From: Geoalkalibacter subterraneus
GTDB lineage: Bacteria; Desulfobacterota; Desulfuromonadia; Desulfuromonadales; Geoalkalibacteraceae
Direction of reading: 5' to 3'
Assembly (NCBI RefSeq): GCF_000827125.1
Contig: NZ_CP010311.1
Coordinates: 1,426,001-1,490,000, forward strand
Length of the DNA: 64,000 bases
This document shows, in pieces, positions 1-64,000 of the stretch. The first letter of the stretch is position 1; each line of letters opens with the position of its first letter. A program made the translations under genes and the position numbers. The notes under the pieces were generated by a model, which searched no databases, had not been told where the DNA came from, and saw nothing but the letters and a program-made list of their open reading frames with translations.

Positions 1-42
1 CCGCGACGTGAATAGATACGATTAAATTAGCGTGACGAAGCC

Positions 43-903
43 ATGAAAATTATCGAAAATGTTCAGGAGATGCAGCAGCTGTGCCTGGACGCCCGTCAAA
101 ATCGCGAGCGCATCGCGTTCGTACCGACCATGGGTTACCTGCACGAAGGGCATCTGAGCCTGGTGCGCGCCGCGCGGCAGCAGGGCGACCGGGTGGTGCT
201 GAGTATCTTCGTCAATCCGACCCAGTTCGGCGTCGGCGAAGATTTCGACCGCTATCCCCGCGACCTGACCCGTGACGCGCAGATGGCCGAAGCCGAAGGG
301 GCCGATTGGATCTTTGCCCCGCGCGCTTCGGACATGTATCCGCAGGGCTATGCGACTTTTGTCGACGTCGAAGGGTTGACCGAAACCCTGTGCGGGCGCA
401 GCCGCCCCGGTCATTTCCGTGGGGTAACTACGGTGGTGGCTAAGCTGTTCGCCATCGTTCAGCCTCATGTGGCCTATTTCGGCAACAAGGATTTTCAGCA
501 GCTCGCCGTGATCCGCCGCATGACCACCGATCTGAACTTCCCGGTGGATGTCCGCGGGCTTCCCATCGTGCGGGAAGAAGACGGCCTGGCCATGAGTTCG
601 CGCAACGTGAATTTATCGGCGGAGCAGCGTCAGCAGGCTTTGTCCCTCTACACGTCCATCGAGCTTGCACAGCGCATGGTGCGCGAGGGTGAAACCCGCT
701 CCGCCACCCTTATCGACGCCATCAGGTCGCGCATCGAGCAGGAACCGGACGCACAGATCGATTATGTCCAGATCTGCGACCAGGATTCGCTGCAGGACGT
801 CGAGGAGGTCGATGCACGATCCGTTCTGCTGCTGGCGGTCAAGATCGGCGACACCCGCCTGATCGACAATCACCATTTCGCGTCCACCTTCGATGCGGCC
901 TGA
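43..903 (+). CDS. panC: pantoate--beta-alanine ligase (pantothenate synthetase)
   Basis: A 286-residue protein of normal family length. It condenses pantoate with beta-alanine using ATP, the last step of pantothenate (coenzyme A precursor) synthesis in the cytoplasm. The HIGH-type nucleotide motif is seen as HEGH at residues 34-37 after PTMGYL, and the KMSKS-like loop as GLAMSSRN near residue 183. The start ATG at 43 lies close to the window edge. The 40 bases before it may hold the end of an upstream gene, which cannot be identified. It is followed after 40 bp by an amidohydrolase on the same strand, so the two could be co-transcribed. Confidence 0.97.
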   Translation: MKIIENVQEMQQLCLDARQNRERIAFVPTMGYLHEGHLSLVRAARQQGDRVVLSIFVNPTQFGVGEDFDRYPRDLTRDAQMAEAEGADWIFAPRASDMYPQGYATFVDVEGLTETLCGRSRPGHFRGVTTVVAKLFAIVQPHVAYFGNKDFQQLAVIRRMTTDLNFPVDVRGLPIVREEDGLAMSSRNVNLSAEQRQQALSLYTSIELAQRMVREGETRSATLIDAIRSRIEQEPDAQIDYVQICDQDSLQDVEEVDARSVLLLAVKIGDTRLIDNHHFASTFDAA

Positions 904-943
904 TCAGGTTCTCAACACCTCCTGGAAAGAGCTTTGGTGAGCC

Positions 944-2218
944 ATGGATATTCTCTACCGTGCACGTTATCTGGTGCCGATCGTCGCACCTGTCATCGAG
1001 TCCGGCGGACTCCTTGTGCGGCGCGGTCAAATTGTCGATGTCGGCCGCGCAGACGAACTCTCCGCCGCATCACCGAAGGCCAAGGTTGTCGATTTCGGCG
1101 ATGACGCCGTCCTGCTGCCCCCCCTGGTCAATGCGCACACGCATCTGGAGCTGACCCATTTCCCGCAATGGGCCCGGGCGCTGGGGGAGAGTTCTCCCGG
1201 TGATGATTTTATCGACTGGATCAAGCATGTCATCCGCGTCAAGCGCAGCCTCAAGCCGGAACAATTTACCGCTTCGATCAAAGATGGCATCCAGGCATGC
1301 CTTGCCTCCGGTACCGGTGCGGTGGGAGACATCCTGTCCTGGTTTCCGGCGCGGGAGGCTTTCAGACAGTGTCCCTTGTTCGGACGGCTGTATCTTGAAA
1401 CGCTGGGACGCGATCCGGCACACGCCCGCCATATTCTCCAAGGGCTCGGGAAAATCACCCGCGAAGTGGTGAGCGGGCGCCTGCGCCTGGGCATCTCGCC
1501 TCATTCTCTTTACAATCTAAGCAGTGAATACCTGGAGGATCTTCTCAGCTACGCGCATAGGCATAGCCTCCCATTGGCGATTCATATTGCGGAATCCCGG
1601 GAGGAGACAGAATTTCTTCTTCATTCACGGGGGCCCCTGGTTGATCGCCTCTATCCTTACGTTGGATGGCAGGATATGGTCCCGATGCCGGTCGGTCAGA
1701 CGCCGGTGGCGTATCTTGAGGCCAAGGGAGGGCTGAAGCCTGACAACCTGCTGATTCACGGGGTACATGTCACCCCGGACGAATGCCAGGCGATTGCCCG
1801 CCGCGGTGCGACTGTCGTTCTCTGCCCCCGCTCCAACGCGCGCCTGGGGGTCGGCACCGCGCCGATTTCCGATTACCTGGAGGCCGGAGTCGATCTGGCC
1901 CTGGGCACGGACAGCCCGGCCAGCAATGATTCACTTTCCATGTGGGATGAGCTGGCTTTTGCGCGCAAAGTTTACGCGGGCAGTGTCGAACCGCAGATGC
2001 TGCTGCGCATGGCAACGCGCAACGGGGCCTGCGCCATTGGGCTCTGTTCGGACATGGGCAGCTTCTCCCCCCGGATGAGCGCCCATTTTCAGGCTGTGCA
2101 CCTCGACAACCTCCCTGCGATTGGTGATCTGGAAGAGGCGCTGGTCAGTTCGGGAAAGGACGTAAAGGTTCTTTCTCTCGTGCTGGCCGGTCGCGAAATT
2201 TTTACCCTTGACAGCTGA
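944..2218 (+). CDS. amidohydrolase-superfamily deaminase (TrzA/AtzA/MtaD-like)
   Basis: A 424-residue metal-dependent hydrolase. The TIM-barrel metal ligands are visible: NAHTHLEL (H65, H67), a later HIAES motif, LIHGVHV, and LGTDSPASND with the catalytic Asp. This pattern fits the cytosine/adenosine-type deaminase branch, which includes methylthioadenosine/S-adenosylhomocysteine deaminases, chlorohydrolases and aminofutalosine deaminase. Aminofutalosine deamination would suit a menaquinone-making anaerobe, but the substrate cannot be read from the sequence. The neighbour panC gives no further clue. The gene ends 31 bp before a tRNA gene. Confidence 0.85.
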   Translation: MDILYRARYLVPIVAPVIESGGLLVRRGQIVDVGRADELSAASPKAKVVDFGDDAVLLPPLVNAHTHLELTHFPQWARALGESSPGDDFIDWIKHVIRVKRSLKPEQFTASIKDGIQACLASGTGAVGDILSWFPAREAFRQCPLFGRLYLETLGRDPAHARHILQGLGKITREVVSGRLRLGISPHSLYNLSSEYLEDLLSYAHRHSLPLAIHIAESREETEFLLHSRGPLVDRLYPYVGWQDMVPMPVGQTPVAYLEAKGGLKPDNLLIHGVHVTPDECQAIARRGATVVLCPRSNARLGVGTAPISDYLEAGVDLALGTDSPASNDSLSMWDELAFARKVYAGSVEPQMLLRMATRNGACAIGLCSDMGSFSPRMSAHFQAVHLDNLPAIGDLEEALVSSGKDVKVLSLVLAGREIFTLDS

Positions 2219-2249
2219 TTTCTTCTTTGCTAGAACTTCGATTCCATTT

Positions 2250-2324
2250 TGGGGCGTCGCCAAGCGGTAAGGCACTGGACTCTGACTCCAGCATTCCGAG
2301 GTTCGAATCCTCGCGCCCCAGCCA
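2250..2324 (+). tRNA. tRNA-Gln (anticodon CUG)
   Basis: A cloverleaf can be folded by eye. Acceptor arm TGGGGCG pairs with CGCCCCA. The D arm is GCC...GGC. The anticodon stem CTGGA/TCCAG encloses the loop CTCTGAC with anticodon CTG. The T arm is CGAGG TTCGAAT CCTCG. The encoded 3' end is GCCA, so CCA is in the gene. A strong terminator follows about 75 bp later. Confidence 0.95.
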
Positions 2325-2398
2325 ATAAAACCCAGGCATCTGTGCCTGAACACATAAAACTTCTAAAAGAATTCGAGCCTTCCCGAGGGAAGGCACCC

Positions 2399-2436
2399 AG
2401 GGTGGAGCCAATCAGCTCCGCCCTTTTTCTTTTTTG
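2399..2436 (+). terminator. Rho-independent terminator after tRNA-Gln
   Basis: Arms AGGGTGGAGC and GCTCCGCCCT around a CAATCA loop, followed by a T-rich tract. It ends transcription from the tRNA gene and probably from panC and the amidohydrolase. Confidence 0.8.
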
Positions 2437-2535
2437 GGCAGTGCCGATCCCGTGGAGCTGTTAAACTCCCCATACAAGATCCGGAAAGAAGATAAGGTCG
2501 AAGGAAGGCCGCTAACGTCTCGATAGGAGGCTCTG

Positions 2536-2712
2536 ATGTCATCAATCGACCAGACCGAGCTTTGCTGCCGGATCGTCGATGAAGCGCCGGATGCCATTCT
2601 TTATTCCGACCGTGAGGGGATCATCCGTCTGTGGAATCGACTGTTCGGGATGGGATATGCCCGGAATTTGGGAATTGTCCGATGCGATCGACCGTTGAAA
2701 ATATCTCCCTAA
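2536..2712 (+). pseudogene. truncated PAS-domain protein
   Basis: A good ribosome site (TAGGAGG) precedes ATG 2536. The first 34 codons read like the start of a PAS sensor (RIVDEAPDAILYSDREG, then IIRLWN). The frame then runs into unrelated sequence and stops at 2712 after 58 codons. A PAS fold needs about 100 residues, so this is a remnant cut by a rearrangement. The next ~260 bp (2713-2973) hold nothing I can recognise. Confidence 0.6.
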
Positions 2713-2973
2713 TGGGAGTTGATCCCGGTCGCCAAGGCGGAGTTCCAGCATGACCAAGGAACACTCATCCCCATTTGTCAGGCCTGACCCCTTTGACTGT
2801 GATTTTTCTTTGACATGCCGGTCGGCAGCTGTTATTGACAACTGTTATTGACAAAAGTGTCGGCTTTTGAGGGGCAAGTTGTACGGGGTAGTCGCTGATG
2901 CCCTGTTTTTTTTGCCAAGGCGGTCGAAAGCGAATACTTATCACCTCGCCAATACTTATCACCACCTCACCGA

Positions 2974-3220
2974 TGGCGATGGCGTGGCCGGCCGATCAGG
3001 AAGCCGAGATCGAGGTGTTCTATCTGTCCAGCTACAGCCCGGCACCGAACCCGGACGAACACTTGAATGTCGACGTGAAGGATGCGGTCACGCGACGGGT
3101 ACCGGCGCGCAGCAAGAAGCAACTCGGGGCCCAGCCATCGGCCACCTGCACAAACTGCGCAAGTCGCCTGCTCGGGTCCGGAAATACTTCCGGCACCAGC
3201 CCGTTCGCCATGCGGCGTGA
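2974..3220 (+). pseudogene. IS630-family transposase, C-terminal relic
   Basis: Two frames together reproduce the C-terminal end of IS630-type DDE transposases. The first frame has EVFYLSSYSPAPNPDEHLN, a variant of the YSPxLNPxE motif with the catalytic Glu, followed by KDAVTRR. After a frameshift near 3100 the second frame continues with AIGHLHKLRKSPARVRKYF to a stop at 3220. The N-terminal two thirds are absent. It lies directly upstream of the efflux operon and marks the edge of foreign DNA. Confidence 0.75.
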
Positions 3221-3313
3221 CAACTTCCTGTGGCAGGGCCAATAACCACTGCTGTCTTGGCGTGGCTATCGCGCCGGGCACATGTCATCTCATGATCAAC
3301 AAGGGAATACCCA

Positions 3314-4501
3314 ATGCGCCATACCGCCTCCATCTCCCCGCTCTTTTTTTTGGCTTTGTTGCTGGGCGCCTGCGGCGAACAAGAGGCCGCCCCTCGAGCG
3401 CCATCCGCTCCCGAGGTCCAGGTTCAGGTCATGCGTGCCGAGCCCATAGACAACATCATCGAGGCACCCGGCCGCGTACAGGCGCTGCGTACCGCGGAAA
3501 TCCGGGCGCGGGTCAATGGCATCATCGAGAAACGGCTCTACGCTGAAGGCAGTGACGTGGAGGCCGGCACGGCGCTCTTTGCCGTGGACCCCAGGGAGAT
3601 GCAGGCCGCCCTGAGTGCAGCCAAGGCAACGCTTGATCGCGCCCTGGCCACCGAGGCCAATGCCGCTCAGGATGTGCAGCGCTACAAGGGACTGGTGGAA
3701 GAGCAGGCAATCAGTCAGCAGGAGTACGACTCGGCGGTCGCCCGGTTGCGCACCGCCCAGGCGGATGTGTCCCAGGCCAGGGCCCAACTGGATGCCGCGC
3801 AATTGAATCTGGACTACACCACCATCAGGACCCCGATTGCCGGTCGCGCCGGCCGGGCCGAAGTGACCGAAGGCGCGCTGGTCAGCGCAGCCGAAGCGAC
3901 CTTATTGACGCGCGTGGAGCAGTTTGATCGGGTTTATGTGAATTTTTCCCAATCCAGTTCGAAGCTGCTGCTGATCCGTTCGCAATTGGCCTCGGGCGAA
4001 CTGATCGAGCCAGAGGGGGACGGTGTCGTCGTCACCCTGACCCTGGAGGATGGCAGCGAGTTCGATCAGGTCGGGCGGATGGACTTCTACGCCATGACGA
4101 TAGACCCGGCGCTGGGCACCGTTGCCCTGCGCGCGGAATTCCCGAACCCGGGCCGCCTGTTGTTGCCCGGGCAGTTCGTCAATGCGCGTATCTACGCAGG
4201 GATTCGACCAGAGGGAATGTTAGTGCCGCAACGCGCGGTGCAGATGACCGATCAGGGCCCCACTGTGCGGCTGGTCAATGATGAAGATACGGTGGTGGTG
4301 CAAGCCATCACCGTGGGTGAGCTGCGTGATGGCCAATGGGTTGTCACCGCAGGGCTGCAATCCGGGGACAGGGTGATCGTCTCCGGCTTGCAAAAGGCCC
4401 GCCCAGGCCAGAAGGTGCGCATTGCCGGGGGGGCGGACGATGCGGCGCAAGCGATACCCGCCGCTGGAGACCAGGGTGCCGAGGGGGCTGGTACTCCATG
4501 A
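3314..4501 (+). CDS. RND efflux periplasmic adaptor (MFP, AcrA/MexA type)
   Basis: A 395-residue lipoprotein. The signal peptide ends in the lipobox LLGAC, which places Cys at about residue 20 as the lipid anchor. It has the usual layout: barrel-sandwich hybrid strands (APGRVQALRTAEIRARVNG), a long alpha-hairpin (residues ~95-165) and a second lipoyl half (TTIRTPIAGRAGRAEVTEG). It links the inner-membrane pump to the outer-membrane channel. It is the first gene of a three-gene operon with an AAGGGA ribosome site, and its stop overlaps the pump's start (ATGA). No regulator gene is adjacent. An IS630 relic lies just upstream. Confidence 0.93.
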   Translation: MRHTASISPLFFLALLLGACGEQEAAPRAPSAPEVQVQVMRAEPIDNIIEAPGRVQALRTAEIRARVNGIIEKRLYAEGSDVEAGTALFAVDPREMQAALSAAKATLDRALATEANAAQDVQRYKGLVEEQAISQQEYDSAVARLRTAQADVSQARAQLDAAQLNLDYTTIRTPIAGRAGRAEVTEGALVSAAEATLLTRVEQFDRVYVNFSQSSSKLLLIRSQLASGELIEPEGDGVVVTLTLEDGSEFDQVGRMDFYAMTIDPALGTVALRAEFPNPGRLLLPGQFVNARIYAGIRPEGMLVPQRAVQMTDQGPTVRLVNDEDTVVVQAITVGELRDGQWVVTAGLQSGDRVIVSGLQKARPGQKVRIAGGADDAAQAIPAAGDQGAEGAGTP

Positions 4502-7500
4502 CGCCGCATTTCTTTATCAAGCGCCCGGTCTTTGCCTGGGTCGTTGCGCTGATCATTGGGCTCGGTGGCCTGCTCGCATTGAACAACCTGGCTGTCGAGC
4601 AGTATCCGACGATTGCGCCGCCCTCTCTCAGCATCGGCGTGACTTATCCGGGTGCAGACGCTTCGGTGCTGGAAACCAATGTCACCCAGGTCATAGAGCA
4701 GGAGCTCAATGGCGTCGAAGGTTTCCTGTATATGCAGGCAACCAGTCGTTCCAATGGCACCGCATCCATTGATCTGACGTTCGAGGCCGGCACCGATATC
4801 GATAATGCGCAGATGGATGTTCAGAACCGTCTGCGCCGCGTGGAACAGCGCCTGCCCGAGGAGGTTCGGCGCCAAGGCGTGCGGGTCAACCAGGCATCCT
4901 CTAATTTTTTGATGATCGTCGCGTTGACCTCGAAAAACGGCGGACACTCGGCACTCGAGTTGGGCAATTTCGCCTCGGCCCAGGTGGTCGACGAGCTGCG
5001 CCGGGTACCCGGGGTGGGTGATATTCGGGAGTTTTCCACCCAGTATGCGATGCGCATCTGGCTGGATTCCGACAAGCTGGCGAACTTCAGCCTATCGGCT
5101 GCCGAAGTGCTGGCGGCGGTTCAGGAGCAGAACAGCCAGTCTGCTGGTGGCGCGCTGGGCGATCTGCCCAATACCGACAATATTGAGATCACCGCAACGA
5201 TTCAGACCCGGGGGCGCATGACCACCCCGGAGGAATTCGCCCAGATCATTCTGCGCGCCAACTCCGATGGGTCCGCCATACGTCTGGGTGATGTCGCGCG
5301 GGTAGAGCTTGGCGCAGAGAACTATCTCACCCGGGTGGAGATCAACGGCCAGGAAGTCGCGGGTATGGCCGTGCAACTGACTCCAGGCGCCAACGCCCTG
5401 GCAGTGGCCGAGGGCATCAGGAACCGGCTGCGCGAATTGGAACGCGGTTTCCCTGAAGACATCGGCTGGATCGTGCCCTATGACACCACGCCTTTTATCA
5501 GCGCCTCGATCAAGGAGGTGGTGATCACCCTGGCAGTGGCCATGCTGCTGGTGTTCATGGTGATGTTCACCTTTCTGCAGAGCTGGCGTGCCACGGTCAT
5601 TCCGACCATCGTCGTGCCCATCGCGTTGGCGGGGTCCTGCATGGGGTTATGGCTGTTCGGCTTCTCGATCAATCTGCTCAGTCTGTTCGCGATGATTCTG
5701 GCCATCGGCACCCTGGTGGATGACGCCATCGTGGTGGTCGAGAACGTCGAACGCTTGATGAAAGAAGAGGGGTTGAACGCTTACCGGGCCACCGTCAAGG
5801 CGATGGATCAGGTGACCTCGGCGGTCATAGGCACCACGCTGGTGCTGATCGCGGTGTTTTTACCCATGGCATTCTTTCCTGGATCCACCGGCGGCATCTA
5901 TCGGCAGTTTTCGGTCACTCTGGCCATCTCGGTGGGTGTATCGACCATCCTGGCGCTGTCCCTGACGCCGGCCTTGTGTGCGGCATTGCTGCGCCCGCCA
6001 CCGCCCGAGGGCCAGCGGCCGCCGCTGGGCAAGCGGGTTTTTGCGCCGTTTAACCGCTTTATCGACCGCATGACGAACCGCTATCAGGGGGGCGTCGGTG
6101 CCATTCTGGTCCGGCCGCTGCGCTTTCTGCTGCTGTTCGTCAGCCTGGCGGTCATTGCTGGACTGCTGTTCTTGCGCTTGCCGGGCAGTTTCATTCCGGC
6201 CGAAGACCAGGGTTCGGTGCTCACCGCGGTTCAGGGCCCGCCAGGCTCCACTGCGGCACGTACCGATCGGGTCGTGGACCAGGTCAGGGCGTATTACGAG
6301 CAACTGCCCCAGGTGGAGAACGTGGTGTTTATCCGGGGTTTCAGCTTCTTTGGTCAGGGTCAGGCCCATGCCCTGTCCTTTGTCACCCTGTTGCCGTGGG
6401 ACCAACGGCCTGGTGTGGAAAACAGCGCACAGGCGCTGGTGCAACGGGCCATGGGGGCACTCAGTTCCATCAGGGAGGCCAATGTCTTTGTCCTGAACCC
6501 GCCGTCGATTCCCTCCATGGGTGTGGCTGGCGGCTTTACCTTCAAGTTGCAGGACCGCTCTGGCGCTGGCGCCGAAGCGTTGCTGGCCGCGCGCGACCAG
6601 TTGCTGGCGGCGGCCAGCCGGAGTGAAGTGCTGACCGGCGTGCGGCCGGAGGGCGAGGAAGAGACGCCACGTCTGCGGGTGGACGTGGATCGGATCAAGG
6701 CGCGCGCGCTGGGGCTGTCGATCAACGACATCAATGCCACGCTGAGCATCACTTTCGGAAGTGCCTACGCCAACGACTTCAGCCGTGAAGGGCGCATTCA
6801 CCGGGTGCTGCTGCAAGCCGACGCGCCCTTCCGCATGACCCCGGAAGATGTCCTCGACCTCACCGTGCGCACGGCGCAGGGCGATATCGTGCCCTTTGGC
6901 GCCTTTACCACCGTGGACTGGACCGCAGGACCCTCGCAATTGCAGCGCTATAACGGCTACCCGGCGACCACGATTTCCGGCAGTGCAGCCCCGGGGCGCT
7001 CATCCGGGCAGGCCATGGCCGAAATGGAACGACTGGCGGCAGATTTGCCGGAAGGGTTTGGCTTCGAATGGACCGGGCTGTCCTACGAGGAGCAGCAGGC
7101 AGCGGGCCAGGTGGGTGCACTGATGGGCCTGTCGATCCTGATCGTGCTGCTGGTCCTGGCCGCGCTCTATGAGAGCTGGACCATTCCCCTGGCGGTGCTG
7201 CTGGTGGTGCCCCTGGGCGTGCTCGGAGCGGTGCTGTTTTCCCTGTCCCGGGGGTTGCCGTCGGATGTGTACTTCAACGTCGGTCTGATCACGGTGATCG
7301 GTCTGTCCACCAAGAACGCGATTCTCATCATCGAGTTTGCCATCGCGGAAGAGGGCAAGGGCAAGAGCCTGATGGACGCGACCATGGCGGCGGTCAAGCT
7401 GCGCCTGCGGCCGATCCTGATGACCTCGCTGACATTCATTCTCGGCATGCTGCCGCTGGTGATTGCCACGGGTCCGGGGGCTGCCAGCCGCATCGCGGTA

Positions 7501-7671
7501 GGTACCGGGGTGATGGGCGGGATGATCATGGCGACCGCGCTGGGCGTGTTTTTCACGCCGCTGTTCTATCTTGCGGTACGTCGTTGGTTGACACCCAGGA
7601 AGCCACCGCGCGCCGAGGGCGATGGCGACGACGCAGGCGCAACGGATGGGCAGGAGTCGCGCCATGCATAA
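4498..7671 (+). CDS. RND multidrug efflux pump, inner-membrane subunit (AcrB/MexB type)
   Basis: I place the start at ATG 4498 (MTPHFFIKRPVFAWV), which overlaps the adaptor's stop by four bases and gives 1057 residues, normal for HAE-1 pumps. A longer upstream frame is a read-through of the adaptor gene. The proton-relay residues are present: the Asp pair in LVDDAIVVVENV (TM4) and the Lys in GLSTKNAILIIEFA (TM10). It exports hydrophobic compounds by proton antiport as a trimer spanning the inner membrane and periplasm. Together with its neighbours it forms a complete tripartite pump. Confidence 0.95.
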   Translation: MTPHFFIKRPVFAWVVALIIGLGGLLALNNLAVEQYPTIAPPSLSIGVTYPGADASVLETNVTQVIEQELNGVEGFLYMQATSRSNGTASIDLTFEAGTDIDNAQMDVQNRLRRVEQRLPEEVRRQGVRVNQASSNFLMIVALTSKNGGHSALELGNFASAQVVDELRRVPGVGDIREFSTQYAMRIWLDSDKLANFSLSAAEVLAAVQEQNSQSAGGALGDLPNTDNIEITATIQTRGRMTTPEEFAQIILRANSDGSAIRLGDVARVELGAENYLTRVEINGQEVAGMAVQLTPGANALAVAEGIRNRLRELERGFPEDIGWIVPYDTTPFISASIKEVVITLAVAMLLVFMVMFTFLQSWRATVIPTIVVPIALAGSCMGLWLFGFSINLLSLFAMILAIGTLVDDAIVVVENVERLMKEEGLNAYRATVKAMDQVTSAVIGTTLVLIAVFLPMAFFPGSTGGIYRQFSVTLAISVGVSTILALSLTPALCAALLRPPPPEGQRPPLGKRVFAPFNRFIDRMTNRYQGGVGAILVRPLRFLLLFVSLAVIAGLLFLRLPGSFIPAEDQGSVLTAVQGPPGSTAARTDRVVDQVRAYYEQLPQVENVVFIRGFSFFGQGQAHALSFVTLLPWDQRPGVENSAQALVQRAMGALSSIREANVFVLNPPSIPSMGVAGGFTFKLQDRSGAGAEALLAARDQLLAAASRSEVLTGVRPEGEEETPRLRVDVDRIKARALGLSINDINATLSITFGSAYANDFSREGRIHRVLLQADAPFRMTPEDVLDLTVRTAQGDIVPFGAFTTVDWTAGPSQLQRYNGYPATTISGSAAPGRSSGQAMAEMERLAADLPEGFGFEWTGLSYEEQQAAGQVGALMGLSILIVLLVLAALYESWTIPLAVLLVVPLGVLGAVLFSLSRGLPSDVYFNVGLITVIGLSTKNAILIIEFAIAEEGKGKSLMDATMAAVKLRLRPILMTSLTFILGMLPLVIATGPGAASRIAVGTGVMGGMIMATALGVFFTPLFYLAVRRWLTPRKPPRAEGDGDDAGATDGQESRHA

Positions 7672-9073
7672 GCTCACGGCTTGTCTGTTTGCCTTGATCC
7701 TGACCGGGTGCCAGCTGGCGCCTGAATATCAGCGGCCCGAGTCACCGGTGCCGGCCTCCTACCCGGAAGGGGAGGCCCTGACGGACGAACGTCATTTCGT
7801 TGCCGCCGAGTTGCCCTGGCAAGCCTTTTTTGCCGACCCGCGACTGCGGGTGCTGATTCGCCAGGCATTGGCAAACAATCGTGATTTGCAGGCGGCGGTG
7901 CACCGGATCGAAGAGGCGCGCGGCCTGTATCGCGTGCAGCGTGCCGACCGTTTCCCTTCCCTGGGTATCGGCGCGGATGCGACCCGCGGGCGCTTCAATC
8001 CGGGCGGCGCCCAAGCGGTGCCCGGCAGTGGCGGCTCGGTTTCCGATACCTATTCGGTGAATGCAACGGTATCGGCTTTCGAGCTGGATTTCTGGGGGGC
8101 GGTGCGCAACCTGTCCACCGCCGCCCGTGCCGAATATTTCGCCCGCATCGAAGCGCAACGGGCATTCCGCCTGTCGCTGATCCGCGATGTGGCATCCACG
8201 TACCTGGGCCTGCGGGAGGCAGTGGAACGCATTGCGCTGGCTGAGGCGACGGTGAGCAGCCGGCGTGACGAGCTGCGGATCGCCAAGGTACGTCTCGATG
8301 CGGGGATCACCTCGGCACTGGATTTCAACCAGGCTGAAGCCCTTTTGACGCAGGCCGAAACCCAGTTGGCGGCCATCATGCTGACCCGTGCGGAGAGTCA
8401 GAATCTGCTCGCGGTGCTGACCGGCGGCGTGGTTGCCGAGTCCCTGCCGGAGCCCATGTCGCTGGCCGAGCAGTCCAGCCCGCCTGCCCTGGAGGCCGGG
8501 CTGTCGTCCAGTCTGCTGGTCAACCGCCCGGATATTCTCGCCGCGGAGCAGCGCCTGATTGCCGCCAGGGCCAATGTCGGTGTGGCGCGGGCGGCGTTCT
8601 TTCCGCAGGTCACGCTGACTGGCAGCTTTGGTTACGCCTCCAGCGAATTCAGCAACCTGATCGGCAGCAGTAACGAAACCTGGAGCATCGGCCCCAGCAT
8701 TACCCTGCCGATATTCGACTTTGGCCGTAACCGCGGCAACCTGACCGTGGCCGAGGCGCGGGACAATATCGCCATCGCCGAATACGAGCGCACCATTCAG
8801 ACGGCCTTCAATGAAGTGGCCGATGCACTCGCCGGGCGGCGCTACCTGGCCGAGCAGGTGGACGCCCGGCGGCGCAATACCGAGACCTTGCAGCGCGTGG
8901 TCAATCTGGCGCGCAAGCGCTACCAGGAAGGCGTTGTGAATTACATCGAGGTGCTGGATGCCGAACGTAGTCTGTTCGAGGCCGAACAGGCGTTCATCCA
9001 GACCCGGCGCGCGGAGGCGCAGAATCTGGTGAATCTGTATGTAGCCCTCGGTGGCGGGACGCTCGGGGAGTGA
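7664..9073 (+). CDS. RND efflux outer-membrane channel (NodT/OprM-type lipoprotein)
   Basis: The start is taken at ATG 7664 (MHKLTACLFALILTGC), because this gives a clean lipoprotein signal with Cys at residue 16. It overlaps the pump's stop by 8 bp and gives 469 residues. Family landmarks are WQAFFADPRLRVLIRQAL near the N-terminus, the repeated helical halves, and GPSITLPIFDFGRNRGN in the second half. It forms the trimeric outer-membrane exit duct of the pump and is the last gene of the operon. Confidence 0.93.
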   Translation: MHKLTACLFALILTGCQLAPEYQRPESPVPASYPEGEALTDERHFVAAELPWQAFFADPRLRVLIRQALANNRDLQAAVHRIEEARGLYRVQRADRFPSLGIGADATRGRFNPGGAQAVPGSGGSVSDTYSVNATVSAFELDFWGAVRNLSTAARAEYFARIEAQRAFRLSLIRDVASTYLGLREAVERIALAEATVSSRRDELRIAKVRLDAGITSALDFNQAEALLTQAETQLAAIMLTRAESQNLLAVLTGGVVAESLPEPMSLAEQSSPPALEAGLSSSLLVNRPDILAAEQRLIAARANVGVARAAFFPQVTLTGSFGYASSEFSNLIGSSNETWSIGPSITLPIFDFGRNRGNLTVAEARDNIAIAEYERTIQTAFNEVADALAGRRYLAEQVDARRRNTETLQRVVNLARKRYQEGVVNYIEVLDAERSLFEAEQAFIQTRRAEAQNLVNLYVALGGGTLGE

Positions 9074-9316
9074 TCTGCAGCGGGAATCCGGCGCTCTGGC
9101 TTGGCTTGCACATCCGCTTTATCGGCATATGGAACACAGGACGTTGAGGGCGGTAATCGCACCCCAAGCCCAGCGCACTATCAGTGTTGATGTTCTCCGT
9201 GGCCGTGATTATCGCTGCCCATGAACCTGAACGGAGCGCGTGATTCCAGTCTGAGAAGAACCCCCAGGCGACTTGGTGCTTGGGATCATTAACACCGTTA
9301 AACCGGGTCGGACCTA

Positions 9317-9336
9317 CGCAACAACGCGTTGTTGCG
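9317..9336. repeat. 20-bp perfect palindrome in the gap between efflux operon and RAYT
   Basis: CGCAACAACGCGTTGTTGCG is its own reverse complement. The surrounding stretch 9074-9370 contains no gene that I can support. The palindrome could be a protein-binding site or an extruding hairpin. No T-tract follows, so it is not a classical terminator. Confidence 0.6.
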
Positions 9337-9370
9337 CCATTTTCGTGCAAAAAAAGCCGCTTCAGGAGCC

Positions 9371-10117
9371 TTAGATGCCGCTTTTTGAGGGTAAAATGCC
9401 CCATCTAAGCTCGTTTTCACGCAAAATGCACTCCCGGCCAGTATTTCGCACTTCCCGGTATCGGCCCTTGATCCCCAGGCCGTCTTTTATCTCCTCAACA
9501 AACTCCGCACTGCCCACCGCCAAACCTTCGGTCCAGCAATTGTCACGGGTCAGCATCTTCTGTTCGATCGCTACCTTGATCCAGTTCTGCCGCGCAAGCC
9601 GAAGATCTTCCAGCGTTGACAGCTCAAGCAGCGCAGCCAAGGTGCGATGGTCCACCAGCTGGTACCGCTGCCGGCCGTTTATTATTTCAGCATAACTGCT
9701 CTCGGGCCAGGCGGCGGGATCTTTTACGATGCCTGCGCGGACCATGTTCAGGTCGATGTAAGTCAGGCAACGGGCAAAGTGATGATCGGTGGAAACCGCA
9801 GTGGCATGATAGCGGTCCTCCCAAAAGGCACCCTTGCGGGACTTTCTCTGATTGAATTCCTGGGCAACCCGCCCGGCAACCAGCTGCATGCTTTGGGCAA
9901 TTTCTCCTCGCCCGTCATCCTGAACCAGTAAATGAACATGATTGGAAGTGACCACATAGTTGAGAATGCAGAGCCCATAGCGTTTTTTAGCCTCAAAAAG
10001 CCATCTGACCCAGTTCCTGCGATCTCGAGCAAATTTGAGCAGGAATTCTTTTTTGTGACAGCGATGCGTGATGTGCCAGACGTGCCCTGGCAAAAAGTAG
10101 CGACAAGCGCGCGGCAT
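9371..10117 (-). CDS. RAYT-type (REP-associated) Y1 transposase, IS200/IS605-like
   Basis: A 248-residue protein starting at the ATG behind a strong GGAGGGGGAAA site; a longer start 21 bp upstream is less likely. It shows the N-terminal HVWHITHRCHKKEFLLKF of RAYTs, the HUH metal motif in SNHVHLLV, FWEDRYHAT, and the catalytic Tyr in YIDLNMVRAG. This family cuts single-stranded DNA at palindromic REP sequences. It sits at the distal edge of the integron array, just before a remnant attC end. I see no clear REP cluster beside it. A related copy lies at 20797-21573. Confidence 0.88.
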   Translation of the reverse strand: MPRACRYFLPGHVWHITHRCHKKEFLLKFARDRRNWVRWLFEAKKRYGLCILNYVVTSNHVHLLVQDDGRGEIAQSMQLVAGRVAQEFNQRKSRKGAFWEDRYHATAVSTDHHFARCLTYIDLNMVRAGIVKDPAAWPESSYAEIINGRQRYQLVDHRTLAALLELSTLEDLRLARQNWIKVAIEQKMLTRDNCWTEGLAVGSAEFVEEIKDGLGIKGRYREVRNTGRECILRENELRWGILPSKSGI

Positions 10118-10183
10118 TTTCCCCCTCCACTTAAACACTTCATTTTATAGGCAAAATGGGCCGTTTAAGACCCTGGACAGGGC

Positions 10184-10203
10184 ATCAATCCTTATTGGTT
10201 AGC
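10184..10203 (-). repeat. remnant of the terminal attC site
   Basis: The 20 bases here, ending in GTTAGC, are identical to the right end of the attC at 32669-32725 and match the attC at 25244-25300 through GTTA. The other half of the site is missing and is replaced by RAYT-flanking DNA. It marks the distal end of the cassette array. Confidence 0.6.
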
Positions 10204-10204
10204 G

Positions 10205-10717
10205 CTACTCATTCTGCGGCCAGTTTGTAACTATCATAGGTATGGGGCGCTTCCCCTCAAGAACCTCAATAAGACCCGCCCGCAGCGTATTTTGTTGTTC
10301 TTCGGTTTTCCCGTGTGCGCGCGGCGAATAGGAGGAGTTCTTAATATGAGTCTTGTCAAAATCATAGTCGAGCACCCTCGCCATCTTGTGCAATAGCTCT
10401 ACTAGGAGATCAACGCGCCTTACGCTCCACTGATCGGGAGGGATATTCAGATTGCCAAGAAGATCGAGGTACTCTTTCCAAGCTTCTATCACCTCTTTTT
10501 CTTTCTTGTGCTTCTTATCGAATTCGAGATCGATCCGATTCAGTGCTTCGACGTGCGTCCATGAAACGTTATAGGCTCTGGTAGCCATAAGCGTCTTGAA
10601 GATATCCAGCTTACGCGCCCGGACTTCTTTTTGGTCGTCGAGATAGCGAGTAACGCGAACGGCAACGATTGGACCAAGAAAGACAGCGGTTATCATGAGC
10701 CAGTCGGCAATTGTCAT
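10205..10717 (-). CDS. single-pass membrane protein, resembles DUF6680 family; last cassette of the array
   Basis: About 170 residues from ATG 10717 (MTIADWLMI); a start six codons earlier is possible. One N-terminal transmembrane helix (residues ~5-22) is followed by a charged cytoplasmic part with KTLMATRAYNVSWTHVEALN. I recall this sequence style from the uncharacterised DUF6680 family, but I cannot confirm it here. The function is unknown. The gene fills a cassette bounded by attC 10740-10811 and the truncated terminal attC. Confidence 0.7.
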   Translation of the reverse strand: MTIADWLMITAVFLGPIVAVRVTRYLDDQKEVRARKLDIFKTLMATRAYNVSWTHVEALNRIDLEFDKKHKKEKEVIEAWKEYLDLLGNLNIPPDQWSVRRVDLLVELLHKMARVLDYDFDKTHIKNSSYSPRAHGKTEEQQNTLRAGLIEVLEGKRPIPMIVTNWPQNE

Positions 10718-10739
10718 TGTTTGTTCTTCCGTCATTTGG

Positions 10740-10811
10740 CGCTAACGCCGAAGCTCACTGGTGGCTATGGAGCGCAGCGGAATAGCCATCCAGTGAAGCG
10801 CTTTGTTCGGC
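10740..10811 (-). repeat. attC site (72 bp)
   Basis: Outer boxes CGCTAAC and GTTCGGC bracket an imperfect palindrome (AACGCCGAAGCTCACTGG against CCAGTGAAGCGCTTTGTT). It belongs to the ParE-type toxin-antitoxin cassette on its higher-coordinate side. Confidence 0.85.
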
Positions 10812-10812
10812 A

Positions 10813-11112
10813 TCAATTTCGGTGAATCCAATAGTATGGCTCCCGGTGAAGGTGCATTACCGCAAGGATTATCAGCTCATCGTTTGCTTCGTCGTTATGA
10901 TACACGACGCCGTACGGAAAACGACGAACGAGGCAGCGGCGAACACCTTCTTCAACAAGGGGCCACATCCCCGGATGCGCTATCGCTCGCTCTACGGCAG
11001 CATATACCTCGACGGCAAATTGATGCCCGAGTGTCTTTTCTCGCTCCTCATAGTAATCAATGGCGAGTTGGAACTCCTTTTGGGCCTCTGGATGAAAGGA
11101 GTACTTCATCAT
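10813..11112 (-). CDS. RelE/ParE-superfamily toxin
   Basis: A 99-residue protein with the family pattern HPEAQKEFQLAIDYYEE at the N-terminus, a central GVRRCLVRRFPYGVVYH strand pair, and LAVMHLHREPYYW at the end. Toxins of this superfamily block translation (RelE) or gyrase (ParE); the class cannot be fixed here. Its ATG overlaps the upstream antitoxin's stop (ATGA). Addiction modules are typical cassettes of chromosomal integrons and are thought to stabilise the array. Confidence 0.88.
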   Translation of the reverse strand: MMKYSFHPEAQKEFQLAIDYYEEREKTLGHQFAVEVYAAVERAIAHPGMWPLVEEGVRRCLVRRFPYGVVYHNDEANDELIILAVMHLHREPYYWIHRN

Positions 11113-11330
11113 GAAAAACGTTTCCAGACCTCACTAAAAACATCTTCTCCTGGTATCGGCTTCACGGCGCCAGATTTAATCTCGCCAAGTCTCCGCTTGG
11201 CCACTTCAGCCCACTTCTTATCGACTTCTGACTCAGGAGGGTTCAAACTCTTAAGAACGGTGTCAGCTACCCGCGCCCGCTCCTCCACGGGGAGAGACTC
11301 AATTTCTCGCAACAAATCTTCTGTTTTCAT
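11109..11330 (-). CDS. antitoxin, putative addiction-module component (TIGR02574-like)
   Basis: A 73-residue acidic helical protein (MKTEDLLREIESLPVEERARV, then DTVLKSLNPP and KKWAEVAKRRL). It is the usual partner of small ParE-type toxins and is the first gene of the pair. An identical copy lies at 21794-22015, where the toxin is broken. The promoter region of this copy is interrupted about 45 bp upstream by an IS3-family element, so its expression may be altered. Confidence 0.85.
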   Translation of the reverse strand: MKTEDLLREIESLPVEERARVADTVLKSLNPPESEVDKKWAEVAKRRLGEIKSGAVKPIPGEDVFSEVWKRFS

Positions 11331-11459
11331 GTGTGCATCTCCACAAAGGATGAATTCGTGTATTCTCTCAGTTTACTACCCCCCCGTGTCAGGATAGATG
11401 TCGCCTCTCGCCGAGAGAATTTGTGTTAGGCTCGGGGGCAAAGGAGAGCGACAGACGTT

Positions 11460-11981
11460 ATGAGTGCCAAGTATTCGAAAGAGTTCAAAGAAAGCATTAT
11501 CGCCAGGATGTTGCCGCCGGAGAACGTCAGTGTGCCCGACCTGGTCCGGGAGACGGGGATTCCCAAGGACACCCTTTATACCTGGCGGAGCCAGTATCGT
11601 AACAAACAAGGACCTTTGTCCGGCTCCGGCCGATCCAGTGGCCAGTTGAACAATGAAGACAAGTTGGCCATCATCATCGAGACCGCCCCGTTGGGCGAGT
11701 TTGAACTGGGTCAATACTGCCGGCGCAAAGGGCTTTACCCTGAGCAGATCGCTGGCTGGAAAAGAACGTTTATCCAGAACGAATCGACCGCGACCAGTAA
11801 AGCCGAGCGCAAGCAGTTCCGCCAGCAGAGCAGGACCATCAAGGCGCTTCAAAGTGAGCTCAGCCGCAAGGAGAAGGCCCTTGCCGAAGCGGCAGCCCTG
11901 CTGGTGCTCGAAAAAAAGCTTCAGGCGCTTTTGGAGGATCGCGAGGACGAAAAATCGACCTCCAGGAGCGCCAAAAAGTGA
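11460..11981 (+). CDS. IS3-family transposase OrfA
   Basis: A 173-residue protein with an N-terminal helix-turn-helix (YSKEFKESIIARM ... SVPDLVRETGIPKDTLYTW) that binds the element's ends. A C-terminal coiled coil runs from about residue 120 (KAERKQFRQQSRTIKALQSEL). OrfA is longer than the ~100 residues common in IS3. The end AAAAAGTGA overlaps the orfB start and offers a slippery run for the -1 frameshift that usually makes the OrfAB fusion. Confidence 0.88.
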   Translation: MSAKYSKEFKESIIARMLPPENVSVPDLVRETGIPKDTLYTWRSQYRNKQGPLSGSGRSSGQLNNEDKLAIIIETAPLGEFELGQYCRRKGLYPEQIAGWKRTFIQNESTATSKAERKQFRQQSRTIKALQSELSRKEKALAEAAALLVLEKKLQALLEDREDEKSTSRSAKK

Positions 11982-13018
11982 TCACGCTGATCGAGCAAGC
12001 CTGCACCGCCGGGGCACGCCTGGAGAAAGCCTGTAAAGTTGTCGGGCTCTCGCCGCGCACCGTCCAGCGCTACCGCCAGGAGGGTCAAATCAAGGCCGAT
12101 GGACGCAAAGCCGCAGCGGTTGACAGAGTCCCGGCAAACAGGCTAAGCGAGATGGAACGCGCCGAAATTCTGGCCACCGCCAACCAGCCTCAATATGCCC
12201 ATCTTCCGCCGGGCCAGATCGTGCCGGACTTGGCGGACAAAGGGTGTTACCTGGCCTCGGAGTCGAGTTTCTACCGCGTCTTGCGCAGCGAGGAGCAACT
12301 GACCCCTCGCGGCCGGGCCAAGACGCCAACACATAAGCGGCCCGAGCCCTTGCAGGCCACCGCCCCTAACCAACTCTGGAGTTGGGATATTACCTATCTT
12401 CCCACGACGGTCCGGGGCCTGTTTTTCTACCTCTACCTGTTTATCGACCTTTACAGCCGTAAAATCGTGGGCTGGGAGGTGTATGCCGAAGAATCGGCCG
12501 AACATGCTTCCAGCATCTTTCGCAAAACGTACCTGCGCGAAGGTATTGCCGGACAGGACTTAACGCTGCACTCGGATAACGGCTCGCCGATGAAAGGGGC
12601 CACCATGCTGGGGACTCTGCATAAACTCGGTGTGGCCACCTCTTTCAGCCGCCCCTCGGTCAGCAACGACAATGCCTATTCCGAGGCGATGTTCCGGACC
12701 ATGAAATATCACCCCGGATACCCGGATAAGCCCTTTGATGACTTGGAAGAGGCCCGCCGTTGGGTGGCAGGCTTCGCACATTGGTACAACGAAAAACATC
12801 GACACAGTGCCCTGAAATTCGTCACCCCGGCCCAGCGGCACCGCGGCGAAGATCAAGAGCTGTTGCGCCAAAGAGCCGAACTTTACGAAGCGGCCAAAGC
12901 AAGGCGACCAGAACGATGGTCAGGCAACAGCCGCGATTGGACTCGGCCAGAGGTCGTTTCGCTGAATCCGCAAAAATCGACGCAGATGCAGGCAGCTGAT
13001 AAAATTAAGGTTGCTTAA
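11978..13018 (+). CDS. IS3-family transposase OrfB (DDE integrase domain)
   Basis: A 346-residue frame starting at a GTG that overlaps orfA's stop by four bases. It has an HTH near residues 5-35 (TAGARLEKACKVVGLSPRTVQ), then the rve-type catalytic core: Asp in WSWDITYLPT, Asp in LHSDNGSPM, and Glu in NDNAYSEAMFRTMKY. Catalysis requires the OrfAB fusion in this family. No inactivating change is seen, so the element looks intact. Confidence 0.9.
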   Translation: MITLIEQACTAGARLEKACKVVGLSPRTVQRYRQEGQIKADGRKAAAVDRVPANRLSEMERAEILATANQPQYAHLPPGQIVPDLADKGCYLASESSFYRVLRSEEQLTPRGRAKTPTHKRPEPLQATAPNQLWSWDITYLPTTVRGLFFYLYLFIDLYSRKIVGWEVYAEESAEHASSIFRKTYLREGIAGQDLTLHSDNGSPMKGATMLGTLHKLGVATSFSRPSVSNDNAYSEAMFRTMKYHPGYPDKPFDDLEEARRWVAGFAHWYNEKHRHSALKFVTPAQRHRGEDQELLRQRAELYEAAKARRPERWSGNSRDWTRPEVVSLNPQKSTQMQAADKIKVA

Positions 13019-13087
13019 AAATGCGACATCTTCCTTGACAACGCCCGCTACTGTATGGGCATCGGCACTTGCGCCCATTCGCTTTTT

Positions 13088-13147
13088 GCCGAACGCTCAA
13101 GCTCACCCGCGCCGCGTAGCGGCGTCGGGTGGAGCGCTTGGTTGGGT
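13088..13147 (-). repeat. attC site (60 bp)
   Basis: Outer boxes GCCGAAC and GTTGGGT with a strong internal palindrome. It is the attC of the HigBA-like cassette, and the antitoxin gene's stop falls inside it. Confidence 0.88.
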
Positions 13148-13453
13148 ATGATTTTGGATATGCACCGCTTCCGCATGCAACTTCAAACCCAGCGCTGCCA
13201 TCACTTTTAGGATGGTATCGAACCCGGGAGTTCGTTCGCCCGAGAGAGCCTTGTACAGGCTTTCACGCGACACGCCTGCATCGCGCGCGACTTGCGACAT
13301 ACCTTTCGCACGGGCAATGTCACCAAGTGCTTTTGCTATAAATGCGGCGTCACCATTTGCTTCCTCCAGGCAAGCTTCAAGATATGCAGCCATTTCTTCA
13401 GGGGTACGGAGATGCTCAGCAACATCGTAGCGGGAGGTTACTGTCTTTTTCAT
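13103..13453 (-). CDS. HigA-like antitoxin (XRE-type, TIGR02684-like)
   Basis: About 116 residues from the ATG that overlaps the toxin stop (ATGA). The N-terminus is SRYDVAEHLRTPEEMAAYLEA, followed by an XRE helix-turn-helix GMSQVARDAGVSRESLYKAL, as in antidotes paired with HI1419-type toxins. It should bind its own promoter and neutralise the toxin. The last ~15 residues (QPSAPPDAATRRG) are encoded by attC, so the C-terminus was set by cassette assembly. Confidence 0.88.
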   Translation of the reverse strand: MKKTVTSRYDVAEHLRTPEEMAAYLEACLEEANGDAAFIAKALGDIARAKGMSQVARDAGVSRESLYKALSGERTPGFDTILKVMAALGLKLHAEAVHIQNHTQPSAPPDAATRRG

Positions 13454-13749
13454 GAGTTGTCCCAAAGATTACGGGCAAGGCGTAGAGCAGTCTTGATGTC
13501 TCTTGACTGGCTGCTTTTGTCACCGCCGGCCAACAGGATCACCAGCTCACGTCCATGCTGTTTGTAGTACACCCGGTAACCGGGGCCATAATTGATTCGC
13601 AATTCAGAGACACCTTCGCCTACGGGCTCGGCGTCCCCCGCATTCCCAGCCGCCAACCGTTCAACTCTTGCAAGAATGCGGGCACGCGCGCGAATATCGC
13701 GCAGTCCGTCGAGCCACTTGGCATAAACGTCTGTTTTGCGAATCTCCAT
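13450..13749 (-). CDS. HigB/RelE-superfamily toxin (HI1419-like, TIGR02683-like)
   Basis: A 99-residue protein: MEIRKTDVYAKWLDGLRD at the start, ARILARVERLAAGN, GVSELRINYGPGYRVYY and VILLAGGDKSSQSRDI. This is the classic addiction-module killer layout of RelE-like mRNA interferases. The toxin gene comes first and the antitoxin second, the reverse of the usual relBE order but normal for higBA. Confidence 0.9.
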   Translation of the reverse strand: MEIRKTDVYAKWLDGLRDIRARARILARVERLAAGNAGDAEPVGEGVSELRINYGPGYRVYYKQHGRELVILLAGGDKSSQSRDIKTALRLARNLWDNS

Positions 13750-13801
13750 CGTACCCCCTCACTGTATCCACAAGGCCACACTTTGTCAATCGGCCCTTCG
13801 T

Positions 13802-13865
13802 GCCCAACGATTTAGCTAACCGGCCGACCGCTTGCGGTCGGTCCGAGTTGAGCGTTTTGTTAGAC
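13802..13865 (-). repeat. attC site (64 bp)
   Basis: Perfect outer boxes GCCCAAC and GTTAGAC. The inner stem is CCGACCGCTTGCGGTCGG. It is the attC of the BrnTA-like cassette and overlaps the antitoxin's end. Confidence 0.88.
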
Positions 13866-14139
13866 GTGAGGGTCTTTCGACAAAGCGACCGCTGACATAT
13901 TTATGGAGAACGCTGGCAATGAGCGTCTGGTAGGGGACCCCTTCTTCCAGGGCGCGGGCCTGTATGTCTCTCAGGTCTGGCGAGGAAAGGCGAATGTTCA
14001 CGCGGCGATCCTTGAGCGAGGTGGCCTGGGCCGCAGCCTTGAAATTCTCTTTATCCTCTTTGGTTGGCTTGGTCGAAAACAGTTCGCCGCTCTCATATGC
14101 CTGCAGAAGGTCTTTTTCGAACTTATCCATTTTTTTCAT
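13816..14139 (-). CDS. CopG/ribbon-helix-helix antitoxin (BrnA-like)
   Basis: About 107 residues from MKKMDKFEKDLL. The DNA-binding ribbon-helix-helix is KDRRVNIRLSSPDLRDIQAR followed by ALEEGVPYQTLIASVLHKY. This type pairs with DUF497/BrnT toxins or related ones. The basic tail (RLTKRSTRTDRKRSAG) is partly encoded by the attC palindrome. The start overlaps the toxin's end by 17 bp. Confidence 0.85.
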   Translation of the reverse strand: MKKMDKFEKDLLQAYESGELFSTKPTKEDKENFKAAAQATSLKDRRVNIRLSSPDLRDIQARALEEGVPYQTLIASVLHKYVSGRFVERPSRLTKRSTRTDRKRSAG

Positions 14140-14419
14140 GGCTGTTACCTCCACCCAGATAGTTTCTAGTGGCCTTGCGGCTGGGGATGATGGTTTTAAG
14201 AAAGAAGAAGTCAGTTTCTTCGACGAACGGAACCAGATAAACGTACTCTCGTAGGCTGACGACCAGAATGCGTTGGCCGGGATATTTTGACGTGTTCGGG
14301 TGTTGCAGGATGTCGAGCAGACCGTCTTCCTCTATGGCCAACGTGACTTCCTCGAAGGAAACTCCGCGGTCATCTTTGAGGGTCTCGTTTTTCTCATGGT
14401 TCCAGCGAAAGGCTTTCAT
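14123..14419 (-). CDS. BrnT-like toxin (DUF497 family)
   Basis: About 98 residues from MKAFRWNHEKNETL. The pattern FRWNHEKNE ... RGVSFEEV ... GQRILVVSLREYVYLVPFVEE ... FFLKTIIPSRKAT matches BrnT-type RelE-fold ribonuclease toxins. It is the first gene of the toxin-antitoxin pair in this cassette. A start 14 codons upstream is possible but reads poorly against the family. Confidence 0.82.
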   Translation of the reverse strand: MKAFRWNHEKNETLKDDRGVSFEEVTLAIEEDGLLDILQHPNTSKYPGQRILVVSLREYVYLVPFVEETDFFFLKTIIPSRKATRNYLGGGNSHEKNG

Positions 14420-14471
14420 GGGACGAGTATACCGCGTTGTGTGCCTTTTGTCATCAGGCAATTGTGGGGGC

Positions 14472-14544
14472 GTCTAACGCCAGCCTTCACCGGCGGGGAT
14501 GTAGCGCAGCGGAATCCCCGTCCGAGTGGAAGGCATTGTTAGGA
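14472..14544 (-). repeat. attC site of HNH cassette, copy 1 (73 bp)
   Basis: Outer boxes GTCTAAC and GTTAGGA. The stem pairs GGCGGGGAT with ATCCCCGTC. The same attC occurs at 22101-22173 and 38865-38937. The three copies share sequence only from AAC onward, so the joint lies at the YYY^AAC cut point. Confidence 0.93.
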
Positions 14545-15113
14545 TTTTCTTCTCCCTCTGACGGCACCCAAAGCATGAGCTCTTCCAGGGGAGGGAACTT
14601 GGTCGGTAGTAGTCGCACATCGAAAGGCATATCCCCATCTACAAGCTGACAAAGGGGTGTGCTCATATACCCGTTTTGATCGCAATATCGAGCGACAATT
14701 TTGGTGTATCGCCGAAGAAGAAGTATCGATGGGAAGAAACCCTTGGATGTTGCCCACACCAGCATGTCTCGGCCCTGCTTTGAGCTATTACAACTGCGGC
14801 AAGCCCAGATTAGGTTATCCGCATCATCGGGCCCACCACGGATTCTCGGTATGAGGTGATCGACCGCCAAACTATCCTTCGCGCCGCAGTAATAACACGC
14901 CTGTGGCGCGGTCATCTTCAGCCGTTCATCGTCATATAACGACCGCATGGCAATCTTTCCGGACAGCAACCCATGGTAGGTTCTGTTGCGGATTATGTGG
15001 TGTATCCGTTGATATTTTTTGACCCCATCCTCCAGGGCTGAGTGCGCACGCGCAAGGTTCGCATACGACCACGATATCTGCTCTTGAACTGTTTCTGGTG
15101 TTGGTGTCGCCAT
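14487..15113 (-). CDS. HNH endonuclease, cassette copy 1
   Basis: A 208-residue protein (MATPTPETVQEQ). The nuclease core is CYYCG (C73, C76), AVDHLIPRIRGGPDDADNL (D85, H86, N100) and CRSCNSS (C105, C108), i.e. a zinc-stabilised beta-beta-alpha HNH fold. About 70 residues before and 100 after have no domain I recognise. The role could be defence, mobility or DNA processing. The stop lies within attC, so about 15 C-terminal residues are encoded by the recombination site. Copies 1 and 3 look identical; copy 2 differs by a few bases. Confidence 0.88.
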   Translation of the reverse strand: MATPTPETVQEQISWSYANLARAHSALEDGVKKYQRIHHIIRNRTYHGLLSGKIAMRSLYDDERLKMTAPQACYYCGAKDSLAVDHLIPRIRGGPDDADNLIWACRSCNSSKQGRDMLVWATSKGFFPSILLLRRYTKIVARYCDQNGYMSTPLCQLVDGDMPFDVRLLPTKFPPLEELMLWVPSEGEENPNNAFHSDGDSAALHPRR

Positions 15114-15132
15114 TCTTCTCCTTAATCCTAAC

Positions 15133-16805
15133 GGTTCATGATAACCGGCGGCGTGCGACCTTTGCACACCACCGAATTTTTTCGAGAAAGTCGGATAGCC
15201 CATTCCGTCCGGTTGATTTTATGGTTGTGCGCCTTGAATTGTCTTCTGAGTAACTTAACCCTGGTTCTTTTAAATTCAGGTTGTTACAAAGCGGCAATTT
15301 TGCCCTCGGTCGGAACAAGTTCGAATCCGAGGTGCTTGGCATTGCGCTTCAGGTTTTGTACGAGTCGCGACTGGTATCGCTCCTCGTAGTAGTCCTGGCC
15401 AAGGTCGATGTATGATGTTCGATTTTTGAGCATTTTGTAGACTATGGTCGCAATCTTTCGGGCGGTTGCCGTTATGGCCTTGGGTGCGCCCAACCTTGCC
15501 TTCATGCGGCGGAAGTAGCTGCCCAGGTAGCTCTTTGATCTGGTCAAGCTAAAGGCGGCCATGCGGAAAGCTTGCGCTGCCCGATTGGCGTTCTTTTGGG
15601 TGGCACTGCTCAGGACCTTACCGCCGCTAATCTTCGCTCCCGGAGCCAACGACATCCAGGAAGTGAAATGTTTATCGGTTTTCCAGCGGCTCATGTCTAT
15701 GCCGATTTCAGCGATGATTTTCAGGGCAGAGGTGGTGTCGATTCCGTCAATTTCCGTCAGATCAACGCCGGATATGCGCATCAAAGCTTCATCGATGCTC
15801 GCTGGTGGCTTGTCGTCACCAGAATCGCCCTCGGTACCTATGGCATCGAAAGATTTGAGTTGGGCCAGTATTTGCCGGTCACACTCGTTTATCTTAGCCA
15901 GATAGAATTCGTACAGTTCTACAGCTTGCTGCAGGGAGAAGAGGTGTTCAGGCCGGAAATTGCCCTGCAAAGAGCGAGCGATGGTCTTCGCGTCGTTCTT
16001 GCAGCGATTATCCCGCAAGGCTGCCAATGTGTCGGGATCGCGCTCCCCCTCCAGGATCGCTTTGATGATGCGCATCCCGGTTGCTCCTGTGATGTTGCTG
16101 ACAACGTTATGCAGTTGCAGATTCATCTGGGCCATCGCCTTTTGCATGTGCTGGATATGAGACCCGGAGATCTTGACCAGCGTCGCCCTTTGCCGGACAT
16201 AGGCGCGAAGCGCACACACCTGATCTGCAGGACGAAACGCCCCGCGCAGAAGGCCATAGGTGTGCAACTGCTGCAACCACTGGCAGTCCAGGACGTCGCT
16301 CTTTCTACCAGGGACATTCTTGACATGCCGCGCGTTGACCAGCCTCACCTCGAAGCCGTGGCTTTCGAGAATCTCAAAGACCGGGATCCAGTAGATCCCA
16401 GTGGACTCCATGGCGACCGTGGTAACGCCACAGCAGAGAAGCCAATCGGCCAAACGCTCAAGGTCATCGGTGAAGGTGGAGAATTCGCGGACCGGTTCGG
16501 GATCTGCCCCCTCGGGGACCGCTACAAAATGACTCTTGGAGCCGACGTCAATTCCGGCAGCACAGGCGTTGAGATGCACCAGATGCTTCGGTAACCGCAT
16601 AGGCTTTTTCTTGGATGTCTTCTTCTGCTTCATGACTACGGCCTCCTGGAGAAATAAGGCAGACCGAAAAGGGGAACTGTCGAATGCGGCTCTCTTCTGA
16701 ACGGGATAGCAAAACGCTTCACCAATGACAAAATCGCCAGTTCCCGGACCATGCTATTCAACGGGCACAAAGGCACCAGTGATCAACGTCAACTATTTTT
16801 CCGGG
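15133..16805 (-). mobile_element. IS110/IS1111-family element inside an attC region, copy 1
   Basis: It begins immediately after the attC box TCCTAAC (15126-15132). The first bases GGTTCATGATAACC form a palindrome. The transposase gene is flanked by ~150 bp noncoding at its 3' side (15133-15283) and ~170 bp at its 5' side (16634-16805), the places where IS110-type elements encode a bridge RNA. The right end is masked by the adjoining IS21-type element, so 16805 is approximate. IS1111-attC elements are known to target attC sites. Confidence 0.75.
15284..16633 (-). CDS. IS110-family transposase (DEDD recombinase), copy 1
   Basis: A 449-residue protein. The RuvC-like N-terminal domain carries AGIDVGSKSHFVA (first Asp), VAMESTGIYW (Glu) and GRKSDVLDCQWL (paired Asp). 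The C-terminal Tnp20 domain has LMRISGVDLTEIDGI and SWMSLAPGAKISGGKVL with the serine expected for the second active site. Such enzymes, guided by a bridge RNA, insert a circular intermediate without target duplication. The gene is intact. Confidence 0.92.
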   Translation of the reverse strand: MKQKKTSKKKPMRLPKHLVHLNACAAGIDVGSKSHFVAVPEGADPEPVREFSTFTDDLERLADWLLCCGVTTVAMESTGIYWIPVFEILESHGFEVRLVNARHVKNVPGRKSDVLDCQWLQQLHTYGLLRGAFRPADQVCALRAYVRQRATLVKISGSHIQHMQKAMAQMNLQLHNVVSNITGATGMRIIKAILEGERDPDTLAALRDNRCKNDAKTIARSLQGNFRPEHLFSLQQAVELYEFYLAKINECDRQILAQLKSFDAIGTEGDSGDDKPPASIDEALMRISGVDLTEIDGIDTTSALKIIAEIGIDMSRWKTDKHFTSWMSLAPGAKISGGKVLSSATQKNANRAAQAFRMAAFSLTRSKSYLGSYFRRMKARLGAPKAITATARKIATIVYKMLKNRTSYIDLGQDYYEERYQSRLVQNLKRNAKHLGFELVPTEGKIAAL

Positions 16806-16891
16806 TCAGCGACAATTAAAATTCCCGTTTCTTGAGAGCTGTTGACGACGGTGGCTGTTGGGACTTTTTGCCGCCGCCGCTTGCGGCTCTG

Positions 16892-17137
16892 CTAGATGTT
16901 TTGCTGCTGAAGCTCTCTGGCCTTTTTCTGGCTGTACCCGATGTCCGCTCTGGATACGTCATACAGGTAGACCGGGTGGTCGAAGCCCGACTTGATGAGC
17001 AACCCACCGTTACAGTCGGTGATCGCAGTGACGCAACCACTGCCGCAACGCAGAAACCGTGTCGTGTTCTCAGGTGTGAACTCCACCTCAAGCGTCTCCA
17101 GGCGGCCTTTCTGGGGGTTGTAGGCTAAGCATTTCAT
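16892..17137 (-). CDS. 81-residue protein downstream of istB, unknown (copy 1)
   Basis: MKCLAYNPQKGRLETLEVEF starts 11 bp after istB's stop, so it is probably co-transcribed. It lies inside the IS21 ends and therefore travels with the element. A small beta-rich protein with two Cys (RCGSGCVTAI), and no family that I recognise. IS21 elements normally carry only istAB, so this is a passenger or accessory gene. Confidence 0.6.
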   Translation of the reverse strand: MKCLAYNPQKGRLETLEVEFTPENTTRFLRCGSGCVTAITDCNGGLLIKSGFDHPVYLYDVSRADIGYSQKKARELQQQNI

Positions 17138-17148
17138 GGGGTTTGCTC

Positions 17149-17934
17149 CTAAAGGGTCTCTTGGTGTGGCTCAGTCAGGGCCTGCGCCTTTTGTGATTGC
17201 TCCAAACGGTAGCTGGGCATATTGAGCTCCAGAATCACGCTGTGGTGAACGAGTCGGTCAATGGCCGCCGCTGTGGTCATGGGATCCTTGAAGATCTGCT
17301 CCCATTTTGAGAAGGGCAGATTGCTGGTGAGCATGATGCTGCTACGCTCATAGCGATCCGCCAGCAGGGTGAAGAGGACCTCCATCTCCTCGCGGCTTTG
17401 CTGCACGTACCCGATGTCGTCGATGATCAGCGCCTCGTATTTTGCGTAGCGCTTGAGCACGCGGGCCAGCGTCAGATCCCTCTTGGCGATCAGAAGCTCC
17501 TGCACCAGCAGGTTACAGGGCATAAAGCGTATCTGCCGGCCCTGATAAATGAGCTCCTGGGCCACCGCGCACAGCAGATGGGTCTTGCCGCTGCCGGGAT
17601 TGCCGAAGGCCAGGACGTTTTCCTTATGATCGAGAAACGTCGCCTTGAGCAGCTGGGTCAGCTGTGTATCGACCTTACGAGGCAATCGCTTGCGGTCAAA
17701 CGCCTTGAGGTTTTTCTCCAGCGGCAGTTTCGAGTCCTTGAGCAGGCGCGCGGTCCTGGCGTTACGGCGCTCTTCGCGCTCGCGCTCGGCCAGCTCCAGC
17801 AGGTAGCTCTCGTACTCCCAGTTGTCCCGGCGCGCTGCGATTGCGCTCTCCTGATAGCAGCGCCGGATGGTGGGCAGGTGCAGTTCGGTCAGGTGGCGGT
17901 GCAGGCGGGCTGCTTTCTCCTTCTCAGATTGCAT
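17149..17934 (-). CDS. istB: IS21-family helper ATPase IstB, copy 1
   Basis: A 261-residue AAA+ protein with Walker A GNPGSGKTHLL, Walker B ALIIDDIGYVQ, and sensor STSNLPF-like MLTSNLPFSKWE. IstB binds target DNA and directs IstA to the insertion site. It overlaps istA by 11 bp, as is typical of this family. Confidence 0.93.
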   Translation of the reverse strand: MQSEKEKAARLHRHLTELHLPTIRRCYQESAIAARRDNWEYESYLLELAEREREERRNARTARLLKDSKLPLEKNLKAFDRKRLPRKVDTQLTQLLKATFLDHKENVLAFGNPGSGKTHLLCAVAQELIYQGRQIRFMPCNLLVQELLIAKRDLTLARVLKRYAKYEALIIDDIGYVQQSREEMEVLFTLLADRYERSSIMLTSNLPFSKWEQIFKDPMTTAAAIDRLVHHSVILELNMPSYRLEQSQKAQALTEPHQETL

Positions 17935-19414
17935 GGGCCAGCTCCTGCTGCCCGGACAATAGGCGATCGTAGCTGAGAAGGTCGACTGCGGCGACTCCGA
18001 TCTCGGTCACAGGCGAGGCAATCTGCTGTGCGTGCACCAACTCCTCCACGGCCTGTGCCGTGACGGGTTGATGCCCGCACAGCTCGTCCAGGGCCGCAGC
18101 AACCGCCACTTCGCTCTCTTTGGCCGCCAGCGCCAGTATCTTGAGGTACTCGCGAGCGGCCACTTGCTGGGTGTGGCGCTCTTTGAGCTCGTCATAGGCG
18201 AGCCGGAAACAGCTGCCGGGAAACATCTCCTCGCGGTAGCGGTAATTCTCGAAGGCTCCAGGCTTTCGCTGCAGCTGATCGATGACGTGGCGGTAGTTGA
18301 TAAGATGCCGGCACCTGCCGCGCAGGCGAGGCATCGAGTCCACGCGCTTCTGAGCGTAGAAAAGATCGAGATGGTCGGCAAAAAGCTCAACTTGTAGGCT
18401 CTCGCCGATCAGGCGGCTTTCGACGGAATAGGTGTTGTTGCTGACCCGGATGGTGCTTGCGCGACTGACCGTGACCTCAAGGCGCGTACAGCTCTCCAGC
18501 CGCCTTTGTGGCAGGTGGCGCAGTATGCGTTGCTCCTCCAGAAAACGCTCGCGGCGACCGCGGTTGAGCTTGGTGAAGAGCTCGCGCAAAAAGCGCCGGT
18601 ACTCCTCGATGCTCTCGAAGTCGAAGCTGCCGCGCAGAAGGAGGGCCTGGCGAACCGCCCTCTTCAAACGGTAGTTGCTCTGCTCCACGTCGCCGTTCTC
18701 GTTGGGGCTGGCGGCCTGCGTCTTGCGACCACTCAGGTTGTAATGCCTGAGCAGAGCCTGATAGCGTTGGGTGAATTCTTCCTGGTGCAGGGCGTTGTGC
18801 ACGGCCGCCGTCAGCCGGTCCGTCTGATGAGCCTGTGGCACGCCGCCGAGTTCCCACAACGCCGCCTGCAGCCCCTCGCTGAGGCTTTCGAAGCTCTCCG
18901 AGTAGCAGATGCTGCCGGTTTCCCAGTTGGAGTAGGTGAGCACGAAGTGATAGATGAGGTGGTCGAAGGGCTGTTTGGCGATGGTGATGCCGAGCTTGCC
19001 CATGTGCGTGTAATCGGACTGGGCCAGCTCGCCGGGGCGGTGCAGCTGAGGGAAGAACGTTTCCTTGGAGGGACCTTCCAGGGCCCGCCACCGCTTCACG
19101 CGACGCTGCAGGGTGCGCAGCTGGCCGTCTGAGAAGACGCCGGGAAAGCGGCGCTGGAGATCCTCGAAGAGGGTCTTGGCCTCCAGCCCCGGATTATCGG
19201 CAAGCTTCTCACGAATGTCCTCCCAATGGGCCTCAAAGGGGTCCGTTCTGGTTCGCCAGGTGTGCTCAACCTTGAGCTCGCTGGGTAGGTTGCCCGCCTT
19301 CACGTACTTGCGGGCGGTCTTTTCATCCATGCCGGCCTTGGCAGCGGCAACGCAGCCTGTGGTTTGCGTTTTCATCAGCTTGAATAACCTCCTTACTTGT
19401 TGATCGGTGACCAT
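17924..19414 (-). CDS. istA: IS21-family transposase IstA, copy 1
   Basis: A 496-residue DDE transposase. The N-terminal helix-turn-helix is GCVAAAKAGMDEKTARKY. The catalytic core has GELAQSDYTHMG (first Asp), the central Asp in the TDRLTAAVHNAL region, and Glu in ENGDVEQSNYRLKRAV. The start has a good AAAGGATGG site. The frame is intact. Confidence 0.93.
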   Translation of the reverse strand: MVTDQQVRRLFKLMKTQTTGCVAAAKAGMDEKTARKYVKAGNLPSELKVEHTWRTRTDPFEAHWEDIREKLADNPGLEAKTLFEDLQRRFPGVFSDGQLRTLQRRVKRWRALEGPSKETFFPQLHRPGELAQSDYTHMGKLGITIAKQPFDHLIYHFVLTYSNWETGSICYSESFESLSEGLQAALWELGGVPQAHQTDRLTAAVHNALHQEEFTQRYQALLRHYNLSGRKTQAASPNENGDVEQSNYRLKRAVRQALLLRGSFDFESIEEYRRFLRELFTKLNRGRRERFLEEQRILRHLPQRRLESCTRLEVTVSRASTIRVSNNTYSVESRLIGESLQVELFADHLDLFYAQKRVDSMPRLRGRCRHLINYRHVIDQLQRKPGAFENYRYREEMFPGSCFRLAYDELKERHTQQVAAREYLKILALAAKESEVAVAAALDELCGHQPVTAQAVEELVHAQQIASPVTEIGVAAVDLLSYDRLLSGQQELAHAI

Positions 19415-19624
19415 CCGCCATCCTTTCTTTAAAGATGGGCGGAAGCTTACAATCCCCTAAAAATTTCGGGAATTATAATTGTCGCCGGACGGGAGATTTA
19501 ATTGTCGCTGATCACACCAGTGATAAATCGGCCTCCTCATTCCGGCTGCGACAGCAAACTTATCCGATTTGGAGGCGAACAACAAGTTACTCTACGACAA
19601 GACGCCGCTGCGCGGCGTGCATTG

Positions 19625-20002
19625 CTATTCTGGTTGCCTTTCCAAATACAGAACCATGACGAGGTCACTGCGACCCGCCTTTGCCGCTAGAGCCTTTACA
19701 TGACCTTGCTCTTCATTTACATTTCGCACCCTGTAGTTGCCTACGTAGATCCATTCGTTAGATTCACGCTTTATGAAGACCGGTACGAATTGCTTCTGTG
19801 ATGCGAATACCTTGGCATACCGGACGACGTTGACCCCTTCGCCGACCAGGATGACGTCTGGAATGCCCGGGTTCATACTCTCCTTCAGGCAGGCACAGAC
19901 GACCTGGCCGTCCATATGCGGAAGATACTCTTGGATGCCGCCGCCGAGGATTCTGTTGATATCAGTTCTGGTGTACGAATTCCCCTTCTGCAATGTTTCC
20001 AT
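19625..20002 (-). CDS. cassette protein of unknown function (YTRxDIxRILGGG domain), copy 1
   Basis: 125 residues from METLQKGNSYTR (RBS AGAAAGG). Visible motifs are YTRTDINRILGGGIQEYLPH, VVCACLKESMNPGIPDVI and FVPVFIKRESNEWIYVGNYRV. I recall this domain as a standalone or nuclease-linked module whose GNYRV region resembles base-recognition folds, but I cannot name it. It is the body of the cassette whose attC region took up the IS110- and IS21-type elements. The ~110 bp between the IS21 end and the stop hold a hairpin (GACGCCGCTGCGCGGCGT) that may be the surviving half of that attC. Confidence 0.65.
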   Translation of the reverse strand: METLQKGNSYTRTDINRILGGGIQEYLPHMDGQVVCACLKESMNPGIPDVILVGEGVNVVRYAKVFASQKQFVPVFIKRESNEWIYVGNYRVRNVNEEQGHVKALAAKAGRSDLVMVLYLERQPE

Positions 20003-20029
20003 GTCTACCTTTCTGCCTATCTTCCGGCC

Positions 20030-20102
20030 GCACAACGGTTGGGCTCAGCGTGTTTGCGGAACGCGTAGCGTGTAGCAAATCCGCTGGAGCCCTTTGTTAT
20101 GC
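20030..20102 (-). repeat. attC site (73 bp)
   Basis: Outer boxes GCACAAC and GTTATGC. Stem GGGCTCAGCG pairs with CGCTGGAGCCC. It is the attC of the following 122-residue cassette gene. Confidence 0.87.
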
Positions 20103-20465
20103 AGTGAACTTCTTCTCTATCACTCTAGCAACAAAGTTAGCTAAGGCACCAAGAGCAGCCTTAATTCCGTCCTGTTTGTATGCATCAATTGGATTACGTA
20201 CACGCAGCGCCCCCGAGGGAGTAAGTTTTAACCCCTCTCTCGGCCTTCGATTATTAGGCGATGAAAATTGGATCAAGCCCTCTTCTTTGAGATGAGTAAA
20301 TGCGTCATTTAAAGCTGACCTGCGACGGTTAGCCTCAGGGGTTATGTCCATCGAATCAAAAAAACCGATATTTCTGTCATCTAAAGTGATTTCCTCTGGG
20401 TATGACGCATCGAGTCTCTTGAGTATAATTTGCTTCGCTTCAATGAGTAATTTTCTTCCTGACAT
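20097..20465 (-). CDS. small cassette protein, winged-helix-like, unknown function
   Basis: 122 residues from MSGRKLLIEAKQ, chosen because AAAAGAG precedes this ATG; upstream starts would cross the cassette boundary at 20483-20489. It has ILKRLDASYPEEITL, NRRRSALNDAFTHLKEEGLIQ and REGLKLTPSGALRVRN, which reads like a winged-helix module with a beta wing. The basic C-terminal helix ends at attC. No partner is present in the cassette. Confidence 0.6.
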   Translation of the reverse strand: MSGRKLLIEAKQIILKRLDASYPEEITLDDRNIGFFDSMDITPEANRRRSALNDAFTHLKEEGLIQFSSPNNRRPREGLKLTPSGALRVRNPIDAYKQDGIKAALGALANFVARVIEKKFTA

Positions 20466-20482
20466 GGCAACTCTTTTATTTT

Positions 20483-20668
20483 GCATAACGAGCCTGTAGA
20501 AAAACGCATTTGACGGCAGCCAATTGTCCGCCAAGCGAATTCTTCCGAGACTCTGAAATTAGTTTTCTTCGGTTCTCCGGTTTCCCGGGATTTCCGCTTC
20601 AGGCCGTTAAAAATCGACTGTGGCAGGCCCCTTGGCACTTTTTACCGGGATTCCCCGTCTTTTCCCCC
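20483..20668. other. damaged attC start and gene-free gap
   Basis: The box GCATAAC (20483-20489) marks the start of the next attC. No second half is found: the palindrome is lost within a few bases and unrelated DNA follows up to the transposase relic and the RAYT gene. I see no gene in it. Confidence 0.5.
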
Positions 20669-20760
20669 TACAACACCCATCCATACCGATGAATCTTGAA
20701 AATGTTGTGCACCATGGTCATGAGTTGCCACTGGCCGTTCAGGGTACACCTCAGGGTCGG
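20668..20760 (-). pseudogene. IS1182-like transposase C-terminal relic
   Basis: On the minus strand the frame reads TLRCTLNGQWQLMTMVHNIF then KIHRYGWVL and stop. This is the end of IS1182-type DDE transposases (GxWxLxxMVHNIxKI). Nothing upstream continues the gene, so only about 30 codons remain. Confidence 0.5.
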
Positions 20761-20796
20761 ACCAAGACAACTACCAGACATCCTTAATCTTTGTGT

Positions 20797-21573
20797 TCAA
20801 AAATAGGTGTTTTTCTCTACTATAGGCTGATTTTGGGCTGGGAAATCCTCGCCATAGCCCTCTTCGGACTCACGCAAAACGCTACAATCGCCGCTCGCGA
20901 TGATGGCTCGGCTTTTTCCTCGTACACCAAGCAGACGTTGGGTTTTCAGGACAAACTCTTCACTTCCGACCGCAAGGCTTCTGGTCCAAGCCTCATTGCG
21001 CTGCAGGGCATTAGTCCGCAACGCTTCACTTATCCAAGAACCATGATGATCGGCCAGCGCTTGCAGAGTGTTCAGGCCGGCAGCGTCAACCAGCGCATCA
21101 AGATCAAGGAGCCGATTACGCCGCCGCTGTCCTTGAATTTCACGGTAACCGCCATGAACCCACTCTTGCGGATGACTGACGGCACCAGCGCGGACCATGT
21201 TCAGGTCGATGTACACCAGGCAGCGCAGTAAATGCTCACCGGATTCTATGACGGTGGCATGATAGCGATCTTCCCAGAAAGCGCCTTTGCGTTGCTTGCG
21301 CTGGTTATATTCCTGGCCTGTGCGGCCGGCGATCAGTTGCATGGCAGAAGGGATGCTGCCGGGGGGGCCATTGTCTTTCACCAGCAAGTGCACATGATTG
21401 CTGGTCACCGTGTAGTTGAGAAGGTTCAGGCCGAAGCGTTTGCGGGCCTCACCGAGCCAGAAAACAAAGCGGCTGCGGTCGCGGGCGAATTTAAGAAGGA
21501 ATTCCTTTTTGTGACAACGATGGGTGATATGCCAGATGCAGCCTGGGATGTAATGCCGATTGGCTCTTGCCAT
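20797..21573 (-). CDS. RAYT-type Y1 transposase, second copy (divergent)
   Basis: A 258-residue homologue of the gene at 9371-10117, alike but clearly diverged. Start MARANRHYIPGCIWHITHR behind GGGAGGGG; HUH in SNHVHLLVKD; Tyr in YIDLNMVRAG; FWEDRYHATVIE. It lies inside the array, between the 122-residue cassette and a truncated toxin gene. Its insertion or associated rearrangement removed most of a toxin gene and an attC site. Confidence 0.88.
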   Translation of the reverse strand: MARANRHYIPGCIWHITHRCHKKEFLLKFARDRSRFVFWLGEARKRFGLNLLNYTVTSNHVHLLVKDNGPPGSIPSAMQLIAGRTGQEYNQRKQRKGAFWEDRYHATVIESGEHLLRCLVYIDLNMVRAGAVSHPQEWVHGGYREIQGQRRRNRLLDLDALVDAAGLNTLQALADHHGSWISEALRTNALQRNEAWTRSLAVGSEEFVLKTQRLLGVRGKSRAIIASGDCSVLRESEEGYGEDFPAQNQPIVEKNTYF

Positions 21574-21735
21574 GGGTTTTCCCCTCCCCGAAGGATTTCA
21601 TGTCATTGCAGCTAAAGAGTTCCATTTTGACCTCAAAAATCGAGCCATAGTGGGATTTTTGGAGGTGTTTATTTAATTTTTTGACTTTATTTCAGATATT
21701 TACCTTGGTCCGACCCCACCTGGGTCCCACCTGCA

Positions 21736-21797
21736 TAGTAATCAATGGCGAGTTGGAACTCCTTTTGGGCCTCTGGATGAAAGGAGTACTTCATCAT
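21736..21797 (-). pseudogene. ParE/RelE toxin, N-terminal fragment
   Basis: The first ~20 codons match the toxin at 10813-11112 exactly (MMKYSFHPEAQKEFQLAIDY). Identity stops at 21736, where RAYT-associated DNA begins. The remaining ~80 codons and the cassette's attC are missing. Confidence 0.85.
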
Positions 21798-22015
21798 GAA
21801 AAACGTTTCCAGACCTCACTAAAAACATCTTCTCCTGGTATCGGCTTCACGGCGCCAGATTTAATCTCGCCAAGTCTCCGCTTGGCCACTTCAGCCCACT
21901 TCTTATCGACTTCTGACTCAGGAGGGTTCAAACTCTTAAGAACGGTGTCAGCTACCCGCGCCCGCTCCTCCACGGGGAGAGACTCAATTTCTCGCAACAA
22001 ATCTTCTGTTTTCAT
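21794..22015 (-). CDS. orphan antitoxin, identical to that at 11109-11330
   Basis: 73 residues, unchanged relative to the first copy, and with its native upstream region intact (22016-22100), unlike copy 1, which is split by the IS3-type element. Its own toxin is destroyed. It could therefore still neutralise the toxin made from the first copy and act as an anti-addiction gene in trans. Confidence 0.85.
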   Translation of the reverse strand: MKTEDLLREIESLPVEERARVADTVLKSLNPPESEVDKKWAEVAKRRLGEIKSGAVKPIPGEDVFSEVWKRFS

Positions 22016-22100
22016 GTGTGCATCTCCACAAAGGATGAATTCGTGTATTCTCTCAGTTTACTACTGTATGGGCATCGGCACTTGCGCCCATTCGCTTTTT

Positions 22101-22173
22101 GCCGAACGCCAGCCTTCACCGGCGGGGATGTAGCGCAGCGGAATCCCCGTCCGAGTGCAAGGCATTGTTAGGA
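22101..22173 (-). repeat. attC site of HNH cassette, copy 2
   Basis: Outer boxes GCCGAAC and GTTAGGA. It is the same site as at 14472-14544 apart from a G-to-C change in the arm, which also turns a phenylalanine codon into leucine at the protein's end. Confidence 0.92.
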
Positions 22174-22742
22174 TTTTCTTCTCCCTCTGACGGCACCCAA
22201 AGCATGAGCTCTTCCAGGGGAGGGAACTTGGTCGGTAGTAGTCGCACATCGAAAGGCATATCCCCATCTACAAGCTGACAAAGGGGTGTGCTCATATACC
22301 CGTTTTGATCGCAATATCGAGCGACAATTTTGGTGTATCGCCGAAGAAGAAGTATCGATGGGAAGAAGCCCTTGGATGTTGCCCACACCAGCATGTCTCG
22401 GCCCTGCTTTGAGCTATTACAACTGCGGCAAGCCCAGATTAGGTTATCCGCATCATCGGGCCCACCACGGATTCTCGGTATGAGGTGATCGACCGCCAAA
22501 CTATCCTTCGCGCCGCAGTAATAACACGCCTGTGGCGCGGTCATCTTCAGCCGTTCGTCGTCATATAACGACCGCATGGCAATCTTTCCGGACAGCAACC
22601 CATGGTAGGTTCTGTTGCGGATTATGTGGTGTATCCGTTGATATTTTTTGACCCCATCCTCCAGGGCTGAGTGCGCACGCGCAAGGTTCGCATACGACCA
22701 CGATATCTGCTCTTGAACTGTTTCTGGTGTTGGTGTCGCCAT
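22116..22742 (-). CDS. HNH endonuclease, cassette copy 2
   Basis: 208 residues, the same protein as at 14487-15113 with all zinc and HNH residues kept. It differs at a few bases (for example in the arm of attC and in the sequence just before the start codon). Its neighbours differ from those of copies 1 and 3, so it moved as a separate cassette and has had time to diverge slightly. Confidence 0.88.
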   Translation of the reverse strand: MATPTPETVQEQISWSYANLARAHSALEDGVKKYQRIHHIIRNRTYHGLLSGKIAMRSLYDDERLKMTAPQACYYCGAKDSLAVDHLIPRIRGGPDDADNLIWACRSCNSSKQGRDMLVWATSKGFFPSILLLRRYTKIVARYCDQNGYMSTPLCQLVDGDMPFDVRLLPTKFPPLEELMLWVPSEGEENPNNALHSDGDSAALHPRR

Positions 22743-22754
22743 GCTTCTCCTTAA

Positions 22755-22816
22755 TCCTAACGCTTCGCCTCAGCGGCGCCCGCCTTTAGCGCGTCCGCTG
22801 GAGGCGTTTGTTCAAG
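22755..22816 (-). repeat. attC site (62 bp) abutting the recombinase/HUH unit, copy 1
   Basis: Outer boxes TCCTAAC and GTTCAAG. Arms AACGCTTCGCCTC.. and ..GGAGGCGTTTGTT. There is no minus-strand gene behind it: the recombinase/transposase unit begins at its GTTCAAG box. Confidence 0.82.
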
Positions 22817-22986
22817 TAAGCCGCTTCGCGGCAGAAGTTCCTAAAATCAACACCTTCTCGCCTGCTCTCCCCCTCCTACCGTCTCATTTTTCCTAAAAAA
22901 TACTTCCGTACCAGTCGATCATCTGCTTTTCATATCCACAAGCCGTCTTCCGCGGCGAAACCTCAACTGTGGAAAGGAGAACCATT

Positions 22987-23868
22987 ATGATGACCGACTG
23001 GTACGAACAATCGATGCGGGCCCTACAGCTATCCGGCAAAGGCGACAAAACTCAGCAGATGTACACCCGCTCGGTGCGCAAATTGGTGGAGTTTTACGAG
23101 AAAACTCCCGATGCCATCACCGAGACCGAACTGCAGGACTACTTCCTCCATCGCATCAATATCGACGAGTGGTCTCCCGGCACCATGCGCATCTGCCATG
23201 CCGGGATCCGCTTCTTTTTTACCAACGTCCTCGATCGCTCATGGCGCACCTTTGAATACCTGCATGTCCAGAAGGAGCGACGCCTGCCGACTGTACTCAG
23301 CTGCGAGGAGGTGCAGCGCGTTCTGGCCTGCGTCTATGCCTTTCACAACCGCGTCTTTCTCACCACCGTCTACTCCTGCGGCCTGCGTCTGCAGGAGGCC
23401 CTGCATCTAGAAGTCTCCGACATCGACAAGCAGCGCATGATGATTCATGTTTATCGCGGCAAGGGGGCCAAGGACCGCTATGTGCCGCTACCGATGAGCA
23501 CCTACAAGCTGTTGCGCAAATACTGGGCGACTCACCGTCATCCGCGCCTGCTCTTCCCGGCCCTGGGGCGCAACGGCAAGAATGCTCATAAATCTCAATC
23601 CCCCATGGCTGTCAGCAGCGTTCAGGGGGCCATGAAGAACGCCGTGCGCGAGGCGGGCATCCATAAAAAAGAGGTCAAGATCCACACCCTGCGCCACTCT
23701 TACGCGACCCATCTGCTTGAGGAGGGCGTCAACATCCGCGTCATCCAAAAGTATCTTGGCCATTCTTCCCTCGACACCACCCTGATTTACCTGCACCTGA
23801 CCCAGAAGGGGAACGAGGATGCCTGCGCGCTGATCAACACTCTCATGGAGGGCCTCTTCCATGGATAA
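22987..23868 (+). CDS. tyrosine recombinase (XerC/D-like) upstream of IS91 transposase, copy 1
   Basis: 293 residues from the ATG behind AAAGGAG; a GTG six codons earlier is weaker. It has an N-terminal SAM-like domain (residues ~5-90), then the catalytic Arg in VYSCGLRLQEALHLEVSDID, Lys in YRGKGAKDRYVPLP, HTLRHSYATHLLEEG (His, Arg), YLGHSSLDTTLIYLHLT (His, Tyr). All active-site residues are present. It overlaps the transposase gene by 8 bp, so the two are translationally coupled. Confidence 0.9.
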   Translation: MMTDWYEQSMRALQLSGKGDKTQQMYTRSVRKLVEFYEKTPDAITETELQDYFLHRINIDEWSPGTMRICHAGIRFFFTNVLDRSWRTFEYLHVQKERRLPTVLSCEEVQRVLACVYAFHNRVFLTTVYSCGLRLQEALHLEVSDIDKQRMMIHVYRGKGAKDRYVPLPMSTYKLLRKYWATHRHPRLLFPALGRNGKNAHKSQSPMAVSSVQGAMKNAVREAGIHKKEVKIHTLRHSYATHLLEEGVNIRVIQKYLGHSSLDTTLIYLHLTQKGNEDACALINTLMEGLFHG

Positions 23869-24964
23869 GCTGACAGCGATCTTCCGCAGCTACGGCCCCG
23901 AATATCTTCAGCAACACGGTGCCAAGGTCCCGCCCCAGCACCGGAAGGTGATCGAAGCGATCTTACGCTGCCGGACTCCTGAGAGCGGCACCACCATTTA
24001 CCGTTGCGAGCACTGCGGCGAGGACCACGTGCTCCATCTGGGCTGCGGCAACCGTCACTGCCCGATCTGCCAGTATCGCAAGGGCCGCCAGTGGCTCGAA
24101 CGGCAGCTGGAACGCCAGATGCCGGGGGCGCATTTTATGCTGACCTTCACCGTCCCCGAGCCGTTGCGTCCCTTTATGCGCAGCAACCAGCGGCTGGCCT
24201 ACTCAGCGCTGTTCGCTGCCTCTTCGGAGGCGATGAAGCGGTTGGCCAAGGATTCCCGCTTCATCGGGGGCGACCTGCCGGGGTTCTTCGGCGTGCTGCA
24301 TACCTGGGGCCGCCAACTACAGTATCACCCGCACATCCACTATGTGGTGACCGGCGGGGCTATCGCTTCGGGCACCGGGCAATGGATGCCATCGCGCAAC
24401 GAGTTCTACCTGCCGGTTCAGGCCCTCTCACTCATCGTTCGCGCCAAGTTCCGCGAGCGCATCAAGAAGGCCGGTCGGCTCGGCGAGATCCCCAGCAGCG
24501 TATGGAAAACCGACTGGAACGTCAACTGCCAGGCCGTCGGCGACGCCGAAGGTTCGCTGAAGTATCTGGCGCCCTACGTCTTTCGTGTGGCGATCTCCAG
24601 CAGTCGCATCGTTTCGGTGGAAAAGGGCCGGGTCACCTTCAGCTACAAGAAGAAGGGGAGCAGTCGACCACGCACCCGCGAAGTGTCCGCCCTGGAGTTC
24701 CTCCGACTGTTCCTGCAACATGTGCTGCCCTGGGGCTTTATGAAGGTGCGCTACTACGGTTTCTTGAGCCCTGGATGCCGCATGCCTCTTGCGGAGGTTC
24801 GCGCCCGCATTCAGATTGCCCACGGCTTTGCCGTCACGGTACCGAAGGTGATGCCGGAACCACAACCGCCGTTAAGCTGTCGGCAGTGTGGGAAAGAACT
24901 TGAGGGGTACCGTCTGATCTTGCCACCGAAACGCAAACCTGAGAAGCGGGCGCGGACGGGGTAG
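23861..24964 (+). CDS. IS91-family HUH (Y2) transposase, copy 1
   Basis: 367 residues. N-terminal zinc finger (C37; CEHCG 49-53; CGNRHCPIC 62-70), HUH metal motif HPHIH at 156-160 in RQLQYHPHIHYVVTGG, and the tyrosine pair Y235 and Y239 in YLAPYVFR. These are the parts of a rolling-circle transposase that works on single-stranded DNA. A C-terminal CxxC (SCRQCGKE) is also present. The protein looks intact. Confidence 0.92.
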   Translation: MDKLTAIFRSYGPEYLQQHGAKVPPQHRKVIEAILRCRTPESGTTIYRCEHCGEDHVLHLGCGNRHCPICQYRKGRQWLERQLERQMPGAHFMLTFTVPEPLRPFMRSNQRLAYSALFAASSEAMKRLAKDSRFIGGDLPGFFGVLHTWGRQLQYHPHIHYVVTGGAIASGTGQWMPSRNEFYLPVQALSLIVRAKFRERIKKAGRLGEIPSSVWKTDWNVNCQAVGDAEGSLKYLAPYVFRVAISSSRIVSVEKGRVTFSYKKKGSSRPRTREVSALEFLRLFLQHVLPWGFMKVRYYGFLSPGCRMPLAEVRARIQIAHGFAVTVPKVMPEPQPPLSCRQCGKELEGYRLILPPKRKPEKRARTG

Positions 24965-25243
24965 AAACACCCTGCACCTCTCCAAAACCCCATGTCGGGC
25001 CCTCAATGGTCTGCCCAGAACCTCTTTCTGAGCAGGAAGGCACCGGTGCGCCCAACGTGCTAAAAATGAGGTAACTTGGCAGGAAATCCGAGGGTATTTT
25101 TACTAGCATTTGCCCTCTTGGCGCCGTCAAGGGGCTCGCAAGGCCCCATTGGCAGGTTCATTTCTCCCCCACCCGGGCCATCGCCCCCCCCCCACCTGAA
25201 AACCAATCCCCTATATTGAAAGATCGTGCCCAAACTCGGGCTT

Positions 25244-25300
25244 CTTGAACAATGGATTGAGACGACGCCTTCGGGTCGTATCAATCCTTATTGGTTATGT
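25244..25300 (-). repeat. attC site (57 bp)
   Basis: Outer boxes CTTGAAC and GTTATGT. Arms AACAATGGATTGAGACGAC and GTCGTATCAATCCTTATT pair around GCCTTCGG. It is identical to the attC at 32669-32725 up to GTTA although the following cassettes differ, so the site seems to belong to the recombinase/HUH unit rather than to the cassette. Confidence 0.82.
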
Positions 25301-25856
25301 GCTTTACTGCAAAGTTTAGGACTGCCCGCACTTGGCTTGATAAAGCAGGTTTAGTTATTAACCAGCTGGCTATTGCTGGTGATGTTTTGTAATACGTCTT
25401 CACAAAAGCTCTGCCCGCGACATTTTTTAGTAACGTGTTGTCTCGATATTTGCGCAGCTCTCTTACTTGGTAACACGAAGGATCACCATAAACAGCAGTA
25501 GCAATGAAGCAATTACTGAATGTTTTTACTGTTGCAGCACAATAGGGGCAAACCGACTTTTCTGGGCTACCTCGATAAGTAATGATTCTAGGAACAATTT
25601 TTTTACCACAACTTGGACAGTTGATTCTGTCATCAGCAGGCCGAGTATTTTGCGAGGGCACTTTCGCAGTAATTGTGACATTGATTGCTCTTGGCCCTTT
25701 ATTTCCAGGCTTTGACTCAAACTGAACCGAATCGCCATTTGACGGTAACGATGCGCCATTGATGCTCTGAACATTAAAGTAATAATCTTCTCCGCCTTCA
25801 GATGTAATGAAGCCGTAACCCTTCTCTGAGCTGAACCATTTTACAGTGCCTTGCAC
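25281..25856 (-). CDS. cold-shock domain / zinc-ribbon / CFI-box protein
   Basis: 191 residues from a GTG start (reads MQGTVKWFSSEKGYGFI) behind AAGGAGAT, which gives the standard start of cold-shock domains. Residues 1-65 form the nucleic-acid-binding CSD. CPSCGKK ... CPYCAAT (~80-110) is a zinc ribbon. CFIATAVYGDPSCYQVRELR and on is a CFI-box helical region. It probably binds RNA or single-stranded DNA. Base composition is AT-richer than the core genome. Confidence 0.82.
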   Translation of the reverse strand: MQGTVKWFSSEKGYGFITSEGGEDYYFNVQSINGASLPSNGDSVQFESKPGNKGPRAINVTITAKVPSQNTRPADDRINCPSCGKKIVPRIITYRGSPEKSVCPYCAATVKTFSNCFIATAVYGDPSCYQVRELRKYRDNTLLKNVAGRAFVKTYYKTSPAIASWLITKPALSSQVRAVLNFAVKHITNKD

Positions 25857-25877
25857 GACATCTCCTTTTCTTATTGC

Positions 25878-25961
25878 ACATAACGCCCGCAGCACGCGCG
25901 GCTTTGTAATGGAGGCGCAGCCGCAATGAAAAAGCCGTCGCTGTGCCTGCGATTGTTAACT
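25878..25961 (-). repeat. attC site (~84 bp)
   Basis: Outer boxes ACATAAC and GTTAACT; arms AACGCCCGCAGCAC and GTGCCTGCGATTGTT. A second candidate outer box GTTAAAC lies at 25982-25988, which would make the site 111 bp. Confidence 0.75.
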
Positions 25962-25982
25962 TTTTTCTCGGTCAGCAATTTG

Positions 25983-26546
25983 TTAAACGCCCTTACTGAC
26001 TGAGACAAACGATTTGTTGAGAGCCTTAAGCTCTTTTACCAAGTTTGGCCCGTACCCGTGTTCTGCGGATTCACTACGCTCAAATGTCCGCACATCGAGA
26101 GACGATGTTGCGCTCAACCGTCTAGAGTAAAATCTTGGCTTTCCGACCGCATAATACTGGGCCTCAACTTGTATCGGTTCATCACCGATATATTTGTAAA
26201 GACCGCCGTATTGCCCCCAAGTTAGCGTGATCTGCTGCCCTGGTGCTAAAAATGGAATGCCAGTGACGATGGGGCCAACCTCCATAGACTCGGGCATTTT
26301 CTCTGGCACCTCTATGCTGAAAGCTTCGTAGGGAAGTGGCCTAGTCGGTTTAAATTTTATGCTGTGAGCAGCACCATTACCGATGTTCTTGATAATCAGA
26401 TTTACAATGGAAGGTCGTTTAATATCAGGATCGGCATAGACGATAACGACCGGATCAGTTGATGACCGAAAGACAGCGTATGTGACCACTACAGACGCTG
26501 TTGCAATCAAGGCCATAAAGACCGAAATCCAGTTACCAACATCCAT
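25983..26546 (-). CDS. membrane-anchored cassette protein, unknown
   Basis: 187 residues. One N-terminal transmembrane helix (WISVFMALIATASVVVTYAVF, residues ~6-26), then a soluble domain with PVVIVYADPDIKRPSIVNLI and PGQQITLTWGQYGGLY that looks beta-rich. No family is recognised. The design (short lumenal start, one helix, cytoplasmic sensor-like domain) is common among integron cassettes of unknown role. Confidence 0.7.
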   Translation of the reverse strand: MDVGNWISVFMALIATASVVVTYAVFRSSTDPVVIVYADPDIKRPSIVNLIIKNIGNGAAHSIKFKPTRPLPYEAFSIEVPEKMPESMEVGPIVTGIPFLAPGQQITLTWGQYGGLYKYIGDEPIQVEAQYYAVGKPRFYSRRLSATSSLDVRTFERSESAEHGYGPNLVKELKALNKSFVSVSKGV

Positions 26547-26565
26547 CTCGTTGCGACCTCCAAGA

Positions 26566-26640
26566 AGTTAACGCCAAGCGTAACCGGCCGGGCTTAGAGC
26601 GGAGCGAAAAGCCCGGTCCGAGTTGACGCTTTTGTTAGCA
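26566..26640 (-). repeat. attC site (75 bp)
   Basis: Outer boxes AGTTAAC and GTTAGCA. Stem CCGGCCGGGCTT pairs with AAGCCCGGTCCG. It is the attC of the restriction-modification cassette. Confidence 0.87.
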
Positions 26641-27561
26641 GTTAGTTTCGATAAGGTTCGCAATTTCACGAAACTTATCTGCCAGCAGCTTAGAGGCTTC
26701 AGGATTACCTGTCGCGCTTGCGGTAGTTTTCGCGATGCGTTGGAGGGCTGCATCGACATCCTTATCAGTAGCGCTTTCAGTAAATATCGCAAGGAACTGT
26801 TGCCAAGCTGCGAGCTGAATTCCCGCCAGCTTCTCTTCGAATAGTTCGGCTATGTAGTCCTCCATAACACCTGCGCGTGCCAACCGCCCAAAGTTACCGC
26901 CTCCATCACTCTCCGGGCGGTCGGAGATCATGTCCGATTTAGTCGGATAAAACTGAGCCACTGAAGACAGCTGAATATCTCTACTGGAAGTTCCCTTTCG
27001 TTTGTGCTGCCAATACCAATTTCTATATTCCGCAGCGTGCCTTGCACCCATTAGAAATGGTTCGAAGACTATTGGTGATCCGGAAATCACATTCGAAAGC
27101 GCCCAAGGGACAACGACCAAAAGATCCGCTGGCGCACAGACAGCAGGCGTCACTTTATAACGAAAGCTGGGCTCCTTTTCTTTGGCAAGCACATACCATC
27201 CTTTGAGCTCGATACCCAAAAGGACGTCGGGCTCTACATCCGGCGCACTGGCTTTCAAAACCACGTCAGGGAATGTTTGCGGTTGCCGCTCGAATTCATA
27301 GAGCGCGTATCGCTGCTCTGGATCCCACACCCCTCTCAATTTGTTTAAAGAGTTTACAACCTGCTGTTCAATAGTCGCACCAAGCGACGAGTTGAACGCA
27401 AACAAATCCGTTGCTAACACGCCGTCAATGTTAAGAGTACTCTCGAAACGTGAAGGCAATGAATAAATAGCCTTCTTGACGGCCACAAACAATTCATAAT
27501 GAGCCCATTTTTCCTCTGGCGCGGTAGCCGTAGGCGGACTAGGAATTTCGCTTTCGCTCAT
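26635..27561 (-). CDS. probable type II restriction endonuclease (PD-(D/E)xK)
   Basis: 308 residues. A PD-(D/E)xK active site is plausible: TFPDVVLK (D99) followed by PDVLLGIELKGW (E118, K120). No close named enzyme is recognised. The assignment rests on this motif and on the gene lying directly downstream of a DNA methyltransferase gene, overlapping it by 23 bp within a single cassette. The protein is mostly helical at both ends. If the pair is active, it would be a self-contained selfish defence cassette. Confidence 0.7.
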   Translation of the reverse strand: MSESEIPSPPTATAPEEKWAHYELFVAVKKAIYSLPSRFESTLNIDGVLATDLFAFNSSLGATIEQQVVNSLNKLRGVWDPEQRYALYEFERQPQTFPDVVLKASAPDVEPDVLLGIELKGWYVLAKEKEPSFRYKVTPAVCAPADLLVVVPWALSNVISGSPIVFEPFLMGARHAAEYRNWYWQHKRKGTSSRDIQLSSVAQFYPTKSDMISDRPESDGGGNFGRLARAGVMEDYIAELFEEKLAGIQLAAWQQFLAIFTESATDKDVDAALQRIAKTTASATGNPEASKLLADKFREIANLIETNC

Positions 27562-28603
27562 ACAGTGGAAGCTCCTGATAGATGGCGTTTATTCTTTCCG
27601 AAGCCGCATCGAAGTACTCGGGAATAAGTTCGGACGCGTAACATTGCCTGCCCATTCGTAGAGATGCGACGGTAGCTGAGCAAAGCCCCCCGAAGGGCTC
27701 CCAGACCACATCGCCTGGATCAGTTGAGGCTCCGATAATCCGCTCCATTAGCCGCAATGGCTTCTGGTTGGCATGCAACGATTGCATGCCCTTTCTAATG
27801 ATTCGCTCTTTGCCTCGAACTGCCGGCTCTTGCCAGACATTGGTGATGCCATGCACATGATTCCATTTAGCCCTCATGCGTTCCCATTTTCTTGCTGTAA
27901 GGTGTGTTTTACCATCAAGAGAAAAATATGGGCGGTCTGTATCTAGGCCATTTGCATTAGCATACTTGGCCAACATTTCCATCTTCTCGGGCGGCGGGAA
28001 GTACCATAAATCGCACTGCGTAAAATACTTCCGTGTTGCGGCATTCTTAACGCCACATGCTTCATTTGTTTTGTAGAGAGGCAATCCACTTCTTTGCCAC
28101 TCACTTCTGAGCCATTCTTTAATTGAGCAAGGCTTTCCGTCATAATCACGAAGCTGCACTTCTCGTACATACTGCACGCAAATCTCGGTTACGACAGGAA
28201 AGCCCCTGATCGTGTCTCCGTTACAGTTACCGGCAACATGCCCAATGCCTTTATCCCATATGTGTGCCGCCCTATACTTCCAGCCATGCAACTTCAATAC
28301 CTGGTGAACTTCAGCCCAAGCAAGCTCAGAACACCAAAACCACAGGGTCGTGTCGGCGCTAGCCTTCTTGCTCCACTCAGCGATGTGAGGCGCATACCAC
28401 TCTGCCAAACTCTCGACGCCATTCGGCTCACCTGGGAATTTCGCGAGCCCATAAGGGCCGTCCGAAACAATTGCTGTGGGAGTAGGCCACTCGCCATATT
28501 TCTCGAGTGAGTCTCCCAGATGGAGACTCACTTGAGGATGGGAGGCATCCTCAATCCGCAATGGTGCGGTTCTACGTTTTTGATACTTAATTATTTTTGC
28601 CAT
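27539..28603 (-). CDS. DNA methyltransferase, beta class (N6-adenine or N4-cytosine)
   Basis: 354 residues, start behind AGGAGCG. Motif IV is SDGPYG at 47-52, near the N-terminus. Motif I is DVVWEPFGGLCSATVAS near 298-314, towards the C-terminus. This order is typical of the beta class. SDGPYG departs from the usual (D/S/N)PPY but occurs in a branch of modification methylases. It should protect host DNA from the endonuclease encoded downstream. It is the first gene of the cassette. Confidence 0.87.
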   Translation of the reverse strand: MAKIIKYQKRRTAPLRIEDASHPQVSLHLGDSLEKYGEWPTPTAIVSDGPYGLAKFPGEPNGVESLAEWYAPHIAEWSKKASADTTLWFWCSELAWAEVHQVLKLHGWKYRAAHIWDKGIGHVAGNCNGDTIRGFPVVTEICVQYVREVQLRDYDGKPCSIKEWLRSEWQRSGLPLYKTNEACGVKNAATRKYFTQCDLWYFPPPEKMEMLAKYANANGLDTDRPYFSLDGKTHLTARKWERMRAKWNHVHGITNVWQEPAVRGKERIIRKGMQSLHANQKPLRLMERIIGASTDPGDVVWEPFGGLCSATVASLRMGRQCYASELIPEYFDAASERINAIYQELPLYERKRNS

Positions 28604-28683
28604 TATTCGCTCCTGCTAATGCGGCTAATAGCCGTAGTTTATCAAGGTGCGCCCCTTGTCCCTAGTGCGCTGAGTTCTCCCAC

Positions 28684-28758
28684 TGCTAACGCTCCGCATA
28701 ACCGGATGGCAATGGAGCGTAGCGGAATTGCCAGTCCGAGTTGATGCGGTTGTTATCT
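28684..28758 (-). repeat. attC site (75 bp)
   Basis: Outer boxes TGCTAAC and GTTATCT. Arms CCGCATAACCGGATGGCAAT and ATTGCCAGTCCGAGTTGATG. It is the attC of the three-lipoprotein cassette. Confidence 0.86.
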
Positions 28759-28767
28759 GATTTAGTT

Positions 28768-29187
28768 TTAATCAGCTTGGTGAGCAGTTAAGAACATCGC
28801 TTTTTCTAACGCTGCAAAAAACTGTTGGTATGGCTCCGGGTCCGTAACCGGCTGTACGTTATACTGTGCATTAGCACGCACGAGAAGCTGAGTTGTCCCT
28901 CGCGGTCGAACTGTTACCGTCATGCGGAGTGCATAACCCTTCAATTTTGTAGCACTGACGGTTCCAAGGGTTGCATCTGCTTTGTCGAGCACAAATCCTA
29001 AATCTTGCAGTGTTGCCATTACAGTTCTTAATGTCTTTTCTTTATCTGTTGTATCAAAAGCTCGTGTCTGAATGCTCCTCAGTTGAACTTGACTCGCTTC
29101 AGAATCAAGAAGGCGTTGTTGGGTTGTTGCGCACCCTGTAAGAAAAACAACTAATGCGACTAATAAAAGCGACAATTTTGTTTTCAT
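28768..29187 (-). CDS. lipoprotein of unknown function (third gene of lipoprotein cassette)
   Basis: 139 residues with a lipoprotein signal (MKTKLSLLLVALVVFLTGCA, Cys at 19). The mature part shares features with the preceding gene product: RxxQTRxFDTTDKEKTLRT, LQDLGFVLDKADATLG, VSATK, and a C-terminal YQQFFAALEKAMFL. The two are paralogues from an old duplication. It overlaps the upstream gene by four bases. Confidence 0.75.
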   Translation of the reverse strand: MKTKLSLLLVALVVFLTGCATTQQRLLDSEASQVQLRSIQTRAFDTTDKEKTLRTVMATLQDLGFVLDKADATLGTVSATKLKGYALRMTVTVRPRGTTQLLVRANAQYNVQPVTDPEPYQQFFAALEKAMFLTAHQAD

Positions 29188-29711
29188 ATTTCTTGTCCCT
29201 CCAGAAAAATTGCTTTTGAAAGCTTATCAAAAAATTCTTGGTACACTGCGGGATCAATTATACTCTCCGACTTAGTTACTTGCCCTTGTGTATTCCAAAC
29301 AATACGCTGGAAAGTTACTCTCACAGCTATATAATTTTCCTGGTCCCCTATAGGGCGAGTTACTACACTCGCCCGCATTTTTTGTTCTTTGTCGACTGCC
29401 ATTGCCCCCCCGCCCAAAGCTGCAACTATAACTGCTGTGACGATTTGCCCTGCATTTTCAGCACTTCTTTGTTTAGATGCTGTTATTAAACCAAGATTTG
29501 TTTCGCTTTCATCAATATTGAATCCCATATCCTGAAGAAGCCCAGCACAAGCGGCGAGTATTTTCCCCTCATCTTTAGTTTCGTACTTCCGCGTTTGCAT
29601 TTGACGTTCTGCAAGAGACTCAGGACTTAAGGTTAAAGCATCTTTTGGTATTGTTTGGCACCCGGCTACAAGAAAAGCGCCGACAAGAAATATTGATAAA
29701 AACTTTTTCAT
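29184..29711 (-). CDS. lipoprotein of unknown function, paralogue of its downstream neighbour
   Basis: 175 residues. Lipobox LVAGC (Cys at 18). Mature part: RQMQTRKYETKDEGKILAAC, LLQDMGFNIDESETNLGLIT, then a glycine/alanine-rich hydrophobic stretch (IVTAVIVAALGGGAMAV), and YQEFFDKLSKAIFLEGQ at the end. The hydrophobic stretch is absent from the smaller paralogue. It probably acts in the periplasm or at the outer membrane. Confidence 0.75.
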   Translation of the reverse strand: MKKFLSIFLVGAFLVAGCQTIPKDALTLSPESLAERQMQTRKYETKDEGKILAACAGLLQDMGFNIDESETNLGLITASKQRSAENAGQIVTAVIVAALGGGAMAVDKEQKMRASVVTRPIGDQENYIAVRVTFQRIVWNTQGQVTKSESIIDPAVYQEFFDKLSKAIFLEGQEI

Positions 29712-29723
29712 CTTCCTGCCCCC

Positions 29724-30140
29724 TTAAAATCGTGATGTATGATATGCAAAATCACGCACCTTTTTGTCATTGTCGAACTTAATTATTATAGTGAGGGTTT
29801 GTTGACTTGTTGAGGATGAACCAGCACTTCCACGATAGCCAAGCAAAATCAAAGTTCCATAACCTGAACTTTCTGATTGAACTCTATCAGTAGATATTTT
29901 GTCATAAATCCAGACTTCACGACCCTGTTCATCAGTAGTAACAATATTTGGCGAACCAAGAGCAGCCGCTACTTCTGCACCAGACATCCCTTTCTTGATT
30001 TCTTTTTGGACTGTCCCCACAGTCAATTTATCCCCTCGCAGCCCTTCCTGTGTATCTGACGCATGACGTGCGGCAACGCACCCTGTAAATAATGCAACGA
30101 GACAAATAAACACAATTGCCTTCAACACCTTTTTGAACAT
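29724..30140 (-). CDS. lipoprotein with SmpA/OmlA-like domain (first gene of cassette)
   Basis: 138 residues. Lipobox LFTGC (Cys at 21). The mature domain has TVGTVQKEIKKGMSGAEVAAAL, GSPNIVTTDEQGREVWIYDK and LTIIIKFDNDKKVRDFAYHT, the pattern of BamE/SmpA-type small lipoproteins. Base composition of the whole cassette is AT-rich compared with the core genome. Three co-oriented lipoprotein genes in one attC-bounded unit form a real operon. Confidence 0.78.
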   Translation of the reverse strand: MFKKVLKAIVFICLVALFTGCVAARHASDTQEGLRGDKLTVGTVQKEIKKGMSGAEVAAALGSPNIVTTDEQGREVWIYDKISTDRVQSESSGYGTLILLGYRGSAGSSSTSQQTLTIIIKFDNDKKVRDFAYHTSRF

Positions 30141-30185
30141 TTTTTACCTCCTTTGCGCGTTGAATAGGTGATTCGTTTCATTTAC

Positions 30186-30241
30186 AGATAACGCCTAAAG
30201 CAGCGGCGCGTTTACGCGTCCGCTGCCTTTACTTGTTCAAG
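30186..30241 (-). repeat. attC site (56 bp) abutting the recombinase/HUH unit, copy 2
   Basis: Outer boxes AGATAAC and GTTCAAG. Stem GCAGCGGCGCG pairs with CGCGTCCGCTGC. It differs from the attC at 22755-22816 except for the final TTGTTCAAG, where the shared mobile unit begins. Confidence 0.83.
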
Positions 30242-30411
30242 TAAGCCGCTTCGCGGCAGAAGTTCCTAAAATCAACACCTTCTCGCCTGCTCTCCCCCTC
30301 CTACCGTCTCATTTTTCCTAAAAAATACTTCCGTACCAGTCGATCATCTGCTTTTCATATCCACAAGCCGTCTTCCGCGGCGAAACCTCAACTGTGGAAA
30401 GGAGAACCATT

Positions 30412-31293
30412 ATGATGACCGACTGGTACGAACAATCGATGCGGGCCCTACAGCTATCCGGCAAAGGCGACAAAACTCAGCAGATGTACACCCGCTCGGT
30501 GCGCAAATTGGTGGAGTTTTACGAGAAAACTCCCGATGCCATCACCGAGACCGAACTGCAGGACTACTTCCTCCATCGCATCAATATCGACGAGTGGTCT
30601 CCCGGCACCATGCGCATCTGCCATGCCGGGATCCGCTTCTTTTTTACCAACGTCCTCGATCGCTCATGGCGCACCTTTGAATACCTGCATGTCCAGAAGG
30701 AGCGACGCCTGCCGACTGTACTCAGCTGCGAGGAGGTGCAGCGCGTTCTGGCCTGCGTCTATGCCTTTCACAACCGCGTCTTTCTCACCACCGTCTACTC
30801 CTGCGGCCTGCGTCTGCAGGAGGCCCTGCATCTAGAAGTCTCCGACATCGACAAGCAGCGCATGATGATTCATGTTTATCGCGGCAAGGGGGCCAAGGAC
30901 CGCTATGTGCCGCTACCGATGAGCACCTACAAGCTGTTGCGCAAATACTGGGCGACTCACCGTCATCCGCGCCTGCTCTTCCCGGCCCTGGGGCGCAACG
31001 GCAAGAATGCTCATAAATCTCAATCCCCCATGGCTGTCAGCAGCGTTCAGGGGGCCATGAAGAACGCCGTGCGCGAGGCGGGCATCCATAAAAAAGAGGT
31101 CAAGATCCACACCCTGCGCCACTCTTACGCGACCCATCTGCTTGAGGAGGGCGTCAACATCCGCGTCATCCAAAAGTATCTTGGCCATTCTTCCCTCGAC
31201 ACCACCCTGATTTACCTGCACCTGACCCAGAAGGGGAACGAGGATGCCTGCGCGCTGATCAACACTCTCATGGAGGGCCTCTTCCATGGATAA
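30412..31293 (+). CDS. tyrosine recombinase upstream of IS91 transposase, copy 2
   Basis: The 293-residue product appears identical to the copy at 22987-23868, with the Arg/Lys/His-Arg/His/Tyr catalytic set complete. Both copies being intact argues for recent spread. Confidence 0.9.
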   Translation: MMTDWYEQSMRALQLSGKGDKTQQMYTRSVRKLVEFYEKTPDAITETELQDYFLHRINIDEWSPGTMRICHAGIRFFFTNVLDRSWRTFEYLHVQKERRLPTVLSCEEVQRVLACVYAFHNRVFLTTVYSCGLRLQEALHLEVSDIDKQRMMIHVYRGKGAKDRYVPLPMSTYKLLRKYWATHRHPRLLFPALGRNGKNAHKSQSPMAVSSVQGAMKNAVREAGIHKKEVKIHTLRHSYATHLLEEGVNIRVIQKYLGHSSLDTTLIYLHLTQKGNEDACALINTLMEGLFHG

Positions 31294-32389
31294 GCTGACA
31301 GCGATCTTCCGCAGCTACGGCCCCGAATATCTTCAGCAACACGGTGCCAAGGTCCCGCCCCAGCACCGGAAGGTGATCGAAGCGATCTTACGCTGCCGGA
31401 CTCCTGAGAGCGGCACCACCATTTACCGTTGCGAGCACTGCGGCGAGGACCACGTGCTCCATCTGGGCTGCGGCAACCGTCACTGCCCGATCTGCCAGTA
31501 TCGCAAGGGCCGCCAGTGGCTCGAACGGCAGCTGGAACGCCAGATGCCGGGGGCGCATTTTATGCTGACCTTCACCGTCCCCGAGCCGTTGCGTCCCTTT
31601 ATGCGCAGCAACCAGCGGCTGGCCTACTCAGCGCTGTTCGCTGCCTCTTCGGAGGCGATGAAGCGGTTGGCCAAGGATTCCCGCTTCATCGGGGGCGACC
31701 TGCCGGGGTTCTTCGGCGTGCTGCATACCTGGGGCCGCCAACTACAGTATCACCCGCACATCCACTATGTGGTGACCGGCGGGGCTATCGCTTCGGGCAC
31801 CGGGCAATGGATGCCATCGCGCAACGAGTTCTACCTGCCGGTTCAGGCCCTCTCACTCATCGTTCGCGCCAAGTTCCGCGAGCGCATCAAGAAGGCCGGT
31901 CGGCTCGGCGAGATCCCCAGCAGCGTATGGAAAACCGACTGGAACGTCAACTGCCAGGCCGTCGGCGACGCCGAAGGTTCGCTGAAGTATCTGGCGCCCT
32001 ACGTCTTTCGTGTGGCGATCTCCAGCAGTCGCATCGTTTCGGTGGAAAAGGGCCGGGTCACCTTCAGCTACAAGAAGAAGGGGAGCAGTCGACCACGCAC
32101 CCGCGAAGTGTCCGCCCTGGAGTTCCTCCGACTGTTCCTGCAACATGTGCTGCCCTGGGGCTTTATGAAGGTGCGCTACTACGGTTTCTTGAGCCCTGGA
32201 TGCCGCATGCCTCTTGCGGAGGTTCGCGCCCGCATTCAGATTGCCCACGGCTTTGCCGTCACGGTACCGAAGGTGATGCCGGAACCACAACCGCCGTTAA
32301 GCTGTCGGCAGTGTGGGAAAGAACTTGAGGGGTACCGTCTGATCTTGCCACCGAAACGCAAACCTGAGAAGCGGGCGCGGACGGGGTAG
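31286..32389 (+). CDS. IS91-family HUH (Y2) transposase, copy 2
   Basis: 367 residues, apparently identical to the copy at 23861-24964: zinc finger, HPHIH and YLAPY motifs all kept. It is coupled to the upstream recombinase by an 8-bp overlap. Confidence 0.92.
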   Translation: MDKLTAIFRSYGPEYLQQHGAKVPPQHRKVIEAILRCRTPESGTTIYRCEHCGEDHVLHLGCGNRHCPICQYRKGRQWLERQLERQMPGAHFMLTFTVPEPLRPFMRSNQRLAYSALFAASSEAMKRLAKDSRFIGGDLPGFFGVLHTWGRQLQYHPHIHYVVTGGAIASGTGQWMPSRNEFYLPVQALSLIVRAKFRERIKKAGRLGEIPSSVWKTDWNVNCQAVGDAEGSLKYLAPYVFRVAISSSRIVSVEKGRVTFSYKKKGSSRPRTREVSALEFLRLFLQHVLPWGFMKVRYYGFLSPGCRMPLAEVRARIQIAHGFAVTVPKVMPEPQPPLSCRQCGKELEGYRLILPPKRKPEKRARTG

Positions 32390-32668
32390 AAACACCCTGC
32401 ACCTCTCCAAAACCCCATGTCGGGCCCTCAATGGTCTGCCCAGAACCTCTTTCTGAGCAGGAAGGCACCGGTGCGCCCAACGTGCTAAAAATGAGGTAAC
32501 TTGGCAGGAAATCCGAGGGTATTTTTACTAGCATTTGCCCTCTTGGCGCCGTCAAGGGGCTCGCAAGGCCCCATTGGCAGGTTCATTTCTCCCCCACCCG
32601 GGCCATCGCCCCCCCCCCACCTGAAAACCAATCCCCTATATTGAAAGATCGTGCCCAAACTCGGGCTT

Positions 32669-32725
32669 CTTGAACAATGGATTGAGACGACGCCTTCGGG
32701 TCGTATCAATCCTTATTGGTTAGCT
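32669..32725 (-). repeat. attC site (57 bp)
   Basis: Outer boxes CTTGAAC and GTTAGCT. It is identical to 25244-25297 through GTTA. It stands at the downstream side of the HEPN-like cassette gene but probably arrived with the mobile unit. Confidence 0.82.
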
Positions 32726-33396
32726 TTTTCATACCAATACATTTTACCCTTAGGTAATATCTCTTTCTCGTAAACCCTATCTTCGATCTGGCTGATTTTT
32801 CGCAAAACCGCTAGCCTCAAACTTTTTACTACTTCTGTAAAGGGAATGTCGGGGGCATCAGAAAAATCAGGTTGCATGAGTTCTCTGTATAATTTCGGCT
32901 TTTCATTTGATCTTTTGTTCGGGTAAAGAACCAAGGCGATTTTTACTTCTTCAAAATTATCCGCACCGCTATGAGCTGCAAAGTTGCGGCGCATGTGCAT
33001 AATTTTGTCATGACGCTCCCAGTACTTTTCGTCCAGCATCTTCCTCTCCAGTTTGATTTTCCGACCTTCGCAGGTAGTAAAGCATTTCCCATAAAATGTT
33101 AATGCTGCGACATACAGATCTTTAACAAGGTTGTAGGTTTTTCGGTCTGGTGAAATTTGAGGAGAGTTCCTACGCTCTTCTAAATACAATTCATCTATTT
33201 CTTCGAGCCATACCAGAACATTCCAAAGATCTTTTTCAATTAGCGCGTACCCCGCTAACTGTTGTGAAATTTTATCTTTTAGCTCTATTCGAGGAGCTCT
33301 TTTTCTTTTATGGAAGTACTTTGTGATCCTCTTAATCTGATTCGGATCAAGAATCTCATGCACTTCCCATCCGTCTTCTTGTTTAACTTTTCGCAT
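32713..33396 (-). CDS. cassette protein with HEPN-like Rx4H motif
   Basis: 227 residues from MRKVKQEDGW, the first ATG inside the cassette and behind a GAGAG site; a start 10 codons earlier would fall in the neighbouring attC. The protein is largely helical. Residues 137-142 read RNFAAH in KIMHMRRNFAAHSGA, the Rx4-6H signature of HEPN ribonucleases, placed in a long helix as expected. HEPN proteins are common RNase toxins and defence effectors. No nucleotidyltransferase partner is present. The motif alone is short, so the call is tentative. The base composition is AT-rich. Confidence 0.55.
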   Translation of the reverse strand: MRKVKQEDGWEVHEILDPNQIKRITKYFHKRKRAPRIELKDKISQQLAGYALIEKDLWNVLVWLEEIDELYLEERRNSPQISPDRKTYNLVKDLYVAALTFYGKCFTTCEGRKIKLERKMLDEKYWERHDKIMHMRRNFAAHSGADNFEEVKIALVLYPNKRSNEKPKLYRELMQPDFSDAPDIPFTEVVKSLRLAVLRKISQIEDRVYEKEILPKGKMYWYEKANQ

Positions 33397-33410
33397 AATT
33401 CTCTCAGGGA

Positions 33411-33522
33411 AGCTAACGCCTTGCACAGCGGAAACCGTAGTGTAGTGGCTTTGTGCAACAATGAGCGAAGCGAATACAAAGCCGCGGAGCGGAGGTTTTC
33501 CGACTGGTGCAACTTGTTAGAT
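33411..33522 (-). repeat. attC site (112 bp)
   Basis: Outer boxes AGCTAAC and GTTAGAT. Long arms, AACGCCTTGCACAGCGGAAA and TTTTCCGACTGGTGCAACTT. This is the longest attC in the array, and it serves the SMR cassette. Confidence 0.82.
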
Positions 33523-33532
33523 GCATACTGGA

Positions 33533-33877
33533 CTAATGTGCACTGGTTTTTGAAAGCAAGTTGAGAACAACAACGCCACCAACGATTAAACCCATGCCAA
33601 CATACCCCCAAAGGTCAAGTTTTTGCCCGTGCATGAACCATGCGACTAGAGTTACTAAAACTATGCCAAGCCCTGACCAAATTGCATATGCAATACCAAC
33701 AGGGATTGATTTCAGAGTAAGTGAAAGTAAATAGAAAGCAGCGCCATAGCCAATAATAACAAGCAGCGATGGGGCGATTTTAGTAAAACCTTCACTAGAC
33801 TTAAGACTAGATGTTGCAATTACTTCACAAATAATAGCAGCGGATAAGAATAACCAGTTTTTCACAGTTTTCTCCAA
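33533..33877 (-). CDS. small multidrug resistance (SMR) efflux protein, EmrE/QacE-like
   Basis: 114 residues with four transmembrane helices. The essential membrane Glu is in [14 protein letters not shown], followed by [39 protein letters not shown] and [14 protein letters not shown]. It works as a dimer that exchanges protons for lipophilic cations such as quaternary ammonium compounds. qac-type genes are a classic cassette type, although this one is in a chromosomal array. About 85 bp follow before the next cassette boundary at 33961. Confidence 0.92.
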
Positions 33878-33967
33878 TGTATATATTTTTCGAAAGATTA
33901 AACTAATCCTTTAAAAATGAGCAGTCTTGTTCTTTTGAAGAGGCTGTGAGCACATGGGGCATCTAAC

Positions 33968-35640
33968 GGTTCATGATAACCGGCGGCGTGCGACCTTTGC
34001 ACACCACCGAATTTTTTCGAGAAAGTCGGATAGCCCATTCCGTCCGGTTGATTTTATGGTTGTGCGCCTTGAATTGTCTTCTGAGTAACTTAACCCTGGT
34101 TCTTTTAAATTCAGGTTGTTACAAAGCGGCAATTTTGCCCTCGGTCGGAACAAGTTCGAATCCGAGGTGCTTGGCATTGCGCTTCAGGTTTTGTACGAGT
34201 CGCGACTGGTATCGCTCCTCGTAGTAGTCCTGGCCAAGGTCGATGTATGATGTTCGATTTTTGAGCATTTTGTAGACTATGGTCGCAATCTTTCGGGCGG
34301 TTGCCGTTATGGCCTTGGGTGCGCCCAACCTTGCCTTCATGCGGCGGAAGTAGCTGCCCAGGTAGCTCTTTGATCTGGTCAAGCTAAAGGCGGCCATGCG
34401 GAAAGCTTGCGCTGCCCGATTGGCGTTCTTTTGGGTGGCACTGCTCAGGACCTTACCGCCGCTAATCTTCGCTCCCGGAGCCAACGACATCCAGGAAGTG
34501 AAATGTTTATCGGTTTTCCAGCGGCTCATGTCTATGCCGATTTCAGCGATGATTTTCAGGGCAGAGGTGGTGTCGATTCCGTCAATTTCCGTCAGATCAA
34601 CGCCGGATATGCGCATCAAAGCTTCATCGATGCTCGCTGGTGGCTTGTCGTCACCAGAATCGCCCTCGGTACCTATGGCATCGAAAGATTTGAGTTGGGC
34701 CAGTATTTGCCGGTCACACTCGTTTATCTTAGCCAGATAGAATTCGTACAGTTCTACAGCTTGCTGCAGGGAGAAGAGGTGTTCAGGCCGGAAATTGCCC
34801 TGCAAAGAGCGAGCGATGGTCTTCGCGTCGTTCTTGCAGCGATTATCCCGCAAGGCTGCCAATGTGTCGGGATCGCGCTCCCCCTCCAGGATCGCTTTGA
34901 TGATGCGCATCCCGGTTGCTCCTGTGATGTTGCTGACAACGTTATGCAGTTGCAGATTCATCTGGGCCATCGCCTTTTGCATGTGCTGGATATGAGACCC
35001 GGAGATCTTGACCAGCGTCGCCCTTTGCCGGACATAGGCGCGAAGCGCACACACCTGATCTGCAGGACGAAACGCCCCGCGCAGAAGGCCATAGGTGTGC
35101 AACTGCTGCAACCACTGGCAGTCCAGGACGTCGCTCTTTCTACCAGGGACATTCTTGACATGCCGCGCGTTGACCAGCCTCACCTCGAAGCCGTGGCTTT
35201 CGAGAATCTCAAAGACCGGGATCCAGTAGATCCCAGTGGACTCCATGGCGACCGTGGTAACGCCACAGCAGAGAAGCCAATCGGCCAAACGCTCAAGGTC
35301 ATCGGTGAAGGTGGAGAATTCGCGGACCGGTTCGGGATCTGCCCCCTCGGGGACCGCTACAAAATGACTCTTGGAGCCGACGTCAATTCCGGCAGCACAG
35401 GCGTTGAGATGCACCAGATGCTTCGGTAACCGCATAGGCTTTTTCTTGGATGTCTTCTTCTGCTTCATGACTACGGCCTCCTGGAGAAATAAGGCAGACC
35501 GAAAAGGGGAACTGTCGAATGCGGCTCTCTTCTGAACGGGATAGCAAAACGCTTCACCAATGACAAAATCGCCAGTTCCCGGACCATGCTATTCAACGGG
35601 CACAAAGGCACCAGTGATCAACGTCAACTATTTTTCCGGG
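33968..35640 (-). mobile_element. IS110/IS1111-family element inside an attC region, copy 2
   Basis: Same as 15133-16805, offset by 18,835 bp. It begins right after the box ATCTAAC (33961-33967). It is part of the 4.9-kb cassette that is repeated as one block. The flanking box differs from copy 1 only upstream of CTAAC, in keeping with a joint inside the box. Confidence 0.75.
34119..35468 (-). CDS. IS110-family transposase, copy 2
   Basis: 449 residues, apparently identical to the gene at 15284-16633, with Asp, Glu and Asp-Asp of the RuvC-like domain and the C-terminal Tnp20 domain intact. Confidence 0.92.
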   Translation of the reverse strand: MKQKKTSKKKPMRLPKHLVHLNACAAGIDVGSKSHFVAVPEGADPEPVREFSTFTDDLERLADWLLCCGVTTVAMESTGIYWIPVFEILESHGFEVRLVNARHVKNVPGRKSDVLDCQWLQQLHTYGLLRGAFRPADQVCALRAYVRQRATLVKISGSHIQHMQKAMAQMNLQLHNVVSNITGATGMRIIKAILEGERDPDTLAALRDNRCKNDAKTIARSLQGNFRPEHLFSLQQAVELYEFYLAKINECDRQILAQLKSFDAIGTEGDSGDDKPPASIDEALMRISGVDLTEIDGIDTTSALKIIAEIGIDMSRWKTDKHFTSWMSLAPGAKISGGKVLSSATQKNANRAAQAFRMAAFSLTRSKSYLGSYFRRMKARLGAPKAITATARKIATIVYKMLKNRTSYIDLGQDYYEERYQSRLVQNLKRNAKHLGFELVPTEGKIAAL

Positions 35641-35726
35641 TCAGCGACAATTAAAATTCCCGTTTCTTGAGAGCTGTTGACGACGGTGGCTGTTGGGACT
35701 TTTTGCCGCCGCCGCTTGCGGCTCTG

Positions 35727-35972
35727 CTAGATGTTTTGCTGCTGAAGCTCTCTGGCCTTTTTCTGGCTGTACCCGATGTCCGCTCTGGATACGTCATACA
35801 GGTAGACCGGGTGGTCGAAGCCCGACTTGATGAGCAACCCACCGTTACAGTCGGTGATCGCAGTGACGCAACCACTGCCGCAACGCAGAAACCGTGTCGT
35901 GTTCTCAGGTGTGAACTCCACCTCAAGCGTCTCCAGGCGGCCTTTCTGGGGGTTGTAGGCTAAGCATTTCAT
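35727..35972 (-). CDS. 81-residue protein downstream of istB, unknown (copy 2)
   Basis: Identical product to 16892-17137, again 11 bp after istB. The frame is kept in both copies, which says little because the duplication is recent. Confidence 0.58.
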   Translation of the reverse strand: MKCLAYNPQKGRLETLEVEFTPENTTRFLRCGSGCVTAITDCNGGLLIKSGFDHPVYLYDVSRADIGYSQKKARELQQQNI

Positions 35973-35983
35973 GGGGTTTGCTC

Positions 35984-36769
35984 CTAAAGGGTCTCTTGGT
36001 GTGGCTCAGTCAGGGCCTGCGCCTTTTGTGATTGCTCCAAACGGTAGCTGGGCATATTGAGCTCCAGAATCACGCTGTGGTGAACGAGTCGGTCAATGGC
36101 CGCCGCTGTGGTCATGGGATCCTTGAAGATCTGCTCCCATTTTGAGAAGGGCAGATTGCTGGTGAGCATGATGCTGCTACGCTCATAGCGATCCGCCAGC
36201 AGGGTGAAGAGGACCTCCATCTCCTCGCGGCTTTGCTGCACGTACCCGATGTCGTCGATGATCAGCGCCTCGTATTTTGCGTAGCGCTTGAGCACGCGGG
36301 CCAGCGTCAGATCCCTCTTGGCGATCAGAAGCTCCTGCACCAGCAGGTTACAGGGCATAAAGCGTATCTGCCGGCCCTGATAAATGAGCTCCTGGGCCAC
36401 CGCGCACAGCAGATGGGTCTTGCCGCTGCCGGGATTGCCGAAGGCCAGGACGTTTTCCTTATGATCGAGAAACGTCGCCTTGAGCAGCTGGGTCAGCTGT
36501 GTATCGACCTTACGAGGCAATCGCTTGCGGTCAAACGCCTTGAGGTTTTTCTCCAGCGGCAGTTTCGAGTCCTTGAGCAGGCGCGCGGTCCTGGCGTTAC
36601 GGCGCTCTTCGCGCTCGCGCTCGGCCAGCTCCAGCAGGTAGCTCTCGTACTCCCAGTTGTCCCGGCGCGCTGCGATTGCGCTCTCCTGATAGCAGCGCCG
36701 GATGGTGGGCAGGTGCAGTTCGGTCAGGTGGCGGTGCAGGCGGGCTGCTTTCTCCTTCTCAGATTGCAT
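35984..36769 (-). CDS. istB: IS21-family helper ATPase IstB, copy 2
   Basis: 261 residues with Walker A GNPGSGKTHLL and Walker B LIIDDIGYVQ, identical to copy 1. It overlaps istA by 11 bp. Confidence 0.93.
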   Translation of the reverse strand: MQSEKEKAARLHRHLTELHLPTIRRCYQESAIAARRDNWEYESYLLELAEREREERRNARTARLLKDSKLPLEKNLKAFDRKRLPRKVDTQLTQLLKATFLDHKENVLAFGNPGSGKTHLLCAVAQELIYQGRQIRFMPCNLLVQELLIAKRDLTLARVLKRYAKYEALIIDDIGYVQQSREEMEVLFTLLADRYERSSIMLTSNLPFSKWEQIFKDPMTTAAAIDRLVHHSVILELNMPSYRLEQSQKAQALTEPHQETL

Positions 36770-38249
36770 GGGCCAGCTCCTGCTGCCCGGACAATAGGCG
36801 ATCGTAGCTGAGAAGGTCGACTGCGGCGACTCCGATCTCGGTCACAGGCGAGGCAATCTGCTGTGCGTGCACCAACTCCTCCACGGCCTGTGCCGTGACG
36901 GGTTGATGCCCGCACAGCTCGTCCAGGGCCGCAGCAACCGCCACTTCGCTCTCTTTGGCCGCCAGCGCCAGTATCTTGAGGTACTCGCGAGCGGCCACTT
37001 GCTGGGTGTGGCGCTCTTTGAGCTCGTCATAGGCGAGCCGGAAACAGCTGCCGGGAAACATCTCCTCGCGGTAGCGGTAATTCTCGAAGGCTCCAGGCTT
37101 TCGCTGCAGCTGATCGATGACGTGGCGGTAGTTGATAAGATGCCGGCACCTGCCGCGCAGGCGAGGCATCGAGTCCACGCGCTTCTGAGCGTAGAAAAGA
37201 TCGAGATGGTCGGCAAAAAGCTCAACTTGTAGGCTCTCGCCGATCAGGCGGCTTTCGACGGAATAGGTGTTGTTGCTGACCCGGATGGTGCTTGCGCGAC
37301 TGACCGTGACCTCAAGGCGCGTACAGCTCTCCAGCCGCCTTTGTGGCAGGTGGCGCAGTATGCGTTGCTCCTCCAGAAAACGCTCGCGGCGACCGCGGTT
37401 GAGCTTGGTGAAGAGCTCGCGCAAAAAGCGCCGGTACTCCTCGATGCTCTCGAAGTCGAAGCTGCCGCGCAGAAGGAGGGCCTGGCGAACCGCCCTCTTC
37501 AAACGGTAGTTGCTCTGCTCCACGTCGCCGTTCTCGTTGGGGCTGGCGGCCTGCGTCTTGCGACCACTCAGGTTGTAATGCCTGAGCAGAGCCTGATAGC
37601 GTTGGGTGAATTCTTCCTGGTGCAGGGCGTTGTGCACGGCCGCCGTCAGCCGGTCCGTCTGATGAGCCTGTGGCACGCCGCCGAGTTCCCACAACGCCGC
37701 CTGCAGCCCCTCGCTGAGGCTTTCGAAGCTCTCCGAGTAGCAGATGCTGCCGGTTTCCCAGTTGGAGTAGGTGAGCACGAAGTGATAGATGAGGTGGTCG
37801 AAGGGCTGTTTGGCGATGGTGATGCCGAGCTTGCCCATGTGCGTGTAATCGGACTGGGCCAGCTCGCCGGGGCGGTGCAGCTGAGGGAAGAACGTTTCCT
37901 TGGAGGGACCTTCCAGGGCCCGCCACCGCTTCACGCGACGCTGCAGGGTGCGCAGCTGGCCGTCTGAGAAGACGCCGGGAAAGCGGCGCTGGAGATCCTC
38001 GAAGAGGGTCTTGGCCTCCAGCCCCGGATTATCGGCAAGCTTCTCACGAATGTCCTCCCAATGGGCCTCAAAGGGGTCCGTTCTGGTTCGCCAGGTGTGC
38101 TCAACCTTGAGCTCGCTGGGTAGGTTGCCCGCCTTCACGTACTTGCGGGCGGTCTTTTCATCCATGCCGGCCTTGGCAGCGGCAACGCAGCCTGTGGTTT
38201 GCGTTTTCATCAGCTTGAATAACCTCCTTACTTGTTGATCGGTGACCAT
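36759..38249 (-). CDS. istA: IS21-family transposase IstA, copy 2
   Basis: 496 residues, identical in sequence to the copy at 17924-19414. The helix-turn-helix and DDE residues are present. Confidence 0.93.
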   Translation of the reverse strand: MVTDQQVRRLFKLMKTQTTGCVAAAKAGMDEKTARKYVKAGNLPSELKVEHTWRTRTDPFEAHWEDIREKLADNPGLEAKTLFEDLQRRFPGVFSDGQLRTLQRRVKRWRALEGPSKETFFPQLHRPGELAQSDYTHMGKLGITIAKQPFDHLIYHFVLTYSNWETGSICYSESFESLSEGLQAALWELGGVPQAHQTDRLTAAVHNALHQEEFTQRYQALLRHYNLSGRKTQAASPNENGDVEQSNYRLKRAVRQALLLRGSFDFESIEEYRRFLRELFTKLNRGRRERFLEEQRILRHLPQRRLESCTRLEVTVSRASTIRVSNNTYSVESRLIGESLQVELFADHLDLFYAQKRVDSMPRLRGRCRHLINYRHVIDQLQRKPGAFENYRYREEMFPGSCFRLAYDELKERHTQQVAAREYLKILALAAKESEVAVAAALDELCGHQPVTAQAVEELVHAQQIASPVTEIGVAAVDLLSYDRLLSGQQELAHAI

Positions 38250-38459
38250 CCGCCATCCTTTCTTTAAAGATGGGCGGAAGCTTACAATCCCCTAAAAATT
38301 TCGGGAATTATAATTGTCGCCGGACGGGAGATTTAATTGTCGCTGATCACACCAGTGATAAATCGGCCTCCTCATTCCGGCTGCGACAGCAAACTTATCC
38401 GATTTGGAGGCGAACAACAAGTTACTCTACGACAAGACGCCGCTGCGCGGCGTGCATTG

Positions 38460-38837
38460 CTATTCTGGTTGCCTTTCCAAATACAGAACCATGACGAGGT
38501 CACTGCGACCCGCCTTTGCCGCTAGAGCCTTTACATGACCTTGCTCTTCATTTACATTTCGCACCCTGTAGTTGCCTACGTAGATCCATTCGTTAGATTC
38601 ACGCTTTATGAAGACCGGTACGAATTGCTTCTGTGATGCGAATACCTTGGCATACCGGACGACGTTGACCCCTTCGCCGACCAGGATGACGTCTGGAATG
38701 CCCGGGTTCATACTCTCCTTCAGGCAGGCACAGACGACCTGGCCGTCCATATGCGGAAGATACTCTTGGATGCCGCCGCCGAGGATTCTGTTGATATCAG
38801 TTCTGGTGTACGAATTCCCCTTCTGCAATGTTTCCAT
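38460..38837 (-). CDS. cassette protein of unknown function (YTRxDIxRILGGG domain), copy 2
   Basis: 125 residues, identical to 19625-20002. Identity between the two blocks ends at the box GCACAACG (38865-38872), just past this gene's upstream region, where copy 1 continues into the 20030 attC and copy 2 into the HNH attC. This defines the unit as one cassette. Confidence 0.65.
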   Translation of the reverse strand: METLQKGNSYTRTDINRILGGGIQEYLPHMDGQVVCACLKESMNPGIPDVILVGEGVNVVRYAKVFASQKQFVPVFIKRESNEWIYVGNYRVRNVNEEQGHVKALAAKAGRSDLVMVLYLERQPE

Positions 38838-38864
38838 GTCTACCTTTCTGCCTATCTTCCGGCC

Positions 38865-38937
38865 GCACAACGCCAGCCTTCACCGGCGGGGATGTAGCGC
38901 AGCGGAATCCCCGTCCGAGTGGAAGGCATTGTTAGGA
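38865..38937 (-). repeat. attC site of HNH cassette, copy 3
   Basis: Outer boxes GCACAAC and GTTAGGA. Identical to 14472-14544 from AAC onward. Confidence 0.93.
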
Positions 38938-39506
38938 TTTTCTTCTCCCTCTGACGGCACCCAAAGCATGAGCTCTTCCAGGGGAGGGAACTTGGTCGGT
39001 AGTAGTCGCACATCGAAAGGCATATCCCCATCTACAAGCTGACAAAGGGGTGTGCTCATATACCCGTTTTGATCGCAATATCGAGCGACAATTTTGGTGT
39101 ATCGCCGAAGAAGAAGTATCGATGGGAAGAAACCCTTGGATGTTGCCCACACCAGCATGTCTCGGCCCTGCTTTGAGCTATTACAACTGCGGCAAGCCCA
39201 GATTAGGTTATCCGCATCATCGGGCCCACCACGGATTCTCGGTATGAGGTGATCGACCGCCAAACTATCCTTCGCGCCGCAGTAATAACACGCCTGTGGC
39301 GCGGTCATCTTCAGCCGTTCATCGTCATATAACGACCGCATGGCAATCTTTCCGGACAGCAACCCATGGTAGGTTCTGTTGCGGATTATGTGGTGTATCC
39401 GTTGATATTTTTTGACCCCATCCTCCAGGGCTGAGTGCGCACGCGCAAGGTTCGCATACGACCACGATATCTGCTCTTGAACTGTTTCTGGTGTTGGTGT
39501 CGCCAT
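38880..39506 (-). CDS. HNH endonuclease, cassette copy 3
   Basis: 208 residues from MATPTPETVQ. A longer frame runs upstream into the neighbouring attC and is not used, because the cassette's own ATG with the TAAGGAGAA site is shared by all three copies. As in the others, the HNH core is intact and the stop is in attC. It is the second cassette from attI, so it is well placed for expression from a cassette promoter. Confidence 0.88.
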   Translation of the reverse strand: MATPTPETVQEQISWSYANLARAHSALEDGVKKYQRIHHIIRNRTYHGLLSGKIAMRSLYDDERLKMTAPQACYYCGAKDSLAVDHLIPRIRGGPDDADNLIWACRSCNSSKQGRDMLVWATSKGFFPSILLLRRYTKIVARYCDQNGYMSTPLCQLVDGDMPFDVRLLPTKFPPLEELMLWVPSEGEENPNNAFHSDGDSAALHPRR

Positions 39507-39518
39507 TCTTCTCCTTAA

Positions 39519-39576
39519 TCCTAACGACCGAAATAACCGGAGAGCGTAGCGAATCCGGTTGATTGATTGGTTAGAG
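39519..39576 (-). repeat. attC site (58 bp) of the attI-proximal cassette
   Basis: Outer boxes TCCTAAC and GTTAGAG. Stem AACCGGAGAGCG..CGAATCCGGTT. In the normal arrangement this site would follow a minus-strand gene, but the cassette's only gene reads away from it on the plus strand. Confidence 0.82.
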
Positions 39577-39586
39577 GTGATTTGCA

Positions 39587-40039
39587 ATGGCCAACGCGAA
39601 CGACAATGCAGTTCTTCGAGAAATGATGAATGTTCCGGAACCGCTGATGGCTGAATATTTCGCCAGGAACGCTCACCGGATCATTGATGATGCCAACTAC
39701 TGGAACGTGCTCGGTACGCTGTGGAAACTCGGCGGAACCGTAGTACAGCAAGATCTTTGGCGCGGGCTTTTTCTGGCAGATCGGCCGCGCCAACACAAGA
39801 TCATGAAGGGGAGAGAGCGGCAACGCTGGCGGAATCTGCCCGCCGTGGTGACTGCTTATCGAGCGGTGAACCACCCCGAAGAAGCAGAGACGGCTATATC
39901 CTGGACGCTGGACCGAAAAGTAGCTGAGAAGTTTTCGCAAAATGCGAAAAGGCAAATCGTTGTGCGCAAATTTCGAAAACAGGATGTCTTCGCTTTTTTT
40001 GACCGGCTCGGGGAAGAAGAAATTTTGGTGAACCTCTAA
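39587..40039 (+). CDS. inverted cassette gene, ADP-ribosyltransferase-like protein
   Basis: 150 residues, ATG 39587 behind GAGGTG. Residues form the pattern of the R-S-E class of ADP-ribosyltransferases: VVTAYRAV with R92, AISWTLDRKVAEKF with S105-x-T107, and GEEEILV with ExE at 143-145. The N-terminal ~85 residues are helical. The gene runs opposite to all other cassette genes, starts 10 bp from attC and ends with a TAA inside the attI-side box, so it must use its own promoter. No immunity gene is visible. Family assignment is by motif only. Confidence 0.55.
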   Translation: MANANDNAVLREMMNVPEPLMAEYFARNAHRIIDDANYWNVLGTLWKLGGTVVQQDLWRGLFLADRPRQHKIMKGRERQRWRNLPAVVTAYRAVNHPEEAETAISWTLDRKVAEKFSQNAKRQIVVRKFRKQDVFAFFDRLGEEEILVNL

Positions 40040-40130
40040 CATAGATTAGACCGCCGAAAAGCCGTGTTACAACACGGTCCTTTTCACCCAGCCATCGATT
40101 TATTTAAATATTTCCAAACAGTTACCAACT
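40034..40130 (-). other. candidate attI region
   Basis: The first cassette boundary is the box CTCTAAC (40034-40040). The following ~200 bp up to intI hold no gene and contain the perfect inverted repeat CCGTGTTACAACACGG plus an AT-rich stretch. This is where attI, the cassette promoter Pc and the intI promoter should lie. The exact attI limits and promoter boxes cannot be fixed by eye. Confidence 0.55.
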
Positions 40131-40242
40131 TCTTGCATCAACACCGCTTGCGTGTTATACCGTTTGAAGTCACGCGCCGGAAGGAACAACTCACATCCGG
40201 TATTCCATGCATTCCAATGTAGAACCTTTGGGGAGGGGAAAC

Positions 40243-41205
40243 ATGAGCCAGCCACGTTTGCTGGATCGCGTCAGAGATGCGATCCGTACCCGCCATTACA
40301 GTCTGCGCACCGAAGAGACTTATACTGCCTGGGTGCGTCGCTTCATACTCTTTCACAACAAGCGCCATCCGCAGGAAATGGGAGCGGATGAGGTGCGCCA
40401 GTTTTTAACTTATCTGGCCGTGCGGCAGAATGTTGCCGCATCGACCCAGAATCAGGCGCTCAATGCCCTGGTTTTCCTTTATAAGCAGGTCCTGGGAACC
40501 GACCTGGGCGATCTCGGCGAAGTCGTGCGCGCCAAGAAACCCCAGAAACTGCCGCTGGTGCTGACCCGCGACGAGGTGCAGCGTCTGCTGACCGGCCTCA
40601 CCGGCACCCACTGGCTCATGGCCGGGCTGCTTTATGGCTCTGGCCTGCGTCTTCTGGAATGTCTACGCCTGCGCGTGCAGGATATCGATTTCGGTTATGG
40701 GCAGATCACCGTGCGACGCGGCAAGGGCGACAAGGACCGGCGCACAATGCTTCCGCAGTCGCTCATTGAGCCTCTTCAACGTCAGATCGCCCTGGTGCGG
40801 CAATTACACGAACGCGACCTTGCCGATGGGTACGGGCGCGTCTATCTGCCAGAGGCCTTAGCGAGAAAATATCCGGCAGCCCCGGCAAAATTGGGCTGGC
40901 AGTACCTGTTTCCCTCATCAAAGCTTTCCCGCGATCCGCGCAGCGGTGAAACGCGTCGTCACCATCTGAGTGAAAGCGTCCTGCAAAATGCCGTCAAACA
41001 GGCCGTGCGCTCGGCGGGGCTCAATAAACCGGCCAGTTGTCACACACTGCGCCACAGCTTCGCCACTCACCTGCTGGAGGATGGCTACGACATCCGCACG
41101 GTGCAGGAGCTGCTGGGACATCAGGATGTGCGCACCACCATGATCTACACTCACGTACTCAACAAGGGCGGGCAGGGGGTTCGCAGTCCGCTTGATTGCA
41201 CCTGA
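40243..41205 (+). CDS. intI: integron integrase IntI
   Basis: 320 residues from [20 protein letters not shown] behind GGAGGGG; an ATG 36 bp upstream is weaker. Tyrosine-recombinase residues: Arg in [13 protein letters not shown], Lys in [34 protein letters not shown]. The IntI-specific extra patch is present ([20 protein letters not shown], then [13 protein letters not shown]), which separates it from XerC/D. It catalyses attC x attI and attC x attC recombination. It is divergent from the cassette array, the normal integron layout, and appears complete. Confidence 0.96.
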
Positions 41206-41258
41206 GCGTCAAAGTTTGATGCTTTTTTGCGAAGGCATCAAGTCTGGCCGGAAACAAC

Positions 41259-41295
41259 AAAAGCCGCCAGCGGGCATGAACCCGTGGCGGCTTTT
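41259..41295 (+). terminator. terminator after intI
   Basis: Hairpin with arms AAAAGCCGCCA and TGGCGGCTTTT plus inner CGGG/CCCG. It is near-symmetric, so may work in both directions. The rest of the 300-bp gap up to 41510 contains nothing else that I can support. Confidence 0.75.
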
Positions 41296-41509
41296 GATAT
41301 TAGTCGAGCGGCAAAAAAGGCTGTTTCCAGCATATCTTTCCTCGCTTGATCGAAATATGCACAATGCACAGTAAATACGAATGGTTCGACCTTAGCGTAA
41401 ACGGTGGGCGGGAGCAAGGAAAAAGCAGGTTTTTGCCAGTGCCGGGTGACCCGATCCTGGTTGACCTTTGCCTGCGGGCCGGTGTAAAAAGGAGCTTTAA
41501 GGATCTTTC

Positions 41510-42649
41510 ATGGGCAGATCGCGCGCATTTATCTACTCAAGTCGATTCGGCGACTTTTCCTACGGGACGCAGCATCCGTTCAAGCTGCTGCGGTATCGCC
41601 TGACTTATGAGCTGATCGAGGAGCTGGGGCTGTTGGACAACCCGGCGACCGAGGTGGTCGAGTGCCCGGTTGCGACTGAAGAAGAGGTCGCGCGGTTTCA
41701 TCGTGCCGATTATCTTGATGTTCTTCGGGAATTCAATCAGGATGAAACCCCGAGGGCCAATTTTTTCTATGGCCTCGGCGATGTGGAAAATCCTGTCTTC
41801 CCCGGCTTTTATGATTGGGCCCTGCTCGGCACCGGTGGCACGCTGGAGGCGGCGCGTCGGGTGGCGGACGGGCGCAACAGGATCGCGTTCAACATGGCCG
41901 GCGGGTGGCATCATGCCCATGTCGCCCGTGCCTCCGGCTTCAGCTTTCTCAACGATGCGGTGGTGGCGATCTGCCATCTGCTCGATCGCGGGTTGCGCGT
42001 GGCCTATGTGGATCTGGACGCGCACCATGGCGACGGGGTTCAGGAAGCCTTTTACAGAGATTCGCGGGTTCTGACCGTTTCGATGCATGAAACGGGGGAT
42101 GATTTTTTCCCTCATACCGGGTATGTTCACGAAATGGGGGAAGGCGATGGGAAGGGGTTCTCCCTGAACGTTCCCTTTTACCGTCACGCGGATGACCGGT
42201 TGTTCCGCCGCGCGTTTGATGCGGTTGTGGCGCCGGTGATCGAAAAGTTCGCGCCTGATATTCTGGTGACCCAGCTCGGCGTCGATACGTTGCGCACCGA
42301 TCCGCTGGCGCGGCTGGAAATGACCACTGCCAGCCTGGAGTATTGTGCGCGCTGGTTTCGCGACAGCGGCCTGCGGTGGGTGGCGCTGGGCGGCGGCGGT
42401 TACAACAAGGTCAATGTCGCGCGCGGCTGGGCGCTGATCTGGGGGGCGATTCTGGGGATCGAGCTGCCGGATTTTCTGCCGCCGCGCTTTGTCCAGACGA
42501 TCTCCTCTCTTGGTTTTTCGGATCAGCGGTTGCGGGATCTGCCTCACCATCCCCTGGATGACGATTATCGCAGGGCGGAGGAGGCCCTGGAGGAGAGGCT
42601 TGAGTTTCTGCGCCGCAATTTTTTCCCTCTGCATGGGATTGTGCGATGA
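41510..42649 (+). CDS. histone deacetylase-family protein (AcuC-like)
   Basis: 379 residues. Zinc-dependent deacetylase motifs: MAGGWHHAHVARASGFSFLND (His pair), VAYVDLDAHHGDGVQEAFY (Asp and His zinc ligands), SMHETGDDFFPHTG, QLGVDTLRTDPLARL and LGGGGYNKVNVARGW. AcuC-type enzymes deacetylate proteins such as acetyl-CoA synthetase, or small acetylated amines. A 4-bp overlap with the next gene implies co-translation. This is the first core gene beyond the integron. Confidence 0.9.
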   Translation: MGRSRAFIYSSRFGDFSYGTQHPFKLLRYRLTYELIEELGLLDNPATEVVECPVATEEEVARFHRADYLDVLREFNQDETPRANFFYGLGDVENPVFPGFYDWALLGTGGTLEAARRVADGRNRIAFNMAGGWHHAHVARASGFSFLNDAVVAICHLLDRGLRVAYVDLDAHHGDGVQEAFYRDSRVLTVSMHETGDDFFPHTGYVHEMGEGDGKGFSLNVPFYRHADDRLFRRAFDAVVAPVIEKFAPDILVTQLGVDTLRTDPLARLEMTTASLEYCARWFRDSGLRWVALGGGGYNKVNVARGWALIWGAILGIELPDFLPPRFVQTISSLGFSDQRLRDLPHHPLDDDYRRAEEALEERLEFLRRNFFPLHGIVR

Positions 42650-43479
42650 TGAGCCGCCTGGGAACCTCGCATCTGCTGGACCCTGACGGGCTGCCGCTGT
42701 TTTCGCTGGCGGAGATCAACCGGCTGCCGGTGGCGGAAAAAGAGCGCATCTACCAGCAGATTGTGCCGGAGCGGGTTTTTACCCAGTTCGGTATTGATGA
42801 AACGACGCTGTGCGGTGCTGACGGTCATCGAAAGGTCCATTTTATCTGCCCCGAGGGGCTGGGGCTGCTGCGCATCGAGGTAAGGATGCAGCCGCAGGAT
42901 CGCGACTGCCTGTTTTTCGTGGAGGTTGCCGATACTCCCTTCGGCCAGATCGAGCTGTCCTTCTGCCTGATCAACGATCTCGATTCGCCCCGCTTCAATG
43001 TGGATGTGGACGAGGCCGGCCGCGACAATTGCTTTGCCACGGTGCGGCGCAACATCCCCGAAGAGATCCGCGCCATGCAGGCCGGGCTGGCGCCCAACCA
43101 GGTGCACCGGGGCCTTAAGATGTTTTCGCAGTTTTTCGCCCAGTTCGAGCGGTTTATCGATTCGCTGGGGATCGACACCATCATGGCCGAGCCGCTTTCC
43201 TACGACAACGCGGTGCGCTATGAAGGGTACGGGTTTGACTACCTGACCGGCAAACAGCTCATGCACTGGATCGATCGCGAATTCCAGCCCGGCGGTGTTC
43301 TGTTCCAGCGCCTCGACGGATCCACCCCTTTTCGTCAGCCGGGGATGGAAAAGACGGTGCGGGGGCGCAGCTGGGCGATCCACGACGGCATCATGGATCA
43401 GCCCTGGGACAACATCCGTATCTACAAGACGATTGGAGAGGATGCCGGCGTCCGCACTTATACCGGCGGCCGGTATTAG
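42646..43479 (+). CDS. conserved protein of unknown function
   Basis: 277 residues; the start ATGATG overlaps the deacetylase stop. Visible motifs are RRNIPEEIRAMQAGLAPNQVH, RGLKMFSQFFAQFERF, AEPLSYDNAVRYEGYGFDYL and WDNIRIYKTIGEDAGVRTY. The YDNAVRYEGYGFDY stretch recalls GNAT acetyltransferase C-termini (the NxxxxxYxxxGF pattern). An acetyltransferase beside a deacetylase would make sense but is speculative. Confidence 0.7.
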   Translation: MMSRLGTSHLLDPDGLPLFSLAEINRLPVAEKERIYQQIVPERVFTQFGIDETTLCGADGHRKVHFICPEGLGLLRIEVRMQPQDRDCLFFVEVADTPFGQIELSFCLINDLDSPRFNVDVDEAGRDNCFATVRRNIPEEIRAMQAGLAPNQVHRGLKMFSQFFAQFERFIDSLGIDTIMAEPLSYDNAVRYEGYGFDYLTGKQLMHWIDREFQPGGVLFQRLDGSTPFRQPGMEKTVRGRSWAIHDGIMDQPWDNIRIYKTIGEDAGVRTYTGGRY

Positions 43480-43521
43480 AATAACCGCAGCCGCTATATC
43501 TACTTATAACCGTTTCAGCGT

Positions 43522-43624
43522 GGGGTCGTCACTCCCATGACAAGGGACACTTTTCGCCATCCCTGGCCGTGTGATTGGCGCCTTCCCTGGCGCCAAACAC
43601 CCTTGACATGGGAGTTACGACCCC
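43522..43624. repeat. 103-bp inverted-repeat element (MITE-like)
   Basis: 25-bp ends GGGGTCGTCACTCCCATGAC... and ...CATGGGAGTTACGACCCC are complementary with two mismatches. The middle has a second hairpin (TTGGCGCC..GGCGCCAA). There is no coding capacity and no T-tract. It lies between the 277-residue gene and a TPR gene, with no clear target duplication. Confidence 0.65.
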
Positions 43625-43674
43625 GCAAGTTGAATTGATCCTTTCACTTTTTTTCTTTAAGGGATTGAAAAATA

Positions 43675-44610
43675 ATGAGTTCTTCCTTGTCGCCCGACTT
43701 TTTTGTGATGTGGACTCCCGAACCCGGACGGACGATTGAAGTCGGGCCCAAACGCGAGCCGATGGAGCTGCCTGCGATCCCCCTGCCTCTGCGCAAGGAG
43801 GATGCCGATCGGGAACATCTCTCGGATGATCAGATCGGCGAAGGACTTTTTGATTATCTCCGCCAGTTTCCCGACTGCCCCCACGCCGCCGAATATGCGC
43901 GCATTCTGAACGAGGGCTTTCCCCATTACCTGGCCGAAATCGGCTCGCAGATCGTGATGCTCGACGCCCGTCAGGTCGACCCCCTGTATATCCGCCGCAA
44001 AATTCGCCTGCTTAAAATTCTGCTGCTTCTCGAACCGGAAAACCCGGGCCTGCTGCAGCAGATCGGCATGGCCTATTACCAGGTGGGGACCATGTTCTCC
44101 GAGCTGGCGAACTGCCGGACCGATCTGCTTCGCGCCATGAATTATTTTCAGAAGGCACTCGGGCGGGTGGAGGATCTGACCTCTCTGAATTATCTGGCAC
44201 AGATCGATTATCTGCTGGGAGACTATTCCGCTGCGGCGCGGCGCTGGCAGGGGGTGGTTGACCGCCTGCCGCAGGGCGAGGCCCGCAGCCGACTTGAGGA
44301 GCGTCTGTCTGCCATCGACCGGGATGATGTCCCCGGGCAACCCCTGGTCGATGATATTGAGCGGATCAGCAAGGCGGCGGAACATTATAACGAACAGCGT
44401 TACGACGATGCCCTTGCCGTGATGAGCGAAGTGCTTGATAATGCCTATCTGACGGCCCTGTATCAGCCGCCTGAATTGTTTCATTTTTACGGTCTTTGCC
44501 TGGAGAAGAACTACGATCTGCGGTCCGCGGCCGAGGCTTTTCAGCAGGCGTTGGAGATCGATGCCGATTACAAGCCCGCCCAGGAAGGACTCGAGAGGGT
44601 CGCCGGGTGA
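43675..44610 (+). CDS. tetratricopeptide-repeat protein
   Basis: 311 residues, mostly helical. TPR-type units are seen at NPGLLQQIGMAYYQVGTMF, SLNYLAQIDYLLGDYSAAARR, AAEHYNEQRYDDALAVMSEV and LRSAAEAFQQALEIDADYKP. There is no signal peptide, so it is a cytoplasmic scaffold. It is followed after 47 bp by the secreted/outer-membrane-like gene that leads into mlaE, so it may belong to the same transcript. Confidence 0.8.
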   Translation: MSSSLSPDFFVMWTPEPGRTIEVGPKREPMELPAIPLPLRKEDADREHLSDDQIGEGLFDYLRQFPDCPHAAEYARILNEGFPHYLAEIGSQIVMLDARQVDPLYIRRKIRLLKILLLLEPENPGLLQQIGMAYYQVGTMFSELANCRTDLLRAMNYFQKALGRVEDLTSLNYLAQIDYLLGDYSAAARRWQGVVDRLPQGEARSRLEERLSAIDRDDVPGQPLVDDIERISKAAEHYNEQRYDDALAVMSEVLDNAYLTALYQPPELFHFYGLCLEKNYDLRSAAEAFQQALEIDADYKPAQEGLERVAG

Positions 44611-44657
44611 TTTGTCCTGGCGGGACATCTGTAAGCGCGCAAAGGAGAGGTGTCGGC

Positions 44658-46133
44658 ATGACATCTTTCGCCCGGGCGGCAAGCGCACTGTCGGCGATTG
44701 TGATCGGCCTGGTTCTGTTTCTCCCGGCGGGTGCATCCGGCGAGGACCGGATCACCACCCTGTGGCCTCTTTTTGACGACCGCCGCTCCGATGCCGTCGA
44801 CTACCGCTGCATTCACATTCTCGGGCCGCTGATCAAATATGAGCGCAAAGGTCCCGAAACCGAATTCAGCATCCGGCCGTTTTATTTCGGGGCCCGCGAT
44901 CATGAAGACGAGGTGTCTTTATCCGAATATCTTTTTCCCCTTGCAAGGCGTCAGAAGGATCCGGGGAAGAACCGTTTCCACTTTTTTCACCTGCTGGAGT
45001 TGGATTTCGGCGAGCGTGAACAGGGCAGCAACGACGAATTCATGCTGTTCCCGTTCCTGTTTTATGGTGAACTTCCCGACGACGACAGCTACTTCGCCTT
45101 CTTTCCCTTCGGCGGCAGGATTGTCGGGCGCTTCTGGCGGGACGAAATCCGTTTTGCCCTTTTCCCCCTTTACGGCCAGACCATCAAGGACGATACCCAA
45201 ATCACCAATATTCTCTGGCCCATTTATGCCCGTATTGAGGGGGAGAACGAGCGCGGCTTCAAGCTATGGCCTTTTTACGGGCAGTCGGAGAAAGAGGGGC
45301 ACTACCGCAAGCGTTTTGCGATCTGGCCGATATATTTCAACGAGCATCTGCGGCAGGACAGTGACAACCCCCTGCACCGCAAGGCGTATTTTCCCTTCTA
45401 CATCCGAGAGGATTCACCGCTGCTGACCCGGCGGACCTGGCTCTGGCCGTTTTTCAGTCACGTCGTAGACCGGGATAAAGGCTTTGAGGAATGGAACATG
45501 CCCTGGCCGCTGATCCGCGTCGCCAATGGGCCCTACAAGGAGTCACGCAAGTTTCTGCCGTTTTATTCCTATGAGCGAACCGGCGCCATGGAGCGCACCT
45601 GGCACCTGTGGCCGTTTTTTCTGGAGACTCGGTTGACGACCGATGATCTGGTCGTTGAGAAGAACAGGATTCTCTTCTTTCTTTATGCCCATGACGAAGA
45701 GCGCCTCATTGCTGAAGAAACCGAGTACACTCGCAAGGAAAGGGTCGCGCTCTGGCCGTTGTTTACCTTCGAGAACCGAAACGGGGTGCGCAGTTTCTCA
45801 ACTCTTTCGCTTCTCAGGCCGTTTTTTCCGCGCAGTGAGGCCATAGAGCGCAACTGGACCCCGCTGTGGACCTTGTACGCGGCCAAATGGGACAGCCAGG
45901 GCAATTCGGCTTCGACGCTGTTGTGGAATCTATTCTGGCGTGAGCAGCGTGGTGATGATGTCGCGATGGAGGTTTTCCCCCTGTTTCGCTACGAACGGCA
46001 GGATGGAGAAATCCGTGATTTCCGCCTTCTCAAGGGGCTGATTCGTTATACCCGGGATGCGGGTGAAAAAAAACTCTCTTTTCTCTATACTCCCTGGGGG
46101 TGGTCCTGGGAGGGAGCTACGGAAGAACCATGA
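44658..46133 (+). CDS. exported protein with repeated LWPFF/LWPIY motifs, unknown
   Basis: 491 residues from ATG 44658, chosen because it gives a signal peptide (SALSAIVIGLVLFLPAGASG); the frame is open further upstream but overlaps the TPR gene. The mature protein repeats short aromatic blocks roughly every 25-40 residues: TLWPLFDD, LFPFLFYG, FFPFGG, LWPIYAR, LWPFYGQ, IWPIYF, LWPFFSH, LWPFFLE, LWPLFTF, LWTLYAA. This periodicity resembles outer-membrane beta hairpins. The stop overlaps mlaE, suggesting a link to lipid transport, but no function is known to me. Confidence 0.75.
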   Translation: MTSFARAASALSAIVIGLVLFLPAGASGEDRITTLWPLFDDRRSDAVDYRCIHILGPLIKYERKGPETEFSIRPFYFGARDHEDEVSLSEYLFPLARRQKDPGKNRFHFFHLLELDFGEREQGSNDEFMLFPFLFYGELPDDDSYFAFFPFGGRIVGRFWRDEIRFALFPLYGQTIKDDTQITNILWPIYARIEGENERGFKLWPFYGQSEKEGHYRKRFAIWPIYFNEHLRQDSDNPLHRKAYFPFYIREDSPLLTRRTWLWPFFSHVVDRDKGFEEWNMPWPLIRVANGPYKESRKFLPFYSYERTGAMERTWHLWPFFLETRLTTDDLVVEKNRILFFLYAHDEERLIAEETEYTRKERVALWPLFTFENRNGVRSFSTLSLLRPFFPRSEAIERNWTPLWTLYAAKWDSQGNSASTLLWNLFWREQRGDDVAMEVFPLFRYERQDGEIRDFRLLKGLIRYTRDAGEKKLSFLYTPWGWSWEGATEEP

Positions 46134-46909
46134 TTGGGCGAATGCTTGAAAAAATCGGGGGAACGATTCTCTCTCTGTCCCAGGCGACCGGAGAGATGCT
46201 CAAACTGCTGTGGCAGACGATCTTCTATTTCAAGGAGGCGCCGCGCAATCTGCCAGCGATCTTCAAGCAGATGAGCGATATCGGTATCGACACGCTGCCG
46301 ATTGCGGCGCTGCTGGCGTTCTTCGTGGGGATGGTTCTGGCGCTGCAGACCGGGACTCAGCTTGCCCTTTACGGTACGCAGAACGTGATCGGCGCCATTG
46401 TCGGCCTCTCCATGGTCAAGGAGCTGGGGCCGGTCATGACCAGCATGCTGGTGGCGGGGCGGGTCGGCTCGTCCATGGCGGCGGAAATCGGGGCGATGAA
46501 GGTGTACGAGGAGATCGATGCCCTCAAGACCCTGGAAATCAACCCGGTGCGTTACCTGGCGATGCCGCGCATGATCGCCTGTTTGCTGGCGGTACCGGCC
46601 ATCACCGTCTTTTCCATTATCATCGGTATCCTGGGCGGGGGGTTGATCAGCTCGGTCACGCCCGTAATCAACGTGCCTTTCAGCGTGTATTTTGATAACA
46701 TGGTTCAGACGTTAAGCTATATTGAGATTTTCAAGGGCCTGCTGAAAGCTTTTGTGTTCGGCGGCATCATCGCCCATGTCGGGTGTTATGTCGGCTTTCA
46801 GACCACCGGGGGCGCACGGGGCATCGGCCGCGCGACAACCCGCGCAGTCGTCATGGCTTTTTTGCTGATCATGGTGGCCGATTATTTTCTGACGCGCATT
46901 ACTCTTTGA
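46130..46909 (+). CDS. mlaE: lipid-asymmetry ABC transporter permease MlaE
   Basis: 259 residues from MIGRMLEKIGG, overlapping the upstream stop by four bases. MlaE-fold features: FKEAPRNLPAIFKQMSDIGIDTL, AFFVGMVLALQTG, VKELGPVMTSMLVAGRVGSS, AAEIGAMKVYEEIDALKTL, and hydrophobic helices to the end. With MlaF and MlaD it moves phospholipids between the inner and outer membranes. A 115-bp repeat element separates it from mlaF. Confidence 0.93.
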   Translation: MIGRMLEKIGGTILSLSQATGEMLKLLWQTIFYFKEAPRNLPAIFKQMSDIGIDTLPIAALLAFFVGMVLALQTGTQLALYGTQNVIGAIVGLSMVKELGPVMTSMLVAGRVGSSMAAEIGAMKVYEEIDALKTLEINPVRYLAMPRMIACLLAVPAITVFSIIIGILGGGLISSVTPVINVPFSVYFDNMVQTLSYIEIFKGLLKAFVFGGIIAHVGCYVGFQTTGGARGIGRATTRAVVMAFLLIMVADYFLTRITL

Positions 46910-46910
46910 T

Positions 46911-47025
46911 GGCGTCGCAAAAATTCCGCCCTACGGCGTTACGGCGTTTTTTCAGGACCTCGACATACCTGATGTATGCCTTCGCCCCTGAAAAAACACC
47001 AAGCCTTGTAGGACGAAATTTTTGC
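46911..47025. repeat. 115-bp dispersed palindromic repeat, copy 1
   Basis: Starts GGCGTCGCAAAAATTCCGCC and ends CGAAATTTTTGC. The outer arms GCAAAAATT and AATTTTTGC pair, and inner arms TTTTTTCAGG and CCTGAAAAAA pair around CATACCTGATGTATG. The copy at 60421-60535 is ~90% identical. It sits between mlaE and mlaF, one base after the mlaE stop. Confidence 0.85.
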
Positions 47026-47080
47026 TTAGCCATCCTCTGAATTTTGCGACGCTTTCACTCTTTCTTGATGGATATCTGTT

Positions 47081-47968
47081 ATGGCATCACATAAAAATGG
47101 AGAGGGAAACCACGACCACGCCCCGTCCCTGATGGAAAAACTGCTGCATGGTTTTCCCGGCTCGGTTTTCGAAAGGGAGAGTGCAAGTTGTGAGTGCATT
47201 CCAGACTACGGCGAACCGAGCGGGGTAGAGATACGCATCGTCGATCTCAACAAGTCTTTTGGCGAGACGCATGTTCTCAAGGACATTAACCTGGAGATCA
47301 AGCCGGGCGAAACCTTCTCTATCATCGGCCCTTCCGGGACGGGGAAAAGCGTGCTGCTCAAGCACATCGTCAAGCTGGAAAAACCCGACAGCGGCACCAT
47401 CTATATCGACGGTCACGATATCTTCGAACCGAAAGAGAAGAACACGCCGCGAGAATACCGCTACAGCATGGTCTTTCAGACCTCGGCCCTGTTCAACTCC
47501 CTGTCGGTGGGGGAAAATGTCGGCCTGTGGCTGCGCGAGAAACGCGTCTGCACCGAGGCCCGCATCCGGCGCATCATTGGAGAAAAACTGCGACTGGTCG
47601 GGCTTGAAGGCAAAGAAAATATGATGACTTCCGAACTCTCGGGAGGCATGAAAAAGCGGGTGGCCATCGCCCGTTCCCTAGCCATGAACCCTGACCTGAT
47701 TCTCTATGATGAGCCCACCGCCGAGCTCGACCCGATTACATCGGATGAGCTGGCGCGGGTGATCATGAGCCTGAAGAAAGAGGTCAACCTGACGACGGTG
47801 ATCGTCAGCCACGACTTGAATTTTGCGTTTCATCTCTCCGATCGCGTGGCGATGATCAATGAAGGCCGCATTATCGAGGTTGGAACACCTTCCGAGATCA
47901 GGAAGAGCGATAATCCTGCAATCAAGAAGTTTCTCTACACCACCACGAAAGGTATCGCGGGGGATTGA
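47081..47968 (+). CDS. mlaF: lipid-asymmetry ABC transporter ATPase MlaF
   Basis: 295 residues. Walker A GPSGTGKSVLLKH, Q-loop MVFQTSALFNSL, signature ELSGGMKKRVAIARSL, Walker B LILYDEPTAELDP, and switch His in VIVSHDLNFAF. An N-terminal extension of ~45 residues (MASHKNGEGNHDHAPS...) precedes the ABC core. A shorter product could start further in, but no better-placed ATG is obvious. Confidence 0.93.
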   Translation: MASHKNGEGNHDHAPSLMEKLLHGFPGSVFERESASCECIPDYGEPSGVEIRIVDLNKSFGETHVLKDINLEIKPGETFSIIGPSGTGKSVLLKHIVKLEKPDSGTIYIDGHDIFEPKEKNTPREYRYSMVFQTSALFNSLSVGENVGLWLREKRVCTEARIRRIIGEKLRLVGLEGKENMMTSELSGGMKKRVAIARSLAMNPDLILYDEPTAELDPITSDELARVIMSLKKEVNLTTVIVSHDLNFAFHLSDRVAMINEGRIIEVGTPSEIRKSDNPAIKKFLYTTTKGIAGD

Positions 47969-47971
47969 TAT

Positions 47972-49060
47972 ATGAGCATGTCTACTGAAAAGAAAGTTGG
48001 CCTGTTTTTTCTGCTGTCGCTCATTGCACTGGCGGTTTTGATTGAATTCGTCGAAGAGATCAAGCCCTTTCAGGATCAGGTCCAGTACGTCGCCTATTTC
48101 GATTCCCTGGTGGGCCTCAACGAAGGCGACCCGGTGCGTCTGTCCGGCGTTCAGGTCGGCAAGGTGAAAACGATCGAGCTTGAAGATCACCGCATCCGTG
48201 TGGTTTTTGCGGTTAAGGAAGGGACAGCGGTCAAGCCCGACAGCTACGCCAAGGTTCAGCAGACCAACCTGCTCGGCGGGCAGTTTCTTGGGTTGAGTTT
48301 CGGCTCGGAGGATCAACCCTACCTTGAACCGGGGTCTGCCGTTCGGACCACCGAAAGTACCAGCATCGACCAGATGCTCACCGATCTGGACCGTAATTTG
48401 AAAAAGGCGCTGGGAGAGTTGAGCGACTTTGTCGCTGAGGGTCGAGAGGGGTTGACGGCGTCCCTGGAACACCTGCGCAGTGTGCTGCGCAAGGTCGATG
48501 AGGGGGAGGGCACGTTCGGAAAGCTGGTCAACGATGACGGTCTCTATGAAGAGGTGGCACTGATTTCAGCCGACCTGAAGGAACTCACCGGGCGTTTGCG
48601 TGAGGGCGAGGGGACGCTGGGGCGCCTGTTTACCGATGAAAGCCTGTATGTCGAAACCCGCGAGGCATTGAGCCATGTGCGCGAAATAGCTGCCCGCCTC
48701 AAAGAAGGTGAGGGGACGCTGGGTCGACTTCTGGTTGATGACGAACTGCACACCCAGACAGCCGATGCGATGGCCAATATCCGCGAATTGACCGAGAAAG
48801 CCAATAGCGGGGTGGGGACCCTGGGCAGGCTGGTCAACGAGGACGAATTATATGAGGACACGGCAGAAACCATGAAACGGGTGCGCAGCATTGCCGTCAA
48901 AATCGATGACGGAGAGGGGACTGTTGGCCGCTTGATCAATGAGGACGATATTTATCGCGATGCCCGCACCACCCTCAACAAGGTCGAGAAAACGGTCGAT
49001 GGCCTCAGTGACTCCGGGCCGCTGACCGCGGTTGGCGTAGTGTTGGGGACCCTGTTCTGA
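47972..49060 (+). CDS. mlaD: MlaD/MCE-domain substrate-binding protein with extended repeat tail
   Basis: 362 residues. One N-terminal membrane anchor (VGLFFLLSLIALAVLIEFV), then an MCE domain (residues ~38-120: YFDSLVGLNEGDPVRLSGVQ, GKVKTIELED, QQTNLLGGQFLGL). The remaining half is a helical tail with five repeats of ~30-36 residues built on EGEGTLGRLxxDExLY. It forms the periplasmic hexameric lipid channel of the Mla system. Only 3 bp separate it from mlaF. Confidence 0.9.
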   Translation: MSMSTEKKVGLFFLLSLIALAVLIEFVEEIKPFQDQVQYVAYFDSLVGLNEGDPVRLSGVQVGKVKTIELEDHRIRVVFAVKEGTAVKPDSYAKVQQTNLLGGQFLGLSFGSEDQPYLEPGSAVRTTESTSIDQMLTDLDRNLKKALGELSDFVAEGREGLTASLEHLRSVLRKVDEGEGTFGKLVNDDGLYEEVALISADLKELTGRLREGEGTLGRLFTDESLYVETREALSHVREIAARLKEGEGTLGRLLVDDELHTQTADAMANIRELTEKANSGVGTLGRLVNEDELYEDTAETMKRVRSIAVKIDDGEGTVGRLINEDDIYRDARTTLNKVEKTVDGLSDSGPLTAVGVVLGTLF

Positions 49061-49103
49061 GATATTGAGAGGTGTGCGGCCCCCTCGAGGTGGATAGAGG
49101 CAT

Positions 49104-49140
49104 AAAAAAAGCCGGTCGGGATTTCCCGGCCGGCTTTTTT
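49104..49140 (+). terminator. bidirectional terminator between mlaD and thrC
   Basis: Arms AAAAAAAGCCGGTCGGG and CCCGGCCGGCTTTTTTT. A-tract and T-tract on both sides let it serve the convergent mlaD and thrC transcripts. Confidence 0.88.
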
Positions 49141-49149
49141 TATGCCTGA

Positions 49150-50538
49150 TCAGCAGGCGTTTTGTTCAATAAACTCTCGAACCGCTGCGGCGTCGGCGCT
49201 GATTGTGCGGCAGCGCTTCTGCCGTTCTTCGAGACCCTGGAGAGATTCCGGCCGTTGTGGTTCGCGGCCGATGGCCTGCACGACGGCTTCTTTGAATTTT
49301 GCCGGGTGAGCCGTGGCCAGGCAGACGACCGGGTATTCTCCACCGCTCCGGCAGCGCCCTGCATGAACGCCCACCGCGGTGTGAGGGTCGAGAACATACC
49401 CCGTATCGGCGTGGAAATCGCGAATGGTGGCCAGCGTCTGTTCACGGTCGACACTCTGTGCCAGGAAGTCTTCCTGCACCCGTGCGATCTGCTCCGGCGA
49501 AAAGTGCAGGCGGCCGTCTTTTTTAAAATCGGCCATGGCTTTGTTGACAGCCTCGGGATCGCGCTGCAGAAGAAAGAAAAGATAGCGCTCAAAGTTGCTG
49601 GCGACCTGGATATCCATGGACGGGGAGAGGGTGCTGACCACGGACCCCAGCGAGTAATCGCCCTGCTCGACGAATCGGCTGAGAATATTGTTTTCGTTGG
49701 TGGCCAGGATCAGCTTGTGAATCGGCAGGCCCATGGACCGTGCAATGTAACCGGCGAAGATGTCTCCGAAGTTGCCGGTCGGCACCGAGAAATAGGCCTT
49801 TTCGCAGCCGGTCTCGCGGCGCAGGCGCCCGAAGGCGTAGAAATAGTAGACCACCTGCGCCAGCACGCGGGCCCAGTTGATGGAATTGATGGCGCCGAGA
49901 TTGAGCCGGTTCTTGAAGGCGACATCGCCGAAGATCTCCTTGACGATGGCCTGGGCGTCGTCGAAGGTTCCATCGACGGCAAGGTTGAAGACGTTGTCGT
50001 CGGTGACCGTTGTCATCTGCAGTTCCTGCACCGGTGATACCTTGCCCTGCGGGTGCAGAATAAAGATGTTGATGTTTTTCTTGCCGCGCACGCCATGAAT
50101 GGCGGCGCTGCCGGTATCGCCGGAAGTGGCGCCGATGATGTTCATGGTCTGGCCGCTTTTCTCGAGCAGGTATTCGAACAGGTTGCCGAGAAACTGCAGG
50201 GCGACATCCTTGAAGGCGAGGGTCGGCCCATGGAAAAGCTCCAGGATGTAGACCCCGTCGCGATGGACCAGCGGCGTCACATCCGGATGGGTAAAGCCGG
50301 CATAAGAGCGATTGAGCAGACGGCTCAGATCCGCCGAGGGAATATCGTCAACAAAATGGGAAATAATCTGAAAAGCCAGCTCCGGGTAGTCCAGCCGATA
50401 AAGACTTTCAAGGTCGCCGGAACTCAGCCTCGGCAGGGTCTCTGGCAGAAGAAGGCCGCCGTCATCGGCCAACCCCATCAGGACGGCCTCCCTGAAAGAC
50501 AGACCGTTGACCTTTCCGCGGGTACTCTGGTAGCGCAT
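49150..50538 (-). CDS. thrC: threonine synthase
   Basis: 462 residues. Pyridoxal-phosphate lysine in FHGPTLAFKDVALQFLGN; N-terminal YQSTRGKVNGLSFREAVLMGLADDGGLL; phosphate loop GATSGDTGSAAIHGV; SVPTGNFGDIFAGYIA. This is the longer (class II-like) threonine synthase. It converts O-phosphohomoserine to threonine. It stands alone between two terminators. Confidence 0.95.
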   Translation of the reverse strand: MRYQSTRGKVNGLSFREAVLMGLADDGGLLLPETLPRLSSGDLESLYRLDYPELAFQIISHFVDDIPSADLSRLLNRSYAGFTHPDVTPLVHRDGVYILELFHGPTLAFKDVALQFLGNLFEYLLEKSGQTMNIIGATSGDTGSAAIHGVRGKKNINIFILHPQGKVSPVQELQMTTVTDDNVFNLAVDGTFDDAQAIVKEIFGDVAFKNRLNLGAINSINWARVLAQVVYYFYAFGRLRRETGCEKAYFSVPTGNFGDIFAGYIARSMGLPIHKLILATNENNILSRFVEQGDYSLGSVVSTLSPSMDIQVASNFERYLFFLLQRDPEAVNKAMADFKKDGRLHFSPEQIARVQEDFLAQSVDREQTLATIRDFHADTGYVLDPHTAVGVHAGRCRSGGEYPVVCLATAHPAKFKEAVVQAIGREPQRPESLQGLEERQKRCRTISADAAAVREFIEQNAC

Positions 50539-50603
50539 GTCGTGATCTCCTCAAAATGATTTGTACCGCGCTATCCTAGCAGAGATGGGTGTATCAGGAA
50601 AAT

Positions 50604-50634
50604 AAAAAGGGGTGCCCGAAAGCACCCCTTTTTG
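50604..50634 (-). terminator. terminator downstream of maeB
   Basis: Arms AAAAAGGGGTGC and GCACCCCTTTTT around CCGAAA. It ends the minus-strand malic enzyme transcript and separates it from thrC. Confidence 0.85.
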
Positions 50635-50654
50635 ATTTGAGATTTTTGTTTCGA

Positions 50655-52919
50655 TCAGCCCTGGGCGATCGATTCCTGAACATCGACCACAGCGACCGCC
50701 GCCATGTTGACGATGTCTGCAACATCATCGCCGCGCTGCAGGACGTGAACCGGCTTCTTCATTCCCATCAGGATCGGGCCGATCTGCTCGGCGTTGCCAA
50801 GCTTGTGCAGAAGCTTGTAGGCGATGTTGCCCGACTGCAGATCCGGGAAGATGAAGATATTGGCGTCGCCTTTGAGATCGGAGAAGGGGTACTGAGCGGC
50901 CACCAGGTCAGGGTCGAGAGCGACGTTGGCTTGAATTTCACCGTCGACGTTAAGCTCGGGAGCCCATTTCTTCACCAGTTCGGTCGCCCGCTTGACCTTG
51001 ACGGTAAGAGGGTGCTCGGCGCTGCCGAAGTTGGAGAATGACAGCATGGCAACCCGCGGTTTGATATCGAAGTGCCGTGCCTTGCGTGCGGTGAGAATCG
51101 CCGTTTCAGCCAGTTCTTCAGCGGTGGGCTCGATGGTGACTGTCGTGTCCGCGAAGAAGACCGCTTCCTTCTTGGTGACCATCATATAGAGGCCGTGAAC
51201 TTTGGAGAGGCCGTCTTTTTTGCCGATGATCTCCAGGGCCGGGCGGATGGTCTCCGGGTAGTGATGGCTGATGCCGGACAGGAGGGTGTCGGCGTGTCCA
51301 TCCTGAACCATCATGGCTCCGAAATAGTTGCGGTTCTTTCTGATGAGCCGTTTTGCTTCTGCAAGGGTGACCCCTTTGCGCTGGCGCATTTCAAAGAATT
51401 CGTTGATATAGTCCTCCAGCAGAGGCGAGTTCTCCGGGTCGATGATTTCAGCCTGGTAGAGGTCGAGATTAAGCGCCTTGATCCGCTCTTCGATCTCCTC
51501 CTTATTCCCAAGCAGGATCGGGGTGGCGATCCCTTCATCGATAATGATCTGAGCGGCGCGCAGGATCTTGTCGTCGTCGCCTTCCGGGAAAACGATGCGC
51601 TTGGGATTGGCCTTGGCTTTGTTGATCAGGATGCGCATCACTTCCTTGGAGCGTCCCTGCAGGGCCTCAAGCTGCTCGATGTATTTATCCATGTCAGCAA
51701 TGGGGCGGCGTGCCACGCCGGAGTCCATTGCGGCTTGAGCGACTGCGGGAGCCACGTGCAGCAGAACCCGGGGATCGAAAGGTTTCGGGATCAGGTATTC
51801 GCGTCCGAATTTAATCGCCTCGCCGCCGTAGGCGCGCCGCACTGAATCGGGGACGTCCTGCTTGGCCAGGTCCGCCAGCGCTTTTACCGCTGCGATTTTC
51901 ATCTCGGCGTTGATCGCCTTGGCGTGGGTGTCAAGCGCGCCCCGGAACAGGAAGGGAAAGCACAGCACGTTATTGACCTGGTTATTGTAATCGCTGCGGC
52001 CGGTACCGATGATGACATCGCTGCGCACCTTATAGGCATCCGGAGGAGTGATTTCAGGGTCAGGGTTGGCCATCGCAAAAACAATCGGATCCGGGGCCAT
52101 GGAGGCCAGCATTTCATTGGTCAGCGCCCCTTTGACCGAGACGCCGAAGAACACATCCGCGCCCTTCATGGCATCTTCCAGGGAGCGTGCATCCGTGTCG
52201 ACGGCGTAGCGCTCCTTGTAGGGGTTCATCCCCGCGGTGCGTCCCTTGTAGATCACACCTTTGCTGTCTGCCAGCATGACATTCTCTGGCCGTGCACCCA
52301 TATCGATGGCCAGTTTGGCGCAGGCAATGCCTGCAGCGCCGGCACCATTGACGACAATGCGGATATCCTCAAGTTTCTTGCCGATGATTTCCAGGGCATT
52401 GATCAGACCTGCCGCGGCGATGATGGCGGTGCCGTGCTGGTCATCGTGAAACACGGGGATATTGAGGATCTCCTGCAGCTGCTCTTCAATGTAGAAGCAT
52501 TCAGGTCCCTTGATATCCTCCAGGTTGATGCCGCCGAAGGTGGGTTCAAGCAGTTTGACGGTCCGGATTAGCTCATCGGGATCCTTGGTGTCGAGTTCAA
52601 TGTCAAAGACGTCGACATCGGCAAAGGTCTTGAACAGAACGCCTTTGCCTTCCATGACGGGCTTTCCGGCCAGGGCGCCGATGTCACCAAGACCCAGAAC
52701 CGCGGTTCCATTGGAGACAACCGCAACCAGGTTGCCCTTGGCGGTGTATTTGTAGGCGTCGTTGGGATTTTTTTCGATTTCGAGACAGGGTTCGGCAACC
52801 CCGGGACTGTATGCGAGGGAGAGGTCACGGCTGGTGGCACAGGGTTTGGTGGTGATGACTTCGATTTTTCCCTTTCGTCCGCTGCTGTGATAATCCAAAG
52901 CTTCCTGGCGCTTGGACAT
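50655..52919 (-). CDS. maeB: NADP-dependent malic enzyme with C-terminal phosphotransacetylase-like domain
   Basis: 754 residues, the full MaeB-type length. The malic enzyme part (1-~420) has [34 protein letters not shown], the NAD(P) loop [16 protein letters not shown] and [16 protein letters not shown]. The second part (~430-754) is a phosphate acetyltransferase-like domain ([18 protein letters not shown] ... [20 protein letters not shown]) that usually regulates rather than catalyses. It makes pyruvate and NADPH from malate. Confidence 0.95.
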
Positions 52920-53406
52920 AGACGCTTATCCTTTCATGTGTGGGGTTTTTGAAAATGGAATATGATTTTACCAGGCAGGCGATCCCTTTGATTTGGTCAA
53001 GAGAATTTTTACCGGGAATAAAAAAACAAAATCAAACACGTTTTTTAAGCAGGTAATTTTATTAATAGTGAAAAACATAATCGTGTTCCGGACAACTTGT
53101 CAAGCCTAATCGCTCTGAGTGTCTCTATGGCGGATCAATGGAAACTTTTCCATCTTGTGACATTGTTATATAGCAATGGCAATGCCAAGCTTGATTCTGC
53201 CACTAAAGTACAAACATAACGTTTGTTTAAGCCTGGTCAAGGTTTTAATTCGATAGTCGGTTTCTCAAAAGGTGCCGGAAGGTGACCAGAGTGGCCGATT
53301 TCAGCCACCTTCGCTTCCTTTGGCTTGATCCGGGGCGTTCTTTAGGGTAATTGGTATCTGTCGTGGTTAAAAATTGCGTGATGTCATGTTCGAAGGAGGG
53401 AGGCCT
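52920..53406. other. AT-rich gene-free region upstream of maeB
   Basis: Nearly 490 bp between divergent maeB and the phosphoesterase gene. It is clearly AT-richer than the flanks and contains poly-A/T runs around 53015-53060. It should hold both promoters, but I cannot assign boxes with confidence, and no gene is supported. Confidence 0.5.
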
Positions 53407-53895
53407 GTGGTCATTGGTGTTGTTTCCGATACCCATTTGCGCGACAATAGCGCCAGTTGGCAGTTTCTCAATCGCCTGCGGGAAGAGTTCTTTCAGGACG
53501 CCGCCATGATTCTTCATGCCGGTGATCTGGTCGATCCCGCCATCCTGGATGCATTCGACCCCATCCCGGTGGTGGCTGTGCGGGGAAACATGGACCCGGC
53601 CTCCAGCGGTCTGCCTCTGAAGCGGATCATCCATCAGGCAGGTTTTCGTATCGGCCTTATTCACGGGTGGGGCAGTGTCGCCGGACTTGAAGAGCGGATT
53701 CGGCGCGAGTTTTATGGCGAGGACCTCGACTGCCTTGTCTTCGGCCACAGTCATCAGTGCGCCAATCATCATTACGGGCGCACCCTGATGTTCAATCCCG
53801 GCAGTGCCTGCGACCCGCGGCAGGCGCCTTTCCCGACGGTGGGGCGTCTCTACCTTGAACAGACGCTGCATGGAGAGGTGCTGCGCTGCGATTGA
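53407..53895 (+). CDS. YfcE/MJ0936-type metallophosphoesterase
   Basis: 162 residues from a GTG start (VIGVVSDTHLRDN) placed right behind GGAGGGAGG; the upstream ATG would run through that ribosome site. Metal motifs: SDTHL, HAGDLVD, VRGNMD, GLIHGWG, FGHSHQ and NPGSA. Family members are small manganese-dependent phosphodiesterases of uncertain substrate. Confidence 0.88.
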   Translation: MVIGVVSDTHLRDNSASWQFLNRLREEFFQDAAMILHAGDLVDPAILDAFDPIPVVAVRGNMDPASSGLPLKRIIHQAGFRIGLIHGWGSVAGLEERIRREFYGEDLDCLVFGHSHQCANHHYGRTLMFNPGSACDPRQAPFPTVGRLYLEQTLHGEVLRCD

Positions 53896-53995
53896 TCCAC
53901 TGCTGGAGGAACGTCGCTGTTTTTCAGTCTGCCTGAAACAAGGCAGGGGTCGAATCCCGATTTATCTGAATACTTAAATTTCAAGCGAGGAAAAA

Positions 53996-54490
53996 ATGGA
54001 ATCTTTGTGGGCGCCCTGGCGCATGGAGTATATCAAGGGAGAATCACCCAAAGAGTGTATCTTCTGCCTCAAATCCAAACCCGAGGAGGACCGGCAGCGG
54101 ATGGTTCTTTTCCGTGGGGAACATTCCTTTGTCATCATTAACCGCTATCCCTACACCAACGGCCATCTGATGGTGGCCCCCTATCGGCACACCGTCAACC
54201 TGGGGGATTTCACCGATGCCGAGCTGATTGAAGTCCACCGCTTGATCAGCCTTTCCTGCGATGTGCTGAAGGATTGCGTCAATCCCGATGGATTCAACGT
54301 GGGGCTCAACATCGGCCGGGTCGCCGGCGCCGGAATTGATGACCACCTGCACTACCACATTGTGCCGCGCTGGAGCGGCGACACCAATTTCATGCCGGTG
54401 ATGGCCGACGTGCGGGTCGTCCCCCAGCACCTTGAAGAGACCTACGAGCAGCTTCGTGCCGCATTTGATAAATTCAGAAACCGGGCGTGA
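53996..54490 (+). CDS. HIT-family hydrolase / AP4A phosphorylase-like protein
   Basis: 164 residues. An N-terminal WAPWRMEYI, zinc Cys pair in CIFCLK, INRYPYTNGHLMVAPYRH, and the HIT triad DDHLHYHIVPRWSGDTNFM. This matches the bacterial branch related to diadenosine-tetraphosphate phosphorylase. It probably cleaves dinucleoside polyphosphates or nucleoside phosphoramidates. Confidence 0.9.
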   Translation: MESLWAPWRMEYIKGESPKECIFCLKSKPEEDRQRMVLFRGEHSFVIINRYPYTNGHLMVAPYRHTVNLGDFTDAELIEVHRLISLSCDVLKDCVNPDGFNVGLNIGRVAGAGIDDHLHYHIVPRWSGDTNFMPVMADVRVVPQHLEETYEQLRAAFDKFRNRA

Positions 54491-54604
54491 AGAATGCAGA
54501 CGTTTCTTTGCGGGACAGCCTCCGCTGTGCTACTCTTCATGTCGTTTAAGATACATGTCGCTAAGAATTCTCAATTACTGATCGATCAAGGAAGTCTGTA
54601 AGCA

Positions 54605-55204
54605 ATGCTTGAACTGATAAACAAAGGCGGCCCCTTCATGTGGCCGATCGGGGTCTGCTCGGTGCTGGCCCTGGCAATTTTTCTGGAGCGGGTATTCGTC
54701 TATTTCCGCATTCGTCGCGGCTCGCAGGGGCTGTTCCATGAAGTCGAGTCGCTGGCCGGCAAAGGTCGCCATGACGAGGCGATTATTGTCTGCCAGCGTG
54801 CCGATACCCCCCTGGCGCGCATTTTCATCGCCGCGCTGCGCGTGGCGGGACGCCCGCGTGAGCAGATCAAGACCCTGGTCGAAGAGGCAGGCAACCGTGA
54901 ATCGGCCCCCCTGTCGCGCTACCTTGGCCTGATGGCGACGATCGCCAACATCAGCCCCCTGCTGGGTCTGCTGGGAACCGTGTGGGGTATGATCGAAGCC
55001 TTCAACGTCATCGCTCTTCAGGGAGTGGGGACGCCCGCCACCCTTGGCGGCGGCATTTCCCAGGCCCTGATCACGACTGCGGCCGGTCTGACCGTTGCCA
55101 TTCCCACCATTCTCGGGCATCGCTACCTGACCAGCCGTGCCGACCGTATTACCCTTGAGATGGAGGAGTATTCCCTTCATCTGGTGGATGTCCTCGGGAG
55201 CTGA
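54605..55204 (+). CDS. TolQ/ExbB-type proton channel protein
   Basis: 199 residues, three membrane helices: FMWPIGVCSVLALAIFLERVF, YLGLMATIANISPLLGLLGTVWG and ALITTAAGLTVAIPTILGHRY. It forms a pentameric motor with the downstream ExbD/TolR protein and energises an outer-membrane-linked partner. No TonB or TolA gene follows here, so its assignment to the Tol or Exb system stays open. Confidence 0.9.
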   Translation: MLELINKGGPFMWPIGVCSVLALAIFLERVFVYFRIRRGSQGLFHEVESLAGKGRHDEAIIVCQRADTPLARIFIAALRVAGRPREQIKTLVEEAGNRESAPLSRYLGLMATIANISPLLGLLGTVWGMIEAFNVIALQGVGTPATLGGGISQALITTAAGLTVAIPTILGHRYLTSRADRITLEMEEYSLHLVDVLGS

Positions 55205-55207
55205 TTC

Positions 55208-55627
55208 ATGGCTTTTCGCCGCAAGCAACAAGATGATGCACGCATCGATATGACTCCCATGGTGGACGTGGTTTTTCTGCTGCTGATCTTTTTCATGATC
55301 TCCACCACCTTCGTTGAGACGCCGGGAATCGATATCCGTCTGCCTGAATCTTCGGCGCGCTCCGTTGATCGTGAACCTGAAGAGATCAAGGTCTATCTCA
55401 CGAATGAAGGCGAGATCTTCCTCGGTGATGAACCGACCACCAAGGCACAACTCGAAAAATTTCTTGAAGGAAAGCGGGACGACGCCGGTCAGATTACCTT
55501 TCTTCTGCTGGCGGATCGCGAGGCCCGCCATGGCATGGTGGTCGAGTTGATGGACCTGGCCCGCACTTCGGGATTTTCGCGGCTTGCCATCGGGACGGAA
55601 GAATCTTCACGACGTCCGCGGGAATGA
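55208..55627 (+). CDS. ExbD/TolR-type biopolymer transport protein
   Basis: 139 residues with one membrane helix bearing the proton-carrying Asp in [20 protein letters not shown], and a periplasmic domain ([33 protein letters not shown]). It lies 3 bp after its ExbB partner and 1 bp before a ROK kinase gene, so all three are likely to be one operon. Confidence 0.92.
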
Positions 55628-55628
55628 T

Positions 55629-56621
55629 ATGAACAATTCAGGCGACGACACTTTTATGCAGCGGCGTTTTCTGGTCGGCATTGATCTTGGCGGCACTAAT
55701 TGCCGGATGGCTCTTGTGGATGGTCAGGGCCGTGTTTGTCGGCGCGAGCGTTTCAGCAGTCGGGATTTCGACCACGTCGATGGCCTGATGGCTAAAATCG
55801 AGGTCATCTGCCGGGAGTTTGAGATCGCAGTCCGCGGAGCCGGTGGGGAAATTGTCGCCCTCGGCGCAGGCGTTCCGGGGCTGGTCGATTACCAGGGCAA
55901 AGTCATGGTCGCTCCCAACCTCAGTTGGCTCAACGGCGTTGATTTTTCTGCACGGCTTGCTGAACTTGGTCAGTGGTCAGTGCGTGTCATCAACGATGCC
56001 AATGCGATTGCCTGGGGTGAACACGCCTGGGGCGCTGTCCGCGACAACAGTTCTTTTCTTGCCGTGACGCTGGGGACCGGCGTCGGTGGAGGCCTGGTGC
56101 TGGGGGGGCGCTTGTGGGTCGGCTCCGATGGGGCCGCGGGTGAATTCGGACATGTCGTGGTCGAACCCGACGGCCGGCCCTGCAGGTGCGGCAGTCGCGG
56201 CTGCCTTGAGCAGTATGCCTCCGCAACGGGAATTTTACGCTCTGTTCGGGAGGAGCTGGTGCAGGGACGACGCTCCAGCCTTGAATCTCTGGACGCCGAC
56301 GCGTTGACCGCGCTCGCCGTAGGCCGTGCCGCCCGTGAAGGGGATGCACTGGCCCTGGACGTCCTTAACGAAGCCGGCAGGCGTCTCGGCCAGGGGCTGG
56401 CGATGATTGCCAACGTCCTTAATCCTGAAGCCGTTGTGATCTGCGGCGGAGTCAGTTTGAGCCTCGACCTGATGCGGCCAAGTCTTGACGGTGAATTGTC
56501 CCGTCGAGCGTTTGAGGTCAGTGCGCGCCGCCTGCGCATTGTCGCCGGGGAACTCGGCGACGATGCCGGCATTCTCGGGGCTGCCCATATCGCCGGCTGC
56601 ACCGACGCCCTGTGGCCCTGA
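55629..56621 (+). CDS. ROK-family sugar kinase (glucokinase-like)
   Basis: 330 residues from MNNSGDDTFMQRRFLVG. ATP site GIDLGGTNCRMALVDG; GAGVPGLVDYQGKV; catalytic Asp in INDANAIAWGEHAWG; second phosphate loop TLGTGVGGGLVLGGRL; ROK zinc cluster CRCGSRGCLEQYAS. The intact zinc cluster and the NDANA motif fit glucokinases. No DNA-binding domain is present, so it is not a ROK repressor. Confidence 0.9.
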   Translation: MNNSGDDTFMQRRFLVGIDLGGTNCRMALVDGQGRVCRRERFSSRDFDHVDGLMAKIEVICREFEIAVRGAGGEIVALGAGVPGLVDYQGKVMVAPNLSWLNGVDFSARLAELGQWSVRVINDANAIAWGEHAWGAVRDNSSFLAVTLGTGVGGGLVLGGRLWVGSDGAAGEFGHVVVEPDGRPCRCGSRGCLEQYASATGILRSVREELVQGRRSSLESLDADALTALAVGRAAREGDALALDVLNEAGRRLGQGLAMIANVLNPEAVVICGGVSLSLDLMRPSLDGELSRRAFEVSARRLRIVAGELGDDAGILGAAHIAGCTDALWP

Positions 56622-56838
56622 TTCCGATTTTCCTTCCCCTGTTCCTGGACTTTCTTTCCACCCTGCCGGGCGTTTTTCAGCTACCTTGTTTTGGTATGAT
56701 ATTTCGCTAATATTTTGCTTGATTTTTATGTGTTTGCGTTTTAGTCTACCCCTAATGAATAAAATCTGACCATTTGTTTCCACCCGAGCTGAGTGGACAT
56801 TGGATTCTCAGATTTTTTTAAGGGAAACGGGAGCCTTG

Positions 56839-58827
56839 ATGGATATGGAACGCAATATCGACCGGAAGTTTCTCTACGCAGCCGGCGGGGTTATGCTCGG
56901 CATTCTCGCCCCTATCGGTTGGCTGATTCTGCACCCGTTGCTCTTCTGGCGTTCCGGCCAGGGGTTCTGGGAACAGTTTCTAAGCCATCTTTTCGCAGGC
57001 CCGGAAAATACAGCTCTTTACTTGTATATGGGGGGCGGGACCGCGGTTGTTCTCGGGGCGTTCGGCTTCTTTATCGGCAAATCGAGCCAACAGATTCACC
57101 AGCGCGCTCAGCGCCTGGATGAATTGAACCAGGAAGTGGCTCTGCAGAAAGAAGATTTCGAGCGTCGCTTTCGGGACCTGAACGGCAGCATCAAGAGTTT
57201 TCACGGCATCAACGCCAACATCCAGAAGACCGTGGTTGCCGACGAGGTGCTTGACCTGGCCGCTGAAGGACTCCACCGCATTCTGAATTACGACCGGGTG
57301 AATATCTTTCTCGTCGATAACAAGGAGAAGGTGATGCACTGGGCCGGCAGTCGTGATGGAGAGGATGAAACCCATAATGAGGAGTTGCCCGATATCCCTC
57401 TTGACCCAAGAGCGGGCGCCCTTTACCACGCGGTGACCGAATCCCGCATAATCTTCGTCGACAATGCGCGGACCATGCCGTCTGAATATCACCTGCAGCC
57501 TCCCATGAGCGAGATGTCTAAACTGCGTTCGCGCAGTTTCATTCTCTGCCCCGTCATCGTCAACGACGAGGTGGTCGGCCTGTTTGCGGTGGACAATAAG
57601 AAGAAGCAGAAAAACCTTGATGAAACCGATGTGGATACCGTCAAGCTTTTTGCTGACCAGGTTTCTTCGGCGCTGACCAAGATAAACCTGATCGGCGCGG
57701 TCGAGATATTGATCGGTGAGTTGAACAAGACGTTCCAGGATTTCGCCAAGTATCGCGAAGAATATTCCAAGCTGATCTCTTCCCTCAAGCGGGCGACCGC
57801 CTCCACTGCCGCGTCCATTACCGAAATCGTCAGCGGGGCCGATGTGGTGCGCGATGCCGTCAACAGCACCCAGTCTGCCTCCAGCGAGATTTCCGTTTCC
57901 ATCGAGCAGGTTTCCCAGAACATGAAACTGCTGACCGATTTCATGGAAAACTCCATCTCGGCCATGACCGAGATTTCCACGACCATCAAGAACATTCAGG
58001 AAAACGGCGCGGTGTCGCAGGAGATGTCGGAGACGGTCAAGAAGCAGGCTGAAGAAGGCGTCAAGTCGGTCACCGACACCATGGCCGGTCTGCAGGGGAT
58101 CTCCACCTCCGTCAAGGACGCTTCCAGCGTGATCTCGTCGCTGTCGGAAAAGAGCGAGCAGATCGACCACATTACGACGGTGATCAACGAAATCACCCAG
58201 AAAACCAACCTGCTGGCCCTCAATGCCGCGATTATCGCTGCCCAGGCCGGTGAGCAGGGGCGCTCCTTCGGTGTTGTCGCCGAGGAGATTCGTGGACTCT
58301 CTCAGGAAACAGCCAGTTCGACCGGTGCCATCACCCAGATTATCCACGAGATCAAGGAGTTCACCGAGCAGGCGGTCGGACATATCGGCAAAACCAGCGA
58401 CTGGGTGGCCAAGGGGATGGATCTCGGCCGCGGCACCGAAAGTTCACTGCGGCGGATTCTTGACAGCGCCAGCAACGCCATGGGCATGTCCCGTGACATC
58501 CGCAAGGCGACGGAAGAGGTCTCCCATAGCGCGGAATATGTCAGCCAATCGATCGAGGAGTTGGGCGAGATGGCTTCGCAGGTCTCGCTGGCTTTCCGCG
58601 AGCAGGCGCAGGGGACGCGCAGCATCGTTCAGTCGATCGAAGAGATCAAGAACATGGCCGACGACATGGTTGTTGCCACTGCTCAGCAGGAGAAAGACAC
58701 GCGTGAAATCGAGAAAGGCGTGGACTCGGTGCAGACCATGGCGGACAGCATCTTCGGCGAGATGGACGAGCGCCGGAGGCAGAGCCAGGACGTGGTCGAG
58801 CGTTTGGAGCGACTCAAGCAGAGCTGA
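56839..58827 (+). CDS. methyl-accepting chemotaxis protein with GAF domain
   Basis: 662 residues from the ATG behind GGGAG at 56839; an upstream TTG frame lacks a ribosome site. Two membrane helices (~10-33 and ~57-80) enclose a very short periplasmic loop, followed by a cytoplasmic GAF domain (~118-280, [20 protein letters not shown] ... VVGLFAVDN), then the signalling coiled coil. The hairpin tip reads [20 protein letters not shown], with Ile and Gln in place of the usual Glu and Arg. The small loop suggests it senses cytoplasmic signals through GAF. Confidence 0.9.
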
Positions 58828-58872
58828 TTCACTTCAGGCGACCGGACATAGATCAGGTCGGGAAAAGTTCAG

Positions 58873-58902
58873 GAGGGGCTTCTTATGAGGCCCCTTTTTT
58901 TG
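58873..58902 (+). terminator. terminator between chemoreceptor and CDF genes
   Basis: Arms GGGGCTTC and GAGGCCCC around TTAT, followed by seven T. It serves the chemoreceptor transcript and partly overlaps the end of the convergent CDF gene. Confidence 0.8.
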
Positions 58903-59887
58903 TGGAATCGGTGGTGTCGAGGAACGGGTCACGGTGTCCGGGGACGGCTTTTGCCGCTGCAGCGAGATGGGGGCATTTCTCGCGGATGCCGACGCAGCTT
59001 TCGTCTTCGCAGGGCTCGACGTGGATGGTCACATCGGCATCGTGGACCTCTTCCTCGATGCGTTTCTCGAGATGATCGGCAATATTGTGGGCTTCCTTGA
59101 CGGTGAGGAGCTTGCAGACCGTCAGGTGAAAATCCATGATCTTTCTGGATCCGGCGCGGCGCGTGCGCAGGTTGTGGTAGTCCAGATAAAGCCTGCCATG
59201 ATCGGCAATCAGGCGTGAGACTTCATCCTGGATGGAGAGCGGCAGCTGCTCGTCGAGAACATCGCTCAGCCCGTGGCGGACCAGGCGCACCGCTTCGCTG
59301 ATGATGTAGATGGCGATAAGGATGGAAAGAACCGGGTCCAGCCAGCTCATGCCGGTCAGCTTGATCAGGATCAGCCCCAGCAGCAGCCCGGCGTTGGTGT
59401 AGACATCCATGGAAAAATGCAGCGAGTCAGCTCTCAGGGCGGAGGAGTCCGTCTCGCGTGCAACGCGCTTGAGGTAGCGGCTGATGGCCCAGGATGCGAC
59501 AATGGATCCGGCCAGGACGATGATGCCTCCTTCGATGCGCGAAATCTCGGGACCCCGCGCCAGGCGCCGGGCCGATTCAAAAATGATGGCGCCGCCGGAA
59601 AAAGCGATGATCGTACTCTGGATGAGGGTTGCCAGGGTCTCGTATTTGCCGTGGCCGAAAGGATGTGTTTCATCGGCGGGTTGCTCCGCCTTCTTGATGG
59701 CGACCAGGTTCACCGCCGACATCAGGATGTCGAGCAGAGAGTCCACCGCCGACGAAATAACCGCCATGGAACCTGTAGCCACGCCCGTGACCAGTTTGAC
59801 GGCGCTGAGGGCGGTGGCGGTGGCGAGGGAGAAGTGCGCCGCACGGATTTTTCGGGCGCCTGAGGTGCGGGGGGCTGAAGAAGTCAT
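58883..59887 (-). CDS. cation diffusion facilitator transporter
   Basis: 334 residues. Membrane part: ATALSAVKLVTGVATGSMAVI, metal site AVDSLLDILMSAVNL, and THPFGHGKYETLATL, then further helices with ALRADSLHFSMDVYTN (second His-Asp pair). The C-terminal cytoplasmic domain ends with HVEPCEDESCVGIREKCPHLA, a cysteine-rich tail that is unusual and could bind metal. It exports divalent cations such as zinc or iron in exchange for protons. Confidence 0.92.
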   Translation of the reverse strand: MTSSAPRTSGARKIRAAHFSLATATALSAVKLVTGVATGSMAVISSAVDSLLDILMSAVNLVAIKKAEQPADETHPFGHGKYETLATLIQSTIIAFSGGAIIFESARRLARGPEISRIEGGIIVLAGSIVASWAISRYLKRVARETDSSALRADSLHFSMDVYTNAGLLLGLILIKLTGMSWLDPVLSILIAIYIISEAVRLVRHGLSDVLDEQLPLSIQDEVSRLIADHGRLYLDYHNLRTRRAGSRKIMDFHLTVCKLLTVKEAHNIADHLEKRIEEEVHDADVTIHVEPCEDESCVGIREKCPHLAAAAKAVPGHRDPFLDTTDSTKKGAS

Positions 59888-59896
59888 GGCGGCAGG

Positions 59897-60391
59897 TCAG
59901 TCAAGCGCGCAGGCGCGATTCCAGTCGGGATAGTTATTTTCGATCTCCCAGAAACTGTCGATGCGCTGCTGGTAAAAGTTTCGATCTCGGCATGTTTGTT
60001 CGATTTCTTCTGCCAGCGCCGGCCGGCATTTTCCATGCGCGGCGCAGAAATGGTAAAACAGGACCGTGCCGTCGAGCTGTCGATTCAGTTCTTCCATATT
60101 CGGTTCAACATTTTTGACAATATACCAGTTGCCGCCGAACTGACGCAGGCGGCGCGGGTCGATGCGAAAAATATTTTCGCGCCGGTCCGCAATGATGAAG
60201 TCACGCAGAAAATAGTCCGCACCATAGGTCAGAGCCGCGGCATCTTCCGGCTCGAGGTTGCGTGATTCAACCAGGTCCCGGTAAAAAAGACGCAAAAATT
60301 TCTTGCATAACTCATCGACGCGGATTTCGTCATCAAGCGTATTGACGTTGAAGTTTTCTATGTCGAACAACTTGTCCTCTGTGGTGGTCAT
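59897..60391 (-). CDS. conserved protein of unknown function
   Basis: 164 residues, 9 bp upstream of the CDF gene on the same strand, so probably co-transcribed. Acidic and helical, with TYGADYFLRDFIIADRRENIF, RRLRQFGGNWYIVKNVEPN and YHFCAAHGKC...CRDRNFYQQR containing three Cys. No family is recognised. The pairing with a metal exporter is the only hint of function. Confidence 0.75.
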   Translation of the reverse strand: MTTTEDKLFDIENFNVNTLDDEIRVDELCKKFLRLFYRDLVESRNLEPEDAAALTYGADYFLRDFIIADRRENIFRIDPRRLRQFGGNWYIVKNVEPNMEELNRQLDGTVLFYHFCAAHGKCRPALAEEIEQTCRDRNFYQQRIDSFWEIENNYPDWNRACALD

Positions 60392-60420
60392 GCGTTAAGC
60401 TCCCCGGATTGAATTCTGAT

Positions 60421-60535
60421 GGCGTCGCAAAAAGTCCGCCCTACGGCGTTACGGCGTTTTTTCAGGATCTCGACATACCTGATGTATGCCTTCGCCCCTG
60501 AAAAACAACCAGGCCTTGTAATACGAAATTTTTGC
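60421..60535. repeat. 115-bp dispersed palindromic repeat, copy 2
   Basis: Partner of 46911-47025, same orientation, with about a dozen differences. The core GTTACGGCGTTTTTTCAGG and CGACATACCTGATGTATGCC are unchanged. It lies upstream of mutS. The ~200 bp after it hold no gene. Confidence 0.85.
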
Positions 60536-60739
60536 GAGTGCATCAATTTTTGCCGTTATTGTGCGCGGCTCGGCTCCGCGGGTCAAGCCATTTGCCGACA
60601 AAGTTCGTGGATTCGGACATTTACAACGTTTGACCGACTTGGTAGGATGATAGGGTTTAACCTCTGTTCAACGTCTTGATTCCGTCCGGCTCTGCAGGGC
60701 GGAACGGGAGCTGTCATTATCGCGAAAAAGGTAGTTTCT

Positions 60740-63355
60740 ATGGCCGGCAACACCCCCATGATGCGTCAATACCTGGAGATTAAATCCCGCTATCCCGACG
60801 CGATTCTCTTTTTCCGTTTGGGCGATTTCTATGAGATGTTCATGGATGACGCGGTTGTTGCCTCCCGAGTACTGGGTCTGACGCTGACTTCCCGCAACAA
60901 GAACGCGGAAGATGAAGTCCCTCTGTGCGGAATCCCTTATCACAGCAGCCAGGGGTATGTCGCGCGCCTGATAGAGAACGGCTATAAGGTGGCGATCTGC
61001 GAGCAGGTCGAAGACCCCCGTGAAGTCAAGGGACTGGTTAAGCGTGAAGTGGTCCGGGTGGTGACCCCTGGGCTGGTTCTCGATGGCTTCAACCTGCAGC
61101 CGAAAGAAAATAATTTTCTGCTGGCCCTGCACAAGGGGGATGACCAGATGGGAATTTCCTGTGTTGATATCACCACAGGCGAGTTCCGGGTGCTGCAGTG
61201 TCGCGACATGGATCAGGCGCGCAGCGAGCTGCTGTCTTTTGATCCGCGCGAGGTTCTGCTCGATGACGGCGATCGTGGCGAGCAGGTGCTGAGCGATCTT
61301 GCTCCGGTTCTCGATGGCCGTCTGGTCAATCGACTGCCCGAATGGATTTTCGAGGAGGATCGTGCGCGCAGACTGCTGCAGGATTTTTTCTCCGTTTCAA
61401 ACCTGTCAGGTTTTGGCTGCGATCATCTTGATACGGGCATCTGCGCTGCCGGCGCCGTGCTGCATTACCTGCAGCAGACCCAACTGGGCGACATCGGGCA
61501 TCTTCGTGCCCTGACTCCGCACTCCTCAAATCAGTATCTGGTCCTCGATGCGGCGACGCGGCGCAACCTGGAACTGACATCCACTTTGCAGGACGGGCGC
61601 AAGAAAGGTTCTCTGCTCGGCGTCATGGACCGAACCGTAACCGCCATGGGGGGGCGCAAGCTGCGCCACTGGATCAGCTATCCTCTGACTGATTGCGCGG
61701 CTATTTGGGCGCGTCTTGAGGCGGTGGATGAGGCACGTCTCAGAAGTGATGAGCGCGAACGGCTGCGTATGGCGCTGGACGGAATCTACGACCTGGAGCG
61801 CCTCTCCGCCAAGGTTGCCATGGGGAGCGCCGGGGCAAAGGATCTCGTCGCATTGAGAACATCGCTCGAACGTTTGCCGCAGATCAATGATATTGTGCAG
61901 GGCTTTGAGGCGCCTGTGCTCAAAGAGGTGGCAGGCGATCTCGATGTGCTCGAAGATGTGGCGGAGCTGATCGGGCGCGCCATTGTGGATGATCCCCCTT
62001 TCGTTTTGCGCGAAGGCGGCTTGATTCGCGACGGCTTCGATGCCGACCTCGATGAGCTGCGCGTGATCAGCCGGGAAGGCAAGGGGTGGATTGCCCGGAT
62101 GGAGCAGCAGGAACGGGAGAGAACCGGAATCGGCTCGCTCAAGGTTCGCTTCAACAAGGTTTTCGGCTATTACATCGAGGTGACCAAGAGCCACCTGTCC
62201 CGGGTGCCCGAGGAATATCAGCGCAAGCAGACCCTGGTCAACGCGGAGCGCTTCATCACGCCTGAGCTCAAAGAGTACGAAAACAAGGTGCTGGGCGCCG
62301 AAGAGCGCATTGTCAGTATTGAGTACGATCTGTTTCAGGAGGTGCGGCAGCAGGTGGCCCTGCAGGGCGCGCGCCTGCAGAATACCGCCGAGGCACTGGC
62401 ACGGCTCGACGTCATTCTGGCGCTGGCGGACCTGGCCCATGAAGCCGATTATGTGCGTCCCGTCGTGGATGACGGCACTGCAATCGAGATCGAGGACGGC
62501 CGTCATCCGGTGGTGGAGCGTGTCAGTCCCGGCGAACGTTTTGTGCCCAACGACGTGCGTCTTGATACCGAGGACGACCAACTGCTCATCATCACCGGCC
62601 CCAATATGGCCGGCAAGTCGACTTTCATGCGGCAGGTGGCCTTGATCACGCTGATGGCCCATGTAGGAAGCTTTGTGCCGGCACGTTCGGCGCGCATCGG
62701 CCGTGTCGATCGGATCTTCACCCGTGTCGGCGCCAGCGACAATCTGGCTTCAGGTCAGTCGACCTTCATGGTGGAAATGACCGAAACCGCCAACATCCTC
62801 AATAACGCCACGCCCCGCAGCCTGATCATCCTCGACGAAATCGGCCGTGGGACATCGACTTTTGACGGGGTCAGCATTGCGTGGGCGGTGGCTGAGTTTT
62901 TGCATGACAACAAAAGGGTGGCCGCGCGCACCTTATTCGCAACCCACTATCATGAACTGGCCGAATTGGCCGTGACCCGCGAGCGGGTTAAAAACTATAA
63001 TGTGGCCGTACGCGAGTGGAACGATGAGGTCATCTTTCTGCGCAAGATCGTCAAGGGCAGCGCCGGGCACAGCTACGGGATTCAGGTCGCACGGCTTGCG
63101 GGAATTCCGGCAGCGGTTGTTGAGCGCGCCAAGGAGATTCTGCGCAACCTTGAATCCGGCGAGTTCAGCGACGAGGGGCAGCCCCGCCTGGCGCGCGAGA
63201 GAAAGCGTTCCCGACCTCAGGCGAGCTCTCCACAACTTTCTCTTTTTTCATCCGGCGACCAGGAGTTGCGCCGTAGGCTGGAAGAGGTCGATGTGACGGT
63301 TCTGACCCCCCTTGAAGCGTTGAATATTCTTGATGATCTGAAGAAAATGCTCTGA
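60740..63355 (+). CDS. mutS: DNA mismatch repair protein MutS
   Basis: 871 residues, standard MutS1 length. Mismatch-reading motif [11 protein letters not shown] (Phe-x-Glu) near residue 29. Clamp/lever region [16 protein letters not shown]. ATPase: [43 protein letters not shown]-terminal dimerisation tail ends [12 protein letters not shown]. It recognises mismatches and small loops and recruits MutL. Confidence 0.97.
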
Positions 63356-63374
63356 CTCCGGAGGGCACCAAGGC

Positions 63375-64000
63375 ATGGCGATGAGATTCCATTCATTTTT
63401 TTGCTTCACGATAAACCGCAGCGTACGCATCCTTTTCAGTGTGCTGCTACTGGCCTTCTGCTGGCTCAATCCCGTCTCGGCTGAGGCGGAGAGTCCCGCA
63501 CAGATTGTGAATCTGCGCCATTGGACCAATCCGACCTATACGCGGGTCGTGCTGGATCTGTCGCGCACGGCAGACTATAAATACAACGTCCTTCCCGGGG
63601 ATGCGTCTAAAGGACTGAGCCCGCGAATCTATCTCGACATCCCCGACTCGACGCGAGACCTGGCGGTTTCACCCGTTGTTGAAATCGAGGATGGCCTGTT
63701 GCGCAGGGTCCGCTTCGGGACTCCGGAACCCGGCCGGACGCGGATGGTGATTGATCTCGTGACCTCCGCTGACTTCAAGGTGTTTCATCTTGAAGACCCC
63801 TACCGCATCGTGATCGATATCGGCGGCAATCAGAAGCCGGTACTCAGCGCCCGGTCGCCGGAGATTCGCAACAGCCCGCCTGGCCGGGGCAGCGACGCTT
63901 TGGCCGAGGTGTTGGGGCGAAACGCCGCGCCGGCAGCGAAAAAAAGGCCTTCGCCCGCCAACAATGAACGTTCCGGGTTGCGTCGCATCGTGGTCGACCC
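63375..64000 (+). CDS. N-acetylmuramoyl-L-alanine amidase with AMIN domain (5' part; cut by window end)
   Basis: The frame opens at ATG 63375 (MAMRFHSF; MRF at 63381 also possible) and is still open at the last base, 208 codons in. The signal peptide is VRILFSVLLLAFCWLNPVSA. An AMIN domain follows (~40-150: IVNLRHWTNPTYTRVVLDLS ... YRIVIDIGG), then a low-complexity linker and RRIVVDP, the start of the Amidase_3 zinc domain. Such enzymes split daughter-cell peptidoglycan and are targeted by AMIN. It is 19 bp after mutS. Confidence 0.88.
   Translation, partial: MAMRFHSFFCFTINRSVRILFSVLLLAFCWLNPVSAEAESPAQIVNLRHWTNPTYTRVVLDLSRTADYKYNVLPGDASKGLSPRIYLDIPDSTRDLAVSPVVEIEDGLLRRVRFGTPEPGRTRMVIDLVTSADFKVFHLEDPYRIVIDIGGNQKPVLSARSPEIRNSPPGRGSDALAEVLGRNAAPAAKKRPSPANNERSGLRRIVVD

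Follow-up and report, generated by a model that had tools for sequence, protein, structure and literature searches.

The window analyzed here, a 64,000-nt stretch of the Geoalkalibacter subterraneus genome (NZ_CP010311.1, positions 1,426,001-1,490,000, forward strand), very probably contains a type II restriction-modification (R-M) operon that has been captured as a single integron gene cassette. The operon consists of two minus-strand genes: M (27539..28603), which encodes a beta-class DNA amino-methyltransferase of 354 aa, and R (26635..27561), which encodes a predicted PD-(D/E)XK type II endonuclease of 308 aa. The reading frames overlap by 23 bp, the start of R lying inside the last codons of M, and an SD-like AGGAG is found 6 nt before the ATG of M. 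Each gene is present in a single copy in the 3.72-Mb genome. An earlier note on this DNA had described a complete restriction-modification pair in one cassette. The two reading frames and their overlap are as it reported, with SDGPYG and DVVWEPFGG both within M, and its interpretation is supported by the family and fold of M, the fold of R, the pairing of the two genes across genomes, the covariation of their distances, and the attC/intI context.

The cassette is delimited by two attC sites, both on the minus strand. The attC of the neighbouring cassette nearer intI (28684..28758) places one border at its R' core (GTTAGCA), and the cassette's own attC (26566..26640) holds the stop codon of R (TGC TAA C). 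As excised, the cassette would extend over 26572..28689 (minus strand), about 2118 bp between the two R' cores, including an 80-base leader between attC and M (28604..28683, minus strand) in which an inverted repeat, CGGCTA/TTAGCCG, can be recognized by eye. Both sites are predicted to fold into imperfect hairpins (z -3.91 for 28684-28758 and -4.59 for 26566-26640, versus 200 shuffles). They are part of a cassette array (10740..39576, minus strand) of 13 attC-like sites that is interrupted by insertion sequences. The integron integrase gene intI (40207..41205, plus strand, 332 aa) reads away from this array, and its product is a tyrosine recombinase that matches TIGR02249 with 503 bits (cut-off 265). 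The arrangement is that of an integron gene cassette, with attC-bounded genes in line with the array and intI; with a single pair of attC cores enclosing M and R, the integrase could excise and insert them jointly. The GC content of the cassette, 50% against the 57% of a 200-kb genome sample, suggests that it is of foreign origin.

The attC sites were scored with a covariance model trained on seven window sites, both borders of the R-M cassette among them. In the window this model identifies 13 sites at E up to 5 (the weakest at 0.022), all on the minus strand; six are outside the training set, three of them at E 2e-5 or weaker. Across the whole genome there are at least 13 sites at E <= 1, 11 of them in the window, a count that is a lower bound, as 150 of 726 first-look candidates were scored.

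The array contains several other features. Three ORFs that encode the HNH portion of IscB-like proteins (14487-15203, 22116-22742, and 38880-39587, minus strand) have in common a 300-nt stretch that is 99-100% identical, and each adjoins a similar attC (14472, 22101, and 38865), so that one HNH cassette recurs within the array. An element that carries a XerC/D-like recombinase together with an IS91 transposase occurs as two direct copies (about 22808-24964 and 30233-32389) on either side of the stretch that holds the R-M cassette, and a third copy of the recombinase is found in the same genome (G000:C1, about 1,376,000). A block of IS110 and IS21 genes is also duplicated (about 15128-19414 and 33963-38249, its extent judged from matching ORF sets). 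The product of the neighbouring cassette at 25281-25895 (minus strand) combines a cold-shock domain with a CFI-box-CTERM domain. On another contig (L193; G000:C2:184500-188500), a lone attC-like site (186430-186500, E 3e-9) directly follows a DNA methyltransferase-like ORF (L193 906-1928), itself preceded by an ORF resembling a NERD nuclease domain, both ORFs recognized by eye; this is possibly a second modification cassette.

A promoter scan of 26500-28850 found one promoter-like site where 2.1 are expected, with no convincing promoter before M, and intI is roughly 11.5 kb away from the R-M cassette, beyond intervening insertion elements. The cassette may therefore be silent. It is possible, if somewhat doubtful, that it is a genuine R-M unit that is stockpiled unexpressed in this host, far from the integron promoter; some relatives are indeed broken (R is split in L007, L066, and L099, and M in L050). 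Against this, both window frames are intact, with conserved motifs and the SD-like sequence before M, and the pair retains 77% (R) and 83% (M) identity to its counterpart in Larsenimonas salina, whereas a useless pair should decay. A silent cassette is in any case compatible with the restriction-modification reading, a statement about the activity of the pair once it is expressed.

M matches PF01555 (N6_N4_Mtase) at 1.3e-17 (64.9 bits, cut-off 26.7), which places it in that family, and its motif IV precedes motif I (SDGPYG at residues 47-52 and VVWEPFGG at 299-306). The consensus of motif IV is (D/N/S)PP(Y/F). M relatives have DGPY, DGAY, or DGGY, mostly the first two, keeping the D and the Y with a G in the second position, and the motif aligns to the DPPY of MboIIA. 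A profile of 40 M sequences compared with the PDB retrieves MboIIA (4.9e-15), 8urk (M.BceJIV; 1.4e-14), and CcrM (1.7e-13), and the predicted fold of M (pLDDT 87.1) matches CcrM with a Foldseek E of 4e-13. Because CcrM, M.BceJIV, and MboIIA are all N6-adenine enzymes by their entry names, N6-adenine is most likely the product of M; we infer rather than assign the base type, since the N4-cytosine enzymes of a rotifer and PvuII are also among the fold matches.

R has no family match in Pfam, NCBIfam, or PHROG. Among the PADLOC models, REase_II PDLC03583 gives a weak match (2.4e-6, 24.9 bits) restricted to residues 90-181, and this model is matched at 1e-3 or better by 55 of 55 aligned members of the R family, window R included. 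The claim in the earlier note that R shows no recognizable similarity was thus too strong, given the PADLOC match and the 176 relatives found in one genome scan. PDB sequence searches with R alone or with an R profile returned chance matches only. A confident AlphaFold model of R built from 55 sequences (pLDDT 89.8, pTM 0.88) found nothing at or below 0.001 with Foldseek, the best match being HincII (E 0.12), and likewise nothing at or below 0.001 among viral models. In a structural second look, 44 of the 50 matches shown are restriction endonucleases, representing six enzymes: SwaI (Z 7.5), NlaIV (5.9), HincII (5.8), EcoRV (5.6), NaeI (4.8), and DpnI (4.6). The remaining six are unrelated proteins with Z of 5.2 or less. 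A Z below 8 may mean merely a common arrangement, so the best value for R is moderate; the likeness of the predicted model supports PD-(D/E)XK membership, short of proof. The PD-(D/E)xK-like nature of R proposed in the earlier note is upheld to that extent, with restriction enzymes as the nearest folds and no non-nuclease fold found for R.

Consistent with this assignment, R carries a PD...ELK motif, with FPD-99 and GIE-118-L-K-120 on neighbouring predicted strands, making D99, E118, and K120 the putative catalytic residues, along with a conserved E65. We compared these positions in 87 M-R pairs (R longer than 200 and M longer than 250 residues, window pair included, L080 and L098 removed as near-duplicates). 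D99 and E65 are identical in all 87 R proteins; E118 and K120 are invariant as well, although the search pattern G[IL]ELKGW accounts for part of this invariance.

The two genes are also closely associated across genomes. From the 176 R relatives in the scan of genome contigs, 80 were kept for locus analysis, and 76 of these loci have an M relative next to R (74 upstream on the same strand and two, L068 and L075, on the opposite strand). The pairing is therefore more than chance, and the adjacent, separate M and R genes at these 76 loci are the arrangement of a type II system. The other four loci (L036, L048, L071, and L072) are at contig ends, the sequence breaking off at R or shortly before; L036 retains the last 38 residues of M. 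M is present at all eight viral-contig loci, two of which are again phages Xavia and Tortellini; two single-protein searches of viral contigs found no relative. Among plasmid and phage matches (14 in total, nine regions examined), an annotated methyltransferase adjoins R in eight regions. In the ninth, L007, R is in two pieces and no M was found, as expected if R is not tolerated without M. The distance matrices of M and R across the 87 pairs are correlated (r 0.815, a value reached by 0 of 2000 permutations), in part a reflection of shared descent. These observations bear on the idea of a non-classical pair, in which R would be a nuclease serving some other purpose (such as action on modified or damaged DNA) and M would protect only indirectly. 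DpnI is a methyl-dependent enzyme, and its presence among the fold matches of R fits such a role; the near-obligate one-to-one pairing, the covarying divergence of M and R, the match of R relatives to a type II REase model, and the absence of a full M at only four contig ends among 80 loci make it very improbable.

In plasmid records, M relatives (E 1e-20) outnumber R relatives (E 1e-5), 15 to 10, with nine records common to both. This surplus, and four Clavibacter records in which M matches partially and R not at all (one of which, when examined, had no R annotated alongside), would be in keeping with M acting on its own, in an epigenetic or anti-restriction role, and R being a passenger, but we give this little credence, as R is intact with its putative catalytic residues and two of the six M-only records (Aeromonas veronii pAV7K and Nostoc) carry beside M, on the opposite strand, a diverged REase matching the same model, PDLC03583 (6.1e-46 for the Aeromonas protein and 7.6e-19 for a 152-residue Nostoc ORF).

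The type II R-M reading of the window pair is further supported by the Aeromonas plasmid. Its M is 48% identical to window M over 67%, and its REase gene is preceded by an HTH ORF with a weak match (2.7e-4) to restriction control proteins. When compared with the R family, the Aeromonas REase aligns with an hhalign probability of 94% over 117 columns, the catalytic region included, which connects R with a catalogued family of type II restriction enzymes. The M and REase genes are convergent in the Nostoc and Aeromonas loci (L190 and L191), so that one M family occurs in two architectures.

Palindrome avoidance, assessed in pooled loci, in six carrier genomes, and in a repeat on subsets, did not indicate a consistent target palindrome. 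In 93 pooled loci (near-duplicates included), AGTACT, GGGCCC, and CTCGAG are the lowest under the highest-order model. AGTACT did not stand out in whole-genome counts across 24 genomes; the control for these counts, the pattern reversed, is itself another palindrome and a poor benchmark. Counts were also made in 200-kb samples from six pair-carrying genomes, from the genome of the window, and from one relative lacking an R match, and the lowest palindrome differed among the samples. CATATG is low, with a ratio of 0.07-0.30, in five of the six genomes, but TTCGAA and others are low in several too, and no target is proposed. Some of the sampled genomes appear rich in R-M systems.

The family ranges from planctomycetes to a bin labelled as an archaeon, and is found on plasmids, in mycobacteriophages, and in at least two integrons; in a search of 194 genomes of the same class it was found in the window's own genome only. 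To look for further integron settings, a home-made attC scan of the loci was dropped as unspecific (532 matches in a 1.6-Mb background) and the covariance model was used in its place. Across 95 loci this model, whose training on a single integron may cause it to overlook attC sites of other types, identifies a site in L036 only (27 bits, E 0.003, folding z -4.40), 12 bases past the stop codon of R. Since L036 R is about 50% identical to window R, the family seems to have been captured by integrons on at least two occasions. More broadly, and tentatively, the pair might represent an unnamed, cross-phylum type II R-M family with an atypical DGxY motif IV and an undescribed recognition sequence, a family that integrons would have acquired on more than one occasion as a ready two-gene cassette.

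In the mechanism that we propose, M would methylate both strands of the host's DNA at a specific site, probably a palindrome, as suggested by one M serving one R. R, with its predicted EcoRV/HincII/SwaI-like fold, would cut the same site when it is unmethylated, for example in incoming phage or plasmid DNA. The enzymes with the nearest folds are blunt cutters, and only for this reason do we guess that R is a blunt cutter as well. Translation of R would be expected to follow that of M, because M is first and R starts inside its end, an order that would shield a new host cell on arrival of the cassette. The integrase would move M and R together by excision and insertion. As the earlier note suggested, the recognition sequence may be new, and an addiction effect might conceivably travel with the defence function. 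If active, the pair would be a self-contained defence unit, movable by the integrase in one step. R relatives are named 'hypothetical protein' in 14 of 14 annotated plasmid and phage matches, and this family of hypothetical proteins would then gain a testable function. Members of the family occur on plasmids, one of them a drug-resistance plasmid from skin bacteria, as well as in phages, on bacterial contigs, and in integrons, so its target might be readable from existing long-read methylation data.

Restriction and methylation are among the common functions of integron cassettes (PMC8618304), and in archaeal cassettes 8.3% of functionally assigned proteins are devoted to phage resistance by DNA methylation or restriction (PMC9668308). 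Some R-M systems are also known in integron cassettes (PMC9892861, which cites Buongermino Pereira 2020 for them; the word 'restriction' does not occur in the accessible main text of that 2020 paper, PMC7370490). As restriction genes in integron cassettes are already published, this kind of finding is known. The M-R pair is not discussed in the accessible portions of PMC10100872 (pTZC1) and PMC9957025 (a phage methylase). Literature searches by name (PLAsvaD; Tortellini with restriction) found no paper, nor was one on the window M-R family found in our literature searches, which is not proof of absence; the pair belongs to a widespread, apparently uncharacterised bacterial defence family.

The cassettes of these earlier reports share with the window pair their location in an integron, whereas the window M-R family is not named in the accessible portions of PMC8618304, PMC9668308, and PMC9892861. 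CcrM, M.BceJIV, and MboIIA share the motif order and fold of M, at about 20% identity over the fold and, in MboIIA, with DPPY in place of the DGPY or DGAY of the M family. The pAV7K member of PDLC03583 and R are distant members of a common family; in pAV7K the REase gene lies behind the HTH gene and converges on M, whereas in the window M is followed by R on one strand. Closer relatives are found on PLAsvaD, a Cupriavidus pauculus plasmid, the Cutibacterium plasmid pKB112, and in the Mycobacterium phages Tortellini and Xavia. These carry the same M and R families, annotated as a methyltransferase and a hypothetical protein, with M followed by R on one strand and a short overlap or gap between them; they are 40-46% (R) and 46-56% (M) identical to the window pair, and attC was not found in the regions searched. 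In pKB112 (Cutibacterium acnes) the pair (L005, 112-2116), its R annotated as a hypothetical protein, adjoins tet(W). The closest relative found is that of Larsenimonas salina (contig L012), where the covariance model trained on the window detects no attC and where initiator-like and recombinase ORFs close by give the contig a plasmid-like appearance by eye. Its R has a slightly longer C-terminus than window R, and the pair, at 77% (R) and 83% (M) identity, has the identical 23-bp overlap.
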